Positions 1 to 64,000 of a stretch of DNA of 64,000 bases are shown here, piece by piece. Origin of the DNA: Fulvia fulva (taxonomy: Eukaryota > Ascomycota > Dothideomycetes > Mycosphaerellales > Mycosphaerellaceae); the NCBI RefSeq assembly GCF_020509005.1, contig NC_063019.1, forward strand, positions 1,922,001-1,986,000, in the 5' to 3' direction. The stretch's first letter is position 1. Each line of letters begins with the position of its first letter. Made by a program: the position numbers and the translations under genes. Under the pieces are notes generated by a model. The model was not told where the DNA came from. It ran no database searches and was given only the letters and a program-made list of their open reading frames with translations.

Positions 1-1010
1 GCTGTTTATGTCGCTTAGATTAGCCTCGACTAGGGGCGGGAAGAACTTACTAGCTAGTAGACGCGCCTTGGCCTCGGGGTCGCTAACCGGGCTACTAGGC
101 GATTATAGCGCTAGGATAGAGAAGGAGGGGCCCTGTATAGGGTCCTGTCGGGCCTATTTCGCTAGCTTCTATATCCTCTCTAGCTTACCGGCGATTTCTT
201 CTACTATAGCCCTCTAGCCGACTGCTTTCTCCCTTCGTATTATAGCTTTCTTCTATTAGTATACCTCCCTATATACGTTCTAGGCCTCCTCGCTATAGCT
301 ACTCGTCTACACCCGGCGGGCTCTCCTTGCTTCTCTCACTACCGTAGTACACTCCGGCGTCTAGTATAGTTTAGACTATATCGTTAGTTAGGTAAGCGGA
401 ACGTAAAGTAAGGTCGCTTTTCTTATTTCGTCTATTAACCCCTAGACTACTTCGTCTATCTCGTCTTTACTATTGTATTACTACTACGCGATCTAGACTA
501 GCCTCTTAGAGTTATTAAGGTACGCCTAGATGTTGGCCTAGTAGGCCTTTCCCTAGTTTAGCTTAGGGGTTCTCGCTAGTATACGTTATATCTATATCGT
601 AATAGAGGTCCTAGCTAGTATATAGTCTAACGACGCCTCGAGTTTATGTTTGATCCTATAGTAGGTTACCGTGTAGTAGTGGCTATCTAAGATCTAGGAG
701 AGGTCGATCGTGCCTTAGAGTCCCCCTCTCTTCTAGGTACCTAGGTCCTTCGGGGTATTAAGGGCAATTGCGTTACTCGCTATTAAGTCGAGTACTTCGT
801 CGGCTATAGGGTACGGCTATATAAGGCTTTCCTAGGAAGGGTAGTATATATTAAAGTCTCCTACTACGATATGGCACCCTTGTCTCTTAAGCGTACTATC
901 TAGGTGTCTATAGACCCTAAGGTCGCGGCTAGACCTCGAGGCTAGCGGTTATATATATAAGTTATATATCTAAGAACTACCTACGTAGAGGGAGGTAATA
1001 GCTTAAAGCT
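1..1010 (-). mobile_element. LINE0: RIP-mutated LINE ORF2 fragment, cut by window edge
   Basis: This is a relic of the endonuclease to pre-RT part of a Tad/MGL-like LINE ORF2, read on the minus strand. It is the inverted, near-identical counterpart of positions 2,648-3,641 in LINE1 (for example, the stop-free 69-codon stretches at 8-217 and 3,423-3,632 differ at only a few residues). Homology stops near 1,010, so the copy is 5'-truncated there; its 3' part lies left of the window. CpA/TpG is almost absent and TAG stops are frequent, as expected of RIP. No function is likely. Confidence 0.75.
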
Positions 1011-1129
1011 CTCTTCACTCTGTTTCTTTAGCTCTAAACGCCGCGGAGGTGCCTAGCTATATTAGGTAACTCCTAGGTAATAGTAGCCTAGGCTACGGTA
1101 CTAACGGCGCCTACGGCCCTATAGGCGAA

Positions 1130-2357
1130 GCCCCCCTAAGACAACTAGTAGCAACTTATAGAGGACGCAAAAAGTATAGAAACTAACGATTAGCTCCCTT
1201 ACCGGTCTCTATAGGTAATGATTACTTAGCTACGTACGGCGCTTATACTATCGTATTACCGAGGGTAATAAGAAATAAGGACGACGTCCTAGGCGATTAG
1301 TAAGGCCACCCGGAATTAACACCCCTATAGCTAGGTATCGGTCGCGGTATCGATACTAGGCCCCCGCCTAACGTACGATATAGTTACGATCCGTATTATA
1401 GTAAAGGAAGACTAGGCCGAAGTTACGAAGCTATCGAATAAGGAGCTCGCCTAACGAATTAACTAACTAGGGGTAGTCGTAGTGAACTAATAGTCTAACG
1501 GCACTCTATAGATCTATACTAGCTCTACTACTACTAGGAGGCACCTAGAGGTATAGCTATAGTAGGTATCTAAGGTTACGGTATTAGCGAAGGTCTTAAC
1601 GAAACAATTTACGATCCTAGTCTACGATATACCTAAGGAGTTTGACCTAACTAACTAGGGTCACCTACGCGCTCTCTAAGAGGACAACTAGGTCACTCTT
1701 AACTCTCTAATCTAGAAGGCGACTTGGCTCTATAGGAAATGGCTAGAAGGCAAGAAGGCCTCGGCGCTAATAGTATAGCTATAAGACGCGAAAGCGGCGG
1801 ATCTAGCGATAGAACAAGGCCTAGTCTAGTAATATAGCCTTAAGATAGTAGAAAAGTACTCCTTATCCTTTCGTGTCCTCTAATACTTCAAATGCTAACA
1901 GTATAGACACCAAACCTATACGTATATAAACAAGTAGGCCTACTCGAACTATATAGGAGACTATATATCTAGGGACTATATATCGACTACGAGACGGTAC
2001 GCGAACTGTCCGGGGCACTACCTATCGTATAGTACGGAATACCTATAGCGGAAACTAGCGAAAAACAAGGCAATTACAAATAGAACCGTCGCCCTAAGAT
2101 TCTACGGCGACCGTAAGGCTAGCCTATACCGGAACTAACTAGCGGCGGTCGGGTATAAGCGCCCTAGGGCCGAGAATAATATAAAGGATACGTAACCTAG
2201 GGCGTACGGGAGGCCACGTACTCTACTAGCTACGGCGAGGGAATCTAACTAGGCCCGGCTCCCCTTTAGTATATAGCCGATAGGCGTAGACTAGGATATA
2301 TAAGATAGTAGGATATAGGATATTATAGAGGAAATGATTATCGATGACGATAACTAG
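1130..2357 (+). pseudogene. LINE1 ORF1 (gag-like, zinc knuckle) relic
   Basis: With TAG codons read as Trp/Gln, the frame aligns along its length with intact ORF1 of LINE2, including the FKCQQYxH zinc-knuckle segment near 1,889-1,915 and the basic C-terminal region around 2,110-2,230. ORF1 proteins of this clade bind the element RNA. Many nonsense codons make this copy non-functional. Confidence 0.65.
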
Positions 2358-2369
2358 CCTCGATACGCT

Positions 2370-5300
2370 TAGTATTATCTAGTATAACGTTGACTATAGT
2401 AAGAATATAGTCTAGAACCATTTCCTATACGAGGCGGACCCGTACGTCTACTACGTCCTAGTAATCTAGGAGCTATAGATTAACCCGTACTATAAGAGAC
2501 TAACGACCTATAAGTTACTAGGCTATATAATATACCTACGAAGCGACGGTAGACCCCGTACGTACTTCTATGTCAGTAGGGACATACTAGAATCCGACTA
2601 GGAGGTAGTGTACTACGTAGACGAAGAAGGCGGGGGCGATATTATCCCCCTCTACGTAGGTAGCACCTAGATATATAACCTATATATATAACCGCTAGCC
2701 TCGAGGTCTAGCCGCGACCTAGGGGTCTATAGATACCTAGACAGTACGCTTAAGAGACAAGGGTGCCATATCGTAGTAGGAGACTTTAATATATACTACC
2801 CTTCCTAGGAAAGCCTTATATAGCCGTACCCTATAGCCGACGAAGTACTCGACTTAATAGCGAGTAACGCAATTGCCCTTAATACCCCGAAGGACCTAGG
2901 TACCTAGAAGAGAGGGGGACTCTAAGGCACGATCGACCTCTCCTAGATCTTAGATAGCCACTACTACACGGTAACCTACTATAGGATCAAACATAAACTC
3001 GAGGCGTCGTTAGACTATATACTAGCTAGGACCTCTATTACGATATAGATATAACGTATACTAGCGAGAACCCCTAAGCTAAACTAGGGAAAGGCCTACT
3101 AGGCCAACATCTAGGCGTACCTTAATAACTCTAAGAGGCTAGTCTAGATCGCGTAGTAGTAATACAATAGTAAAGACGAGATAGACGAAGTAGTCTAGGG
3201 GTTAATAGACGAAATAAGAAAAGCGACCTTACTTTACGTTCCGCTTACCTAACTAACGACATAGTCTAAACTATACTAGACGCCGGAGTGTACTACGGTA
3301 GTAAGAGAAGTAAGGAGAGCCCGCCGGGTATAGACGAGCAGCTATAGCGAGGAGGCCTAGAACGTATATAGGGAGGTATACTAATAGAAGAAAGCTATAA
3401 TACGAAGGGAGAAAGTAGTCGGCTAGAGGGCTATAGTAGAAGAAATCGCCGGCAAGCTAGAGAGGATGTAGAAGCTAGCGAAATGGGCCCGATAGGACCC
3501 TACATAGGGCCCCTCCTTCTCTATCCTAGCGCTATAATCGCCTAGTAGCCCGGTTAGCGACCCCGAGGCCAAGGCGCGTCTACTAGCTAGTAAGTTCTTC
3601 CCGCCCCTAGTCGAGGCTGATCTAAGCGACATAAATAGCTCTACTCCCCTAGCCCCTAGTATCGCGGTCTAATAGGAGGTGTCCGAGGGAGAAGTTGCCG
3701 CTATACTAAGGAAGTTGCCGGCGAAGAAAGCCCCGGGGCCGGAAAGGATCCTAAACGAGCTACTAAAGAAGTGTAGAGATCAACTAGCCCTAGTAGTTAT
3801 AGCGATCTTTAACGCCTACCTATAGGCCGGATACTACCCGATAGCTTTTAAACAATCGACGATAGTGGTCCTACGTAAGCCGTAGAAGGAAGACTATATA
3901 TAGGTAAAGTCGTACCGCCTAATTACGCTCCTTAATACTCTTAGGAAGGCGCTTAAGAAGCTAGTTATAACGAGACTCTCCGAGGCGGTAGAGGAACACT
4001 CCCTACTCCCGGACACCTAGATAGGTACGCGCCTATAGCGATCGACGCTATCCGCGATAGAACTTATCACCTCTTAGGTAAAGGCTATCTAGTATAAGAA
4101 TAGGGACAAGGTGGCTTCCTTACTTAGCCTAGACATATCGGGAGCCTTCGACTACGTATTATACCCGCGGCTACTCTATATCCTAAGGTCGAAAGGACTC
4201 CCTAAGTAGCTTATCAACTTCGTACGGTCCTACCTCTAAAACCGTAGTACGTCGATCCTAGTCGGCTAGTATAGAAGCCTATTTCAAGTAGTCTATACTA
4301 GAATCCCTTAAGGCTTAACGCTAGTACCTATTCTATACCTCTTCTTTATAGCGACGCTACTCCTAGCCCTAGAATCCTAGAACACCGCTACGAGCGGCTT
4401 TATAGACGATATAAACATCCTAGCGTAGTCTTCCTCGACTAAGGAGAACTATAGGCTACTAGAAGAGAAGTACAAGATCTGCGAGGACTAGGCTAGGAGG
4501 CACGGGGCTCGGTTTGCCCTAGAAAAGTACAATCTAATACACTTTACGCGCCGGCCACGGTTCCGTAATATATAAGCTTCTATCTAGATATAGGGGCATA
4601 CGACTAACCCGGCAAATCAGCTTAGGATCCTCGGACTATAGGTAGACCCGGCGCTACGGTAGAGGAAGTACGTATAGGCAATATTACGGAAAGCTAAACA
4701 GAATATAGCATTATACTAGAGGCTCACTACGTCTATATAGGGGGCGGACTTCCGGTAGTCACGACTTCTATATACGGCTATTATACGGCCAGTCCTTACC
4801 TATAGTAGCTAAGTATAGTCCTTAGGCGAGAGGGCCTACCTATCGAAGGGACTCGTCGCGCCGCTAGCGAAGATCCAAAACTAATACCTAAGGAAGGTCA
4901 CCGGGGTATATAAGTCGACACTAACGAGGGTGCTTAAGTACGAGACCGCTATACCGCCGATCGACCTATATATCTAGGGACTACGGACCTCCTACTTAGG
5001 CAAGTCGGCACAGTACCTAGTATAGAAGGTCATCGCTAGTATAGTCGTAAGGGCCCGCGAATTAGTACTAGCGTATAGGGGCATTCGACCCGGAAACGAG
5101 CCGAACTACCGGGTAAGGGACGAACAGCTAGTAATATAATAGGAAGGTAAGAAATCGTTTATAGAGCAACTATAGAAAGAGAGGTAGAACAACTAGGTTG
5201 TAGGGTATAGTAGACGCCCTTAGCTAGCGGGATAACCTAAGGAATAGTTAGCTACAAAATCCGCGGTCAAGTACCCCCTAAAGCTTATCTACTACCGCCT

Positions 5301-5665
5301 TACGAGGGTATAGAGTAGTATAGCAACCTAACTACGAAGCGAACACATCGGCCTCTAGGGGTACCTATTATAGAGGAAGGTTCTAGGATACACGAATACT
5401 AGCTGCCCCTACGGCTATCGCTCCTAGAACGTACGGTACGCACTCCTCGTCTATCCGAGGTGGTCGCTAGGAAGGGGGGAGTAGATAGTAAAGGCGAGGA
5501 ACCGGACGATTAGGGCACTTCTTAATAACGCTAAGGACCTACGGCGTATTACGAACTAGATACTAGAGAAGGGCTAGCTAGAACAGTACCGCCTAGTAGG
5601 AGTAGTATAGGAAGAGAGGGCACGACGTAGCGCAACGAGACCGGCTAGGAGCGGGGGCTAACGGG
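2370..5665 (+). pseudogene. LINE1 ORF2 (endonuclease-reverse transcriptase) relic
   Basis: The start is recognisable by the degraded QYNV and QEPW endonuclease motifs (2,393-2,480). Further down are the GDFN-like motif (about 2,780), the RT core with a FVDD-like motif at about 4,400, and the C-terminal Cys/His motif near 5,400. It aligns throughout with intact ORF2 of composite element A (31,679-35,032). Dozens of TAG/TAA codons destroy it. Confidence 0.7.
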
Positions 5666-5836
5666 GTAGTAATATAGACTACATACGTTCAGAGGGAAAG
5701 CTAAACTAGATAAGGAGTAGTCGGGGGCGGGAAGGGTTTTCACCTATTCGGGTTTCCCTTTGTATATAACAATAGATATATACCTATATAGGCCGGATAG
5801 GGTCCTAGAATAGGGGAATAACAAATCTATCTATCA

Positions 5837-8232
5837 ATATTAATAGGCGTTCGAGGTATTAAAGCAAGTATTTATCGATACGCCTACCTTAAAATACTTC
5901 TACCTAGGACGAGAGACTATTCTAGAAATAGATGCCTTAGATTACGTAATAGTAGTAGTACTCTTATAACGTAATGAGCGAGGAGTATTACATCCTATCG
6001 CTTATATATCTAAGAAGATAGATCCCTAGTAATATAACTATAATATCTACGATAAGGAGCTCCTAGCTATTATATAAGCTTTCGAGGAATAGCGACCGGA
6101 GCTAACTATTAACGAATACGGTACCGACGATTATAAGAATCTACTAGACCCGGAATCTAAGGACAAGCCGACGCTTATATACTCCGATTATAAGAGCCTC
6201 GAATAGTTTATAAGTACGAAGCAATTGAACCGTAGACAAGCTCGCTAGGCCGAGTTTCTCTCGTAGTTCTTCTTTTAGGTCGTCTATAGGCTAGGAGTTT
6301 AAGGTACTAAGCTAGATAGCTTAACCCGACGTTTATAGGACTTGCCAAAGCCTAGAGACCTAGATAACCTACGAAACTAACAGTAGTATTAGGTATTACT
6401 AGGCCTAGATCGTATCTTGAACCTATTATCTACTAGAGTGTTATCGGTATATAATAATAACATTATAACCCCGCTTACGACCGCTATTCGAGAACTCTAT
6501 ACGTAACTAGAGGCTAAGGAAGCCGTTCAATAGCTAGAACGAGATGATCTATATACCTTACTAAGGAAGTACCGTATCGATAACCGTTATATAGTCCTAA
6601 TCGGAGGTATAATATATATTAAGAATATATATAGTAGTTATAGCCTATTTGTTCCTCCGGAGTTAGAAGACAATCTAGATAAAGGTGAAATCCCGGTACG
6701 TACTCGTATCGTATAGGCTTTCTACGACTATATAGTAGCTAGTTACTTAGGGGACGAGAAGACGTATAAATTAGTAGCTCGTAACTATACCTAGCTAGGC
6801 ATCGTACGATTTATTAAGAGCTATATACGTACCTACCGCGCTTACCGTACGAATAAGAACACTAACATCTAGTACCTAGAGCTATTAAGACCGCTACTAG
6901 TACTATTTAGCGCTTAGGAGGATATCTCTATTAACTTCGTAGTTAAACTACCGAAGGGAATAAGCGTAGTCGACGTACAAACGTACGAGAACATTATAAC
7001 TATTATATACCGCTTAACTAAGGAGCGATATATCATTCCTATTACCTTGATAATAGTAGAGCATTACGTACTAGTATTCCTTAAGTACGTGTTTAGTAGA
7101 CATAGGCTCCCGAAGTCTATTATCTCGGATTGTAGTACGTAATAGGTTTCCGTATTCTAGCGTAGGATATACGCGCTACTTAGTATTAGTCAAAAGCTAT
7201 CTTCGTCGTTCTACCTAGATATAGATAGATAGTCGGAGAACACGAACAAAGTAATAGAGCAATACCTACGTATCTTTATTAACTATACCTAGGACGACTA
7301 GCTAGATTAGACTCTATTAGCTAAGTTTATAGCAAACAATATAGTGTCCGTAATAATAGGCGTCTTACCGTTCTACGCTAATACTAGACGTAATCTAAGG
7401 TTCTCTAAGTTCGACTTAGACTTACCTATACTACTAATACTATATAAATAGCGACTAGACGCCGAGTCCGCGGACAAGTTTACGGCTAAGATATAAGAGA
7501 TATACTAATACTTACGATAGTAGATAGCCCTAGTATAAGTAGTCTAAGCTAAGTATATAAACTAGACGCGTATACCTATACTACGGTACGCCGAAGGCGA
7601 CGAAGTATAGGTAAGTACTAAGAACTAGACGATAGAGAGACCTTCTCGTAAGAAAGACGTAAAGTAGTCTAGACCGTACGTAATTACGGAGGTACTACCG
7701 GGTAACACTTATAAAGTAGAGCTCCTACCTACTTTAAATATCGACAATCGCTTCTACTTATACCTTCTTATACTAGTTCATCCGCCGGTTATAGGACAGA
7801 TATAACCCGTACTACTACCGATCCGAATTTTCGACGACGAATAATACGAAGCCGATCCTACCGAACCCGATTAATAGGAAGTTAAGCAAATTCTAGACTA
7901 TAAGAAGAGATAGCCGCGAGGACTAATACCGGTAGGAGGTAAATAGCTATATTAGGAATACTTAGTAAAATACATTAGATATAATAAGCTATCCTATAGA
8001 GCTACGGACTAGGTTATCGAGACTACCGCCGCCTCCGTAGCCGACTTTTACTATAACTACCCGAGAGCGACTAAGCTACCTAGTTTTTAACTACCTATAG
8101 ACTAGATACCGAATAAGAATACTATAGGTATACGTATAGCACGCTAACTAGTATAAGTAGCGATAACTCTAATACCGGTAGAACGAGGCCTCCGGGCTTA
8201 TAAGAAAGAGAGCGATACGTATAGTCTAATAG
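5837..8232 (+). pseudogene. G1: gypsy pol relic (RNase H, integrase, chromodomain)
   Basis: Plus-strand Ty3/gypsy pol fragment, legible when TAG is read as Trp/Gln. RNase H lies at about 5,840-6,350 (an LEIDASDY-like block, then the HPIAYxSKK and ELLAI motifs). The integrase zinc region is near 6,700-6,840 and the integrase core at about 6,880-7,500. A chromodomain-like EYLVKY segment ending in ADFYYNYP lies at about 7,950-8,065. The left part is removed or displaced by LINE1. The right end is cut by insertion of G3 at TSD aatag (8,228-8,232), and the element resumes at 28,529. It is non-functional. Confidence 0.75.
8228..8232. repeat. TSD of G3, left copy (aatag)
   Basis: The five bases aatag directly precede the G3 LTR terminus TATAACGG at 8,233. 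The same five bases follow the other G3 LTR at 28,529-28,533. Confidence 0.85.
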
Positions 8233-8270
8233 TATAACGGTTTATAATCGTATTAATATAAAGTAGCTAG
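8233..8270 (-). repeat. G3 3' LTR, left part (38 bp)
   Basis: Matches the first 38 bases of the LTR at 28,371-28,528. It is interrupted after ctag (8,267-8,270) by G2. Adding the right part, 21,288-21,407, restores exactly 158 bp. Confidence 0.85.
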
Positions 8271-8596
8271 TATTAACGAGCTAAGGGCCCCTTTAGACCC
8301 TAAAATTTGCGCGTCGAATCTCGTTAACCTTTAACGGTTAATTACGTAGTAGGGGTATATAGGGGTACTGCTAAGATATATATAGCTAGGAGGCGACCTT
8401 AGTAGGAAGCTAGGACTTACGAAGAATCTCTCTATAAGGCGAAAATACGGGAATCTAAAAATTTCAGATTTATTATCTTTTAGGATCACTATATATATTT
8501 CACGGCCCGCGGACCGGCAAGTATATACACCTACGCGTAAGCTATCTTAAGGTCACTAGGCGCGCCCTTACTTACTAGGGTAGTTATTCGTCTATA
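8271..8596 (+). repeat. G2 5' LTR (326 bp)
   Basis: Aligns end to end with the split 3' LTR. Most differences are C/T or G/A, consistent with independent RIP of the two LTRs. Confidence 0.85.
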
Positions 8597-8719
8597 TTTT
8601 AGTAGTTAATAAGGGGGGGTTTCAAGTATATACCCGGTGGCATTATTAGTATATCTTAGTACAATCAAGGTCAAGGTCGACTCGAAGTCGAAATCTTAAG
8701 GTATTAAGGTACCTAAGGT

Positions 8720-11050
8720 TAAGGCTCTTAGTAATAAGTAAAGCAAGTATAACGTTACGAGTAAGATTACGGTTACGAACAAGGTCACAAGTTTTAGTTA
8801 TATCTTTATTAAGGTTCGAGTCGTTTACTAGTATTAGAGCTAGCTAAGAGTTACTAGAAAGTCTAACGAAGGCCTATAGGCCTTATAGGGAGGCTATAAT
8901 CCTAGAAGGGATAGAAGACTCGGATAGCGACAAAGATAACACCCCGGAGGCTTTAGGCTCTAATAAGGGTAAGGAAAGAGTACGACGAAATGACTAAGAA
9001 GAGGATGACTTAAATAAGGGCACTATAACGTTAGGAATGCCCTATAGTCCGGATGCGATAGTAGCATTGTTTAGCCGTCTTACTATTACTATAGAAAATG
9101 TAGGACCTCGCTTCCCTACTCTAGAGAGTCCGGAAAACCCCCTCTTTAATAGTAGGAACGCCACTGAATTCTAGGAGAGGTTTAAGGATCTTATAGACTA
9201 GTATCTACTAAGGCCATTAATTAAGAAAGATAACTTCTAGGGTCGTTTCGAGCGTAACTACGAGACTACTATCCGACGTTTAGTGATGAGGTTAGAGGGG
9301 TAGTAAGTAAGGCGGAGCACCTTTAGGAGGTCCTTCTTAGCTAAATTTTCGAGATTCGATACCTATTTGATATTAGGAAGTCGAGAATATCTAGAAGAGA
9401 TAGTCCGGGCCGAGCAAAGGAAAAGCCCTAAGGAATGGGATATAAAGGAGTTTATCCGTCTCTTCGTAGCCTCTAGTAACCTAATTGATCCCGAAGACCT
9501 CGATAATAGCTCCCGTAGCCGTCTTCTACTTTAGGGGCTCCTAGAGTCAGTTACTAAGGCAGTTTATAAGAAATGTAGGCTCTATCCGAAGTAGCCTAAG
9601 AAGTTTCGGCGCTTTTAAAAGATACTAGACGAGGCGACAATTATCGCTAATAGTAAAGAAGGATAGAAGGCCGTATATACGGACTTTCTACTTACTTTAC
9701 CGTAGCTTTATCGGTCAGTTATAAAGCAGATGCCGCGCTTGATCCCTAAGATTAATATACTTAATAAACTAGCTATTTCCGCTACTATCGACGATGACCT
9801 TATTTAGAAAATAGTAGAAATAAGTATTCGGGCTTACTAACGAGGTCGCGCGGCGGAGGTTAGATCCTTTAACCCTAGTGAAAATCAAAGGTCTATATAA
9901 CTAGAAAACCCCGATCGCGTGCCTAAACTATAGGTTTACTTAATATAGCGCCTGTTAAGATGTAGCATCTCAAAGGGAGTCGACAATCAGGAAGTGATCT
10001 AGTAGCCTAAGGCATCTACGATGACTCAGCTTGTAGGGAGATACCTTCTCTCCCCTTTGGCTTAGATAGACATCTAACACAATCAACATATTGGTTCCTA
10101 ATATATTGCTGCATACTCGTGCTATTAGTCAGTTGAAGATTGATCTCTTACTCTACTCCGCTACTATCTACCCGTACCTGTTTAATAGCGCCCGTAGTTA
10201 TAGAACCGCGAGTAGTCTAAAGCGCTTAATAGGTGCTGTTATAACTATAGTAGTACGGAATATTAGGCCAATAGGTACCCCGCGATGGTATTCCTTATCT
10301 TATAAGGGTATGCCTTTTTAGCGACGAACAACTAGTAGTACCTAGGAAAGAAGACCGATCTAAATCCCCCTAAGTTCAACTTCCGACGGGACTATAGTAA
10401 ACGTCAGCTCCTTTATATACTTCCGTAGCTTAAGGAACACTATGGCCCGATTCTATTTAATAAAGACATAAAAATCCCTACGCTTCGGAAACAATAGATA
10501 GGTCGAGATTATACTAGTATCTTAAGCGTAAAGCTTCCTAACTACTCTAAACCTCTACCTAATAACCGACACCTTATAGAATACGGCCCTTAAGATATTA
10601 GATCTAGGTAGTAACTAACGGCCGCTAGTAGTTACTAGATCTAGTTTAAGGAAGAAGAAGAACCGGCTCTATAAGGGTGTAGGATTATAAATCACGACGA
10701 GTTTAAGGTTAAGGCCTACCTAATCTAGAGTAACAAATCTCGAGGCAAAGCTCTAGTAGGAATTATAAAGAACCCGAACCCTCGAACTAGGTCTAGTATA
10801 TAGGCATTAAGGGTACGAGCCGAGGCCGCTAAAGCTATACGATAAGAACTCGAAGAGGAGATCCGGTAGGAAGAACTCGGTTAGTAGGAGGTAGAGATAA
10901 TTAGAGACGCCGGTTCTAGGGCTAGTAGAAGCTAGTTAACGGTAGCGTTAGGGAAGACTCTTATAAGGACACTAAAGCCTCGAGCTAAGTTAAGGCCTAC
11001 GCCCTCGGAACAGCCGGTAGGGCCTATTAATGCCCTATTTATATAGCGTA
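8720..11050 (+). pseudogene. G2 gag relic
   Basis: A long plus-strand frame is readable with TAG taken as Trp/Gln. It includes a capsid-like segment at about 9,150-9,700 (NATEFWERFKDLIDQY-like beginning). Downstream sequence is charged and repetitive. A patch around 9,950-10,320 is much less RIP-mutated than its surroundings and may be an insertion. Exact limits of gag are not determinable. Confidence 0.5.
9953..10079. mobile_element. Candidate small insertion (solo-LTR-like, 127 bp) within G2 gag
   Basis: The segment begins TGTTAAGATGT and ends ACATCTAACA, an imperfect terminal inverted repeat with TG...CA ends of the kind seen on LTRs. It retains many CA/TG dinucleotides, unlike the flanking RIP-saturated gag. 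No target-site duplication is visible, so the call is tentative; it could simply be a region that RIP spared. Confidence 0.3.
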
Positions 11051-11099
11051 AACGGTTATAGAATATAAAGACGATAAGGATTAATAACTACGTCCGATA

Positions 11100-14000
11100 G
11101 TACGGTATAGGAGATAGGCCCGTTACTAAGGAGGAGGGAGTGACCTATTAGATTGATCAAATCCTTAAGACTACGTTTCTAAACGTTAATGCCCGGGACT
11201 AGTTTCGGTATAGTCGCTAGTTTAAAACTACCTTGTTTAGGAGAGTAGTAAATACCCCTAATCTATAGTCTAAGCTTACTACCGTCCGTAAGTTAGCTAG
11301 CTAAGAAGGGACTAAAGTCCGTAAGAGTCATGTCGCTACCTATAAAGACGAGGAAGAAGGCGCTAATAAAGAAGTCTTTCGGGATAATTATTAAGCTCGC
11401 TTTATAGGTATGTTCTTAACGATATTATGTAGTAAGGATGCTGTCCCTACCGCCGAGTTGTACGAAAACATTGAAAAACTCGGTCTCTCTAGTATACTAG
11501 ACGATTTTATAATAGTACCTAGCCCTTAGGTAGTTACCGAGCTTAGGACTAGTAAAGGTCAGGCTCGAGCCCTACTTAACGAGGGATCTAAAGTTAATAT
11601 TATTAGCCCGAGGATAGTATATAAGTTTGGCTTGCCTATCGTACCTAGCGCCTACTTGTCCTTTCGAGGAGTAGGTAGAAGAGCGAAGTTTAAGGGGGTA
11701 ATTTCAAAGCTTAACACTTAGGTGTTTAGTATATACTACTAGATCGACATGTTTGTCTCCGCTAATCTAGATTCGCCTACGATCCTTAGCCGCCCTTAGT
11801 ATAGGAAGGTACGACTAATAGGCTATAACTACGACGATAGATTATAGGAGGGAACAATCGCTAGTAGGAAAGGTAAAAGTGTGATGTTCACGGCTATTAT
11901 AGGTACTAACAAGTACAAAACTCTTTAAGAACTTCTATAGTCCTCGAAAAATACGAACGCGGGTTGATTCACGGCAGTCAACCCGCTATAAGTATCAGAA
12001 GTCCGGTGTTAAAACAAGTCCGCTTTTCGAGTCTAGTCGGGGAGACCTTAGCAAATATATTAGGGGCGGAGTATTCTAATAATATAGCGCGTCGACATCG
12101 ACAAGAAGGTATAACGAAGCTAAAACCTAAGCCTATAGACACGACTATCTTCGACTACTTTAAGAATCACCGCGGCCCCGTATTGTAACAAAGAGAAAAT
12201 GTCCTCGACCTTAGCCCGTATTCAAAGAAATTGCTAGGACTACTAGGGAACCGCTAATACTTAAGCGCTAAGGTAACTACTAACGCTCTAGGAGAGTAGG
12301 TCATTATAAATGTGTACTCCGTATAGGGCGACTAGTGTATAGAGATCCTGAAATAGGGCTAGATTAATAGGCAGGCTTAGAAACGAGACGTAGGGTTATA
12401 TAGACCCGGTATTAGGATGCCGTATATATTTACTATATATAAGCGTAAAGCTAATAAGAAAAGACCTGTCAACGCGAGCGTTTACGAGAGGCCCTAGTCA
12501 AAAGTAGATAGTAATATAGATTAGAAGCGGAAGGCCCTTTACTAGGAATCTCTAATACTAGTAGGGTAAGGCCCGTTCGATAGGAGGTATCTTATCAAAA
12601 AATTCTCTAGTATCGAGCGCGGCTCGAGGATTATACCTAAAAGGCTCGCTAGTATTAAGGTTAGTATCGCTCTCTCGGCTAAGGAAAGACAAATGTTTAA
12701 AGAAATGCTCTTTAACCGAGAAGGTGTCCTAGCGTAGGATTTTAGCTATATACGGTAGATTAGATATAATGTTATGCCTCCTTAGAAGATTATAACGATT
12801 ACGTAAAAACCGTAGTAGGCGCAGAACATTCGGTTATACCTAAGCTTACGAGCGATTATAGAATAGATAATCCGCGCTCGAATTAAGAACAGAATTCTTA
12901 AGTATAGTTAAGGTGCTTATACAAATGCTTAGTTCTTAGTAGCGAAGAAGGTCGAGCTAAATAGCAAAGCTATACTATACAGGTTGATCAACTCCGCTAT
13001 ACTCTTAAACGGGGTGACGATAAGAGATACGAATATTCCCCTAGATACGGACGGGTTCTCGGAAGACTTTGCTAGGTATAGAGTAGCCTCTTTAGTAGAC
13101 TTGTTTTCGGGGTACGACTAGACCACGCTTAACGAAAGTAGCCGAGACTTAACGGCCTTTATAACGCCTCTTAGGCTTATACGGTATATAACGTTACTAT
13201 AGAGTATAACGAACTCAGTTACTTAGTTCGTACGGGTAGTAACTAAGGTGTTAATAGACAATATTTCTTACCGAGCAAAACTATTTCTTGACGATATCGG
13301 CGTAAAAGGTCCTACTAAGGACTATAGTGATGCTAAGGTAGAGCCTAGCCTTTGACGATAGGTCGTAGAACATATTATATCCCTTAATCTTGTTCTTACG
13401 GACCTAGAGAGGGCCGGAGCGGTAGTCGTAGGGGAGAAGTCGTAGTGGCTTTATAAGACCCTAAAGATCGTAGGCTATATTACTAGCCCGAGCGGCCGCT
13501 ATCTAGATCCTAAGGTAGTGGCTAAGATCTTAAACTAGCTAACCCTAAAGTACGTAAAGGACGTTCGAGTTTATATTAGGATCTATATTTACTTCCGGAT
13601 TTAGGTCCCCTAGTTCGTAATTGTCGCTCGGCTAATATACAAGCTTTTAAGGAAGGACGTCGAGTTTGTCTAGACTAAGAATAAGTAGTTCTCGAAAGAG
13701 AACCTAGTAAGATTCTTAGTAATAGCACTAGCGTTAGTAACTATCTCCTACGCCCTAGGAGCTAGTAGGATCTTTGTTTCTATAAATACGAGTAGCATTA
13801 GGTAGGATTATATAATATCGTAGGAATTACTAGATAATACTCGACAAAGACACCCGGTAAGGTATAAGAGCGGCACCTAGAACGTAAACGAGGCCAAGTA
13901 CGATATAGGAAAGCGGGAGTGCCTCGGAGTACTAAAGGGCCTTAAGAAGGTGTAGCGCTACCTCGTAGGAGTAGACTTTATCCTCGAAGTTAATGCTAAA

Positions 14001-15750
14001 ACGCTAGTATAGTAGTTAAATCGGCTAGTATCCGACATTCTAAACTCTATAATAGTAAGGTAGGTTACTTAGATCCGGCTGTTTACCTTTAAAGTAAGGC
14101 ATGTCGATAGGAAGAAGTACTCCGGACCGGATATACTGTCTCGTAAACTACCTATAGCTAAGGAGCTTACGGAACCTAACGATAATATTAATAAGATAAT
14201 TAACGACAAATTCTTCCGTTACGCCGAGCTAGTTAACACTTTCCCTATTATTCTAGAGCGTGAACGACTCCTCGAACCCTAGTATAGTAACAATTCCGAG
14301 CTTATAGCTTATATTCTAGTATATCGAACACGACCGGAAGGGGTTATCCGGGCTAAGTATCGAAACCTCGTTAAGAAGAGTCCTCGGTACTACTTAGTAG
14401 ATAAGCTCTTGTTTTATTAGCGGCGAAGGGGTGCACCGATATAGCTAGTAGTAGACGATAATAATGCTTAGAAAGAGATCGTGATGTACTATTACGAAAA
14501 GTATAGTCACCGGAGTATAGAGCTAGTATATAATCTTATTACTAGCTAGTATTACTAGGAGGGCTACTTCTCCGACGTGTCGAATTAGGTAAGGAGTTAT
14601 ACTCCTTATAACTTTCGTAAAGGTAAGTAGAGAGTAGGAGAAATGTACTTATCGACTTAGTAGGTTATAGGAGAGAGGTGGTACTACGATCCTGTCTACG
14701 TATATAGAAACGGGTACTTACTTATCGCCCGAGAAGCTCTAAGTAGGTAGATTAAGGCGAAGGTCGTACGGAAGCCTCTAAATTCGCGGGCGATTACTAA
14801 GTTCCTATACGAGATAGTGTTTAGCCGGTATAGATACTACTATAAGATTGTACTTAATAACGCTAGTATTAACGAAAGGGAGGTAGAGAGGATGCTTATT
14901 AGTATAGGTATTAAGTATATCCGGATCTTACCCTACTATCCGTAGTCAAATATAACTATAGAAGTAGGATATCGACCTATTCTAGCTATATTAGCTAAGC
15001 TTACTAAGAACACCTACAAGTCCTAGGAACGATAGATTACTACGGTACTTTAGGCTAATAGAACTACGGTATCTAGAATTACGGGTATAACGCCGGCGGA
15101 GGTTCTATATAGCTATCGTACTATTCTCCCGATCGAGGTAGAATACCCGATATAGGCGAACTATAAATAGAGATCTATTAGATTAACGGAGGAGCTATTA
15201 GCTATTCGGGCGCGTTAGTTATAGGTACGGGACATAAGTCTTTAGGAGTTATAGTTACGAAGAGTAAGGCTTCGTACCCTAAGTAAGGAATACTTCGATA
15301 CTAAACATAGTATTAACTTCTAGAGGTTCTAGGTCGGAGATCTTATAGTCAAGTTCGACAAGCCGTATAAGGATAACCTGTCTAGAAAGATTAGGTACCG
15401 CTAGCTTAAGCCGTATCGTATAGCTAAGGTGTACTCGGGGTTTAGTATATACGTCCTCGAAGAGCTTAATAGTACGAGGTTGAAGGGTATATAAGCCCGA
15501 GAGAACCTAAAGCTAATCCTATAGTTAAGACCGGACCCGGAGCTTGATCTTCCTAACGCTAAAGACATTATAGCGCTAGAGGATAGGGTTAATATCGAGA
15601 ATGTCGAAAAGGGCGATCTTCCGAACAAGAATAGACCTACTACGTCCGGATCTAACGACGAAGAGGATGACGATATACTTCTAATAGGCATTAATAGGGC
15701 TACTATACTTCTAGAACTAGACTCTATTATTTCTTTTTCTTAGGCGTAAG
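11100..15750 (+). pseudogene. G2 pol relic (protease, RT, RNase H, integrase)
   Basis: Broken plus-strand pol. A protease-like region lies at about 11,520-11,800. RT is at about 12,880-13,350, with VDLFSGYDQ-like and FLDDIG motifs. RNase H lies at about 13,500-14,150, the integrase at about 14,270-15,130 and a C-terminal extension up to 15,750. The FLDD rather than YLDD box and the overall sequence set it apart from G1, G3 and G4, so it is a different gypsy lineage. There are many TAG stops and no long open frame. Confidence 0.65.
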
Positions 15751-16065
15751 GAGTTTACTTAGTAGTTTTGGTTTCTAACCTTAGTTTAACTAGCTTCTAG
15801 TTCTAGTACCTAGTTTCTAGCGTGCTTAACCGATTTCTAGGCTATATTCTTAATTTAAGAGTAGGCTTACTACAAAGACTAGACTTTAACTTAGCCTCCT
15901 TAGCCCTTATAGAATAAACTTATAATCTCCTTAATATCTCTAGACTAACTACTTAACTAGACGCCGGATCCGCCTTCTTTACGTATAACTTATAGGTATA
16001 GTTTCTTAGTCTATATTAGCGTAGCGGAGGTGAAACTAGGGATAGTTTCGTAATAGGGGAGGATA

Positions 16066-16290
16066 TATTAACGAGCTAAGGGCCCCTTTAGACCCTGAAA
16101 TTCGCGCGTCGAATCTCGTTAACCTTTAACGGTTAATTACGTAGTAGGGGTATATAGGGGTACTACTGAGATATATATAGCTAGGAGGTGACCTTAGTAG
16201 GAAGCTAGGATTTACGAAGAATCTCTCTATAAGGCGAAAATACGGGAATCTAAAAATTTCAGATTTATTATCTTTTAGGATTACTATATA
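16066..16290 (+). repeat. G2 3' LTR, left part (225 bp)
   Basis: Matches bases 1-225 of the 5' LTR. It ends with aggattactatata, the TSD of LINE2. Confidence 0.85.
16277..16290. repeat. TSD of LINE2, left copy (14 bp)
   Basis: aggattactatata at 16,277-16,290 recurs exactly at 21,169-21,182, flanking LINE2. This is typical of target-primed reverse transcription. Confidence 0.9.
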
Positions 16291-16485
16291 GATAGATAGA
16301 TGATTCATTTACCCGTTGTGGTGCCCTCCGGCCCATGCGGGTTTATGTCTATATATGTTACTACATAAGGTAGGAAACCTATTCCTAGGTAAAAACCTCC
16401 TCTCCTTCTCTAATAGCTTCCTTGCCATGAGTTCTCAGTTTTCCTTCCATTAGGGTGCACTAGTGTCATGGTGGTTAGCCTCTGA

Positions 16486-19400
16486 CTACCTTGTCTGCAA
16501 CCCTAGAGTTGTCCCCCTCTTCCTGCTCTCCTCCTCCTTCTTTCTCTCCTCAATCCATCTCTCTGTTTCCCTAGTAAGAGAGAACTGCTCCAAAAATCCT
16601 TGGTGGATGATCCACCTTGTAATTCTCTGGAGGTCTCCCTTATTGCTGATCATGGCTTGGAAGTTTCTGTTCCTTGCCCTTGCCCTCCATTCACCTCTCC
16701 CTGTACTCCATTCTTTGCAAACCAGAAGTCTATGTTCGACATTCTGGGACAGGTAGCCGCATGGGCAACTCTTGTCTTCGATACCTGGGACTTTTCTCTG
16801 ATGCAGGTATGCCCTGACTCCGATGTGTTCAGAGCGGATTTGTATTGCTATGCTTGCTTCTGACCTGGTTAGGTCTGAGTACAGTAGGTAGTTGTGGCTA
16901 CCAAACTGTTGGAGTGCCTTTGGGGTTCCTGGCCTCTGTGGGGTTCTTGTCCATTCAGTCTTCCAGAGGAGTCCTGCCATCCTTTCAGCTAGAGACTGTT
17001 GCCTCTTCCCTTGGCTGGCTGCTGATCCTCTCCCTTGAGCCCTTCTGTCCTGTTCCTGCTGGGCTAGGTGCAGCTGTTCTGTTAGCTCTTTGAACTTCTG
17101 CAGGTCCTGCTGCTTCTGTGGGGCTGGATTGGGTCTTGCTTGTCTGTGCCTTCTTGTGCACTGGCTCCTGATTTTGTTGACTGCCTTCTGGATTACTAGC
17201 TGGGCTGGGTATGCAGACGTCTTTCCTGCATACTGGTATCTCAACCCTTGAAGGTAGAGCTTGGCTGGTGGGGAGCCAGACTCCATTTCGACCACCCTTG
17301 TTGGAGTTGACTTGTATGCTCCAAGCACCTTTTTCAGACAGGAGGCTTGGGCTCTGCTGATGGGATCTGCAATTCTCTTTGGGATCTTGTCTTGGGCTGA
17401 CCAGATCTGGGCTCCATATAGCATGGCTGGCTTCACAATGGCCTTGTACATAACCTTTGCTTTCGCAAATGTGGCTCCCCATGTGGAGGCTGTAAGCCTG
17501 TCAATTGATTGCCTGTTGTTGTCTGCTCTTGCCTGTGCTTTCTTGACCTGTGGTCCCCAGCTAAGCTTTGGATCCATCCATATTCCTAGCACCCTTAATT
17601 CACTAGAGGGTTCTGTTGTGTGTCCCTGAATAGTGATTGGGGCTTGCATATTGTGTCTGTTTCTGGCTCTACTGAAGTGGATGAGTTGATACTTCTCTGG
17701 GGCAAATCTGGCTCCATGTTTCCTGGCCCATTCCTCACATTCCTTGTGTTTCTTCTGCAAGATTCTGCAGTTCTCTTCTGTGCTGTCTGACCAGGCTAGG
17801 ATGTTTGTGTCATCCACAAACCCTGAGGCTGATGTGTTTCTGGAGTTTAGCTTTGCTGGCAGGTCTGCCATAAAGAGGAGAAACAGGATTGGAGACATTG
17901 TTGATCCCTGTGGGATTCCTGTCTCTGTAGGCATGCTGTCAGATTTGTATCTGCCCAGTCTTAGTCTTGTGGTTCTGCCTTTGAGGAACGACTGGATGAA
18001 CTGGACTGTCCAGTTAGGGATAGCCTTCTGTTTTAGGATGTGGATCAGCCTCTGGTGTGAGACATTGTCAAAGGCTCCTGATATGTCCAGTGAGAGGAGT
18101 GTGGCTGCTTTGTTGTTCCCAAAGTGCCACAGGGTCTTGATCTGCTCTGTGATAAGTTCCACAGCTGTTAGTGTTGATCTTTGTTTCCTGCCTCCCATCT
18201 GTTCTTCAGGAAGGATTCCATGTTCTTCAGCTAGGTTTGTCAGCCTTTCTGCTATGATCTTTTCCAGGAGTTTGCCTAGTGTGTTGAGCAAGGCAATAGG
18301 TCTGTATGCCTTTAGCTTTGTGTAGTCCTCTTTCTGTGGTTTTCTCAAGACCACAGTCAGTGACTCCTTGAAGTGTTTAGGGCAGTGTCCTTGGGCCATG
18401 CACTGTGAAAAGATGTTTGACAGTGCAGGGGAGATCTGGTCCTTGCATGTCTTAATGAACAAGTTTGGAATCCCATCTGGTCCTGGGGCCTTGTTTCCTG
18501 AGAGTCTCTTAATGATGCTCTTGATCTCTCCCTCTCCCACTGTGCAGGATTGCTCTAGTGGTGTTGGATACACACTGCCCTCCAGATCCTGCAGGTCAGC
18601 TTCTACCTGTGTGCCAAAGAAATGTTTCCCCAATGCCTGTGCCTTTCCTGGGAGAGTGTGTTGGATTACTCCTTCCTGGTCTTCAATGTTTGGAAACTGG
18701 GGCAGCATGTTTCTGTCCTGTGTGGGTTGTCTTGCCCACTTTGCTAGTTTCCACATCTTCTCAGGATTCTGGGTAATGGATCCAACTGTTGACCTCCACT
18801 CCAGCATCTTGTCCCTCTTGATCTGGGCCTTCTTGTCTCTGGTTGCCTGGTTGTATCTGTCCCATGCTTCCTGGGAGTGGCTCTGGGTAAGGGCTCTCCT
18901 GGCCTGCCTGGCTGCCTTGACCTTCTCTGAGCATTCCTTTGTCCAGAATGGCTTCTGGTACAGTGACTGTTTCTTTTCTCTGGTGTGGGCTGCCGCAGTT
19001 TCCTGCATTGTTCTAACCAGTTCTGCCACTGCTTGGTCTATGTCTAAGGCTGTTTCCAGTCTCCTGGTCTCTAGTCCAGCTAGCTTCTGTTCCAGGTCTT
19101 GTCTGATCTGTTCCCAGTTGGCTGCCTTCCAGGCCAGCTGAGGTTCTAGGTCTCCTTCCTGCTGTGTCTGTGTTTCAAACTCCACCTGAATTGGGAGGTG
19201 ATCTGATGAGGACTCCAAGTCCTGGTTAACCCAGCATCTGGTGACCTTCTGCTGCAGGTCATGTGATGCAAAGCACAGGTCAATGGTGCTTGAGCTTGCT
19301 CTCTGTGACCAGGTAGTTAGGCCCTTTGGGGTAACTAGGTGCATGTTGTTGCTTCGGGTAGTGGAGAGGAGTCTGTTAGCTAGGAAGTGATGGGCAGGTG

Positions 19401-19872
19401 CAAAGTCTGATCCCCATGTAGGATGGTGCAAGTTGAAGTCTCCCAGCACGATGTGTTGGGAGTCACTCTGCAGGATGTCTGGCAGCTGTTGTAGTGTGCC
19501 CAGCTGGGTGCTGCTTCTGGAGCTGGGGGGTGGGTTGTATACACTGTGGATGTGGATGCTGCCTTGGTTGGTGTTGAGTCTGACTGAGGTGATGTCTCCC
19601 CCTTCCTGTTGGATTTGTTCCCAGCTGTCTGTTGCCATCTCTTTGCTGATGTACATGCATGTTCTAGGGGTGCCTTGTTTGGCTAGGAGTGTGTGATACC
19701 TTGGGTCGTTAGCAGTAGATGGTCTGTTAGATTTGCTGTTGATCCAAGGTTCCTAGACTGCAATAACTAGGTGTTTCTTTGGGTCCAGTGCTTGGAGAAA
19801 GCTTCTCTGGACCTTGTGCTGGCTTTTGTTGACGTTGTACTGGATAGTGGTAAGATTAGGTGTCTCAATCAT
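16486..19872 (-). pseudogene. LINE2 ORF2: endonuclease/reverse transcriptase with a single early stop
   Basis: ORF2 starts at 19,870-19,872, its ATG overlapping the ORF1 stop (ATGA). Codon 40 is TAG (19,753-19,755) where composite A has Gln in QEPW. After it, 1,056 codons are open from an internal ATG at 19,654-19,656. Domains: exonuclease/endonuclease/phosphatase-type endonuclease (GDFNLHHPTWG, SSDH), then RT (GPDGIPN, YRPIALLN, LDISGAFDN, GIPQGSTMSPILF, catalytic FVDD), then a C-terminal CPCGYLSQNVEH-type Cys/His motif. No RNase H domain is seen. CAG to TAG fits one RIP hit. The protein would cut the target and reverse-transcribe the element RNA, but this copy lacks the endonuclease start unless the stop is bypassed. 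Confidence 0.85.
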
Positions 19873-21128
19873 GACTCATCCATGCTGGTCTCCTGCTGGT
19901 CTTCTCGTGCTTCCTGCTGCTGGCTGCTATTTGGGATTGTGGTAAGGTTGAGCCTGCTTTGTGACGGGTCTCTTCCTGCAACCACAATTGATTTTGGTCT
20001 ACCCATAGCAGGGTGGCCTTGGGCCTGTGTGGTCTCTTCTGTTCTGCCTCTTTTCAGAGGGTTGTAGACAGTCCTTAGGGGTTCTTGGGTGATTGTCCCT
20101 GTCTGGAATCTGATAGGGGTGTTGATCCTGGCTTCTGTTGCCCTCCTCTTTGCCTCAATCCTAGCTGTGCAGTCTTGGGACCAGGAAGGGTGTTTCTTTC
20201 CACAGCATGCACATCTGGCTTCACTCTTTGGGGCTGTGCAATTCTGTACTTTGTGGCTACCAGCACAGTGGGAACAAGTGTCCTTTTGGCTTGGGCATCT
20301 AGTAGAGATATGACCATACTGTTGGCACTTGAAGCATTGCAGTAGTCTGTGGGTGCTTCTATGGATTTCTGTGTCCATTCTTTCACATTCCCAGAAGATG
20401 CCCTTGTCAAGCACGGTGTTTGCCTGTTCTGCAGTGCCTATCCAGAGCACTAGAGAAGACTCTCTCTTTGTGTCCTTTGTCTTTCTGTTGACCCATGCTG
20501 CTTTTGTGATCTGTAGCCCTGGGCATACAGCCTGGTTCTGGTCCTGCAGCCTCTTAAGGTCTCCTTCAATGTCAAACTTTGTGGTCATTCCATGGGCAAT
20601 AACCATATTTTGTTGGTGTGAGACCTTAGCCGTCTTGCCTAGTTTGACTGTCCACTCCTTCTGTGTCTCTAGCCTCTTCCTGTCTTGCTCCTGTGCTGTG
20701 AACAGCTTAAGGACACCTCCCTTCTCTTTCCTGGCTCCAATGATGCCTTGTATCCCAATCTTCTGTATGATCTCCTTGCCTGACAGGCCCTCAATCTCTT
20801 TCTGCTCTTGCTGGTCGGAAATGTAGACCTTGATAGCTGTTTTCTGGGGGGGAGGGTTTTGGGATGCAACTGCTGCCCAGGTTGGTTGGCTTAGTTTCTG
20901 GCCTTCCTGTGTCCTCTTCTTTGCTGCTGCTGCTACTGTCCTGTTAATGATCTGTCCTGTTTGGCTCCTTAGTGCCTTTAGCCCTCCAAGGAGCTCCAAA
21001 ATCATCCCCTTAAGTGCTCTTTCTGGGTGCTCGCCATCTCCTGCCATTGCCATTGTTTCTGCCTTCCTGCAGACCTCCTTCCACTCGTTACTCTCCTGCT
21101 CCTGGTCGTTTCCTGCGATCGCTATCAT
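19869..21128 (-). CDS. LINE2 ORF1: gag-like RNA-binding protein with three zinc knuckles
   Basis: An intact 419-aa ORF with an ATG at 21,126-21,128. The N-terminal third is helical and charged. The middle has an RRM-like region of the L1/Tad gag type (about residues 97-245). The C-terminal part carries three CCHC-like knuckles at residues 265-278 (CFKCQQYGHISTRC), 285-297 and 306-320. Such proteins coat LINE RNA and are needed for retrotransposition. Its TGA overlaps the ORF2 ATG by ATGA, suggesting coupled termination-reinitiation. Codon use is normal and unmutated. Confidence 0.85.
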   Translation of the reverse strand: MIAIAGNDQEQESNEWKEVCRKAETMAMAGDGEHPERALKGMILELLGGLKALRSQTGQIINRTVAAAAKKRTQEGQKLSQPTWAAVASQNPPPQKTAIKVYISDQQEQKEIEGLSGKEIIQKIGIQGIIGARKEKGGVLKLFTAQEQDRKRLETQKEWTVKLGKTAKVSHQQNMVIAHGMTTKFDIEGDLKRLQDQNQAVCPGLQITKAAWVNRKTKDTKRESSLVLWIGTAEQANTVLDKGIFWECERMDTEIHRSTHRLLQCFKCQQYGHISTRCPSQKDTCSHCAGSHKVQNCTAPKSEARCACCGKKHPSWSQDCTARIEAKRRATEARINTPIRFQTGTITQEPLRTVYNPLKRGRTEETTQAQGHPAMGRPKSIVVAGRDPSQSRLNLTTIPNSSQQQEAREDQQETSMDES

Positions 21129-21168
21129 CGTGTCACTTATAACGTGGTCACGTCTGAGTATAGCTATC

Positions 21169-21182
21169 AGGATTACTATATA
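21169..21182. repeat. TSD of LINE2, right copy (14 bp)
   Basis: Exact copy of 16,277-16,290. G2 LTR sequence resumes immediately after it. Confidence 0.9.
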
Positions 21183-21283
21183 TATTTCACGGCCCGCGGA
21201 CCGGCAAGTATATATACCTACGCGTAAGCTACCCTAAGGTCACTAGGCGCGTCCTTACTTACTAGGGTAGTTAGTCGTCTATA
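21183..21283 (+). repeat. G2 3' LTR, right part (101 bp)
   Basis: Continues the LTR exactly where 16,290 stops and matches 8,496-8,596. It is followed by TSD ctag (21,284-21,287) and the remainder of the G3 LTR. Confidence 0.85.
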
Positions 21284-21287
21284 CTAG

Positions 21288-21407
21288 GTACGTAGGAAAG
21301 AGGAGCGCGAGGTACGCCGAGGTTATATATAGCCGAGGCGCGCTAGTAACGCGCGGTCGCGTGACCTATATACTAGCTGACTATTTACTAGGCCTAGGGC
21401 CGTAATA
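21288..21407 (-). repeat. G3 3' LTR, right part (120 bp)
   Basis: Matches 28,409-28,528 of the other LTR. On the minus strand it is preceded by a G-rich polypurine tract (21,411-21,420 on the plus strand is ten C). Confidence 0.85.
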
Positions 21408-24400
21408 CTACCCCCCCCCCTTTAAAATCGCGCTCAGTCCCTTAAGCTCGTATTATCGCTACTACGAAAGTAGTGTCATCCTCTATATCGTCATTTCTAT
21501 TACTTCTATTATCTATTCTATCCGCTATCGTGTCGTCGTTACTACCTCGGTCGGTATTATCGTATCCTCCGCGGTAGCTAACCGTCGGTCATCTTACTTA
21601 AAGTAGCCGCCTACGGGTCTTCACTTATACTAGTCTTAGGCTCGTAGCTCTTAACCGGTAGTAGAGCTATAGGTACCTACGTAATTAGTATACGTAGCCC
21701 TCCTGTAGTTACTAGGTTAGACGTAGCTATTAACGAAGCGTTTATAGTATCGCTAATTATACCGTCTTTAGGTGTATCCTCGTTTAGAATCTACCCTAGT
21801 AGTAGTATAAAGCCGGCTAGCCTATTCTTCGTAGGATAGTTATAGTAAAAGTCCGCGATAGAGGCGGCGGTAGTATCTATTAACTCCTTAGCGGGCTCCT
21901 AAGTAGGCTTACTATAACTAACCTATTATACTAGATACTCGTATCGTCTCTCCTTCCTTCTACTACGTAGCGCTAGTCCCGGCGGTAGTATACTCTTTAT
22001 ATCTAGTATCGTATCTAGTAACTAATACGTACTTATATCGCTATTATCGTCTTCTACCTCTATAGGCGCTAGTAGTAGTTATACTTAGCCTAGTATTGGT
22101 TTATATACCGGTATTAGTAGGTTAGCGTAGAAGCCGTTATATAAGTTGCTTAGCGATCGCGGTAAATCTAGGCGATACGTATCGTGTAGTAGTACTTTAG
22201 TAATCGTATAAGGTCCGGTATAGCGGTAGTCAAGTTTCTTTAACGGGCGCTTAGTACGCTAGTTACGAGTACTAAGGTATACTATATTACCTACTTCGTA
22301 TCGTAGTACGATCGTACGGTATTTATTCGCGTACTCGGCTTACGACGCTTATACTATCTCTATCGAGTCTCTTAGTTTATAGCGAAGCTCTATTATACGC
22401 TATATAAAGGCATTTACTAGTTCCGCGTCTAGGCGTTGTTTATATAGGAGTAGCTATATAGGTAGGTTAAGCTCTATATCCGCGTATCTCGGATTCTTAC
22501 TAATATTAGCTATAAAGGGGCTTATACTAGTCGTTTTAGAGATATAGTCGTTAGCTATAAATTCTACGAGCGGTAACTAGTCCGGCTAGTCATCTTATAT
22601 ATAGCTAATAAATGCACGTAGATATTACTCTATTATCTTATTCGTATTCTCGCTCTGTCTATCGGTATTAGGATAATACCCGGTAGAGATCTTACGCTTG
22701 ATCTATAGTAGTTTATAAAGGCGTCCCTAAAAGGCTAAAATCTATTAAGGTCCGCGGTCCGATATAATCGTCTTTAGCAATCCGTAGCGTAAGAAGATGT
22801 GCTTAATATAGACGTAGGCGATGTATTTAGCTATCATTTCGAGAACTAGAATATAGTAGCGCTCCTTGCCTAGTCTATTAGTCACCGTAAGCGTATTCTC
22901 GTACTATTGACCGTCGGCCGTACACTTCGCTCTAGGTAAGTCGATAACGAAGTCTATAGCGACATTATTATAAGTATCGAAGGGGATAGGTAGTAGGGCT
23001 AAAAGTCCGTGCTATAGTTCGTTAATGCTACGGCTATTACGATATATCCGGTAGGCGCGTACGAAAGATCTAATAAAACGGGTTATCCTTAGCTATATAT
23101 AATATCGTAACACGAGCCTACTCGTAGTAGTCTTACCTAGGTGTCCGGCTGCCGGTATATCGTAAAAGGCTTTGACTATACGTATATAGACAGTGTTCTC
23201 CTTATCCTCTATAGGTAGAACGAAGAGGCTATACCCGCTATATCGGTTCTTAATATATATTATGCCGTCGACTAGTATTACGTACTTATCGTCTATCTTG
23301 TTCTTTCGGAGTAGTTTTACTAGTTCTCCTACCGCGAGTTAGGTAGTAGCTTCGACTACGTTATCTTATTTATATAGCTTACTAATATCTACTACTAGGG
23401 CTTCGTCTATAACTACTCCTTCTACTTCGGATACGGATAGTCTTAGGATCTAGCTTACGCTAACCGATAGGAAGTGTTCTAGTTTCAGTAGTACCCTATC
23501 CTATTAAGTATAACGCGGGTCTGACTTGTTATATAAGATAGCGTCTTAGGAACGTCGAGTAAGGCTATCTAGCTTCGCTCCTTATACTCCTAGTCGGTAT
23601 ACGATCTTAAAGAAGAACTATAATAAGAACTCGGCCTACCTAGCTTAGCGTCTGTTTAGCTACTTAGATATTATAAAGTATTCTAAGTTCTTATAGTCGC
23701 TATAGACAAGTATAGGGTGGCCGCTTAGGTCGGTAAAGTTCTCGAAGTCTAGTTTATCGATGTCGCTAGCTATTAGTTCTAGCTTCTATTCCTTAAACGC
23801 CTTAACGATTACGAGTAACTCCTTATCGTAGATGTCGTAGTTATACTCCTACGGGCTCATCTTTTTCGATAGGTATACGATAGGGCGGAGGATGTTGTCC
23901 TCGTTATATTACGATAGGACTACTACGGTTATAAAGTCGCTTACGTTAGTCTCTAAGACGGTGCGTCTCCCGGGGGTAAATATCGCTAGTACTATTCCTT
24001 TAGCGTCGGTAAATGCTTACTTTAGTCCTTCGAACGTATTCTAATATTCGTTTGTCTAGTACTAGGGGTTGTCCTTCTTAGTTAGCTTTACTATAGGTAG
24101 AACTATCTTGCTATAGTCCTTAATAAAGCGTTAATAGAAGCCTAAGAATCTATTAAACGTAAGGATGTCTTTTACGTTAGTAGGAGTCCCCTATTAACGT
24201 ATCGCTTATACCTTAGCCAGGTCTATTAATACGCTATCCTTACCGATAATCAATCCGAGGTACTTAGTAGACTAAGTATAGAACTCGTATTTAGAGATAT
24301 CGAGCTAAAGGCCCGCCTTACCGTATTTACGGAGTACCTTCTTTATATACTCGATGTGTTCTTCGAGCGTATCGCTAAAGATTAGGATATCGTCGAGGTA

Positions 24401-26050
24401 CGCGGACGTAAAGTCGTCGAGGAACTCTCTTAGAGTATCGTTAATATACGATTGAAATTTCCCGGGTGTATTATATAGTCTAAACGGCATTACTAAGCAC
24501 TCGAACTAGCTATACGGTATTATGAACGCCGTAAGCCATTCCGACTCTTCCGCTATACGTATACGGTTAAAGGCGGCGATAATATCTAGCTTAGTAAAGT
24601 ACTTCTTCCCTATAATACGGTTAAGTATGTCCTATATTAGGGGTATAGGATACCTAGATTTTGTTGTGCGTTCGTTTACCTATCTATAGTCGATATAAAC
24701 TCTAAGTCCTCCGCTAGGTTTCTTAATAACAAGTATAGGTAAAGATACGTCTGCCCTTCCTTTATATCTACGGATGCCCTTCTAGGCTAATTGCTCTTAG
24801 ACCTAATAAGCTATTACCTCGTCCTCTTAGTTTAATATACGGTAAGGTCGGCTAAAGGGCGGAGTCGCGCTAGGCTTCAGTTTGATCTTATAGTCGATAC
24901 CTAGCCTATACGGTAGGAGCTCCTTCGTATCTTACTTAGAAAAGACGTATATAAACTCGTAATAGATATGTAGGAGGTGATCCTTCGGATCGATTATCTC
25001 CTCCTTTCTCTTTATAAACTTGTTAATATTAGACTATACGTATATCTTATAAGCGGATAGTATCGGGCTAGTACGCTACGCTACTAGTACGAACGCCGCT
25101 ACTCGAGTATCTAGTCGTTCGATAGTCTTGTTATTAGATAGCATCCTATAGCTAGTATTAGGCCTATATACTACTACCTTACGTATGTTCTAAGTACTTA
25201 TAGTATAAGCTATTAAAGGGTCCGTTACGCGGAGATCCCCTAGTTACTATTGTTCGTTCTTATCGAAAATAAACATTATATATACTTTGGCTCCCTTTTA
25301 CCTAGCTATTCTGTCGATAGCGGCTTCGCTAACTTCCTAGATATTAATGTCCGGTAGTATCGGTACGGGCGGCGTCCCGGTCGATATCTCGGGCTTAGGT
25401 CGTTACTTTATAATTACGTTAGAAGTTATAGTCTAGACTAGATCTCCTTTATCGTCTTCTTTAACGGTAGCTTAATATAGTAATCGGGTCTTTAGAGCTA
25501 CTTCGAAGCTTTACTTAGTAATTATAGGCTCCTACTTATCGTTAATACTCTATACCTAGACTAGCTTGCCGCTCTATAGGCAATGTTTCTTATAGTACTC
25601 CGAGTCGAGGGTTATTATACTAGAGGCAAAGTAGATGCCTAGCTAATGTTTATTGTACTAAGGTCTACCTAGTACTATATCGTATTCTAGATAAGTAACC
25701 TAGAACGTTCTCGTTTCTCTATAGCTATTACTAAGCGTAAATTCTATAGTTATACGGTGTTTGATCATTTCCGTAGCTATAGACCTATTAGCTAATCCGA
25801 GTGCTAATAGGTTATTAAGCTTAGTTAAGGGCAGGTTATGTTTACGCGTATAAGAAGAGTCAATATAATCTAAGTTAGTACCGTTATTAAGGAAAGTCAA
25901 TATATATTGCCTATTAGCTACGCCCGGTATTACTAGGTATAAGCTAATAACTAGGTTATATTCTATTTCTACTATCCTTAGAATATATAATAACAGCTTA
26001 AGTCCTTCTAGTAGAGGCTCTACTAGTAGTGCTTCTCTTAATTCTTCGTA
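21408..26050 (-). pseudogene. G3 pol relic (protease, RT, RNase H, integrase, chromodomain)
   Basis: Minus-strand chromovirus-type pol. The chromodomain ending in ADFYYNYP lies at about 21,830-21,960, the integrase at about 22,300-23,330, RNase H at about 23,560-24,050 and RT at about 24,090-24,900. An uninterrupted RT stretch at 24,305-24,490 carries MPFRLYN and the catalytic YLDD box. Protease-like sequence lies at about 25,500-26,000, with an open stretch at 25,700-25,900 (NGTNLDYIDSS, from a presumed DSG-type site). Elsewhere TAG interrupts the frame constantly. Non-functional. Confidence 0.75.
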
Positions 26051-28350
26051 TAACTAATCTTATTTATATCTACTTACTTCTACGCTTAAGTAGTAGACTA
26101 CGTATTTCCCGCCGGTAATTCGACGACGTTAGTACCGCTAGCGTTAGTACCTAGACGTACCGGCATTTCGTACTCGAAGAGCTCGTAGGTACGCTACTAT
26201 AAGCGGTAACCGGGCTTACGGCACTTCTTATAGAGGTTATCGCGTATATAGCGAGTGTTCTCGGCTTCGTCTAAGGTCTTACCGAGACTGCTCTTAAAGG
26301 GCTTAGGACGGGTCGACTAGGCCTTACGAGGTAGCTTACCGGGAGCTACGCCTACTAGCTTATTGTCCTTATCCTTACCGTCCTTCTTATCGTCCTCCTT
26401 ATTGTTCTTAGGCTTCTTATTACGGGGGTAGAGGCTGTCTAAGATCTTAAAGTCTTTATCGGCCTAATAAAGGTTATCGATTATATCGCTAAGAGAGATT
26501 AGCCGATACGTTAGATACTTATTAAGGTAGCGGACTATTAGCTTACGTTATAAGTAGTCTATCGCGTCTTTACCCTTTAGGCCTAGGATGTTTACGTTCT
26601 AGCGCTACTTCGGGTAGAAGGACTAGAAGGTGTCCTTACCGTCTATCTTTAGAGAGTATATACGCTCGCGGGCTCGGCCGATAGGGTTACGGTCACTATA
26701 GCGATTAGCGAGCTCTTGAATTAGGTCGTTAATGCCCTTATATAACTTCTTATTACTCGTAAGGACGCTAGAAATAGTAGGAATCTTAGGTCTAACCAAC
26801 TCCTACGCGTCGCTAGGAGAAGTAAGGAGGTTATAGACGAACTTTAATACTACCTTCTTATTACGGAAGACCGTGTAGTCGACGATAGTCTCTAACTCTA
26901 AGAGGAACTTTTTAAGGGAGGGTCCTAATAGCTTACTATCGATAGTACCGATAAACTTCTCGGGCTTATTAATACCGCGCTAAGTCTTAAAGGGCTAGCT
27001 AAGTTCGGTATCGTACTTAACTAGAGACTCGAAGTCGTAGACCTACTTCTTCTTAGAAGAACGGCGATAAGTACGGGTATCGCTATCCGACTCCGAGTCC
27101 TCCTCTAACTCTAAACCTTTAGATAACGGGTCCGAGTTATTATCTAGCTTACGAGAGTGTCTCTTAACCTTCTTAGTTACTCGTCTACCTTCCGCCTTAT
27201 TATCCTTACCTCTTAAAGAGTCACGACCGTTCTGTAGTACGCGGCGTTATAATATTACGTAAGATAGCGACGAGCGTACCCTAGACCTACTACGATCCTC
27301 GAGTTACTTCTTAAGCTCGTCGACCTAGTTTTACTAGGATTGATTTAGCTCCTAGATGTCGTTCTAGTAGGTTTAAGCCTCTGTCTTATATGTGTCGAGG
27401 TCTAATTTAAGTGCCTTAATCTTGGAGTCGTTATCGTTAAGCTATTATAGGGCTTCCTTAGCTTATTTCTTTAGAGACTCGTTTTGTACTACGAGTACGG
27501 CGCTAGAGGGGGATTTAGGTTAAGCCTCTAGGTTGTCGAGTTCCTACTAGACCGTAATAAGCTACTACTTAGCCTGATTTATCTCTACTCGTACTATACC
27601 TAAGTCCTTCTAATATATATCGCGGTGCTTAGTAGCTTCCTCCTTCTTAGTCTTCTATATATCGCGGTCCTTAACTAATACGTTATACTCGTTACGTATC
27701 TACTATTCGTAGCTCTTCTATTTCCCGAGTTCCTACCCTACCTTACCTAGTTATTCGTAAAGGATAGTAGCTATCTATATTATATTCCTATACTCTTACT
27801 CGGCGCGGCGTAGGATAAAGTAAATAGCCGCTACTATCTCGGGATCTTATATTAGCCTAACGAGCTAGTTAGCGTCGAGTTAGAGGAAGTTATTAACTAG
27901 GATACGGAGGGTTTTCGCGACTTATTATATTTCTTCTCCTTTGCCTTCCTCGGTCGCGCCGTCGTTATCGTAGTCGACTACCGCTATAGCTATACCGTTA
28001 ACTCCTTAAATCTCGTCGTCGGTAAGGAGGTCGTATAAGTTAAACTTAGTAGGTAGGTAGGTAACTAGGCGCTATAAGTTCTCGAGTCTCTACTAGACGG
28101 CGTCGTCGGTAGCCTACTACTATTCTTAAGTTTGTCCTTAAGTCTATATATTAAATATAGACTCGCGCCGTACTACTAGGCGTATAGCTAGTAGCGAGCC
28201 TCGCTGTCCTTAGGGTCGTACTATATTAGGTACTACTTAGCCTAAGGTAGTCTCTTATACTACGTCGTACTCTTCTATCGTACGCCGCGATTTCTTATCG
28301 CGGTTATTAATAATCTACGCTCTTATAGATCCCGTCGTAGCTCTTCTACG
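26050..28350 (-). pseudogene. G3 gag relic
   Basis: Upstream of pol on the minus strand and next to the 5' LTR. Sequence is charged and low in complexity, with a nucleocapsid-proximal basic region at about 26,250-26,450 and a capsid-like region at about 26,450-27,000. The assignment is positional; RIP has removed the frame. Confidence 0.5.
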
Positions 28351-28370
28351 GATATAGAGACCTAGCTAAG

Positions 28371-28528
28371 TATAACGGTTTATAATCGTATTAATATAAA
28401 GTAGTTAGGTACGTAGGAAAGAGGAGCGCGAGGTACGCCGAGGTTATATATAGCCGAGGCGCGCTAGTAACGCGCGGTCGCGTAACCTATATACTAGCTA
28501 ACTATTCACTAGGCCTAGGGCCGTAACA
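28371..28528 (-). repeat. G3 5' LTR (158 bp)
   Basis: Complete LTR copy with plus-strand termini TATAACGG...CCGTAACA. It is followed by TSD aatag (28,529-28,533), after which the interrupted G1 continues. Confidence 0.85.
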
Positions 28529-28633
28529 AATAGATAATAAGGTGTTTACGAAGGTAATAGGAGATGTGATAGATACGAAAGATATAAGAGGAGAGGAGAG
28601 TACTCCGGAGCGTACTCTAAGAGGGGGGGGTAG
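28529..28633 (+). mobile_element. G1 3' end: tail of pol/untranslated region and polypurine tract
   Basis: Continuation of G1 after the G3 insertion: about 85 bases, then a polypurine tract (AAGAGGGGGGGG, about 28,619-28,630) immediately before the LTR at about 28,634. Confidence 0.6.
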
Positions 28634-28830
28634 TATTACCGTACCGGCGTATATTTACTTAAACCCGCGGGTACGTACCTAGACCTCGCGCCCGCTAACT
28701 AATCCGACTAGCGGCTTAGCGCCCGTATATAACTCTCGCGCCCTCTGCACCTCCCTTAGATAGAACATCTATTCGACTTATACCTTACCCGACTACGTAC
28801 TTATACCTACTTATAATACTAGCGGTAGTA
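28634..28830 (+). repeat. G1 3' LTR (about 197 bp)
   Basis: Starts TATTACCG after the polypurine tract and ends near 28,825-28,830, where minus-strand G4 integrase sequence begins. There is no second copy in the window (the 5' LTR would be off the left side), so the right boundary is approximate. Confidence 0.5.
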
Positions 28831-28835
28831 TCTAC

Positions 28836-30213
28836 TAATTAACTCGAATATCTTTTTACGGCCGGGATACCTAGCCGCGGGTATATTGTAGAAACGTTTC
28901 GTAATTAGAGTACGAAGTTCTACTACGCTAGTAACTTCTAGGACAAATAAGTTATATCCTCCGTAGGTATTCTTTATATAGATTATACTATCTTCTACTT
29001 TAGACGTACGATCGTCGATCTTATGTTTACGTAATAGGGGTACTTACTAGTTCTAGGATAGCTATTATATAGTAACCTAAACGGTCTCTTCGTTATATAG
29101 AGCCTTGACTTATATAAGTAAATCCTACTATACTACCTACTACGCTACCTCCCCCTCCCGTAGCTCGCTTAAATTAAGCTTAATATCGAGGCGAGCGGGC
29201 GGTAGGATAACCTAGCTCTAATACTATAGACGTAGATTGCTTAGATCCGACGGTAGATCTTACGATCGTCTAGTAAGACTATTAGGCTTTATGCCCTATA
29301 TACCTAGACGATAGGTGATTTTGAATACGAACTGTACTAGGAACTATACCTAGCGTACCTACCGTCTATTAAGTTGTTTCGTACTTATAAAGTATTCTAG
29401 GTTCTTATAATCGGAGTAGATAATGACGGGATTGTTATCTATATCCTTTATATTCTCGAAATCGGTATCTATATTATCGTCTAAGTTAACGGTAAGCTTA
29501 GGTCTCTATTCTTCGAAGGCGAGGACGATAGCTAATAGTTCCTTGTCGTAAGTCTCGTAGTTATACTCCTATAGTAACATCTTCTTAGATATATATACTA
29601 CCGGTCTCTAGACGTCTCCGTATTTCTATAAAATTACTACCGTAGTAACGAAATCTAAGGCATCTGTTTCGACTATAGTTTCTAACCCTAGTAGAAAGTA
29701 TACGAGTACCGTGTCCGTTAAGAATATATCTTTTAATCCTTAGAAGGCTACTTCGTATTCTATTATCTAAACGAATAGTATCGGCTTACTATTCCTACTA
29801 GTCTTTATTAAATTCGTAAAGGGTATATAGATTTTAGAGAAGTTCTATATAAACCTTCGATAGAAGTTTCCGAACCTAAGGAATGCTTATATATCCTTTA
29901 GGCATATTAGAGTAAGCTAGTTCTTAACTACGTCGATCTTTTCTAGGTCTATACGGATACCGTCGACTCCTATAATAATACTAAGGTACTTCGTCTCTGT
30001 TTAGTAGAACTCGTATTTATCGATATCTAATTATAGGCCGGCTTTACGTATACGTTATAGTACTTTACGTACGTGTTATATATATTCCTCGAATGTGTCG
30101 CTAAAGATTAGGATATTATCTAGGTATACTAAATAGAAGTCATCGAGATACTCCCTAAGCGTATCGTTAATATATAATTAGAATGTTCCTAGAGCATTAT
30201 ATAGGCCGAAAGG
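28836..30213 (-). pseudogene. G4 pol relic, 3' part (RT palm to integrase zinc region)
   Basis: Minus-strand gypsy pol. The integrase zinc-binding region begins at about 28,840-28,920 and is cut by G1. RNase H lies at about 29,250-29,800. RT runs from about 29,850 to 30,213, including the catalytic loop region near 30,110-30,140. The frame breaks at 30,198-30,213 inside the MPFGLYN motif, where composite element A inserted. Many TAG stops. Confidence 0.7.
30198..30213. repeat. TSD of composite element A, left copy (16 bp)
   Basis: tatataggccgaaagg at 30,198-30,213 recurs at 35,227-35,242. Joining the outer flanks restores the G4 MPFGLYN coding sequence. The left end of the repeat is ambiguous by a few bases because the element tail is TCTA-rich. 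Confidence 0.88.
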
Positions 30214-31291
30214 TCGACGACGAGAATCACCTGTACGTGGTGTCGGCTACGAACCTCTCGTCTAGCTACGAGAGAGCCAAGTATTCTCACGCTGGAGCGT
30301 CGTGGGCGCGACGGGCGCGTAGCGTAGGCGAAGCCGCGGCGAACAGAGGACTACCAGCAAAACGGGTATGAAAACCATCCGACGAGCGTGTACTCGTGTC
30401 GGGAGCGAGTCCCTCTTCTTTCTACGTGTAAGAAGGGCGCGGAACCGTGGCCTATACGCTCGACAGGACACCTCTGGTATGAGTGCAGAATTTTCACCTC
30501 CGGAGACCGCAAACCGAGCGGGCTAAGCGACGAACATTGGACGAGCGGACTACAGAACAACAACTGAGCGGACTATGCAACGGCGTCGAGCGGACTACGA
30601 AACAATCTGGTGTTTGCCAGCGGGCAATGCGGTGGGTAGGTGGACACGCGACGAAGCCTGTAAGGGCCTGTTGAACACCCGGTATGGGAACGAGGGTTTT
30701 GCCTGAGGCACTGCCTGTCCCGCTACACAACGCACCTAGTCTGACATAGTAGATTGCGACGAGGAAAAGACGATAGCCTAAGCAAGGAAAAGACGGCTGT
30801 TAGGACGGGGAAAAGACGTACAATGCAAGTGGATTAGTTCTGTGATCGGGGAGGATCGAGGGCAGGGTGATAAGGAACTTCATATTGGTTAGTAGGTGGA
30901 AACGCAAGGAGTACGCTGCCCGGCGTGGTGTGTGCCCCGAGCAAACCTGCGAGGCATGGACGGCCGCTTTCTAGAGATAGGCTGCGGTAACGCGAAGGGC
31001 GTCAAAACCTGGGGCGTGGTGTACACTGGCAGCGACGGCTGACACTGTCTGTACAGCCCGAGAGGACGGATGCGCATGTCGGTCAATAGAGAGCACTAAA
31101 GGGCTTAGGCCTATGGAGGTGGATATTGGCTTAAGGAGCAAACAGGGAGGGAGGGCGTAGAGGGAAGCTTTTGCTCCGGGCTAACCTCTCGAAACGAGGC
31201 TACACGGTGGTGCTAGATGAGTGGGAAAGCGCGGTTAAGACTTGTCACCTTATCTCGTAGCTAGCTTGCTAAATACGATTCCTTCCTTGCC
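30214..31291 (+). other. 5' module of composite elements (WEIRD-like, non-LINE)
   Basis: About 1,078 bp shared by copies A and B and absent from LINE1, LINE2, LINE4 and LINE5. It is GC-rich and has no convincing ATG-initiated protein. It holds two families of spaced short direct repeats: GAGCGG(A/G)CTA at 30,516, 30,543, 30,566 and 30,588, and GGAAAAGACG at 30,763, 30,786 and 30,809, both at about 22-27 bp spacing. The 3' end reads CCTTCCTTGCCAA. It may carry promoter or RNA functions; that is inference. Confidence 0.75.
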
Positions 31292-31682
31292 AAAAAAGGA
31301 GAGCAGGTGCGCATGCTGCGGCAGAAGGCACCCAGCGTATTCAAGCCAATGCCCGGCTAGAATAGCAGCACAAGAACGAGCGAGACAAGCAAGGATCTCT
31401 ACACCAGCTAGGTACCCCCAACGACAACAGGAGGGACCTACCGTGTACAAGGGCTTCGAGCCGAGCAAAAGGAAGAGGGCAGAAGAGACGAACAAGGGAA
31501 CCCAACCGCAAACGCATCCACCTCCCGGTCGGCCTCGACACCTTAACCGGGCAGCCAACGAACTAGGCCAAATGCGAATCTTTGGGGCGCCCCAGCGGCC
31601 CCAGGGCCAGCCGGACAGCGAGATACAGGCTCAGGAGACACAGCAGGTCAGCACGGAAATGGACCTCACGGATAACGAATGA
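31290..31682 (+). pseudogene. Composite A: 3' remnant of LINE ORF1
   Basis: The frame is open from 31,242 but the LINE-homologous part begins at the CCA codon at 31,290. From there PKKESRCACCG aligns codon by codon with PKSEARCACCG of LINE2 ORF1. Only the third zinc knuckle and the basic C-terminal tail remain, about 130 residues out of about 420. There is no in-frame ATG near the start (TAA at 31,236-31,238, then a TTG-led frame), so an ORF1 protein is unlikely. Its TGA overlaps the ORF2 ATG (31,679-31,682). Confidence 0.75.
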
Positions 31683-34600
31683 TACTATACGACGACATCA
31701 CTATCGTACAGTACAACGTAAACAAAAGTAGGGACAAGGTCCAGCGCCACTTTCTACAAGAGCTAGACCCGCTACGGCACCACGTTATTGCGGTACAGGA
31801 ACCATGGATCAACCCCTACGTAGGACTCCCAGCCACTTGTAATGACCGGAGATACCACACCGTAATCGCGGGCCAACGAGGCGTCAACCCGAGGACATGT
31901 ATATACGTAAGCAAGACTATAGACCTTGAGTCGTGGAAGGTTATACTACCGCAGCAGGGCAACCTAGGAGACATAACATCAATCCAGATCGACACGACAC
32001 AAGGCCCTATCCAGATCCATAACGTTTACAACCCGCCACCGCGGGGTCGGACGAGTAGGGAACTAGGAACCCTCGCCCACCTAGAGCGGACCCTAAGCCA
32101 AGACACGAAGCAAGTACTCCTCGGCGACTTCAACCTCCACCACCCACAGTGGGGACTCGAATTCACTCCCCCGCACGCATTTCTAGGGGGGAAGCTACTG
32201 GACATAACCGCACGCTACGGAATGGCCTTAGTAACACCAAAGGGAACAGAGACGTGGAAGGCCCGTACTAGTGCAAGCACGATCGACCTATGCTTTCTAT
32301 CACGAGAACTTGAAGAGAGACTAGTCCAATGCCGACCGAACTACGCGCTAGAAGCCTCCTCAGACCATATCCCTATCCAAACGACGCTAGGGGTGAAGGC
32401 GATAGAGGAGCCAGCAAACGAACCACGCCGTAACTGGAAGAAGGCACGCTGGGACGACATAAGAGGCTTCCTAATAGCGAACCTACCACAGCATAGAGAA
32501 CTCGAGACGACAGCTCAGCTAGATCAAGCAGCGGAACAGATTACCTCGGTCATATGGCAAGCAGCGGAACAATACACGCCGTTACTCCGGCCCTCAACGC
32601 AGCAGAAGGCCTTCTGGACCCCTGAATGCTCTACGAAGGTAAGGGAGGCTAGAAGGGCAAGGCGACAGTGGACGAAGGAGCACACCCAAGAGACGTGGGA
32701 GCAATACTGCCACGCGACACAAGAGAAGAAGGCACAGATAAGACGCGATAAGCTGCAGGACTGGAGAGCGACGATCGGGCTCGTTACAGAAAACCCGGAA
32801 CAGATGTGGAGACTTGCTAAATGGGCACGACTACCTGAAGAGCAACAAGCCCCTCACTTCCCCCCAATCGTAGACCGCGAAGGGATTGCCCAGGCTACGC
32901 CCCGGGGCAAGGCAAAAGCGTTAGCCGACCATTTCTTTTCGACGCAAGTAGAGGCAGACCTTACGGACATCGACCCGAGCACATACCCGGAACCCCTGGA
33001 CATGGATTGGGCGGTTAGCCCTAACACAGTAACAGGAGTCATAAGTAAGCTAAAGGGACGAAAAGCCCCAGGCCCAGACAGGATACCAAACGTACTGCTA
33101 AAAGAGTGTAGAGAAGAGATCGCGCCGAGCCTTGCAAACCTATTTACCGCGTGCCTACGGCTAGGGTATCACCCGAAGCCGTACAGAGAGTCTATGACAG
33201 TAGTGCTACGCAAGCCACAGAAGGAAGACTATACTCAGCCCAAGTCGTACAGACCAATAGCACTTCTAAATACGATAGGGAAGGTCCTAGAAAAGATAGT
33301 AGCCCAGAGACTTACGCAGCTTGCCGAGGACAACCACGTACTCCCAGCAACACAGATGGGGGGAAGAAGCCAGCGATCGACACTAACAGCAATGGAGCTA
33401 ATTACGGAGCAAATCCAGACCCTCTGGCACTACGGCAGGAACCGAGCGGCGTCCTTACTATCCCTCGACATCGCAGGGGCCTTCGACAACGTCTCACACC
33501 AAAGGCTAATACATATCCTACAGCAGAAAGGCATCCCCCAGTGGGCAACGTCGTTCGTCTTCTCCTTTCTCCAGGAACGGACGACATACCTAGTCCTAGG
33601 AAGGTACACGTCCGACCCGGTGAAGGCAGAGACTGGAATACCTCAGGGATCTACTCTCTCCCCTATCCTGTTTCTAATATTTATGTCGGATCTAATCCCC
33701 CTACTCACCTCTCCGCAAACCTCAGCATCGGGGTTCGTAGACGATACAAACATCCTAGCCTGGTCAGACTCGACAGAAGAGAACTGTCGCCTCCTTGAAG
33801 ATAGGCACAAGAAATGCGAGGAGTGGGCAAAGAAGCATGGTGCCCGGTTCGCCCCTGAAAAGTACCAACTTATACACTTCAGTAAAGCGAGAACACACCA
33901 TAATATGAAGGCGGCGGTAAGAATCCAAGGCTACGAGACCAAGCCATCAGCGGAGCTACGAGTACTAGGGATCTGGCTCGACCCGAAGCTAAGCTGGAAT
34001 GTACAGATTAAGAAAGCCCAGAGTCGAGCGCAAGTCAATGAAGCCTCGATAAAGAGGCTTACGGCATCTACATGGGGAGCAACATTCGACAAGGCAAGAG
34101 TAATGTATAAGGCGATCGTCAGACCAGCTATGTTGTACGGGGCACAGATTTGGGGAACAGGAGGCGCAGGCAAGCCGATCCCGAAACGGATAGAGCAACC
34201 CCTAAACAGGACACAGGCAGGCAACCTACGTAGGGTACTAGGCGCATACAAGACAACGTCAACAAGCACGGTAGAAATGGAGACAGGAATACCACCAATC
34301 GGCCAGTACATCCGGGGAATGAGAATTCAATACGCGGCAAAGACGACAGGTTACCTAGCACAAACCACGATCCAGGAGGCAAAGAATAAGATAGAAAGCC
34401 GCTACCGGAGAGGGGCAGGATATAGGACAAGCCAAAAAGAGGATGACCTTACGACCTTTACGGCCGTACAGACAAGCACCGAATGGCTAGCACGAAAGGA
34501 GGAGGAGCGTAGGACTCGCCAGGCCGGCGGGAGCAAGGCTAAGACCCAAAACCTAGCGGAACAGATAGCGAGCTGCCTATGGGAGCAGGACTGGAAAAGG

Positions 34601-35032
34601 AAGCCCCCTAAGACAACAGGCCCGATAGCGCTCCGAGCCTTCCAGAGACACAATTACCAGCTATATAGGGACCTGACAAGGGCCGAAGCAAGCATAGCGA
34701 TCCAAATCAGGTCCGAACACATTGGATTAAGGGCCTACCTGTTCAGAAGACGCGCACTAGACATCTATAGCCCAGCCTGCCAGTGTGGCTACCCATCGCA
34801 AAACCCAGAACATATGCTACTACGATGCCCGCAGTGGGCGAGAGGCAGGGGAAATTGGAGGCACCAAGCGGGAAGGAGAGACTACAAGTCAATTATTAGG
34901 GACAAAGGCAACATTCGCCGAATCTCTCGGTGGATACTACAGCAGGGATACCTCCAGCAGTTTAGCCTCGCGAGCGAGACGGAGGAGTGGATAGACAAGA
35001 GGCGGAAGCGAGGGGGGTTGCAGATAGGGTAG
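31679..35032 (+). CDS. LINE ORF2: endonuclease-reverse transcriptase, intact (1,117 aa)
   Basis: Complete ORF with an ATG overlapping the preceding stop (ATGA). The N-terminal exonuclease/endonuclease/phosphatase fold (about residues 1-235) has N13 in QYNVN, E41 in QEPW, GDFN with D150, and SSDH. The RT domain (about 440-740) has GPDRIPN, YRPIALLN, SLDIAGAFDN, GIPQGSTLSPILF and the catalytic FVDD at 686-689. A C-terminal motif is C1034-x-C1036-x8-H1045-x4-C1050. No RNase H domain is seen, unlike several Tad-clade elements. It should nick target DNA and prime reverse transcription there. All expected residues are present, so it may be active and could mobilise ORF1-less relatives in trans. Confidence 0.93.
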   Translation: MILYDDITIVQYNVNKSRDKVQRHFLQELDPLRHHVIAVQEPWINPYVGLPATCNDRRYHTVIAGQRGVNPRTCIYVSKTIDLESWKVILPQQGNLGDITSIQIDTTQGPIQIHNVYNPPPRGRTSRELGTLAHLERTLSQDTKQVLLGDFNLHHPQWGLEFTPPHAFLGGKLLDITARYGMALVTPKGTETWKARTSASTIDLCFLSRELEERLVQCRPNYALEASSDHIPIQTTLGVKAIEEPANEPRRNWKKARWDDIRGFLIANLPQHRELETTAQLDQAAEQITSVIWQAAEQYTPLLRPSTQQKAFWTPECSTKVREARRARRQWTKEHTQETWEQYCHATQEKKAQIRRDKLQDWRATIGLVTENPEQMWRLAKWARLPEEQQAPHFPPIVDREGIAQATPRGKAKALADHFFSTQVEADLTDIDPSTYPEPLDMDWAVSPNTVTGVISKLKGRKAPGPDRIPNVLLKECREEIAPSLANLFTACLRLGYHPKPYRESMTVVLRKPQKEDYTQPKSYRPIALLNTIGKVLEKIVAQRLTQLAEDNHVLPATQMGGRSQRSTLTAMELITEQIQTLWHYGRNRAASLLSLDIAGAFDNVSHQRLIHILQQKGIPQWATSFVFSFLQERTTYLVLGRYTSDPVKAETGIPQGSTLSPILFLIFMSDLIPLLTSPQTSASGFVDDTNILAWSDSTEENCRLLEDRHKKCEEWAKKHGARFAPEKYQLIHFSKARTHHNMKAAVRIQGYETKPSAELRVLGIWLDPKLSWNVQIKKAQSRAQVNEASIKRLTASTWGATFDKARVMYKAIVRPAMLYGAQIWGTGGAGKPIPKRIEQPLNRTQAGNLRRVLGAYKTTSTSTVEMETGIPPIGQYIRGMRIQYAAKTTGYLAQTTIQEAKNKIESRYRRGAGYRTSQKEDDLTTFTAVQTSTEWLARKEEERRTRQAGGSKAKTQNLAEQIASCLWEQDWKRKPPKTTGPIALRAFQRHNYQLYRDLTRAEASIAIQIRSEHIGLRAYLFRRRALDIYSPACQCGYPSQNPEHMLLRCPQWARGRGNWRHQAGRRDYKSIIRDKGNIRRISRWILQQGYLQQFSLASETEEWIDKRRKRGGLQIG

Positions 35033-35226
35033 TCATCAGGGCAGGCCCATGACACTAGCGTACCCCTAACAAGGGAAATTTAAGACGACAACGAGGAGGA
35101 AAAGACAGGCGGGAAGGAGGAGGGGTTTTCACCAACACGGTTTCCCCTCTATATATACAAAAACAAGATAGCATAGCTGCATAGGCCAAAGGGCACTACA
35201 ACAGCTTAATGAAATATCTATCTATC
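35033..35226 (+). other. LINE 3' UTR and (ATCT)n tail of composite A
   Basis: 194 bp containing the GGGGTTTTCACC block shared by all LINE copies here. It ends in a tetranucleotide tail (ATCT)n directly followed by the TSD, with no poly(A). Confidence 0.75.
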
Positions 35227-35242
35227 TATATAGGCCGAAAGG
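35227..35242. repeat. TSD of composite element A, right copy (16 bp)
   Basis: Exact copy of 30,198-30,213. G4 RT sequence (MPFGLYN, minus strand) continues to the right. Confidence 0.88.
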
Positions 35243-35955
35243 CATTACTATATACTCGAATTGACTATAGCGAGTACTAAACGTAGTTTTCTATTCGTAG
35301 TCCTCCGTAACGTAAATACGGTTAAAGGTAGAGATAATATCGAGTTTAGTAAAGTACTTCTTCCTATTTAGGCGGTTTAGCGTTTCTTAGAATAGCGGTA
35401 TTAGGTATCTACTTTTGACCGTAAGGGCGTTAAGAGCTCTATAGTCGATATAGACCCGTAAACCGCCGCCTAGTTTACGTATAATTAGTACTAGTATAGA
35501 AGCCGGGCTCGTACTTTGTTATATCGCTCTAGATTCTAGCTAATTATCGACCTACTTCTTAATTACCTTATTCTCGTAAGACGACATTACGTATAGCCGC
35601 TTAAAAGGAGGTGACTTAGTTTCGTCTTTAAGGTATATTTTATAGTCTTTACTAGGGCGGTGAGGTGGGATTTTCGATATATCCTAACGGTTAAAATAGT
35701 CCTCGAAATCGTATAGTTCCTAGGGCAAGTGGACCTTAGTATCTTAGTCCTTATCTTTGCCTTTTAGAAATCTATCGAAGTCGCTATTTACCTATTATTA
35801 TATATACTGTCAAGGGGTTTACTAACTACACCTTCCGAAGGTTTATAGCGTAGAGCCTAGTAGGATCGAAGTCTTGCCTAGTCGCTACTATTACGTAGGC
35901 TCGTAATAGGTTAGCGTGTTGCTTCTAACTAGGTAGTATAATCTACATTATATAG
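35243..35955 (-). pseudogene. G4 pol relic, middle part (RT fingers and upstream linker)
   Basis: Minus-strand gypsy RT N-terminal half. The VYIDYRALN block is at about 35,435-35,465 and the KKYFTKLDIIS-like block at about 35,325-35,360. The linker upstream extends to 35,939. The right edge is the TSD of copy B (35,940-35,955). RIP-saturated. Confidence 0.7.
35940..35955. repeat. TSD of composite element B, left copy (16 bp)
   Basis: aatctacattatatag. The right copy at 39,405-39,420 differs only by T for C at the seventh base, in a CpA context, i.e. a RIP change after insertion. Confidence 0.82.
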
Positions 35956-38900
35956 ATAGATAGATATTTCATTAAGCTATTATAGTTCTCTTCGGCCTAT
36001 ATAGCTATACTATCTTGTTTTCGTATATATAGAGGGGAAACCGTGTTAGTAAAAACCCCTCCTCCTTCCTACCTGTCTTTTCCCCCTAGTCGTCGTCTTA
36101 GATTTCCCTTATTAGGGGTACGCTAGTGTTATAGGCCTGCCCTAATAACTACTCTATCTATAACCCCCTAAGCTTCCGCCTCTTATCTATCTACTCCTCC
36201 GTCTCGCTAGCGAGGCTAAACTACTAGAGGTATCCCTACTATAGTATCTACCGAGAGATTCGGCGAATGTTACCTTTATCCCTAATAATTGACTTATAGT
36301 CTCTCCTTCCCGCTTAGTGCCTCTAATTTCCCCTACCTCTCGCCTACTACGGGCATCGTAGTAGTATATACTCTAGGTTTTACGATAGGTAGCTATACTA
36401 GTAGGCTAGGCTATAGATGTCTAGTACGCGTCTCCTAAATAGGTAGGCCCTTAATCTAATATATTCGGACCTAATTTGGATCGCTATGCTTGCTTCGGCC
36501 CTTATTAGGTCCCTATATAGCTAGTAATTGTGTCTCTAGAAGGCTCGGAGTACTATCGGGCCTATTGTCTTAGGGGGCTTCCTTTTCTAGTCCTATTCCT
36601 ATAGGTAGCTCGCTATCTATTCCGCTAGGCTTTAGGTCTTAGCCTTACTCCCGCCGGCCTAGCGAGTCCTACGCTCCTCCTCTTTTCGTACTAGCTATTC
36701 GGTGCTTGTCTATACGGCCGTAAAGGTAGTAAGGTCATCCTCTTTTTAGCTTGTCCTATGTCCGGCCCCTCTCCGGTAGCGGCTTTCTATCTTATTCTTT
36801 ACCTCCTAGATCGTAGTTTGTACTAGGTAATCTGTCGTCTTTACCGCGTATTAAATTCTTATTCCCCGGATATATTAGCCGATTAGTAGTGTTCCTGTCT
36901 CTATTTCTACCGTGCTTATTAACGTTATCTTATATACGCCTAGTATCCTACGTAGGTTACCTACCTATATCCTATTTAGGGGTCACTCTATCCGTTTCGG
37001 GATCGGTTTACCTACGCCTCCTGTTCCCTAAATCTATGCCCCGTATAATATAGCTAGTCTAACAATCGCCTTATATACTACTCTTGCCTTATCGAATGTT
37101 ACTCTCTATATAGACGCCGTAAGCCTCTTTATTAAGGCTTCGTTAACTTACGCTCGACTCTAGGCTTTCTTAATCTATACATTCTAGCTTAGCTTCGGGT
37201 CGAGCTAGATCCCTAGTACTCGTAGCTCCGCTAATAGCTTAGTCTCGTAGCCTTAGATTCTTACCGCCGCCTTTATATTATAGTATATTCTCGCTTTACT
37301 AAAGTATATAAGTTAGTACTTTTTAGGGGCGAACCGGGCACTATACTTCTTTGCCTACTCCTCGTATTTCTTGTGCCTATCTTTAAGGAGGCGACAGTTC
37401 TCTTCTATCGAGTCTAACTAGGCTAGAATGTTTATATCGTCTACGAATCCCGATGCTAAGGTTTGCGGAGAGGTGAGTAGGGAGACTAGATTAGACATTA
37501 ATATTAGAAATAGGATTAGGGAGAGATTAGATCCCTAAGGTATTCTAGCCTCTACCTTTACCGGGTCGGACGTATACCTTTCTAGGACTAGGTATGTCGT
37601 CCGTTCCTAGAGAAAGGAGTAGACGAACTTCGTTACCTACTAGGGGATGCCTTTCTACTATAGGATATATATTAGCCTTTAGTATAAGACGTTATCGAAG
37701 GCTCCTACGATGTCGAGGGATAGTAAGGACGCTACTCGGTTCCTACCGTAGTGCTAGAGGGTCTGAATTTGCTCCGTAACTAGCTCTATTACTATTAGTG
37801 TCGATCGCTAGCTTCTTCCCCCTATCTATATTACTAGGAGTACGTAGTTATCCTCGGCTAGCTACGTAAGTCTCTAGGCTACTATCTTTTCTAGAACCTT
37901 CCCTATTATATTTAGAAGTACGATTAGTCTATACGATTTAGGCAAAGTATAGTCCTCCTTCTATAGCTTACGTAGTACTACTGTTATAGACTCTCTATAC
38001 GGCTTCGGGTAATACCCTAGCCGTAGGTACGCGGTAAATAGGTTAGTAAGGCTCGGCGCGATCTCTTCTCTATACTCTTTTAGTAGTATATTTAGTATCC
38101 TATCTAGGCCTAGGGCTTTTCGTCCTTTTAGCTTGCTTATAACTCCTATTACTATATTAGAGCTAACCGCCTAATCTATATCTAGGGGTTCCGGGTATAT
38201 ACTCGGGTCGATATCCGTAAGGTCTACCTCTACTTACGTCGAAAAGAAATGGTCGGCTAATACTTTTGCCTTGCCCCGGGGCGTAGCCTAGGCAATCCCT
38301 TCGCGGTCTACGATTAGAGGGAAGTGAGGGGTTTGTTACTCTTTAGGTAGTCGTGCCTATTTAGCTAGTCTCTATATCTATTCCGGGTTTTCTATAACGA
38401 GCCCGATTGTTACTTTCTATTCCTATAGCTTATCGCGTCTTATCTATACCTTCTTCTCTTACGTCGCGCGATAGTATTGCTCCTACGTCTCTTAGTAAGG
38501 AAGGAATCGTATTTAGTAAGCTAGCTACGAGATAAGGTAATAAGTCTTAACCGCGCTTTCCTACTTATCTAGTACTACCGTATAGCTTCGTTTCGAGAGG
38601 TTAGCCTAGAGCAAAAGCTTCCCTCTACGCCCTCCCTCCCTATTTACTCCTTAAGCCAATATCTACCTCTATAGGCCTAAGCCCTTTAGTGCTCGGGTAG
38701 CGTACTCCTTACGTTTCTACCTACTAACTAATATAAAGTTCCTTATTACCCTACCCTCGATCCTCTCCGATTATAGAACTAAACTACTCGTATTATACGT
38801 CTTTTCCCCGTCCTAATAGCCGTCTTTTCCTTACTTAGGCTATCGTCTTTTCCTCGTCGCAATCTACTATATTAGACTAGGTACGTTATGTAGCGGAATA

Positions 38901-39404
38901 GGTAGTACCTTAGGCAAACCCCTCGTTCCTATACCGGGTACTTAATAGGCCCTTATAGGCTTCGTCGCGTATCTACCTACCCTCCGTATTGCCCGCTAGC
39001 AAACACTAGATTGTTTCGTAGTCCGCTCGACGCCGTCGTATAGTCCGCTTAGTTATTGTTCTATAGTCCGCTCGTCTAATATTCATCGCTCGGCCCGCTC
39101 GGTTTACGGTCTCTAGAGGTGAAAATTTTGTACTTATACTAGAGGTGTCCTATCGAGTGTATAGGCCACGGTTCCGCGCTCTTCTTATACGTAGAAAGAA
39201 GAGGGACTCGCTCCCGACACGAGTATACGCTCGTCGGATAGTATTTATACCCGTTTTACTAGTAGTCCTCTATTCGCCGCGGCTTCGCCTACGTTACGTA
39301 CCCGTCGCGCCTACGACGCTCTAGCGTAAAAATACTTAGCTCTCTCGTAGTAAGACGAGAGGTTCGTAGCCGACACTACGTATAGGTAATTCTCGTCGTC
39401 GACT
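35956..39404 (-). mobile_element. Composite element B: same 5' module fused to the ORF2 midpoint, RIP-mutated
   Basis: A 3.4-kb minus-strand copy. From its 5' end (39,404 leftwards) it matches module A, lacks about 170 bp of it (equivalent to about 30,918-31,090 of A), then runs to the module end (about 38,493). There it joins directly to sequence equivalent to 32,688 in ORF2, skipping 31,292-32,687. The junction falls at CCAA, present at both partners. RT, the C-terminal region, the 3' UTR and a GATA-type tail follow (35,956-35,970). RIP has introduced many TAG codons. It lies tail to tail with copy A, about 730 bp apart. Confidence 0.85.
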
Positions 39405-39420
39405 AATCTATATTATATAG
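39405..39420. repeat. TSD of composite element B, right copy (16 bp)
   Basis: aatctatattatatag, matching 35,940-35,955 at 15 of 16 positions. G4 sequence resumes at 39,421 in frame with 35,939. Confidence 0.82.
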
Positions 39421-41959
39421 ACTTCCGCTCCTCTCTTACGAGCTAGTTTTACTACGTAGGCCGCGGAGATGTTTACGATATCGATCTCTAGTTCTAGTTT
39501 GACAACTCGTTACTTTTGTTTCGTATATCGGCACGGTCGCTTTAACGTCTTAACGCCGTCTACCGGTAACGGTTATCGAGTATATATACGGAAGTTATCC
39601 TCTTTATCCTCGAACGTTATATAGAACTGTAGTTAGGGTATATACTTAGGTAACGATAGCGTAGGAGCGGTGACTTCGTCGGGGTTATCTTCTACTATTA
39701 GCGGTCGATAATTACCTAATAGTACTAGCGTAGCTAGATAGTTAATAGACTATACTATTAGCTACTTATTAGACCTCTAGTTTGCCTTATAGGTACGGCA
39801 TTTCAAATGATTCATTATTATAATGCATTTCTCCTATTATATCTCTAGTTCGTAGTCTACGAACTAACTAGAGCCGAGCACGATGTTATACTCTAGTGAT
39901 TCTACTAAATAGTAGCTAAGAATTTCGACGTAGCCGCCGATATTAAAAGGAAAGTACGTAGACTCGGTAATAAGCTCGTTAGCGGAGCCGCTATTAGCTA
40001 GTCCTAATTAAAGAGGTTCTTTCTAGAGTCGAGGAAGATTATATATACGAGCGTGGACAGAATTTATGTACTAAGAGGTAGTACTATAATTAAGGAAGGT
40101 AAGAGCTTGATTACTATCTATACTACTAGGTATTATAAGGTAAGGGGACACTCTCGGCCTTAGTGCCCTTGTATAATAGGCGGTATTAGAGAGCTTACTA
40201 ATATACGTAAAGCGTACTCTAGTCCTTATATTACCGTATCTCGCTATATTTCCTTCTTAGTATTATATTCGTAAGTAGGACTAACGGTTGTCGTACTTAA
40301 GCGTTAGTCTAGCTATTTCCCTATTACTAAGGGTTAGCTAGTATCTATATTATAGAGCTAGTATTCGCGCGCGGCGGAGGGCGCTTATACTACTTAATAG
40401 GGTAGTCTAGCGAGTATAAGTTATAGTCTATACGGCGGTAGCGGACATAACTACCTACTACGATAATACTAGCCTTCTCCTTAGGCTCGAGCTTCTTAAG
40501 TTCCTTAAATTCGCGCGGTATCTAAGCGTATAGCTTAAGGCCTAAACCTTAGGCTACGCCGGGCGCGGTAGGTATAGTACCGTTACTACCGCTAGTACTA
40601 CGAGGTAGTCGTAGTATAGCTAGGGTCTTTGACTTTAGGCGCTCGAACTTAGATTCGAGCTTATAGTATAGGTCGACTAAGTCTTCGCGGTCCTTAGTCT
40701 CTATAGGTAGTGCCTCTATATATTTGTAGTTAAGCTTACCCTCGAGTAGGCGGTGATTAGTCTTAGCTAATAGGTCGTAGAAGTTACGTTGTTCGTCGTA
40801 CTTAGCGATAAAGATAGAAAACGACTCGTTCTTACTCTACTATAAGACCTAGAGCTTCTAGAAGGCCTTGCCTACGACGTCCTTCTTACTATACCGATCG
40901 ATAAGGAATTAGATTATCCTATCGATAGACTTGAAGGGGTTAACGTAATTGCGCTTAGTACGCTTAGAGGGTACTCGCGGATTATATAGCTAGTACGGGT
41001 ACCCGTCGAGGTAGTTAAGGATATAGCGTAGTCCGTCCTCGATAGTCTAGAACTATATTACGGACAGCTTGATCTCTAGCTAATCGAGCTAACGGTTAAA
41101 GTTTATATTCTTATTATCGAACTTGCTTTCTAGATCCTTAACTAACTTATTAGTATATATAATATTAACGGAGGGTTCGATAGTAGTAAACTAGCTAACG
41201 GCGGTATTACTAGTTACCCTAGAAGCACTACTAGGTATACCCTAGCGTTCTTGTCGTAAGGAGTTACGGCGTAGGTAACGGCGTAGTCGACTATTATCTC
41301 TACCCTTATCGTTATTAGAGTTGTCTCTATTGTTATCGCTACTACCTCTACTACCTCCTCGTCGGGTACCTCTACCAATACGGTCCTACTAAGTAGGAGG
41401 CGTAGGTAATCGTAAAACACCGTTACGACGAGGGGAGTAGACGCGGACCTAACGACTACGGTTATTATTATTATTGTCGTTAGTACGGCTAGTATCGCTA
41501 GTACCGTTCGTGTCCTTAGCTACTAGCTAAGCCTTTAGCTCTACTACCTCCTTATTTAGAGCCTAATTACGCTTAGATAGGGCTTTAATGTCCTTAGGTA
41601 ACATACCTACCTACGACTCCTCGACCTGTCTAAAGAGCGTATCGTTATCCTATCGGAGGCGCTAATAAGCTTCCTTAAGGTCTTATATCTAACTCTTATA
41701 CTTCTAGTATTTGTTAAAGTAGAATATAAAGAGGCCCTTAACATCCTTATCCTTTTCGAGTTGACTAAGACTCTCGGATATAATATTACGTTCCTTCTTT
41801 ATATCGGCGTACTTACGCTATATAACCTTATTAGCCTTCTTTAGGGGCTCGACCTAGTTAAAAAGTGTGATAAAGTCTGACTATATCTAGCGAACGAGGT
41901 GAAATATAATCTCCGGGTATACTATAGTACGAGTCGCGAACTCGGCTAGGCTCTTAATA
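39421..41959 (-). pseudogene. G4 relic, 5' part (protease region and gag)
   Basis: Continuation of minus-strand G4. The pre-RT linker joins in frame across copy B (a VVKLARKRGAEVYII-like run). A protease-like region lies at about 39,650-39,960. Gag follows at about 40,000-41,959, with its N-terminal coiled-coil-like, Lys/Glu-rich part at 41,700-41,950. No 5' LTR is found: the element is cut where LINE4 begins. RIP-saturated. Confidence 0.6.
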
Positions 41960-42154
41960 GATAGATAGATGATCTATTTACCCGTTGTAGTGCCCTCCGG
42001 CCTATACGGGTTTATGTCTATATATGTTGCTATATAAGGTAGGAAACCTGTTCCTAGGTAAAAACCTCCTCTCCTTCTCTAATAGCTTCCTTGCTATAAG
42101 TTCTCAGTTTTCCTTCTATTAGGGTGCACTAGTGTTATAGTGGTTAGCCTCTGA

Positions 42155-45100
42155 CTACCTTGTCTACAACCCTGGAGTTGTCCCCCTCTTCCTGCTCTCC
42201 TCCTCCTTCTTTCTCTCCTCAATCTATCTCTCTGTTTCCCTAGTAAGAGAGAACTGCTCCAAAAATCCTTAGTAGATAATCTACCTTATAATTCTCTAGA
42301 GGTCTCCCTTATTACTAATTATAGCTTAGAAGTTTCTGTTCCTTACCCTTGCCCTCTATTTACCTCTCCCTATACTCCATTCTTTGTAAACTAGAAGTCT
42401 ATATTCGATATTCTAGGACAGGTAGCCGTATAGGCAACTCTTGTCTTCGATACCTAGGACTTTTCTCTAATGTAGGTATGCCCTAACTCCGATATGTTTA
42501 GAGCGGATTTATATTGCTATGCTTGCTTCTGACCTAGTTAGGTCTGAGTATAGTAGGTAGTTATAGCTACCAAACTGTTAGAGTGCCTTTAGGGTTCCTA
42601 GCCTCTATAGGGTTCTTGTCTATTTAGTCTTCTAGAGGAGTCCTACTATCCTTTTAGCTAGAGACTGTTGCTTCTTCCCTTAGCTAGCTACTGATCCTCT
42701 CCCTTTAGCCCTTCTATCCTGTTCCTACTAGGCTAGGTGTAGCTATTCTGTTAGTTCTTTGAACTTCTGTAGGTCCTACTACTTCTATAGGGCTGGATTA
42801 GGTCTTGCTTGTCTATGCCTTCTTGTGCACTAGTTCCTGATTTTATTGACTGCCTTCTAGATTACTAGCTAGGCTGGGTATATAGACGTCTTTCCTATAT
42901 ACTAGTTTCTCAACCCTTGAAGGTAGAGCTTAGCTAGTAGGGAGCTAGACTCCATTTCGACCACCCTTGTTAGAGTTGACTTATATACTCTAAGCACCTT
43001 TTTTAGATAGGAGGCTTGGGCTCTACTAATAGGATCTGCGATTCTCTTTAGGATCTTGTCTTAGGCTGACCAGATCTAGGCTCTATATAGCATGGCTAGC
43101 TTCACAATAGCCTTGTACATAACCTTTGCTTTCGCAAATGTGGCTCCCTATATAGAGGCTATAAGCCTATCAATTGATTGCCTGTTGTTGTCTACTCTTG
43201 CCTATACTTTCTTAACCTGTGGTCCCTAGCTAAGCTTTGGATCTAGCCATATTCCTAGCACCCTTAATTCACTTGAGGGTTCTATTGTGTGTCCCTAAAT
43301 AGTGATTAGGGCTTACATATTGTGTCTGTTTCTGGCTCTACTGAAGTGGATGAGTTGATACTTCTCTAGGGCAAATCTGGCTCTATGTTTCCTGGCCTAT
43401 TCCTCACATTCCTTATGTTTCTTCTGCAAGATTCTGTAGTTCTCTTCTGTGCTGTCTGACCAGGCTAGGATGTTTGTGTCATCTATAAACCCTAAGGCTA
43501 ATGTGTTTCTAGAGTTTAGCTTTGCTAGCAGGTCTACTATAAAGAGAAGAAACAGGATTAGAGACATTGTTGATCCCTATAGGATTCCTGTCTCTGTAGG
43601 CATGCTGTCAGATTTGTATCTGCCCAGTCTTAGTCTTGTGGTTCTGCCTCTAAGGAAGGACTAGATGAACTGGACTGTCTAGTTAGGGATAGCCTTCTGT
43701 TTCAGGATGTGGATTAGCCTGTAGTGTGAGACATTGTCAAAGGCTCCTGATATGTCTAGTGAGAGGAGTGTGGCTGCTTTGTTGTTCCTAAAGTGCCACA
43801 GGGTCTTGATCTGCTCTATAATAAGTTCTACAGCTGTTAGTGTTGATCTTTGTTTCCTGCCTCCTATCTGTTCTTTAGGAAGGATTCTATGTTCTTCAGC
43901 TAGGTTTGTCAGCCTTTCTGCTATGATCTTTTCTAGGAGTTTGCCTAGTGTGTTAAGCAAGGCAATAGGTCTGTATGCCTTTAGCTTTGTGTAGTCCTCT
44001 TTCTATAGTTTTCTCAAGACCACAGTCAGTGACTCCTTGAAGTGTTTAGGGCAGTGTCCTTGGGCTATGCACTATGAAAAGATGTTTGACAGTGCAGGGG
44101 AGATCTGGTCCTTGTATGTCTTGATGAACAAGTTTGGAATCCTATCTAGTCCTAGGGCCTTGTTTCCTAAGGGTCTCTCAATGATGCTCTTGATCTCTCC
44201 CTCTCCCACTGTGCAGGATTGCTCTAGTAGTGTTAGATACATACTGCCCTCCAGATCCTGTAGGTCAGCTTCTACCTGTGTGCCAAAGAAATGTTTCCCC
44301 AATGCCTGTGCCTTTCCTAGGAGAGTGTGTTAGATTACTCCTTCCTAGTCTTCAATGTTTGGAAACTAGGGCAGCATGTTTCTGTCCTATGTAGGTTGTC
44401 TTGCCCACTTTGCTAGTTCCCACATCTTCTCAGGATTCTAGGTAATAGATCCAACTGTTGACCTCCACTCTAGCATCTTGTCCCTCTTGATCTGGGCCTC
44501 CTTGTCTCTGGTTGCCTAGTTGTATCTGTCCTATGCTTCCTAGGAGTGACTCTAGGTAAGGGCTCTCCTGGCCTGCCTGGCTGCCTTGACCTTCTCTGAG
44601 CATTCCTTTGTCTAGAATGGCTTCTGGTATAGTGACTGTTTCTTTTCTCTAGTGTGGGCTGCTACAGTTTCCTGCATTGTTCTAACCAGTTCTGCCACTG
44701 CTTGGTCTATGTCTAAGGCTGTTTCCAGTCTCCTAGTCTCTAGTCCAGCTAGCTTCTGTTCTAGGTCTTGTCTGATCTGTTCCCAGTTGGCTGCCTTCCA
44801 GGCCAGCTGAGGTTCTAGGTCTCCTTCCTGCTGTGTCTGTGTTTCAAACTCCACCTGAATTAGGAGGTGATCTGATGAGGACTCCAAGTCCTGGTTAACC
44901 CAGCATCTGGTAACCTTCTGCTGCAGGTCATGTGATGCAAAGCACAGGTCAATGGTGCTTGAGCTTGCTCTCTATGACCAGGTAGTTAGGCCCTTTGGGG
45001 TAACTAGGTGCATGTTGTTGCTTTTGGTAGTAGAGAGGAGTCTGTTAGCTAGGAAGTGATAGGCAGGTACAAAGTCTGATCCCTATGTAGGATAGTGCAA

Positions 45101-45541
45101 GTTGAAGTCTCCTAGCACGATGTGTTGGGAGTCACTCTATAAGATGTCTGGCAGCTGTTGTAGTGTGCCTAGCTAGGTGCTGCTTCTGGAGCTAGGGGGT
45201 GGGTTGTATACACTGTAGATATAGATGCTACCTTGGTTAGTATCGAGTCTGACTGAGGTGATGTCTCCCCCTTCCTGTTGGATTTGTTCCTAGCTGTCTG
45301 TTGCTATCTCTTTGCTGATGTATATGCATGTTCTAGGGGTGCCTTGTTTAGCTAGGAGTACGTGATACCTTAGGTCGTTAGCAGTAGATAGTCTGTTAGA
45401 TTTGCTATTAATCCAAGGTTCCTAGACTGCAATGACTACGTGTTTCTTTAGGTCCAGTGCTTAGAGAAAGCTTCTCTAGACCTTGTGCTGGCTTTTGTTG
45501 ACATTGTACTGGATAGTGGTAAGATTGGGTGTCTCAATCAT
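42155..45541 (-). pseudogene. LINE4 ORF2 relic
   Basis: Equivalent to LINE2 ORF2 from the ATG overlapping the ORF1 TGA (45,538-45,541) to the stop at 42,155. Broken by several TAG codons replacing Trp/Gln. Open fragments remain at 43,679-43,960 (RT: LNTLGKLLEKI to SLDISGAFDNVSH), 44,072-44,302 and 44,612-44,887. Confidence 0.8.
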
Positions 45542-46797
45542 GACTCATCTATGCTAGTCTCCTACTAGTCTTCTCGTGCTTCCTGCTGCTGGCTGCTATT
45601 TAGGATTGTGGTAAGGTTGAGCCTGCTTTGTGACGGGTCTCTTCCTGCAACCACAATTGATTTTGGTCTACCTATGGCAGGGTGGCCTTGGGCCTGTGTG
45701 GTCTCTTCTGTTCTGCCTCTTTTCAGAGGGTTGTAGACAGTCCTTAGGGGTTCTTGGGTGATTGTCCCTGTCTGGAATCTGATAGGGGTGTTGATCCTGG
45801 CTTCTCTTGCCCTCCTCTTTGCCTCAATCCTAGCTGTGTAGTCTTGGGACCAGGAAGGGTGTTTCTTTCCACAGCATGCACATCTGGCTTCACTCTTTGG
45901 GGCTGTGCAATTCTGTACTTTGTGGCTACCAGCACAGTAGGAACAAGTGTCCTTTTGGCTTAGGCATCTAGTAGAGATATGACCATACTGTTGGCACTTG
46001 AAGCATTGCAGTAGTCTATAGGTGCTTCTATAGATTTCTGTGTCTATTCTTTCATATTCCTAGAAGATGCCCTTATTAAGCACGGTGTTTGCCTGTTCTA
46101 TAGTGCCTATCCAGAGCACTAGAGAAGACTCTCTCTTTATGTCCTTTGTCTTTCTGTTGACCTATACTGCTTTTGTGATCTATAGCCCTAGGCATACAGC
46201 CTAGTTCTAGTCCTGCAGCCTCTTAAGGTCTCCTTCAATGTCAAACTTTGTGGTCATCCTATAGGCAATAACCATATTTTGTTAGTGTAAGACCTTAGCC
46301 GTCTTGCCTAGTTTGACTGTCCACTCCTTCTGTGTCTCTAGCCTCTTCCTGTCTTGCTCCTGTGCTGTGAACAGCTTAAGGACACCTCCCTTCTCTTTCC
46401 TGGCTCCAATGATGCCTTGTATCCCAATCTTCTATATGATCTCCTTGCCTAACAGGCCCTCAATCTCTTTCTACTCTTGCTAGTCGGAAATGTAGACCTT
46501 GATAGCTGTTTTCTAGGGGGGAGGGTTTTGGGATGTAACTGCTACCTAGGTTAGTTAGCTTAGTTTCTAGCCTTCCTATGTCCTCTTCTTTGCTGCTGCT
46601 ACTACTGTCCTGTTAATGACCTGTCCTGTTTAGCTCCTTAGTGCCTTTAGCCCTCCAAGGAGCTCCAAAATCATCCCCTTAAGTGCTCTTTCTAGGTGCT
46701 CGCCATCTCCTGCCGTTGCCATTGTTTTTGCCTTCCTGTAGACCTCCTTCCACTCGTTACTCTCCTGCTCCTGGTCGTTTCCTGTGATCGCTATCAT
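45538..46797 (-). pseudogene. LINE4 ORF1 relic
   Basis: Collinear with LINE2 ORF1 (same length, ATG at 46,795-46,797). Zinc-knuckle Cys codons are largely retained, but several TAG/TAA codons at Gln and Trp positions interrupt it. It ends with the same ATGA overlap with ORF2. Confidence 0.75.
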
Positions 46798-46813
46798 CGT
46801 GTCTCTCTCTTTT

Positions 46814-47294
46814 AATACGTATATAGAGGCGCGCTCTATAGGTAGCTATAGGTTACTCATTTTAGACGGCTATAAGAGCTATTTAAACTAGGGTTTTAAG
46901 GACTACTATCTAAAGTATAAGATCCTTACGCTCTATATACTAGCGTATTCGTCGTATATCCTATAGCCTCTTAACGTGGTTTGTTTTGCGCCGTTAAAGC
47001 TAAAGTACTTATAACGCGTACGGCACTTAGCGCGTTAGCGCGTCTTCTATATTTATAAAGAAACCTTTCTTCCGGCGTTTAAAGACGCGTTTTTCGACGT
47101 GTTTACCGCGTCAAACTATAAGAAGGCCTTTGAGGCTGTAGGGTTAGTTCCTATCAACGCGTAAGTAGTACTTAATCGCCTTAATATACGCCTACGAATC
47201 CCGCTAGGACTACCCCCGCCTTAGACAACATTATAGTAGTCTTAAACTCCGAGCAATTCGAAGGAGTTCACGTCGTAATCTAAGCTTATATATA
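46814..47294 (+). pseudogene. Fot1/pogo-type transposase relic, catalytic part
   Basis: The plus-strand frame contains the LILDGYKSYL motif (DDE catalytic Asp, about 46,855-46,885), then LAYSSYILQPLNVVCFAPLK-like sequence and LPAFKDAFF, which are hallmarks of fungal Fot1/Pogo DD34D transposases. TAG/TAA replace Gln and Trp. The N-terminal DNA-binding part and first catalytic Asp are missing: LINE4 abuts directly. The right end is interrupted by LINE5; the frame resumes at 48,201. Confidence 0.8.
47281..47294. repeat. TSD of LINE5, left copy (14 bp)
   Basis: taagcttatatata, repeated exactly at 48,187-48,200. Confidence 0.88.
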
Positions 47295-48186
47295 GATAGA
47301 TAGATAGATTATTCATTCGCCTGTTTTAGTGCCCTATGGCCTATGCAGGTCTCTCGCTATTTAGGTCTATTTGTGTAGGTAGGAAACCCGATTAACGGAT
47401 GAAAACCTCCTCGTCTTTGCCCTCCTCGTTCTTTCCTGTCTTGTCCTTTCGTTCTCCTTCCTTTAGGGTACGCTAGTGTCATGGTTGTTACCCTATGACT
47501 ACCTTGCCCGTAACCCTGGTGATGTCCTCCTCTCGATTCCCTTTCTCCCTTCTGTTTCCCCGGCTCTTCTCTCTCTCTCTCCCTCCTCTCTATCCACCTT
47601 TCCGTTTCTACTGCTAGGGAGAATTGCTCTAGGTAGTCCTCGTTAAGGATCTATCTTGTCACTCTCCTTATATCTTGTCTGTTCTGGATGATGGCCTGGT
47701 ATTGCCTGTCTCTTGCCTTCGCCCTCCACTGGCTTCTCCCTTTTACCCACTTAGTACAGTTCAGCACCATGTGCTCCGGGTTTTGGGATAGGTAGCCACA
47801 GGGGCAACGTTTGGAATCGTATCCTAGGACTCTTCTTTGGTGCAAGTATGCTCTCAGCCCAATGTGCTCAGAGCGAATCTGGATAGCTATGCTTGCTTCC
47901 GCCCTCTTCAGGTCTTTGTAGATAAGGTAGTTATACCTCCCGAAGGTCCTGGCCGCTGGTGGGGCTCCTGGCCTCACCGGTTTTTGGTTCCAACGCGTTT
48001 CCTATAGGTGACCTGCGATCCTTTCTGCTTGGCTTTGCTTCTTGTTCCCTTTGTCCCCTGTGTTAGCTTGCTCCCTCAGAGCTTCTCTCTGTTCAAGGGC
48101 TGCTAGGATTTCCTGTGATGTTTTTAGGTCTGCTTCCTTTTGTGGGATCATGTGTGGCCGGTTAGGTCTTCTCCTCCTCTCCCACT
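47295..48186 (-). mobile_element. LINE5: 5'-truncated LINE (892 bp) in the transposase gene
   Basis: Minus-strand LINE 3' end: the C-terminal part of ORF2, 3' UTR and (GATA)n tail. It is a distinct subfamily from LINE2 and composite A, although the Cys/His motif CPCGYLSQNPEH and the ASIAIQIRSEHIGLRAYL block are conserved. The longest open stretch is 47,651-47,977. Two TAG codons (at expected Trp positions, near 48,000 and 47,650) break the frame; otherwise it is little mutated. Perfect 14-bp TSD; truncation at the 5' end is typical of LINE insertion. Confidence 0.88.
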
Positions 48187-48200
48187 TAAGCTTATATATA
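48187..48200. repeat. TSD of LINE5, right copy (14 bp)
   Basis: Exact repeat of 47,281-47,294. Removing LINE5 restores the transposase frame. Confidence 0.88.
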
Positions 48201-48625
48201 ACGCTATGCTAAGCAACTCCAAAACAGCTCATGATAGCTTCTCTTAGCTTATAAAAGGCGGCGAAGTAATACTACAAGAGAATGCGCTTCTTAGAGCTCG
48301 CAACTCTAAGCTTAAACGACAAGTTAAGACTCTTATAAAGCGCCGATCTCGTAAACGAAAGCGTCTCTAGTACGGCGGGGTCTTAGAGTATAGAGTTGGC
48401 TCGTCACAGGTAGTCGTCGAGTCGTCAAAGGCTATAGAACAGTCAAAGAAGAGTCGTAGGTCAGAGGGTGCGAAAGAGGGCTAGCCAAGTAGACGGCGGT
48501 GTAGTAACTACGGTCGGACTAGCCATAACGCACGAACGTGCCAGGAAGACAAAGAGAACAATTCTGAATCGGATGAGAGTATTGAGTTCACTGGTTCTCT
48601 ATTTGATAGTAGTGAAAACGATTAA
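48201..48625 (+). pseudogene. Fot1/pogo-type transposase relic, C-terminal part
   Basis: In frame with 46,814-47,294 after removal of LINE5. It encodes the Fot1-like C-terminal tail: an ENALLRARNSKLKRQ-like coiled segment, a basic KRRSRKRKR run, and a zinc knuckle CSNYGRTSHNARTC in which the second Cys has become Tyr (TGC to TAC, a RIP-type change). It ends in an acidic tail, TAA at 48,623-48,625. Only three or so nonsense codons occur here, so RIP is milder than in the catalytic part. No terminal inverted repeat was identified downstream. Confidence 0.78.
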
Positions 48626-49069
48626 TGAAGAATGCGAGTTGGTCGTGCCAAGACAAAATTCCCAGCTCACTGGTGTTCCTAGCTCACTGGTGCTTTACGT
48701 TATAGCGAGTACGTGCCGAGTAATAAGTACGAAATTCGTCGTCTCGAAGCTGCTCTTCGAGTTTAGTGACCCTAGTCGAAATTCGTCCCGACCCTTATGT
48801 CTCTTCGAATATAGAGTGAGAGTCGTTTCAGACCTAGTCAACGTTTAGTGATCATGGAAAACGAAGCGATTATTGGTGGTGCTGTGATTGTGGGGTTCTG
48901 TGCTGTTGACTCGGAATGGTTGTCAATCGCGTCGTTGGTGCCATATCTTCGACTGACTAACGCATCTGTAAGGACTGTCAACATTGCAGCACACCAAGAT
49001 CTTCCGTCATCACCATGGAGCCTGTGTGTATGTTCCAACCCTTCCCCTTCGTCACCGTCATTACGCTCG
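48626..49069. other. Boundary between transposon block and gene block, no gene recognised
   Basis: Presumably contains the 3' flank of the Fot1 element. A 12-bp direct repeat (AGCTCACTGGTG) occurs twice within about 28 bp near 48,662-48,690. Composition changes from RIP-like to normal here. The end of the Fot1 element was not located. Confidence 0.5.
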
Positions 49070-49507
49070 TTACCCACACCCAAAAGTGCCGTCCGAGTTC
49101 TGCTTCCTGGCCAGCTTCCACCCTGGTATCTCCTTGGTGCCTCCAGTGTTCCCGCCTTTCATATAACAATCTCCATGGTGGTTGATGGCTGCAGAGAATG
49201 CAACAGCTTTGCATCACCTGTTGTTATTGGCATTGCCACAGACTTTGATGCAGTCCTCGAAGCTATCAGTGCCTCCCGAAACCGGCACCATCGCGTGTTC
49301 GGTGCCATCGTTGATGGTGTCTCTGTCACAGCTGAGCTTCCATGTAGTGGCGCCGCTTGGGGAGTCCCAGATTTGACTGTTCATGCCCGGACAGAATTTG
49401 ATCGTGTCTCGCTTGGAGAGGTCGGACTGGGGCAGTGCAGAGGTGCTGATCGGGAGAATGGCGGAGGCAAAGATGGCCAGAATCATGGTGAGGTAGAGTG
49501 ATGGCAT
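49070..49507 (-). pseudogene. Secreted apple/PAN-like domain protein, interrupted by one in-frame TGA
   Basis: The ATG at 49,505-49,507 opens a 97-codon frame with a signal peptide (about residues 1-24) and a Lys-Arg Kex2-like site (KR, about 32-33). Next come FCPGMNSQ and SFEDCIKVCGNANNNR. A TGA (49,214-49,216) follows, but the same frame continues for about 47 more codons with CKAVAFSAA and GDCYMKGGN, exactly the second half of a fungal apple/PAN-like domain, up to TAA (49,070-49,072). The TGA sits where Gly precedes the conserved Cys, so a single GGA to TGA change is the simplest reading. It could be a pseudogene, a sequencing error or readthrough; no intron with sensible splice sites restores the frame. 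Confidence 0.6.
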
Positions 49508-50644
49508 GGCTGTTGGTCTTTGTGTGTGAGCAGACGAAGATCACAGATGTTGCACTTGGTTTCGAGATGCAATAAGTTTTGCAATGTTGGAGGGCGCTGT
49601 TCGGTTTTTATGTCTAGCCTTAATCTGGCTATGCGATGATGCGGACAGATAGAGTGCTGGAATGCGGTCAAAAATGTCTGATTTATAGATGGAAGAGAAG
49701 GCCGAGACCGGCCTGTCGACGCAGAAGCATTCAGCGATGGTCTGAGGGTCGTTACTGCGTGATGGTCAGTGTATGCAGCCACTTCTACAATACTCCAGTG
49801 CAGCCGCAGTGAATAGATCCACCTGATGCGGGATACAGGTCAAGCAGCTGGCCAGTAACATGTTCAGAGAAGGACCAATCTGTAAGGCCACGCAGTGGGT
49901 AGTGACCCTGCGCTGTTGCTTCCCAGGCCTCAATACCAATGGCCAAGGTCGTCGGCAGAAAGGTTCCGTTCATGATGGCATCCAGGCTAGACTATGAAAA
50001 GGTTCGGGATGTACAGTATAGATCCGCTGTATTGGCTATGCAGCCAAAGCCGACGTATCTCGATCCAGATTGTTCAGCCTTGCAGGAATGTATACAGATC
50101 TGTGGTCCCGCACCGGCGAATCGCAATGCCATGTCCTTCGGCCCCGGCGTACTGATGCAGGTCAAGACAGTCTAGTACAGAATGTCGAAGAATGGATCTC
50201 GTTGCGGTTGTACCCTTTGAGAAAAGGCTGAAAGATGCGCGAGGAACGAGAATTGATGGACTGCGAGGCGAGCTGCGTGGACGCAAGCTTTCCCGCGTGG
50301 CGTGCAGGAATCCTTGAAGTCTGGCCAAGCAATCCGGTGTAAATGTTCTTCGCCCAACGGAACAGCGCTGCGTTATGTAAAGCAGGCTGGAGTGGTTCCT
50401 TTAGCGGTATTGCGATCTCCTGATCAATATCGAGCTGCATATGTGAGGGAAGATCCTCTGCAGAAATCCACTGTCAGTACCAGATCTGGACCTAGATGGT
50501 CAGTGTTGTTCGCAATGACAATGGAATTCGCGGGGATGAGCATATCACTTTTGACATGTGGCCTGCATTATCTGTCATGGTCCTCGTTCTGGATGGACAT
50601 CAGCGTGTGGAGGTACTGTACATGTTAAGCTGTCAAGTAGCTTC
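49508..50644. other. Intergenic stretch without a recognised gene
   Basis: Only short frames occur on both strands. One (plus, 49,939-50,175) contains CSALQECIQICG...NAMSF, faintly like an apple-domain half, but the similarity is weak. Nothing else is recognised. The region should contain the promoter of the minus-strand apple-like gene and the 3' end of CCT1. Confidence 0.4.
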
Positions 50645-52411
50645 TCAGTGATCGTCTGGCTCGCCTCGCTGCTCAGGATCCAGCTTGATGAGTGTGTCGA
50701 TCCTCATGATCGCCACGCATGCCTCCACTGCAGACTTCAGCTGCTTGACCTTACTCATGCTCGGTTCTAGGATACCAGCCTTAACGCAGTCTTGCACCTT
50801 GCCCTTCGATAGATCCAGACCGTAGTTCTTGTAGCCCTTCGCCTTTGCGAGTGCTTTTGCATCTGCGTCGAGGGCTTGTTGTGTCTTCGTCGCTTGAGGT
50901 GCGGGTGCGCCATTGGCTTGTGCTGGAGGGTGAGCGGACGCTGGCTCTGATGTGCGTTGTGACAACGCGTGGCGCGATCGAAGCTGTGCGACAAGTTCCG
51001 AGCTGTCTTTTGCAGCGTTGACGGCAAGTGTGGTAGGTACGACAAGTAGTGACTGCGCAAAAGCACCGATCGCCAGCTGCTCTCTCGAACCGACGCTGGT
51101 TGCCCACTCTTCGAGGTAGATGTGCAGTGCGGTTTCCACGGCGCCACCACCTGGAACAATGCGGCCAGACTCCAATGTTCGCTTCACAGCCGAAAGCGAA
51201 TCGTGGACTGATCGCTCCATCTCGTCCAGGGAGTACTCGTTTGGTCCACGCAGAATGATCGAAGCGGCAGTGTGGACTTTAGGGCCCTTGACCAGAATGC
51301 ACTCGTCGTCCGATATGCGCTCTTGCACCACTTCCTTCGCCTCACCCAGCGCCTTAGGGTCGAAGTAGTCGTCGCCAGTGTTGATGTCTGCCAAGGTGCT
51401 GATCATTGTTGCGCCAGTCGCTTTCTCTATCCGTCTCAGGTCCTCCTTCTTGCACCTCCGCACAGCCATGGCACCCTTCTCGATGAAATGCTTCAAGCAG
51501 AGGTCATCGATACCCTTGGTCGTGAAGATGACGTTCGCGCCGGCCTTCAGGATCATCTCTACCCGCTCGATCACCATGCTCGACTCCCGCTCTCTGATCT
51601 TCTCCAGCTGAGCAGGGTCGTCGATGACCACGTTCACGCCCATCTTCATGCGCTCCTTTTGCAGGTTCATGTCTAGGATGGCAATCTTGGCGTCTGTGAT
51701 GCGTGTCTTCATAGCTTGTGAAGCAACAGTGCAGTTCAGAGCATATCCCTTCACGAGCATCGATTCCGTTGCGCTTTTGCCGTGTGACTTGAGCACATTG
51801 ACTGCCTTCACCGGGTACTTGACCTCGCCTCTCGCGTTCGTAGTCTTGACGCTTGTGATGGCATCCACGACCATGTTGGCGAAGAAGTCGGAATCGGCGC
51901 CGATGATCTTGCTGCTCATGCTGGTCTTTGCAATGCTGATCAAGCTGTCTCTGCCCAGCGTCTCGACCTTGGTGCTTACGTTGTCGTTCATGTATCGTAC
52001 CGCCTCGCGAAGAGCTAATCGGTAGCCCGTGATGATTGTGGTTGGGTGTATCCGCATCTTCACCAGCTCGTTTGCTCTCCGTAGTAGCTCGGCTGCGATG
52101 AGCACGACACTAGTTGTTCCATCTCCGACTTCCTTATCTTGCTGCTGTGCCAAGTCGACCAAGATCTTGCCTGCTGGGTGCTCGACGTTGAGGAGCGAGA
52201 GAATGGTAGCGCCGTCGTTGGTGACTGTGACATCGCCAATGTCGTCCACCATCATCTTGTCCAAACCGCTCGGGCCGAACGACGACTTGACAATGTTGGC
52301 AATGGCTTGTGTGGCGAGGACATTTTGGTCACGGATGTCTGCTCCACTGATCTTTTGGCCTCCTAGGAACAGCGTGCCTTGGTTTCGCGGCTGCTCAAAG
52401 ATGCCTGCCAT
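50645..52411 (-). CDS. CCT1: T-complex protein 1 subunit alpha (CCT1)
   Basis: A 588-aa single-exon protein and group II chaperonin subunit of the cytosolic TRiC/CCT ring, which folds actin, tubulin and other proteins with ATP. Visible hallmarks: [12 protein letters not shown] and VTNDGATIL near the N-terminus, the nucleotide-binding GDGTTSVV (about residues 96-103), [28 protein letters not shown], and VPGGGAVE near the C-terminal equatorial domain. An Ala/Pro/Gln-rich stretch (about 482-525) before GYKNYGLDL is longer than in the yeast protein (559 aa), presumably a loop. The start ATG at 52,409-52,411 gives the expected MAGIFEQPR beginning. Codon use is normal and there is no RIP, although the gene lies only about 2 kb from the transposon block. 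Confidence 0.95.
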
Positions 52412-54218
52412 GGCTGGCTAGAGAGGAGATGGAGGTGCAGTCGTGGAGACGATGATGATTAATGTATTCCTAGACTGGCGGTTGTGCTTGGTGGGTATTC
52501 GTATCAGGCTGCGAGGAAGTTCGAGGCGTTCTATCTCGACGTCTCAAAAAGATTTCGTCCATGCGCGTTTCGAGCTCGCGCTTCCCTGGACTGCACAAGA
52601 CAACAAGGCGGGGGTGATGATCCATTGGAGCCGCGTCAATATTTGATTGAACGCGCAGAGATGACTTTCCCGCGACTTCACGTCTTTCTTCCTACATGTA
52701 TTCCTCGACCATCTGCATCTCGTACGTCGCTCGTATCTCTACCGTTATCAGACCGGGCGACAGGCATCCCTCTACTGTCTCACACACCTCACAGGCCGAC
52801 TCTCATAGCGATGTCTGAAAGACGCTGCCCTCTACAAGAACTCGTCGCTATCAAAGGATTGCCCACGCCGTTGGAGCGCTTCAGGTTCTGCCATGTTCAG
52901 TGCTATCGCTAGCGACATGGTCAAGTCTCTAGACTCGGGCGCCAGGAGTTCATCTCGATGTTCCTCTTCATGGCCTCCTTGGACTAACCATATGAGACCA
53001 CTGCTCAACAGCGATTGAACGCGAATGCTGGGTGCATGCTGCTCTACACAGATCTCGGAAGCGACGACTACGCCGAGAGATCCAGGCTCTCAGCGACGAA
53101 TCGTACCTCTGTGAGGCCTAAGTGTACAGAGGTCGGAACGGTGCCCATGGGTATCTTCCAAGCCAGTGCTGTATACTCACAAGCAGCAAGACCACTTTGT
53201 ATGTCAGTGGGACTGACAAAAAGCAAATTCCCAAATTCCCAGATCCGAGGTTGAGGCGTATGGTGCTGAATGGATAGATCTATGGTTGACTATGCATGAC
53301 AGGCTCGTGCGGATCATCAGCCGCGCCTGGACGCAGTGCACGGGCTCCAGTGCTGGACTTGGAATGACAGGTCTCGAAGGATGCTCGATCGTTCAACGAG
53401 TCGCCATGATCTGAGGGCACTGGATTCAGCATACTGTACCTGTGCTCTCGTTTTGTGTCTGAGCATAAGCCTTGTGGAGCCGGTGACACTGGGCTGTCAT
53501 CAACTCAGAGCTGGAACTACTGTCCTACGTTCGCTATGCCAATCGCCTACGACAGCTATCTTCCGTTCTCAGGCAGGGGGATAGGACCTGAGGACACTGA
53601 TGGCGCAGCTGGCGGTGTCACAGGCGTCAGCCGGCTGCTCGTACAAGCCTGGCCATACTTGCACGCGGCTTGTCTGTGGCCTTCGATCAATTCAGCACGT
53701 CACATCATCTGATGCCAGACTGCGTAACAAGTATGGTACCTACTACAGTATCTTATGTTCCTCTCGACAAGTTCCGTACACAGTCGTTAGACGGACCAGG
53801 ACGCCAAGCCACCGGACGGATCTTCTTCTACCAAGCCCATCCTTCGCTCTTTGTTATGCCGATCATGCAACCGCAAGCATTCCAGCGTCTTTGATACAGG
53901 TCCTCCCAAGCCTTTGTATACCCACCATTGGCCTTTGTCACATGGCCCGAAGGCCATTTAGCCTAACGATAATGGCAACAGCGCACTCGAGGACGCTATA
54001 ACTTGCACACCCACTTCGCACTCCACTTGGACTGCCTGTCGCAGCTCGTACTTCCTATCCATTTCCGTTCCACGCCAAGTAAGAAGACTTTGTCCAGTGA
54101 AAGTACGCTGTGCGTTCTGTCATAAGTCACCCATTAACCCTATGTCCTCTCAACTCCTCATCAGGAGCACCCACAGAAGATTCGTTTCCTCCAGCCCAAA
54201 GTTTCGACTCAATACACC
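52412..54218. other. 1.8-kb intergenic region without a recognised gene
   Basis: Lies between the divergently transcribed CCT1 and GH43 genes, so it should hold both promoters. Frames of 60-140 codons occur, but none shows a recognisable domain or coherent composition. Composition is normal, with no RIP. A pyrimidine-rich segment lies near 52,680-52,760, in the presumed upstream region of CCT1. Confidence 0.5.
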
Positions 54219-55349
54219 ATGTTTAGCCAACTGACTATCAGCGCCATTGCCCTGAGCCTCCTGGCACTGTCCAGCTGCACTAACGCCGGAGTCATCGACA
54301 AACGACAAATTGCTCAGCCCATCATGAACGGCATCAACTTCCCCGACCCATCCGTAATCCGCGTGACCTCAGGCTGGCACCTTTTCTCAACCAACGCCTG
54401 GTCCACCCCCTCCAACGGCAGCGTCCCAGCACCCCAAGTCCAACCAGCCGGCAGCAAGCTCATCCACGTCCAACGAGCTTTCACCTCCGACTGGAAAACC
54501 TTCACATACCTCCCCGGCGTCGACGCCCTCCCCTCCCTCCCCTCCTGGGCCATAGCCGTCAACCCCCGAGTCTGGGCCCCAGACGTCGTCCGTCTCGACG
54601 ATGGAACGTTCGTAATGTACTACTCCGTTGCGATGAAGAACTTCCCACGAAAACACTGCCTCTCCTACGCCACGGCCAAAACTATCACGGAGCCTTTCGT
54701 CGACAACTCCACGGCACCCTTCATCTGCCCGGACCCAATGACACAAGGCGGCGCCATCGACGTCGCCGGCTACACTGATGAAACCCGCACCGGATCCCGC
54801 TACATCGTCTACAAAGTCGACGGTAACGCCATCGGACACGGTGGGAACTGCGGAAACACAGTAGCACCCATCGTCCCCACGCCCATTATGCTGCAGCAAG
54901 TAGGACCCGACGGCGTCACACTAATCGGCTCGCCCGTCCAAATTCTGACAAACATACCGAGCGATGGGCCCTACGTCGAGGCTCCGGCGCTGACGTATAT
55001 GAATGGGAGATACGTTCTCTTCTTCAGTAGTAAGTGCTACACAACCCCGGGCTACGACGTGCAGTACGCCATCGCGGACAGGATCACCGGGCCGTACGTG
55101 CGGAGCGGAACACTATTCGCGACCGGAGTGCAGGGGATGGTGGCGCCGGGGAGTATGGATGTCGCGATTAACGGGGAGAGGGCGATTTGGCATGGGTATG
55201 TTGAAATTCCTCCTGTTGAAGGCTGGAGGGGGAAGTGTAGGAACTTTGAGCGGAAGGCTGACTGTAGGCGTAGGAATTTTGGTGGGGGGAGGGCGGCGTA
55301 TGTTGCGTCGTTGAAGCTGGAGAATGGGGTGGTGACGGCGACGTTTTGA
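54219..55349 (+). CDS. Secreted GH43-family glycoside hydrolase
   Basis: A 376-aa single-exon protein. A signal peptide (about residues 1-23) is followed by a DKR propeptide-like site. The five-bladed beta-propeller GH43 fold is indicated by NFPDPSV (catalytic base D43), WAPDV (D122), GGAIDVAGY (D181, the usual pKa-tuning Asp) and DGPYVEAPAL (E254, general acid). GH43 enzymes release arabinose or xylose from plant cell-wall arabinan/arabinoxylan by inversion. The exact substrate and subfamily cannot be told. Several Cys (such as C148, C170, C211) suggest disulfides of an extracellular enzyme. Fits a plant-associated or saprotrophic fungus. Confidence 0.88.
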   Translation: MFSQLTISAIALSLLALSSCTNAGVIDKRQIAQPIMNGINFPDPSVIRVTSGWHLFSTNAWSTPSNGSVPAPQVQPAGSKLIHVQRAFTSDWKTFTYLPGVDALPSLPSWAIAVNPRVWAPDVVRLDDGTFVMYYSVAMKNFPRKHCLSYATAKTITEPFVDNSTAPFICPDPMTQGGAIDVAGYTDETRTGSRYIVYKVDGNAIGHGGNCGNTVAPIVPTPIMLQQVGPDGVTLIGSPVQILTNIPSDGPYVEAPALTYMNGRYVLFFSSKCYTTPGYDVQYAIADRITGPYVRSGTLFATGVQGMVAPGSMDVAINGERAIWHGYVEIPPVEGWRGKCRNFERKADCRRRNFGGGRAAYVASLKLENGVVTATF

Positions 55350-55664
55350 GGTGAGTGTGGGTTTTGGCTGCGAGCTGGTCTTGAGGGGAGGGATGTGCTG
55401 ATGGTTTGGATTGGGTAGGCGCGGGAAATATGTGATCACGACATTGTTTTATGCATAGTAGGATGGATGCAGAGCACTAATGTTGACATTCAGGAGAGAA
55501 GGATTCAATGGAATCATGGCGCGATGCTTCAATGGTTTGACGAATTGTCTAAGATAGTGAACGTAACAATTTCCGTCCCCTTGCGTAACGTGATCACGAG
55601 ATGAGACACCGCCTCTCTCCCCACGACGGCTTCAAGGTCATGCTGAGACGATCTGTCGTAAAAC

Positions 55665-56084
55665 TCAGTCCGCTCCTCTCGTTACTGCTATTTCATCCTT
55701 TGGTGCCAATAATTTCAGATGACCCGCCAGTGCCAGTGTCTGGCGATGCAGCTCCAGCTCATACCGTGCCACCTCCGGCAATGGACAGCGCATACGTGCG
55801 TGGTACGCTAGCCACGAAGTCTCCTTGTTCAGAGAGCTGGATCTCTCATAATGAAAATCTCGTGTTTGCTGCATACATGCCATCACATCATTGAGTTCGT
55901 TGCGGAGGTGAACCGTAGAGTGCGAGGTTGATGTCTCGGTCCAAGTGCGAAGCTCTTCTATGAGCCAGTTCGCACGGGATGATAGCACTCGTAGCGCGGT
56001 ATCTTGTGAGTCCAGGTCCTCTGGGTGGTGGTGGTCCTTGTATGCGTTGATGTACAGCTTTCGCCACTCTCCTAGTTCAGCCAT
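55665..56084 (-). CDS. Hypothetical protein (139 aa)
   Basis: ATG-initiated minus-strand frame, not recognised. It is rich in charged helices (MAELGEWRKLY start, SRANWLIEELRTW, HLRNELNDVMACM), with no signal peptide and no membrane segment. It lies 189 bp downstream of the NBP35 stop and in the same orientation. An overlapping 97-codon plus-strand frame looks less protein-like. It could be a real small lineage-specific gene or a chance frame. Confidence 0.4.
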   Translation of the reverse strand: MAELGEWRKLYINAYKDHHHPEDLDSQDTALRVLSSRANWLIEELRTWTETSTSHSTVHLRNELNDVMACMQQTRDFHYERSSSLNKETSWLAYHARMRCPLPEVARYELELHRQTLALAGHLKLLAPKDEIAVTRGAD

Positions 56085-56273
56085 GGTGTTGAGGATGATC
56101 TGAAGATGGTCTTCATCCTGTCGCTGAAAGGGCGTTATGTAGGCCGTGGGAGGTCGTACAATCTTGCGATGTGGTCCTACGGGGTACCATCATCTTGTGT
56201 CTCGATGAAAGGTTGCGATAGATCATGTAGTGCGGCGATGCTTGGGCTGGCCAGTCGCTGCCTTCCTGCGTGC

Positions 56274-57305
56274 TCACTCATCTGCAAGCACCTGGTCGGC
56301 GCCAACACCGATCTCCTCTCCAACGCGCCTGACTACACCTTTCAGAGCTTCGCAAGCGGGCGAATCCCCAAAGTTGTCAAAGAAGCTCTCGCCAAAGTCG
56401 CAGCTCATGCCAATTCTTGGGTCAAGAGGCACGGCACCCAGGAACGGAACGCCAGTCTCCTTTGCCAATCTTCTCCCACCACCAGTGGTGGCTCGGAAGA
56501 TGTCTGATTGATGCGTGCACTTTGGGCACACAAAGCCGCTCATGTTCTCAACCAAGCCCAGCACTTTGATGCCAGCTTTACGACAGAAGTCGATCTCTTT
56601 CCGTACATCGAGCAGACTGACTTCTTGTGGGGTCGTCACAAGGACTGCGCCGTCGATACCAGCCTCCTTCAGAAAGGTGTTGACACTTAAGTGTTCGTCT
56701 GAAGTGCCTGGAGGCGTGTCGACGAAAAGGTAATCCATCTCGCCCCACTCGACGTCCTTCAAGAACTGCTTGATCAATCCGTTCTTCTTGGGTCCACGCC
56801 AGATGACAGCATCATCACGGTTGGGAAGCATGAACTGCACACTCATGACGCCAAGATTGTCAGTGACCCACACGGGCTCCCAGCCTGTGCTTGTGACATG
56901 AATCGTCTCGGTCTCGACACCCATCATCTTTGGTATGCTCGGACCACATATGTCTGTGTCCATGATGCCGACATTGTTATCAGGATTGCTGGCGAAAGCA
57001 TGTGAAAGCATAGTGGTGAATGTGCTCTTGCCAACTCCACCTTTGCCACTCAGCACCAGAATCTTGTGCTTGACACGTGCCAGACGTTGTGTGATGATCG
57101 GGATATCTGGATCTGGGCCTTTCGGCGCCGATGCACATATTTGCTGGTTTGGGCATCCAGCACAGGCATCTGCTTTGCCTGCTTGCTCTCCTTCCGGGCC
57201 TGGGCAATGTTCGGGCTCGGGTGCGACCAGGGAAGGTGCTTTCTTCCGATATGAATCGATGGCAGATGCTACCGACGGCATCGGCTCTTCCAACGACGGC
57301 GCCAT
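56274..57305 (-). CDS. NBP35: Cytosolic Fe-S cluster assembly factor NBP35
   Basis: A 343-aa P-loop NTPase of the Mrp/Nbp35 family; with Cfd1 it scaffolds [4Fe-4S] clusters in the cytosolic iron-sulfur assembly (CIA) pathway. From the chosen ATG (57,303-57,305) the N-terminal ferredoxin-like motif is C34-x13-C48-x2-C51-x5-C57. The deviant Walker A is GKGGVGKST (87-95) with DTDICGPS following. [11 protein letters not shown] is present and the bridging CPxC is C260-P-K-C263. Length matches the family (yeast 328). The frame is open 42 codons further upstream, but that extension starts with GTG and is unlike the family, so it was left out. No intron is seen. Confidence 0.95.
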
Positions 57306-57679
57306 GATTACTGCAGAGTTTGAAGCACAATCCGTGAGAACAGAATGGGTCGGAGGGATATCAAGAGTGAGTCGAGAAGAGGTGTGACGCGGATGACAAA
57401 TGCCTCGTTCGCAGCTGGAGCAATCCCCCACACCAACTTCTGCTGCATGTACCTATAGCTCTACTGGCACAGGATGCTGTCTCGCGCGGCACAGGATGCT
57501 GTCTCGCGCGGCACAGGATGCTGTCTCGCGCGGCACAGGATGCTGTCTCGCGCGGCACAGGATGCTGTCTCGCGCGGCAAGATGCACCTCCAGGCGAGGA
57601 CTGATACCTAGACCACATCCTCACACTCCCACGGCCACACAGCGCCGACCACGAAGTTGCCTATCGCCGCCATTCCTCC
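57306..57679. other. Short intergenic region upstream of NBP35 with a tandem repeat
   Basis: 374 bp between NBP35 (minus) and the radical SAM fragment (plus). It contains a perfect 22-bp tandem array (57,468-57,577) and should include the NBP35 promoter. A plus-strand frame is open from an ATG at 57,400, but its residues here show no homology and run through the repeat. Confidence 0.55.
57468..57577. repeat. 22-bp tandem repeat, five copies
   Basis: The unit CACAGGATGCTGTCTCGCGCGG occurs five times without mismatch (110 bp). Within each unit CAGGATGCTGT has partial dyad character. A minisatellite, not CRISPR: there are no variable spacers. Confidence 0.92.
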
Positions 57680-58170
57680 TCGACAATGCCACCTCGAAGC
57701 GCCTGCCCCAAGCCGACAACTATGCCGAAGCCGCTATGCAGTCAATCAGAGCCATGCAGGCACAAGTGGGCGACCTGTGCTTCACTGCTGATGGCATTGC
57801 GAAGAAGGGCATCTTGCTCCGGCATCTGGTCATGCCTGGGTACGAAGAGGAGGGCAAGCAAATTGTTCGATGGCTTGCGGAGAACGCCTCGAAAGACATG
57901 TACATCCACACTATGAGGCAGTACTGCCCGCGAGCGCATGTTGGAAAGGAACGGAGGACAACGGGAAGTGGACGCGCGAAAGACCTCGCTTCGAGAGCTG
58001 CAGGACCTGGTGGAGTGCCGGCTGGCGAGGAGGTCAAGAAAGAGTTGAGATACCAAGAGCTCAACCGAGCAGTCAGCCTCGGTGAGGTCGACAGTGTGCG
58101 GAAAGCTGGTGAGAATGCAGGTCTTTGGCGATTCGTCGAGGCTGCAGAGCATGGCGGTTTCAACATATGA
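57680..58170 (+). pseudogene. C-terminal fragment of a PflX-like radical SAM protein (COG1313 type)
   Basis: About 160 codons beginning SKRLPQADNYAEAAMQSI, then VGDLCFTADGIAKKGILLRHLVMPG, RWLAENASKDMYIHTMRQYCPRAHVG and, near the end, ELRYQELNRAVS...AGLWRF. These blocks match the C-terminal half of PflX-like radical SAM proteins (related to pyruvate formate-lyase activating enzymes). The N-terminal half with the CxxxCxxC cluster motif is absent: upstream is the 22-bp repeat and non-homologous sequence. The frame is open back to an ATG at 57,400, so a protein could be made, but without the SAM/Fe-S core it would not have the family's activity. Either a truncated relic or, less likely, a gene with distant upstream exons. 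Confidence 0.6.
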
Positions 58171-59023
58171 GTGCGATCGCCTTGCCAGGCCGTCCCCATA
58201 GCCGCCACCATCCGAAACGAATTGCGACGCCCACTCAGCCGCTCTCTATCGAAGAACGTGGATGTCTCGAAACAACGACGACCATGGCGGGTCATCCGCG
58301 TTGTGGGTAAAGTCCATCCATGGCGGCCCGCCTGTTCCGATCTAAAAAGGGACCCGATAACATGTTACTTTGAGATGCTGGGATCCCAAAGGACAGCATA
58401 GATTGTTTCAAGCCAGACACGGCTGGGTGGGCGTCGAATGCACAGATCGTGGTGCTATCTGACGCAAAGCCCTTTGTGCTCCAGACTCCAGGCATCGATG
58501 ACCCTAAAGTGGCAATATGGATACAGTCAATGATAGCAGCGGCGAAATCCTCGACGACCTAGACATCTCATTGCAACGGATCGACCATGTCCTCGACGTC
58601 GATTGTTGCGCAGGTTATTGGTCGCACACTCCAGCAGTGTGTTCATGGCCTTCGTAACCCTCACACGCCTCAGTACGACGCTTCCTCGGTGTACATGTAC
58701 CGACTGCACCTCTTTCTTTGTCCGCATTCAGGGCGTGACATGTAGCTGGGCATGGCAATTACCGCCCGTCAAAGAACTTCATTGAAGACATGCCGCCACA
58801 GAGTGAGCAAGCTCAAGATAGCAAAGGTTCGTCCGATACTTCAAACCTGACCACAGCACAAGAGACGGCGCGCAGAGTACTGTACATCAAGCTCCTACAT
58901 ACATTAGACTCATCAACCGCGTCACCGGAGAGCTTGTACACAGTGCTTCGCGCGGTGAGCCGGCCTCTTGCGCTCTAGTCAGCATCCTTACTATTGTTTT
59001 GAGAGCACAGAGAACGATCCGAC
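58171..59023. other. Stretch without a recognised gene (two tiny ATG frames)
   Basis: Short plus-strand frames start at 58,587 (52 codons) and 58,790 (62 codons, MPPQSEQAQDSKGS beginning). Neither shows a domain or signal peptide. They could be exons of an unrecognised small gene or chance frames. Presumably contains the promoter of the 315-aa gene. Confidence 0.4.
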
Positions 59024-59971
59024 ATGTCGTTCTCAGGTGGTCAGCCCTCGATGCTTCCGCTCTTGTACCAGCAGCACAACCACTATGTTGCCGAACTCGG
59101 GCACACCCATCAAGCGCTCAGCAAGCTCTACAAGAAGTTAGCCACAGTGGAGCGTGTGCTCGCCGAGCGTCAGGAACGAGAGCTATCTCGGAGCGACAAG
59201 AAGAAGTGGCAGTACACCCGCTCGCTCGCGAAGAAAGCGGTGGGCAATTTGGAATCACAGCAAGCTATGCTCCACGATCACCTGCGACAATGTAACAACC
59301 TCATTGCATCATACGAACAAGGCGGCGAATTCGACACTCCGGTGACCCCTTGGACAGCTCAGATCCCACCATCTCCATTTCTGTACACACCATTCAGTCC
59401 CGTGGGAGCTTCGCCCTGGACTTCTCACCAGCACCAACCCAGCACGAACAATGGCACTGAGACAGCACCACAGTACTGGGACCTATCGATGCTGCGTGAA
59501 CGACGTCTGTCCTCACCATACGGCTCTACCGCCACTGCGGACAGCGGCTTTTACGAGTCTGTGGCCCACGGTCTGAACGTCAACGCGGAGCCTTTCAACC
59601 ACATGAACCATGTGTACGCCCATGAGCTCGTGTCGCCAGTGTTCTACAGTCCTTTTGCTGGGTCATTCGGCACGCACGAGAGCAGTCTGTCTCCAACACG
59701 ACGCGAAAGAAGCGATGTGTTGCCCGAGCTGCTGATGCCCACTTCTCCGGTCAAAGTCGGCGCCCAGAGCTCGCACAAACGATGTTACTCAGTAAATGCC
59801 GTCCAGCTTATCGAAAGCCGCCTGGCAGCGCCGAATGCAAAGCCTCAGAGAGGCATGAGTGTTGGGGGTATATCCGGAAAGAGAAACGAACCAGACAATG
59901 GGCTTGATGAGAACACGCAAGGAGGTGGAATGTCTTCCATTATTGCCCCAGAGACAGAGACAACAGCCTAA
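59024..59971 (+). CDS. Hypothetical protein with N-terminal coiled coil (315 aa)
   Basis: ATG-initiated single-exon frame, not recognised. Residues about 20-95 are helical and charged with heptad-like spacing (HQALSKLYKKLATVERVL, then ERELSRSDKKKWQ and NLESQQAMLHDHLRQCNNLI). The rest is low-complexity, Ser/Pro/Tyr/His-rich, with SPFLYTPFSP and SPTRRERSDV-like stretches that look disordered and possibly phosphorylated. No signal peptide or membrane span. Coding character is convincing from composition and length. Function unknown; a coiled-coil adaptor or regulatory role is only a guess. Confidence 0.7.
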   Translation: MSFSGGQPSMLPLLYQQHNHYVAELGHTHQALSKLYKKLATVERVLAERQERELSRSDKKKWQYTRSLAKKAVGNLESQQAMLHDHLRQCNNLIASYEQGGEFDTPVTPWTAQIPPSPFLYTPFSPVGASPWTSHQHQPSTNNGTETAPQYWDLSMLRERRLSSPYGSTATADSGFYESVAHGLNVNAEPFNHMNHVYAHELVSPVFYSPFAGSFGTHESSLSPTRRERSDVLPELLMPTSPVKVGAQSSHKRCYSVNAVQLIESRLAAPNAKPQRGMSVGGISGKRNEPDNGLDENTQGGGMSSIIAPETETTA

Positions 59972-61242
59972 ATTTTGTGTAGCAGCCCATGCTTGTAGAT
60001 ACGTAGAGAACTGGAATGCAATACAAATGCGACACATCTGTTCGCCGGCAATTCTCGGGGCAAAGCCTTGGCCGCTCACTTTACATCACACCAAACACCA
60101 CACTCCTCCACGCCTCACTCTACCTCTCGCACTTGCTCAAGACAGTCGCAGCAAATGCGACACGCCCATCTGTTCCCGTTTGCTTGCTTGCTTCCCCACT
60201 ACCAGGTTCGACGCTGCGAGGTGCGGCTCATCCACAATTCCACTCGATGGCACTAATGCGACCTCTTCCCTCTTGTGCGACTCTGGCTGTTCGTATCCCT
60301 GCTCAAGACAGCGGCACCTGCAGACGCTCAACGGCGGCTCTGCATCCGAACCAAGCTTGCCGCTTGCCAACACGGCAGTCGTACAGACTCCAAACGCTCC
60401 GCTGTCAACGCTCGGCAGAGGCATCGAAGTCCGAATACGGCATACCTTTCTCTGGTTCTGAACAGCCACGCCAGCGCCGTCGAGACTTCGACTCGCAATT
60501 ACGTGCCGGTGACCTGGCTACGTTCTGTATGGAGACCGAATTCCGCCCATGGCGTAAGTGGACATCTAGGAGATCCTGGTCATTGTGGCCATGCCGCTGG
60601 CCGCTTGGGAGCCCTGGATGCAGCCATCTGCTTTCTGGTCAGAAGCTGAAACGGATACCTGCTGAACACCTGCCCAAGAGTGCGGTTCTGTACTGCTCTG
60701 CCACCTGGCGCTCTCTCATACGGCTCGTCCACCTCGCCGTTTCTGCTTGATCACTTGAGTCGTGCAGACGAACGCCGTACGCGAGGTCTTGCACTGCTCG
60801 TTGCACGGGTTACAACCCAGCTGGAAGCCCATACTGGAGCAAGACTCGTGACAGCCGTTCACAACGGCTGGTCATCGTTGCTAGCATACACAGTCGCGGT
60901 GGGTCCTCTGCCACTCTACCCTTCCCTGGTCCTGCATGTCACATCCTTGTCGGCTGTCGACAGCCTAGCAAACCGCATGTGGGTAAGAAAGACGTACAGG
61001 AACAAACGTGTCCGACATGCGTCATTTGGGACTCGCGTCCGAATTTCGTCTCGTCCCAAAGATCTGGCCCAGATTTCTCACATTTTCCCCCGGCGAGATT
61101 AAATAGATCCCTTGTTCGCATATTCCTCCTTGCGCAAAGTGTCATATGTCAACATCTTGTACGCGTCTGCTGGGAAAGATCTGGATTCTTCTTGACTGTT
61201 ACATCCTTTAGATCTCTCGGGAAGGATTGTTAGCAGCACAAG
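59972..61242. other. 1.27-kb region without a confidently recognised gene
   Basis: Several overlapping plus-strand frames are open (for example 60,016-60,750, 244 codons, and 60,680-61,102), but none has recognisable domains and the translations are Ser/Arg/Pro-rich as chance frames in this composition are. A GTAAGT at 60,559 and a downstream CAG at about 60,625 could mark an intron of an unrecognised gene. The right part should include the promoter of the MFS gene. Confidence 0.4.
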
Positions 61243-63789
61243 ATGTCGATGCCGCTGAATGAACCACCATACTTGCCGCCTCGAAGACCAAAGTCGGCAA
61301 CAGATTTCAAAGCAAAGCGGCTGTCACAGGCTGCTACACCTCTGTACCTCCCACCTCGGCCGGTATCTCTGGTGGCGCCTACTCGCGGACCGCTCACACC
61401 CGTCTCTGAGCTCACACAGGTGCCATACTCGCATCGCAGTCAGCGGGACTCTTCGGCATCACTGCCTGCTTCGAGGCATGTATCTTCTGGAGACCAAGCT
61501 GGAGCGGGAACTTCTCAGTACGCAACAAGCGACCTTTCTCAGCATTCACTCAAAGAGGACATCATCGAGGCAGTTCCCCAACCTTCACGACCTCGCCCAG
61601 TGGCACGACACTCTTTGCTTCGCTTTGAGAGCAAACTTTCCCCGACGAAGTCTAGTCGTAAAGGCCTCGATTTTCGTACCTCTTTAGACAGAGCCGCAAC
61701 AGAGCCTCAGACAGAGTCTACCAGCAGAAGACCAAGAAGCTATCCCTGCTCTCGCTCTGGTTCAATGTATCGCGGCATCGACAGCAACTCTCCAACAGAC
61801 GTGACCCCAATCCCATCGATCCCGCCACACATGCAGAACCACGATCCATGTCGACTGCCACCCCTTCAACAGCCAATGGAGCTCGCCGACCTCTCCCGTA
61901 GCAGCTCCCAGCATTCCACAGCTCGTCGACCAAAGGTCGTCAGACCCAGAGCTTCATGGCAGTCCATGTTGAGCCTCGACAACCTCTTGACCTACCGCGA
62001 AGAAAAGGCAGACTGGAAGCGCGCCTCCTCCTTCATGCAATCCCCGGTGGAGAGCGACTACGAGCGACATCCCACTCTCACCTCGGCGCCAGATACAATC
62101 CCTCTTGACGACATGTCCAACCACAAGAGGGTCGACACCCCACCAGCCTCAGGCGCAGCAACGCCAGACTCCGCTTCACGTCCAGCATCAGTCATAATAC
62201 CCGACTCGCCGCCACCCACCAGCCGCTTCCGCCACGTTATTGCCGAGTTGGGATTCTGCTTCACCATCGCCATGACGCAGTTCCTCGCCGAGTACATGAT
62301 CTCGGGCTTCGCCATCGAGCTCCCCAAACTCATCGCTCGCCACAGCTCAGACGATGACGGCGGCATGGGGAAGTTCTGGCCCGCTTCGCTGCTCTCCCTC
62401 ATTCTTAGTGCAACACTGCTCATCTTTGCTCGCATCTCGGACATGTATGGTGGCTACTTCCCCTTCATGTTTGGTGTCATGTGGCTTGGAGTGTGGTCTT
62501 TAGTCGCTGGCTTTGCGGGGCTGGGGACTTTGCTGGATGTAGCGAGAGCGATGCAGGGACTGGCGATCGCTACGTTCACGCCGGCAACGTTTGCGATGCT
62601 GGGGAGCATATATCATGAAGGACCGAGGAAGAACTCAGTAATAGGGCTGTATGCCGGATGTGCGCCGCTAGGGTTCTTTGGCGGTTTCTTGGTCGCTGGG
62701 GCTTTGCCGGACGGTGCGCAGGGGTGGTACTTCTGGATCGCGGCGATTTTGGCTTTCACGACTGCTGTTACTGCGTACCTTACTGTGCCACATGATCGCA
62801 CAGATCGGAAGCAGTTGGGGTTGAAGATGGACTGGAGTGGTGCGTTCTTGATCACGGCTGGGCTGATCTTGTTGGCGTATGCTTTGGCTGTTGAGCCTTA
62901 TGCGAATGCTTCGGATCCTTCTAGGTCTGGCTGGTCTTTCCCGATGGTCATCGCGCCGCTGGTCGTTAGTGTTGCTTGCCTTGGAACGGCATTCTGGGTT
63001 GAAGGCTGGATTGCTAAATGCCCATTACTTCCATTTGACTTCTTCAAGCCAAAGGACGTCAAATCATTCTCCTTGATGTCGTTGTGCTTTTATGCCACAT
63101 ACGGAGTCTGGCTATACGAATCAGCACAGTTCTTCCAGAACGCCCACGCGACGGGTACGGAGAATGGTATCGATGGTGTTACACTTGCCGCCTGGTATAC
63201 GCCAACCGCCGTTGGAGGATTAATACTTTGTGTCCTCTCGGGCAGGCTGTGCCACATGGCCCCAATCATGGCCTCGCTGCTGGTGTCTGCAATGGCGTGG
63301 ATCGCAGCACCATTACTTCTGGCTCTGTGTCCATTGCCATTGGATTATTGGGCGTATGTCATGCCGTCAATGGTATGTGCCACTCTCGGCATCGATATTA
63401 CATTCACCATATCGTGTGTCTTCATGGCGGCGACACAACCACTCCGGTACCAGGGTTTGGCGGGAGCCATGTCATCGATCTTGGTCAACCTGGCCATGTC
63501 CTTCTCACTCTCGATCTCTGAGATAGTATCGGAGAAGGGTAGGAGCTCTATCACCTTGCCGTCATTTCAGTCTCCAGAGTACGCTGCATTGGCAGAGGAG
63601 CAAGAGATGTGGGGCTTCCGGTCGGCCTTTTTCTATGGTGCTGCATCTGCAGGAGTCGGTCTCATCATCTGCGCACTGTTCGTGCGCATCTCACGCTCTG
63701 TCGTCAACCCGCAGCCAGTTGATGAGGAGCAAGCTCGGCCTCGTCCTTCTTCGGAGGCCTCCACCTTGGTTGATGGGAGTGATCGTTGA
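61243..63789 (+). CDS. MFS transporter, DHA2-like (14 TM) with long disordered N-terminus
   Basis: An 848-aa single-exon protein. The first ~325 residues are hydrophilic, Ser/Pro/Arg-rich and probably cytosolic. Fourteen hydrophobic segments follow. MFS signatures include ARISDMYGG after TM2 (motif A-like), RAMQG in TM4 (motif B-like) and GLYAGCAPLGFFGG in TM5 (motif C-like, an antiporter signature). DHA2-type proteins export drugs, toxins or metals or move siderophores by proton antiport; the substrate here is unknown. The start at 61,243 is the first ATG of the frame and MSMPLNEPPYLPPRRPKSA looks native. The N-terminal extension is long for the family; it could be regulatory, for example phosphorylated. 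It ends with a short acidic tail. Confidence 0.88.
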   Translation: MSMPLNEPPYLPPRRPKSATDFKAKRLSQAATPLYLPPRPVSLVAPTRGPLTPVSELTQVPYSHRSQRDSSASLPASRHVSSGDQAGAGTSQYATSDLSQHSLKEDIIEAVPQPSRPRPVARHSLLRFESKLSPTKSSRKGLDFRTSLDRAATEPQTESTSRRPRSYPCSRSGSMYRGIDSNSPTDVTPIPSIPPHMQNHDPCRLPPLQQPMELADLSRSSSQHSTARRPKVVRPRASWQSMLSLDNLLTYREEKADWKRASSFMQSPVESDYERHPTLTSAPDTIPLDDMSNHKRVDTPPASGAATPDSASRPASVIIPDSPPPTSRFRHVIAELGFCFTIAMTQFLAEYMISGFAIELPKLIARHSSDDDGGMGKFWPASLLSLILSATLLIFARISDMYGGYFPFMFGVMWLGVWSLVAGFAGLGTLLDVARAMQGLAIATFTPATFAMLGSIYHEGPRKNSVIGLYAGCAPLGFFGGFLVAGALPDGAQGWYFWIAAILAFTTAVTAYLTVPHDRTDRKQLGLKMDWSGAFLITAGLILLAYALAVEPYANASDPSRSGWSFPMVIAPLVVSVACLGTAFWVEGWIAKCPLLPFDFFKPKDVKSFSLMSLCFYATYGVWLYESAQFFQNAHATGTENGIDGVTLAAWYTPTAVGGLILCVLSGRLCHMAPIMASLLVSAMAWIAAPLLLALCPLPLDYWAYVMPSMVCATLGIDITFTISCVFMAATQPLRYQGLAGAMSSILVNLAMSFSLSISEIVSEKGRSSITLPSFQSPEYAALAEEQEMWGFRSAFFYGAASAGVGLIICALFVRISRSVVNPQPVDEEQARPRPSSEASTLVDGSDR

Positions 63790-64000
63790 ATGATTTTTGG
63801 ACGAGCTGGAGGATGGAAAGCAGGATAATCTGCGTAGCATGAAGAGTTTTGTTTGGGCATTTGCATGAAAGAAAGGAAGCCTCACGGCACACTGTACACA
63901 TAAAGCCATCGCCCACCGGAAGCTGGTGGATGCAAGGCACATACGCCAATAGATAGAAACTTAGATGGATCTGACGATCATTACTACATGATCTGAGAAT
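63790..64000. other. 3' flank of the MFS gene, no gene recognised
   Basis: 211 bp to the window edge. Minus-strand frames overlapping the MFS 3' end are shadows of that gene. No coding evidence is seen. Confidence 0.5.

Follow-up and report, generated by a model that had tools for sequence, protein, structure and literature searches.

How does one and the same non-coding sequence come to stand at the 5' end of two separate LINE insertions and pass into the LINE at a different point in each? The question is raised by two elements, copies A and B, in a 64-kb window of the genome of Fulvia fulva (Cladosporium fulvum, the tomato leaf mould fungus); the window is the whole stretch of DNA that was analysed, and all coordinates are given within it. 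In this genome a non-coding RNA about 1.1 kb long, whose 5' end looks like a self-cleaving ribozyme, has been fused repeatedly to the shortened 5' ends of several kinds of LINE; it seems to spread as an unusual passenger on the copying machinery of others. The two copies are composed as follows.

30198..30213, + strand: 5' TSD of copy A, TATATAGGCCGAAAGG, whose final GG can be assigned equally to module bases 1-2
30212..31289, + strand: module of copy A, 1,078 nt, GGTCGACG...CCTTCCTTG, GC 56%
31290..35226, + strand: LINE1 of copy A, 5'-truncated, with partial ORF1, complete ORF2 and an (ATCT)n tail
31679..35032, + strand: ORF2 of this LINE1, 1,117 aa counted from the ATG
35227..35242, + strand: 3' TSD of copy A
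35940..35955, - strand: 3' TSD of copy B
35956..38495, - strand: LINE1 of copy B, 5'-truncated, joined at LINE1 ~1395
38496..39404, - strand: module of copy B, RIP-mutated, with an internal loss of ~168 bases (ends set by eye)
39405..39420, - strand: 5' TSD of copy B

The first-pass annotation had described two insertions of one module on opposite strands, each with its own 16-bp TSD, and both were verified: the TSDs of copy A (30198-30213 and 35227-35242) are identical, and those of copy B (35940-35955 and 39405-39420) are one transition apart. The joins differ as described, with copy A entering at base 1 of our LINE1 reference and copy B some 1.4 kb deeper into it, at LINE1 ~1395, where the exact base was placed by eye; the same join is found cleanly at locus L093 and, when counted back, at L046. 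The shared module also stands, but the ends given for it (30,214-31,291) had to be moved. It starts with the GG at 30212, because the TSD leaves out the GG in 19 of the 21 complete copies and the GG is present at 142 of the 144 exact 5' ends (the remaining 2 start with AG, a RIP-type change). It ends with ...TTG at 31289; the C's beyond TTG belong to the LINE. The module of copy A has no ORF of 90 aa or more on its sense strand and a single 101-aa stop-to-stop frame on the antisense strand, while LINE1 ORF2 encodes an endonuclease (Exo_endo_phos and Exo_endo_phos_2) and a reverse transcriptase (RVT_1). The 390 differences between copies A and B include 339 C>T or G>A changes, 279 of them in the CpA/TpG context typical of RIP, and the ~168 bases missing from the module of copy B correspond to module positions 712-879. 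Copy B is a mutated example of the same type of join and not a deletion derivative of copy A.

Genome-wide, the exact module 5' end occurs 142 times as a 35-mer with GG and 144 times as a 33-mer without it, and the module survey throughout covers copies with the exact 33-base end (L009-L028 are the copies closest to A, and L114-L157 were picked solely by the exact 5' end). The 3' junction is readable in 143 of 144 (in L059/L113 the module is interrupted and the junction cannot be read). The module continues into LINE1 at 57 junctions, LINE2 at 51, LINE3 at 16 (including L077, assigned by a 32-base match alone), a related LINE of <88% identity at 8, a second, 5'-truncated module at 5, and sequence without a reference match at 6. 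Matches to LINE4 at 97-100% were obtained for seven of the 8 related-LINE junctions and also for L054, L132 and L049 (bases 13-200); the partners of L153 and L052 encode a LINE protein, as judged by eye, and the module of L129 continues into LINE1's own 5' region. The listing of 3' neighbours that the first-pass annotation had proposed thus leads in all 143 readable cases into a LINE or, in 5, into a second module, and a free-standing module gene was found in none of these 143 exact-5' copies. All 21 complete copies carry TSDs, of 11-17 bp, preceded by a LINE end with (ATCT)n. 5'-truncated modules heading an element were considered and rejected: 16 places on C1 carry the module 3' word without the exact 5' word (by eye), and the 7 that were read all proved to be full-length and mutated.

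For mapping of the joins, 20 of the 143 junctions were left out for want of a close reference or a clean anchor; of the other 123 copies, 3 begin at the reference end, 19 deviate from the reference in the letters at the join (counting back places 10 of the 19 on a clean junction), and 101 are clean. The clean copies define 54 distinct junctions, and the count rises to 65 when the rest of the 123 are counted back. These lie in LINE1, LINE2 and LINE3, and further junctions lie in a fourth family, LINE4. The module is therefore not tied to one join point, and its repeated placement at LINE 5' ends, proposed from two copies, extends to at least four LINE families. Its own 3' end is constant: all 54 distinct clean junctions have it at position 1078, as do the LINE4 junctions with a clean alignment (6 of 7).

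Two further elements of the window bear on where the LINE is entered.

16486..21128, - strand: LINE4, non-chimeric as far as read, the reference for the held-out junction test
19869-21128, - strand: ORF1 of LINE4, open, with a zinc knuckle
16486-19656, - strand: ORF2 of LINE4, open
47295..48186, - strand: LINE3 copy without module, 5'-truncated, TSD TATATATAAGCTTA (by eye), used as a comparison case

The LINE side of the join reads R-Y|C-H at 49 of the 54 distinct clean junctions against a background of 3-5% (p ~7e-58, for sites that at homologous places are not fully independent), and it does so at 6 of 7 junctions of LINE4, which had no part in the discovery of the rule. Position -1 is Y in all 54, and the C run is always preceded by C or T, never by G (54 of 54). 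A GAC follows within 12 nt at 25 of 47 used R-Y|C-H sites, compared with 91 of 655 unused ones. Identity of C or CC between join and LINE is seen in 51 of 70 cases, where 18.7 are expected; it accounts for the C at +1/+2 but leaves the Y at -1 and the R at -2 unexplained, and the rule is thus not what a simple template switch would lead one to expect. Among module-less LINE 5' ends read by eye, R-Y|C-H was seen at 0 of 7 loci (~5 different ends); the LINE3 copy at 47295..48186 is truncated off the rule. The seven comprise 5 of 8 LINE1-region loci (the other three hold the longest 5' end, which was taken as the LINE's own) and 2 rows with a visible TSD from a list of 18, the rest of which are edges, nested copies or too heavily mutated. 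Judged by this small set, the rule is thus no universal stopping point for the LINE reverse transcriptase. Trans-splicing was rejected, as the LINE side reads Y|C and not AG|. No clear sign emerged that the LINE flanks are guided by base pairing with the module or with ribozyme strand P1 (best 6-mers p ~1e-4 in 168 tests); one P1 offset of twelve reached p 1e-5, yet it overlaps the R-Y|C-H rule itself. RNA structure at used join sites gave a lowest p of 0.07 over five windows.

The invariant 5' end of the module coincides with a predicted HDV-like ribozyme.

30212..30288, + strand: HDV-like ribozyme of copy A, predicted only, with cleavage expected immediately 5' of 30212

HDV-like ribozymes form a nested double pseudoknot with G1 at the cut and an active-site C in J4/2. 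The predicted pairings, in module numbering, are P1 1-7/31-37, P2 11-16/72-77, P3 18-20/28-30 and P4 44-50/57-63, with P1.1 formed by C25-G40 and G26-C39 and CCAA in J4/2, and each of these elements (P1, P2, P3, P1.1, P4, G1 and the active-site C) is predicted at the module start by our own descriptor, which was composed after the fold had been seen. Applied strictly to 434,570 positions on both strands, the descriptor finds 21 of 21 intact module starts, which are copies of one sequence, as well as one RIP-mutated module and one unrelated place; it matches 13 of 200,000 dinucleotide shuffles. Among 4,227 Rfam families compared with 96 bases, HDV-F-prausnitzii (RF02682) ranks first, aligned end to end from 30212, at a score (13.1 bits against a gathering threshold of 44, E 1.7) far under threshold, and RF02682 is not among the matches listed in an Rfam scan of 1.4 kb. 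The predicted ribozyme sits here on a non-coding module that has no LINE 3' end of its own. A structured or viroid-like RNA was rejected as a candidate, the fold energy being no better than that of shuffles (z +1.6, 30 shuffles).

As a whole, we lean narrowly towards the explanation that a ribozyme-ended non-coding RNA is joined to the LINE during target-primed reverse transcription. The module would be a 1,078-nt non-coding RNA with fixed ends, whose HDV-like ribozyme would excise the 5' end from any transcript running through a copy. A 5' end made in this way would render a promoter and a separate gene unnecessary, and chimeric copies could themselves act as sources. Target-primed reverse transcription would begin at the LINE 3' end and halt at a preferred site in the LINE RNA, R-Y|C-H, in many cases followed by GAC no more than 12 bases on; synthesis would then resume on the module RNA, presumably at its terminal TTG, and run to the ribozyme-made 5' end, and the finished chimera would be sealed into the genome with a TSD. 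If correct, the ribozyme would explain in one stroke why the 5' end does not vary and why no gene is found.

Joining could instead take place at the RNA level, with an endoribonuclease cutting LINE RNA at R-Y|C-H and the 3' fragment being ligated to the module 3' end before target-primed reverse transcription; fungal tRNA ligase may be named as an example of a candidate ligase. A four-base rule with an unvarying Y at -1 (54/54) resembles nuclease specificity, and the constant module end and the absence of the rule from the seven module-less LINE ends also suit this route. We know of no nuclease with R-Y|C-H specificity, however, and cut LINE RNAs predict module-less insertions that start at the rule, of which the small set contains 0 of 7; moreover, the C/CC identity at the joins is what an annealing step would give. 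RNA ligation is a named alternative for mammalian U6/LINE-1 chimeras (PMC13174262, available text). Overall we consider it the less likely route for the module, and lean towards the template switch during reverse transcription that the first-pass annotation had proposed.

Under either joining route, the donor might be one host gene for a non-coding RNA that has since mutated, was missed by the assembly or is lacking in the isolate. Such a donor would explain the fixed module ends and the absence of a solo copy in both fungi (0/143 here, and in Magnaporthe according to the available part of PMC2104539). It is difficult to reconcile with the history of the module, since several branching lineages, set apart in part by RIP-type changes that copies with different junctions have in common, need several sources, or one that was repeatedly changed by RIP, and we judge it somewhat less probable still than RNA ligation. 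In a comparison of haplotype with junction over 66 copies, the hot spot LINE1:2171 was found with five module haplotype strings (or four, should 328A be a private RIP hit), and the 14 copies carrying 569A alone have 14 different junctions. Several module lineages, partly RIP-marked, met the same hot spots, which indicates that joining recurs. The sources of the module are probably chromosomal: several shared variants are of RIP type and point to chromosomal repeats, and an RNA replicon is therefore an unlikely source. A mutated or unassembled module source is possible. A Pol III element or SINE was rejected, the module containing three TTTT runs and no match to A or B box patterns, as was a SINE with its own 3' end for the LINE machinery, because the 21 complete copies end in the LINE (ATCT)n instead.

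More tentatively, and short of an even chance in our estimation, the ribozyme-ended module may be a self-sustaining parasite of LINEs that lacks a 3' end for reverse transcription of its own and spreads only as an acceptor in sequence-directed joining. The ribozyme would free its 5' end from any readthrough transcript, every chimeric copy would be a potential source, and any of several LINEs would be recruited via R-Y|C-H. On this view the module would be a non-autonomous retroelement of a kind of its own, of which Magnaporthe MINE may be a second example.

That shared junctions reflect one chimera retrotransposed as a unit, after few joining events, is very improbable as the main route. Junctions do recur (17 of the 54 clean ones, the most used at 9 loci), and module-module-LINE triples imply chimeric RNA templates or double switches, but the 54 distinct clean junctions, the different haplotypes at shared junctions and the single haplotypes with many junctions (66 copies) contradict it; some copying of chimeras as units may nevertheless have occurred. 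Least credible of all is that the chimeras arose by internal deletion within a full-length LINE whose 5' UTR is the module, for although some joins fall close to the LINE 5' end (L106, L068, L129), one module end is common to at least four LINE families, and 39 of 40 scored LINE1 5' regions (from 313 candidates) have no exact-5' module just upstream, which shows that it is not LINE1's 5' UTR. Eight of the 40 were read directly and have other flanks and no module (8/8), and all 13 that lie on C1 are 5,069-5,072 bp from the LINE1 3' end.

What the analysis adds to the two-copy observation is a ribozyme prediction, a sequence rule for the join (R-Y|C-H), several lineages of source and the module-module-LINE triples. 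We found no description of module-LINE chimeras in C. fulvum in open-access texts, the C. fulvum genome papers being covered in part. C. fulvum and Magnaporthe belong to different fungal classes, as the first-pass annotation had supposed. Until now, MINE has stood as a single-fungus case with no source gene, its mechanism deduced from 33 chimeras. With C. fulvum a further case comes from another class, and it brings over four times the number of junctions that can be read, LINE partners from at least four families, several module lineages and a rule upheld in a held-out family, which makes this a recurring and biochemically testable phenomenon.

By analogy, the C. fulvum module works like Magnaporthe MINE (WEIRD + MGL), as described in the available text of PMC2104539. 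There, 33 chimeras were found, 31 of them MINEs with one LINE; the 5' part is full-length WEIRD (1,113 nt), the flanking direct repeats are 10-20 bp, the switch consensus is GCC*A/U, and the authors propose a single host non-coding RNA gene as donor, with no solo copy. Both systems combine a full-length, non-coding 5' module of ~1.1 kb with a variably 5'-truncated LINE, TSDs and no solo module, and C. fulvum shows the variable truncation behind a constant module (54 junctions) and the direct repeats (11-17 bp, 21/21) that characterize MINE. Double-switch triples, junctions used twice and pyrimidines at the switch are also shared, 12 of 13 different sites in Table 3 of that paper ending R-Y-Y (count by eye). 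The systems differ in scale (33 chimeras there; here 143 junctions, with no fewer than four LINE families as partners), in the predicted HDV-like ribozyme and several module lineages of C. fulvum, and in the join, R-Y|C-H being related to GCC*A/U but not the same; the consensus is not seen here, where C or T precedes the C run in 54/54. Two WEIRD primers (available text of PMC3978060), the part of WEIRD that was compared, find no match at their sites in the module; their best agreement is 12/20 and 11/20 bases, at other positions.

Mammalian U6/LINE-1 chimeras, for which template switch versus RNA ligation is debated, likewise carry a full-length non-coding RNA in sense orientation at the 5' end of a 5'-truncated LINE with TSDs (PMC13174262, available text), but U6 is a host snRNA, whereas no gene was found for the C. 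fulvum module among exact-5' copies. In Drosophila, R2 SIDEs and R2/R1 hybrid SIDEs consist of a 5' ribozyme piece joined to a LINE 3' end, which comes either from that LINE or from a different one, and are LINE-mobilised, with TSDs in the hybrids; their authors predicted an origin by recombination or DNA repair, and template jumps to U12 and tRNA are reported in the same study (PMC3414825, available text). In C. fulvum, by contrast, one module meets several LINEs at many points under a sequence rule.

The first-pass annotation had described two opposite-strand insertions with a shared module start, 16-bp duplications of their own and different joins to the LINE, and all of these are seen in copies A and B of the window. 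Both copies open with the same non-coding module (1,078 nt, GG...TTG). In copy A it is followed by a LINE1 that keeps a portion of ORF1 and has ORF2 open (endonuclease and reverse transcriptase), and the join in copy B lies about 1.4 kb further along LINE1. Going from A to B, the aligned parts show 390 substitutions, 339 being C>T or G>A changes, of which 279 lie in CpA/TpG context, and the copy B module lacks about 168 internal bases. The LINE-related features discussed here are as follows.

16486-21128, minus strand: LINE4, both ORFs open (ORF1 with zinc knuckle, ORF2 with endonuclease and reverse transcriptase)
30212-35226, plus strand: copy A, flanked by identical 16-bp duplications
35956-39404, minus strand: copy B, flanked by 16-bp duplications with one transition between them
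47295-48186, minus strand: module-less truncated LINE3 copy, 98.5% identity, TSD TATATATAAGCTTA by eye

At its left edge the window also carries two LINE2 pieces that face opposite ways, one on the minus strand (1-1000) and one on the plus strand (1000-5835), with 88-90% identity to the LINE2 reference. On the right, at 50645-63789, are ordinary genes encoding a chaperonin (Cpn60), a GH43 protein, a NUBPL/ParA-type P-loop NTPase and an MFS transporter. The genome searched comprises 67,169,167 bases in 14 contigs, with the window on contig 8 at 1,922,001-1,986,000. Excerpts of the report on the Cladosporium fulvum Race 5 assembly give 67.17 Mb in 14 chromosomes, 16.3% of the genome as LINE Tad1 and 39.2% as RIP-affected (PMC9453070).

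Exact-word searches of this genome found the first 35 bases of the module, including GG, 142 times and, with GG left off, the other 33 bases 144 times; two exact-5' modules without GG carry AG there. The junction was readable in 143 of the 144 exact-5' copies, the exception (L059/L113) being interrupted. The module continues into LINE1 in 57 cases, LINE2 in 51, LINE3 in 16 (one by a 32-base match alone), a related LINE of <88% identity in 8, a 5'-truncated module in 5 and sequence without a match to the references in 6. LINE4 is matched by 7 of the 8 related-LINE continuations; among the six without a reference match, L054, L132 and L049 (bases 13-200) lead to LINE4, L129 leads to the LINE1 5' region, and L153 and L052 continue into LINE protein on reading by eye alone. 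The window's LINE4 is a partner of several module chimeras elsewhere in the genome. No solo module gene was found among the 143 readable junctions. Triples, in which a module end is followed by a 5'-truncated module, occur at L029 (from ~168), L141 (~168), L151 (~165), L067 (~297) and L040 (~371), and in L029 the LINE1 part was read behind the second module. An exact 31-mer marks 239 LINE1 3' ends, of which very roughly 1 in 4 would be part of a module chimera; the two counts are unlike in RIP exposure and stringency.

The proposal that the module is repeatedly placed on LINEs at variable points is borne out by 54 distinct clean junctions (21 in LINE1, 20 in LINE2, 11 in LINE3 and 2 in module templates) among 101 of 123 alignable copies, and a single fixed join is dismissed by the same count. 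With the remaining copies counted back across mutated letters, the 123 yield 65 distinct places. Seventeen of the 54 clean junctions are used more than once, and 9 loci share one of them. Among 66 copies with module identity to A of at least 96.5%, haplotype 569A alone has 14 copies at 14 different junctions, 733G+895C has 9 copies at 7 junctions, 537A+569A has 8 copies and 109C+111A+314G has 6, and combinations also occur. Since one haplotype has many junctions and five haplotype strings meet at the hot spot LINE1:2171, shared junctions are more than copies of one chimera. Of the sites that set modules apart, 569, 537, 449, 494, 314, 109 and 895 are RIP-type by context (111 and 733 are not), which suggests that the module sources are chromosomal repeats.

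The alternative that the module is the normal LINE 5' region fails for LINE1: no exact-5' module lies just upstream at 39 of 40 scored LINE1 5' regions (of 313 candidates), and all 8 read directly have other flanks. On the first contig, 13/13 scored regions lie 5,069-5,072 bp from an exact LINE1 3' end. LINE1's own 5' ends (L165-L172) are ragged across some tens of bases, and the longest (3/8) begin at about (A)TTGATCTCGATCGATAG.

All 21 complete copies (A and L009-L028, those most like A) have TSDs of 11-17 bp, each different, and in 19 the GG lies outside the TSD; therefore, the module RNA begins GGTCGACG. The module 3'-end word occurs 195 times. On the first contig, 16 such places lack the exact 5' word; the 7 read were all full-length mutated modules, and no 5'-truncated module heading an element was seen among them. 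Three module 3' ends at 8826063-8835433 of this contig, on one strand and 4.67 kb apart, may represent a single chimera repeated in tandem; of the three modules, the middle one alone was read (L158).

The first 77 bases from GG have a predicted fold with P1 (1-7/31-37, including a G1-U37 pair), P2 (11-16/72-77), P3 (18-20/28-30), P1.1 joining L3 to the strand after P1, P4 (44-50/57-63) and CCAA in J4/2, which is the HDV topology. A descriptor written after the fold was seen picked out 21/21 intact module starts, all copies of one sequence (copy A of the window and 20 loci), and was silent at copy B. Its other hits among 434,570 positions were one RIP-mutated module and one unrelated place. When the first 110 bases were shuffled 200,000 times with dinucleotides preserved, it fired on 13. 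With 96 bases, HDV-F-prausnitzii ranked first of 4,227 Rfam families, aligning over its whole length from 30212 at 13.1 bits versus a gathering score of 44 (E 1.7); it was not listed in a scan of 1.4 kb. The HDV-like ribozyme at the module 5' end is a prediction because the descriptor postdates the fold and was applied to copies from this genome. Parts of one account place an HDV-like ribozyme at the precise 5' end of fruit-fly R2 elements (PMC3774820).

The module ends at TTG in 54/54 clean junctions, where the LINE has Y at -1 in 54, R at -2 in 51, C at +1 in 51 and G at +2 in none. R-Y|C-H is found at 49/54 versus 3-5% of positions (p about 7e-58, with 2 of the 54 junctions in module templates and homologous places across LINEs not fully independent). 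LINE4, held out when the rule was found, has it at 6/7 junctions, the miss being TC|TC, used by three loci. GAC follows within 12 bases at 25/47 used R-Y|C-H sites versus 91/655 unused, and the reverse transcriptase LDIxGAFD stretch is a junction at the same place in LINE1 to LINE4 (homology by eye). R-Y|C-H is absent by eye at 7/7 readable module-less LINE 5' ends (L014, L168-L172 and the window LINE3; ~5 different ends). One or two C's are identical across the join, the pattern of a module RNA with a terminal C or CC, at 51 of 70 junctions (earlier calling, before counting back) versus 18.7 expected. Annealing of the cDNA end may account for this identity but not for the pyrimidine at -1 or the purine at -2. 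The rule on the LINE side argues for a sequence-directed step.

In each chimera the module is complete at both ends, the LINE either lacks its 5' part or is joined close to its 5' end, the parts share one orientation and a single TSD surrounds the whole. This is the anatomy that template switching during target-primed reverse transcription, or RNA ligation before it, would leave; both are discussed for mammalian chimeras in the portion consulted of PMC13174262. Chimeric copies would themselves serve as module sources, which a 5' ribozyme would allow without a promoter, and this fits the missing solo gene among 143 junctions and the several parallel lineages.

The two fungi belong to different classes, C. 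fulvum to the Dothideomycetes and Magnaporthe to the Sordariomycetes. We found no published description of this module-LINE system in open-access texts. It works like MINE, the Magnaporthe chimera of a WEIRD module and an MGL LINE, for which template switching during target-primed reverse transcription was proposed (PMC2104539). We do not file it as MINE because WEIRD, compared at two primer sites alone, gave no match at either and the switch consensus differs from R-Y|C-H. Magnaporthe switch sites end in R-Y-Y at 12/13 different sites (Table 3 of PMC2104539), resembling R-Y|C-H if the cut is moved one base left, a shift of our choosing; a WEIRD end in C is at odds with the Magnaporthe sites that finish in GCT. 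The design of a ribozyme with a LINE end, the ribozyme here being predicted, is common to the module chimeras and to R2 SIDEs as described in part of PMC3414825.
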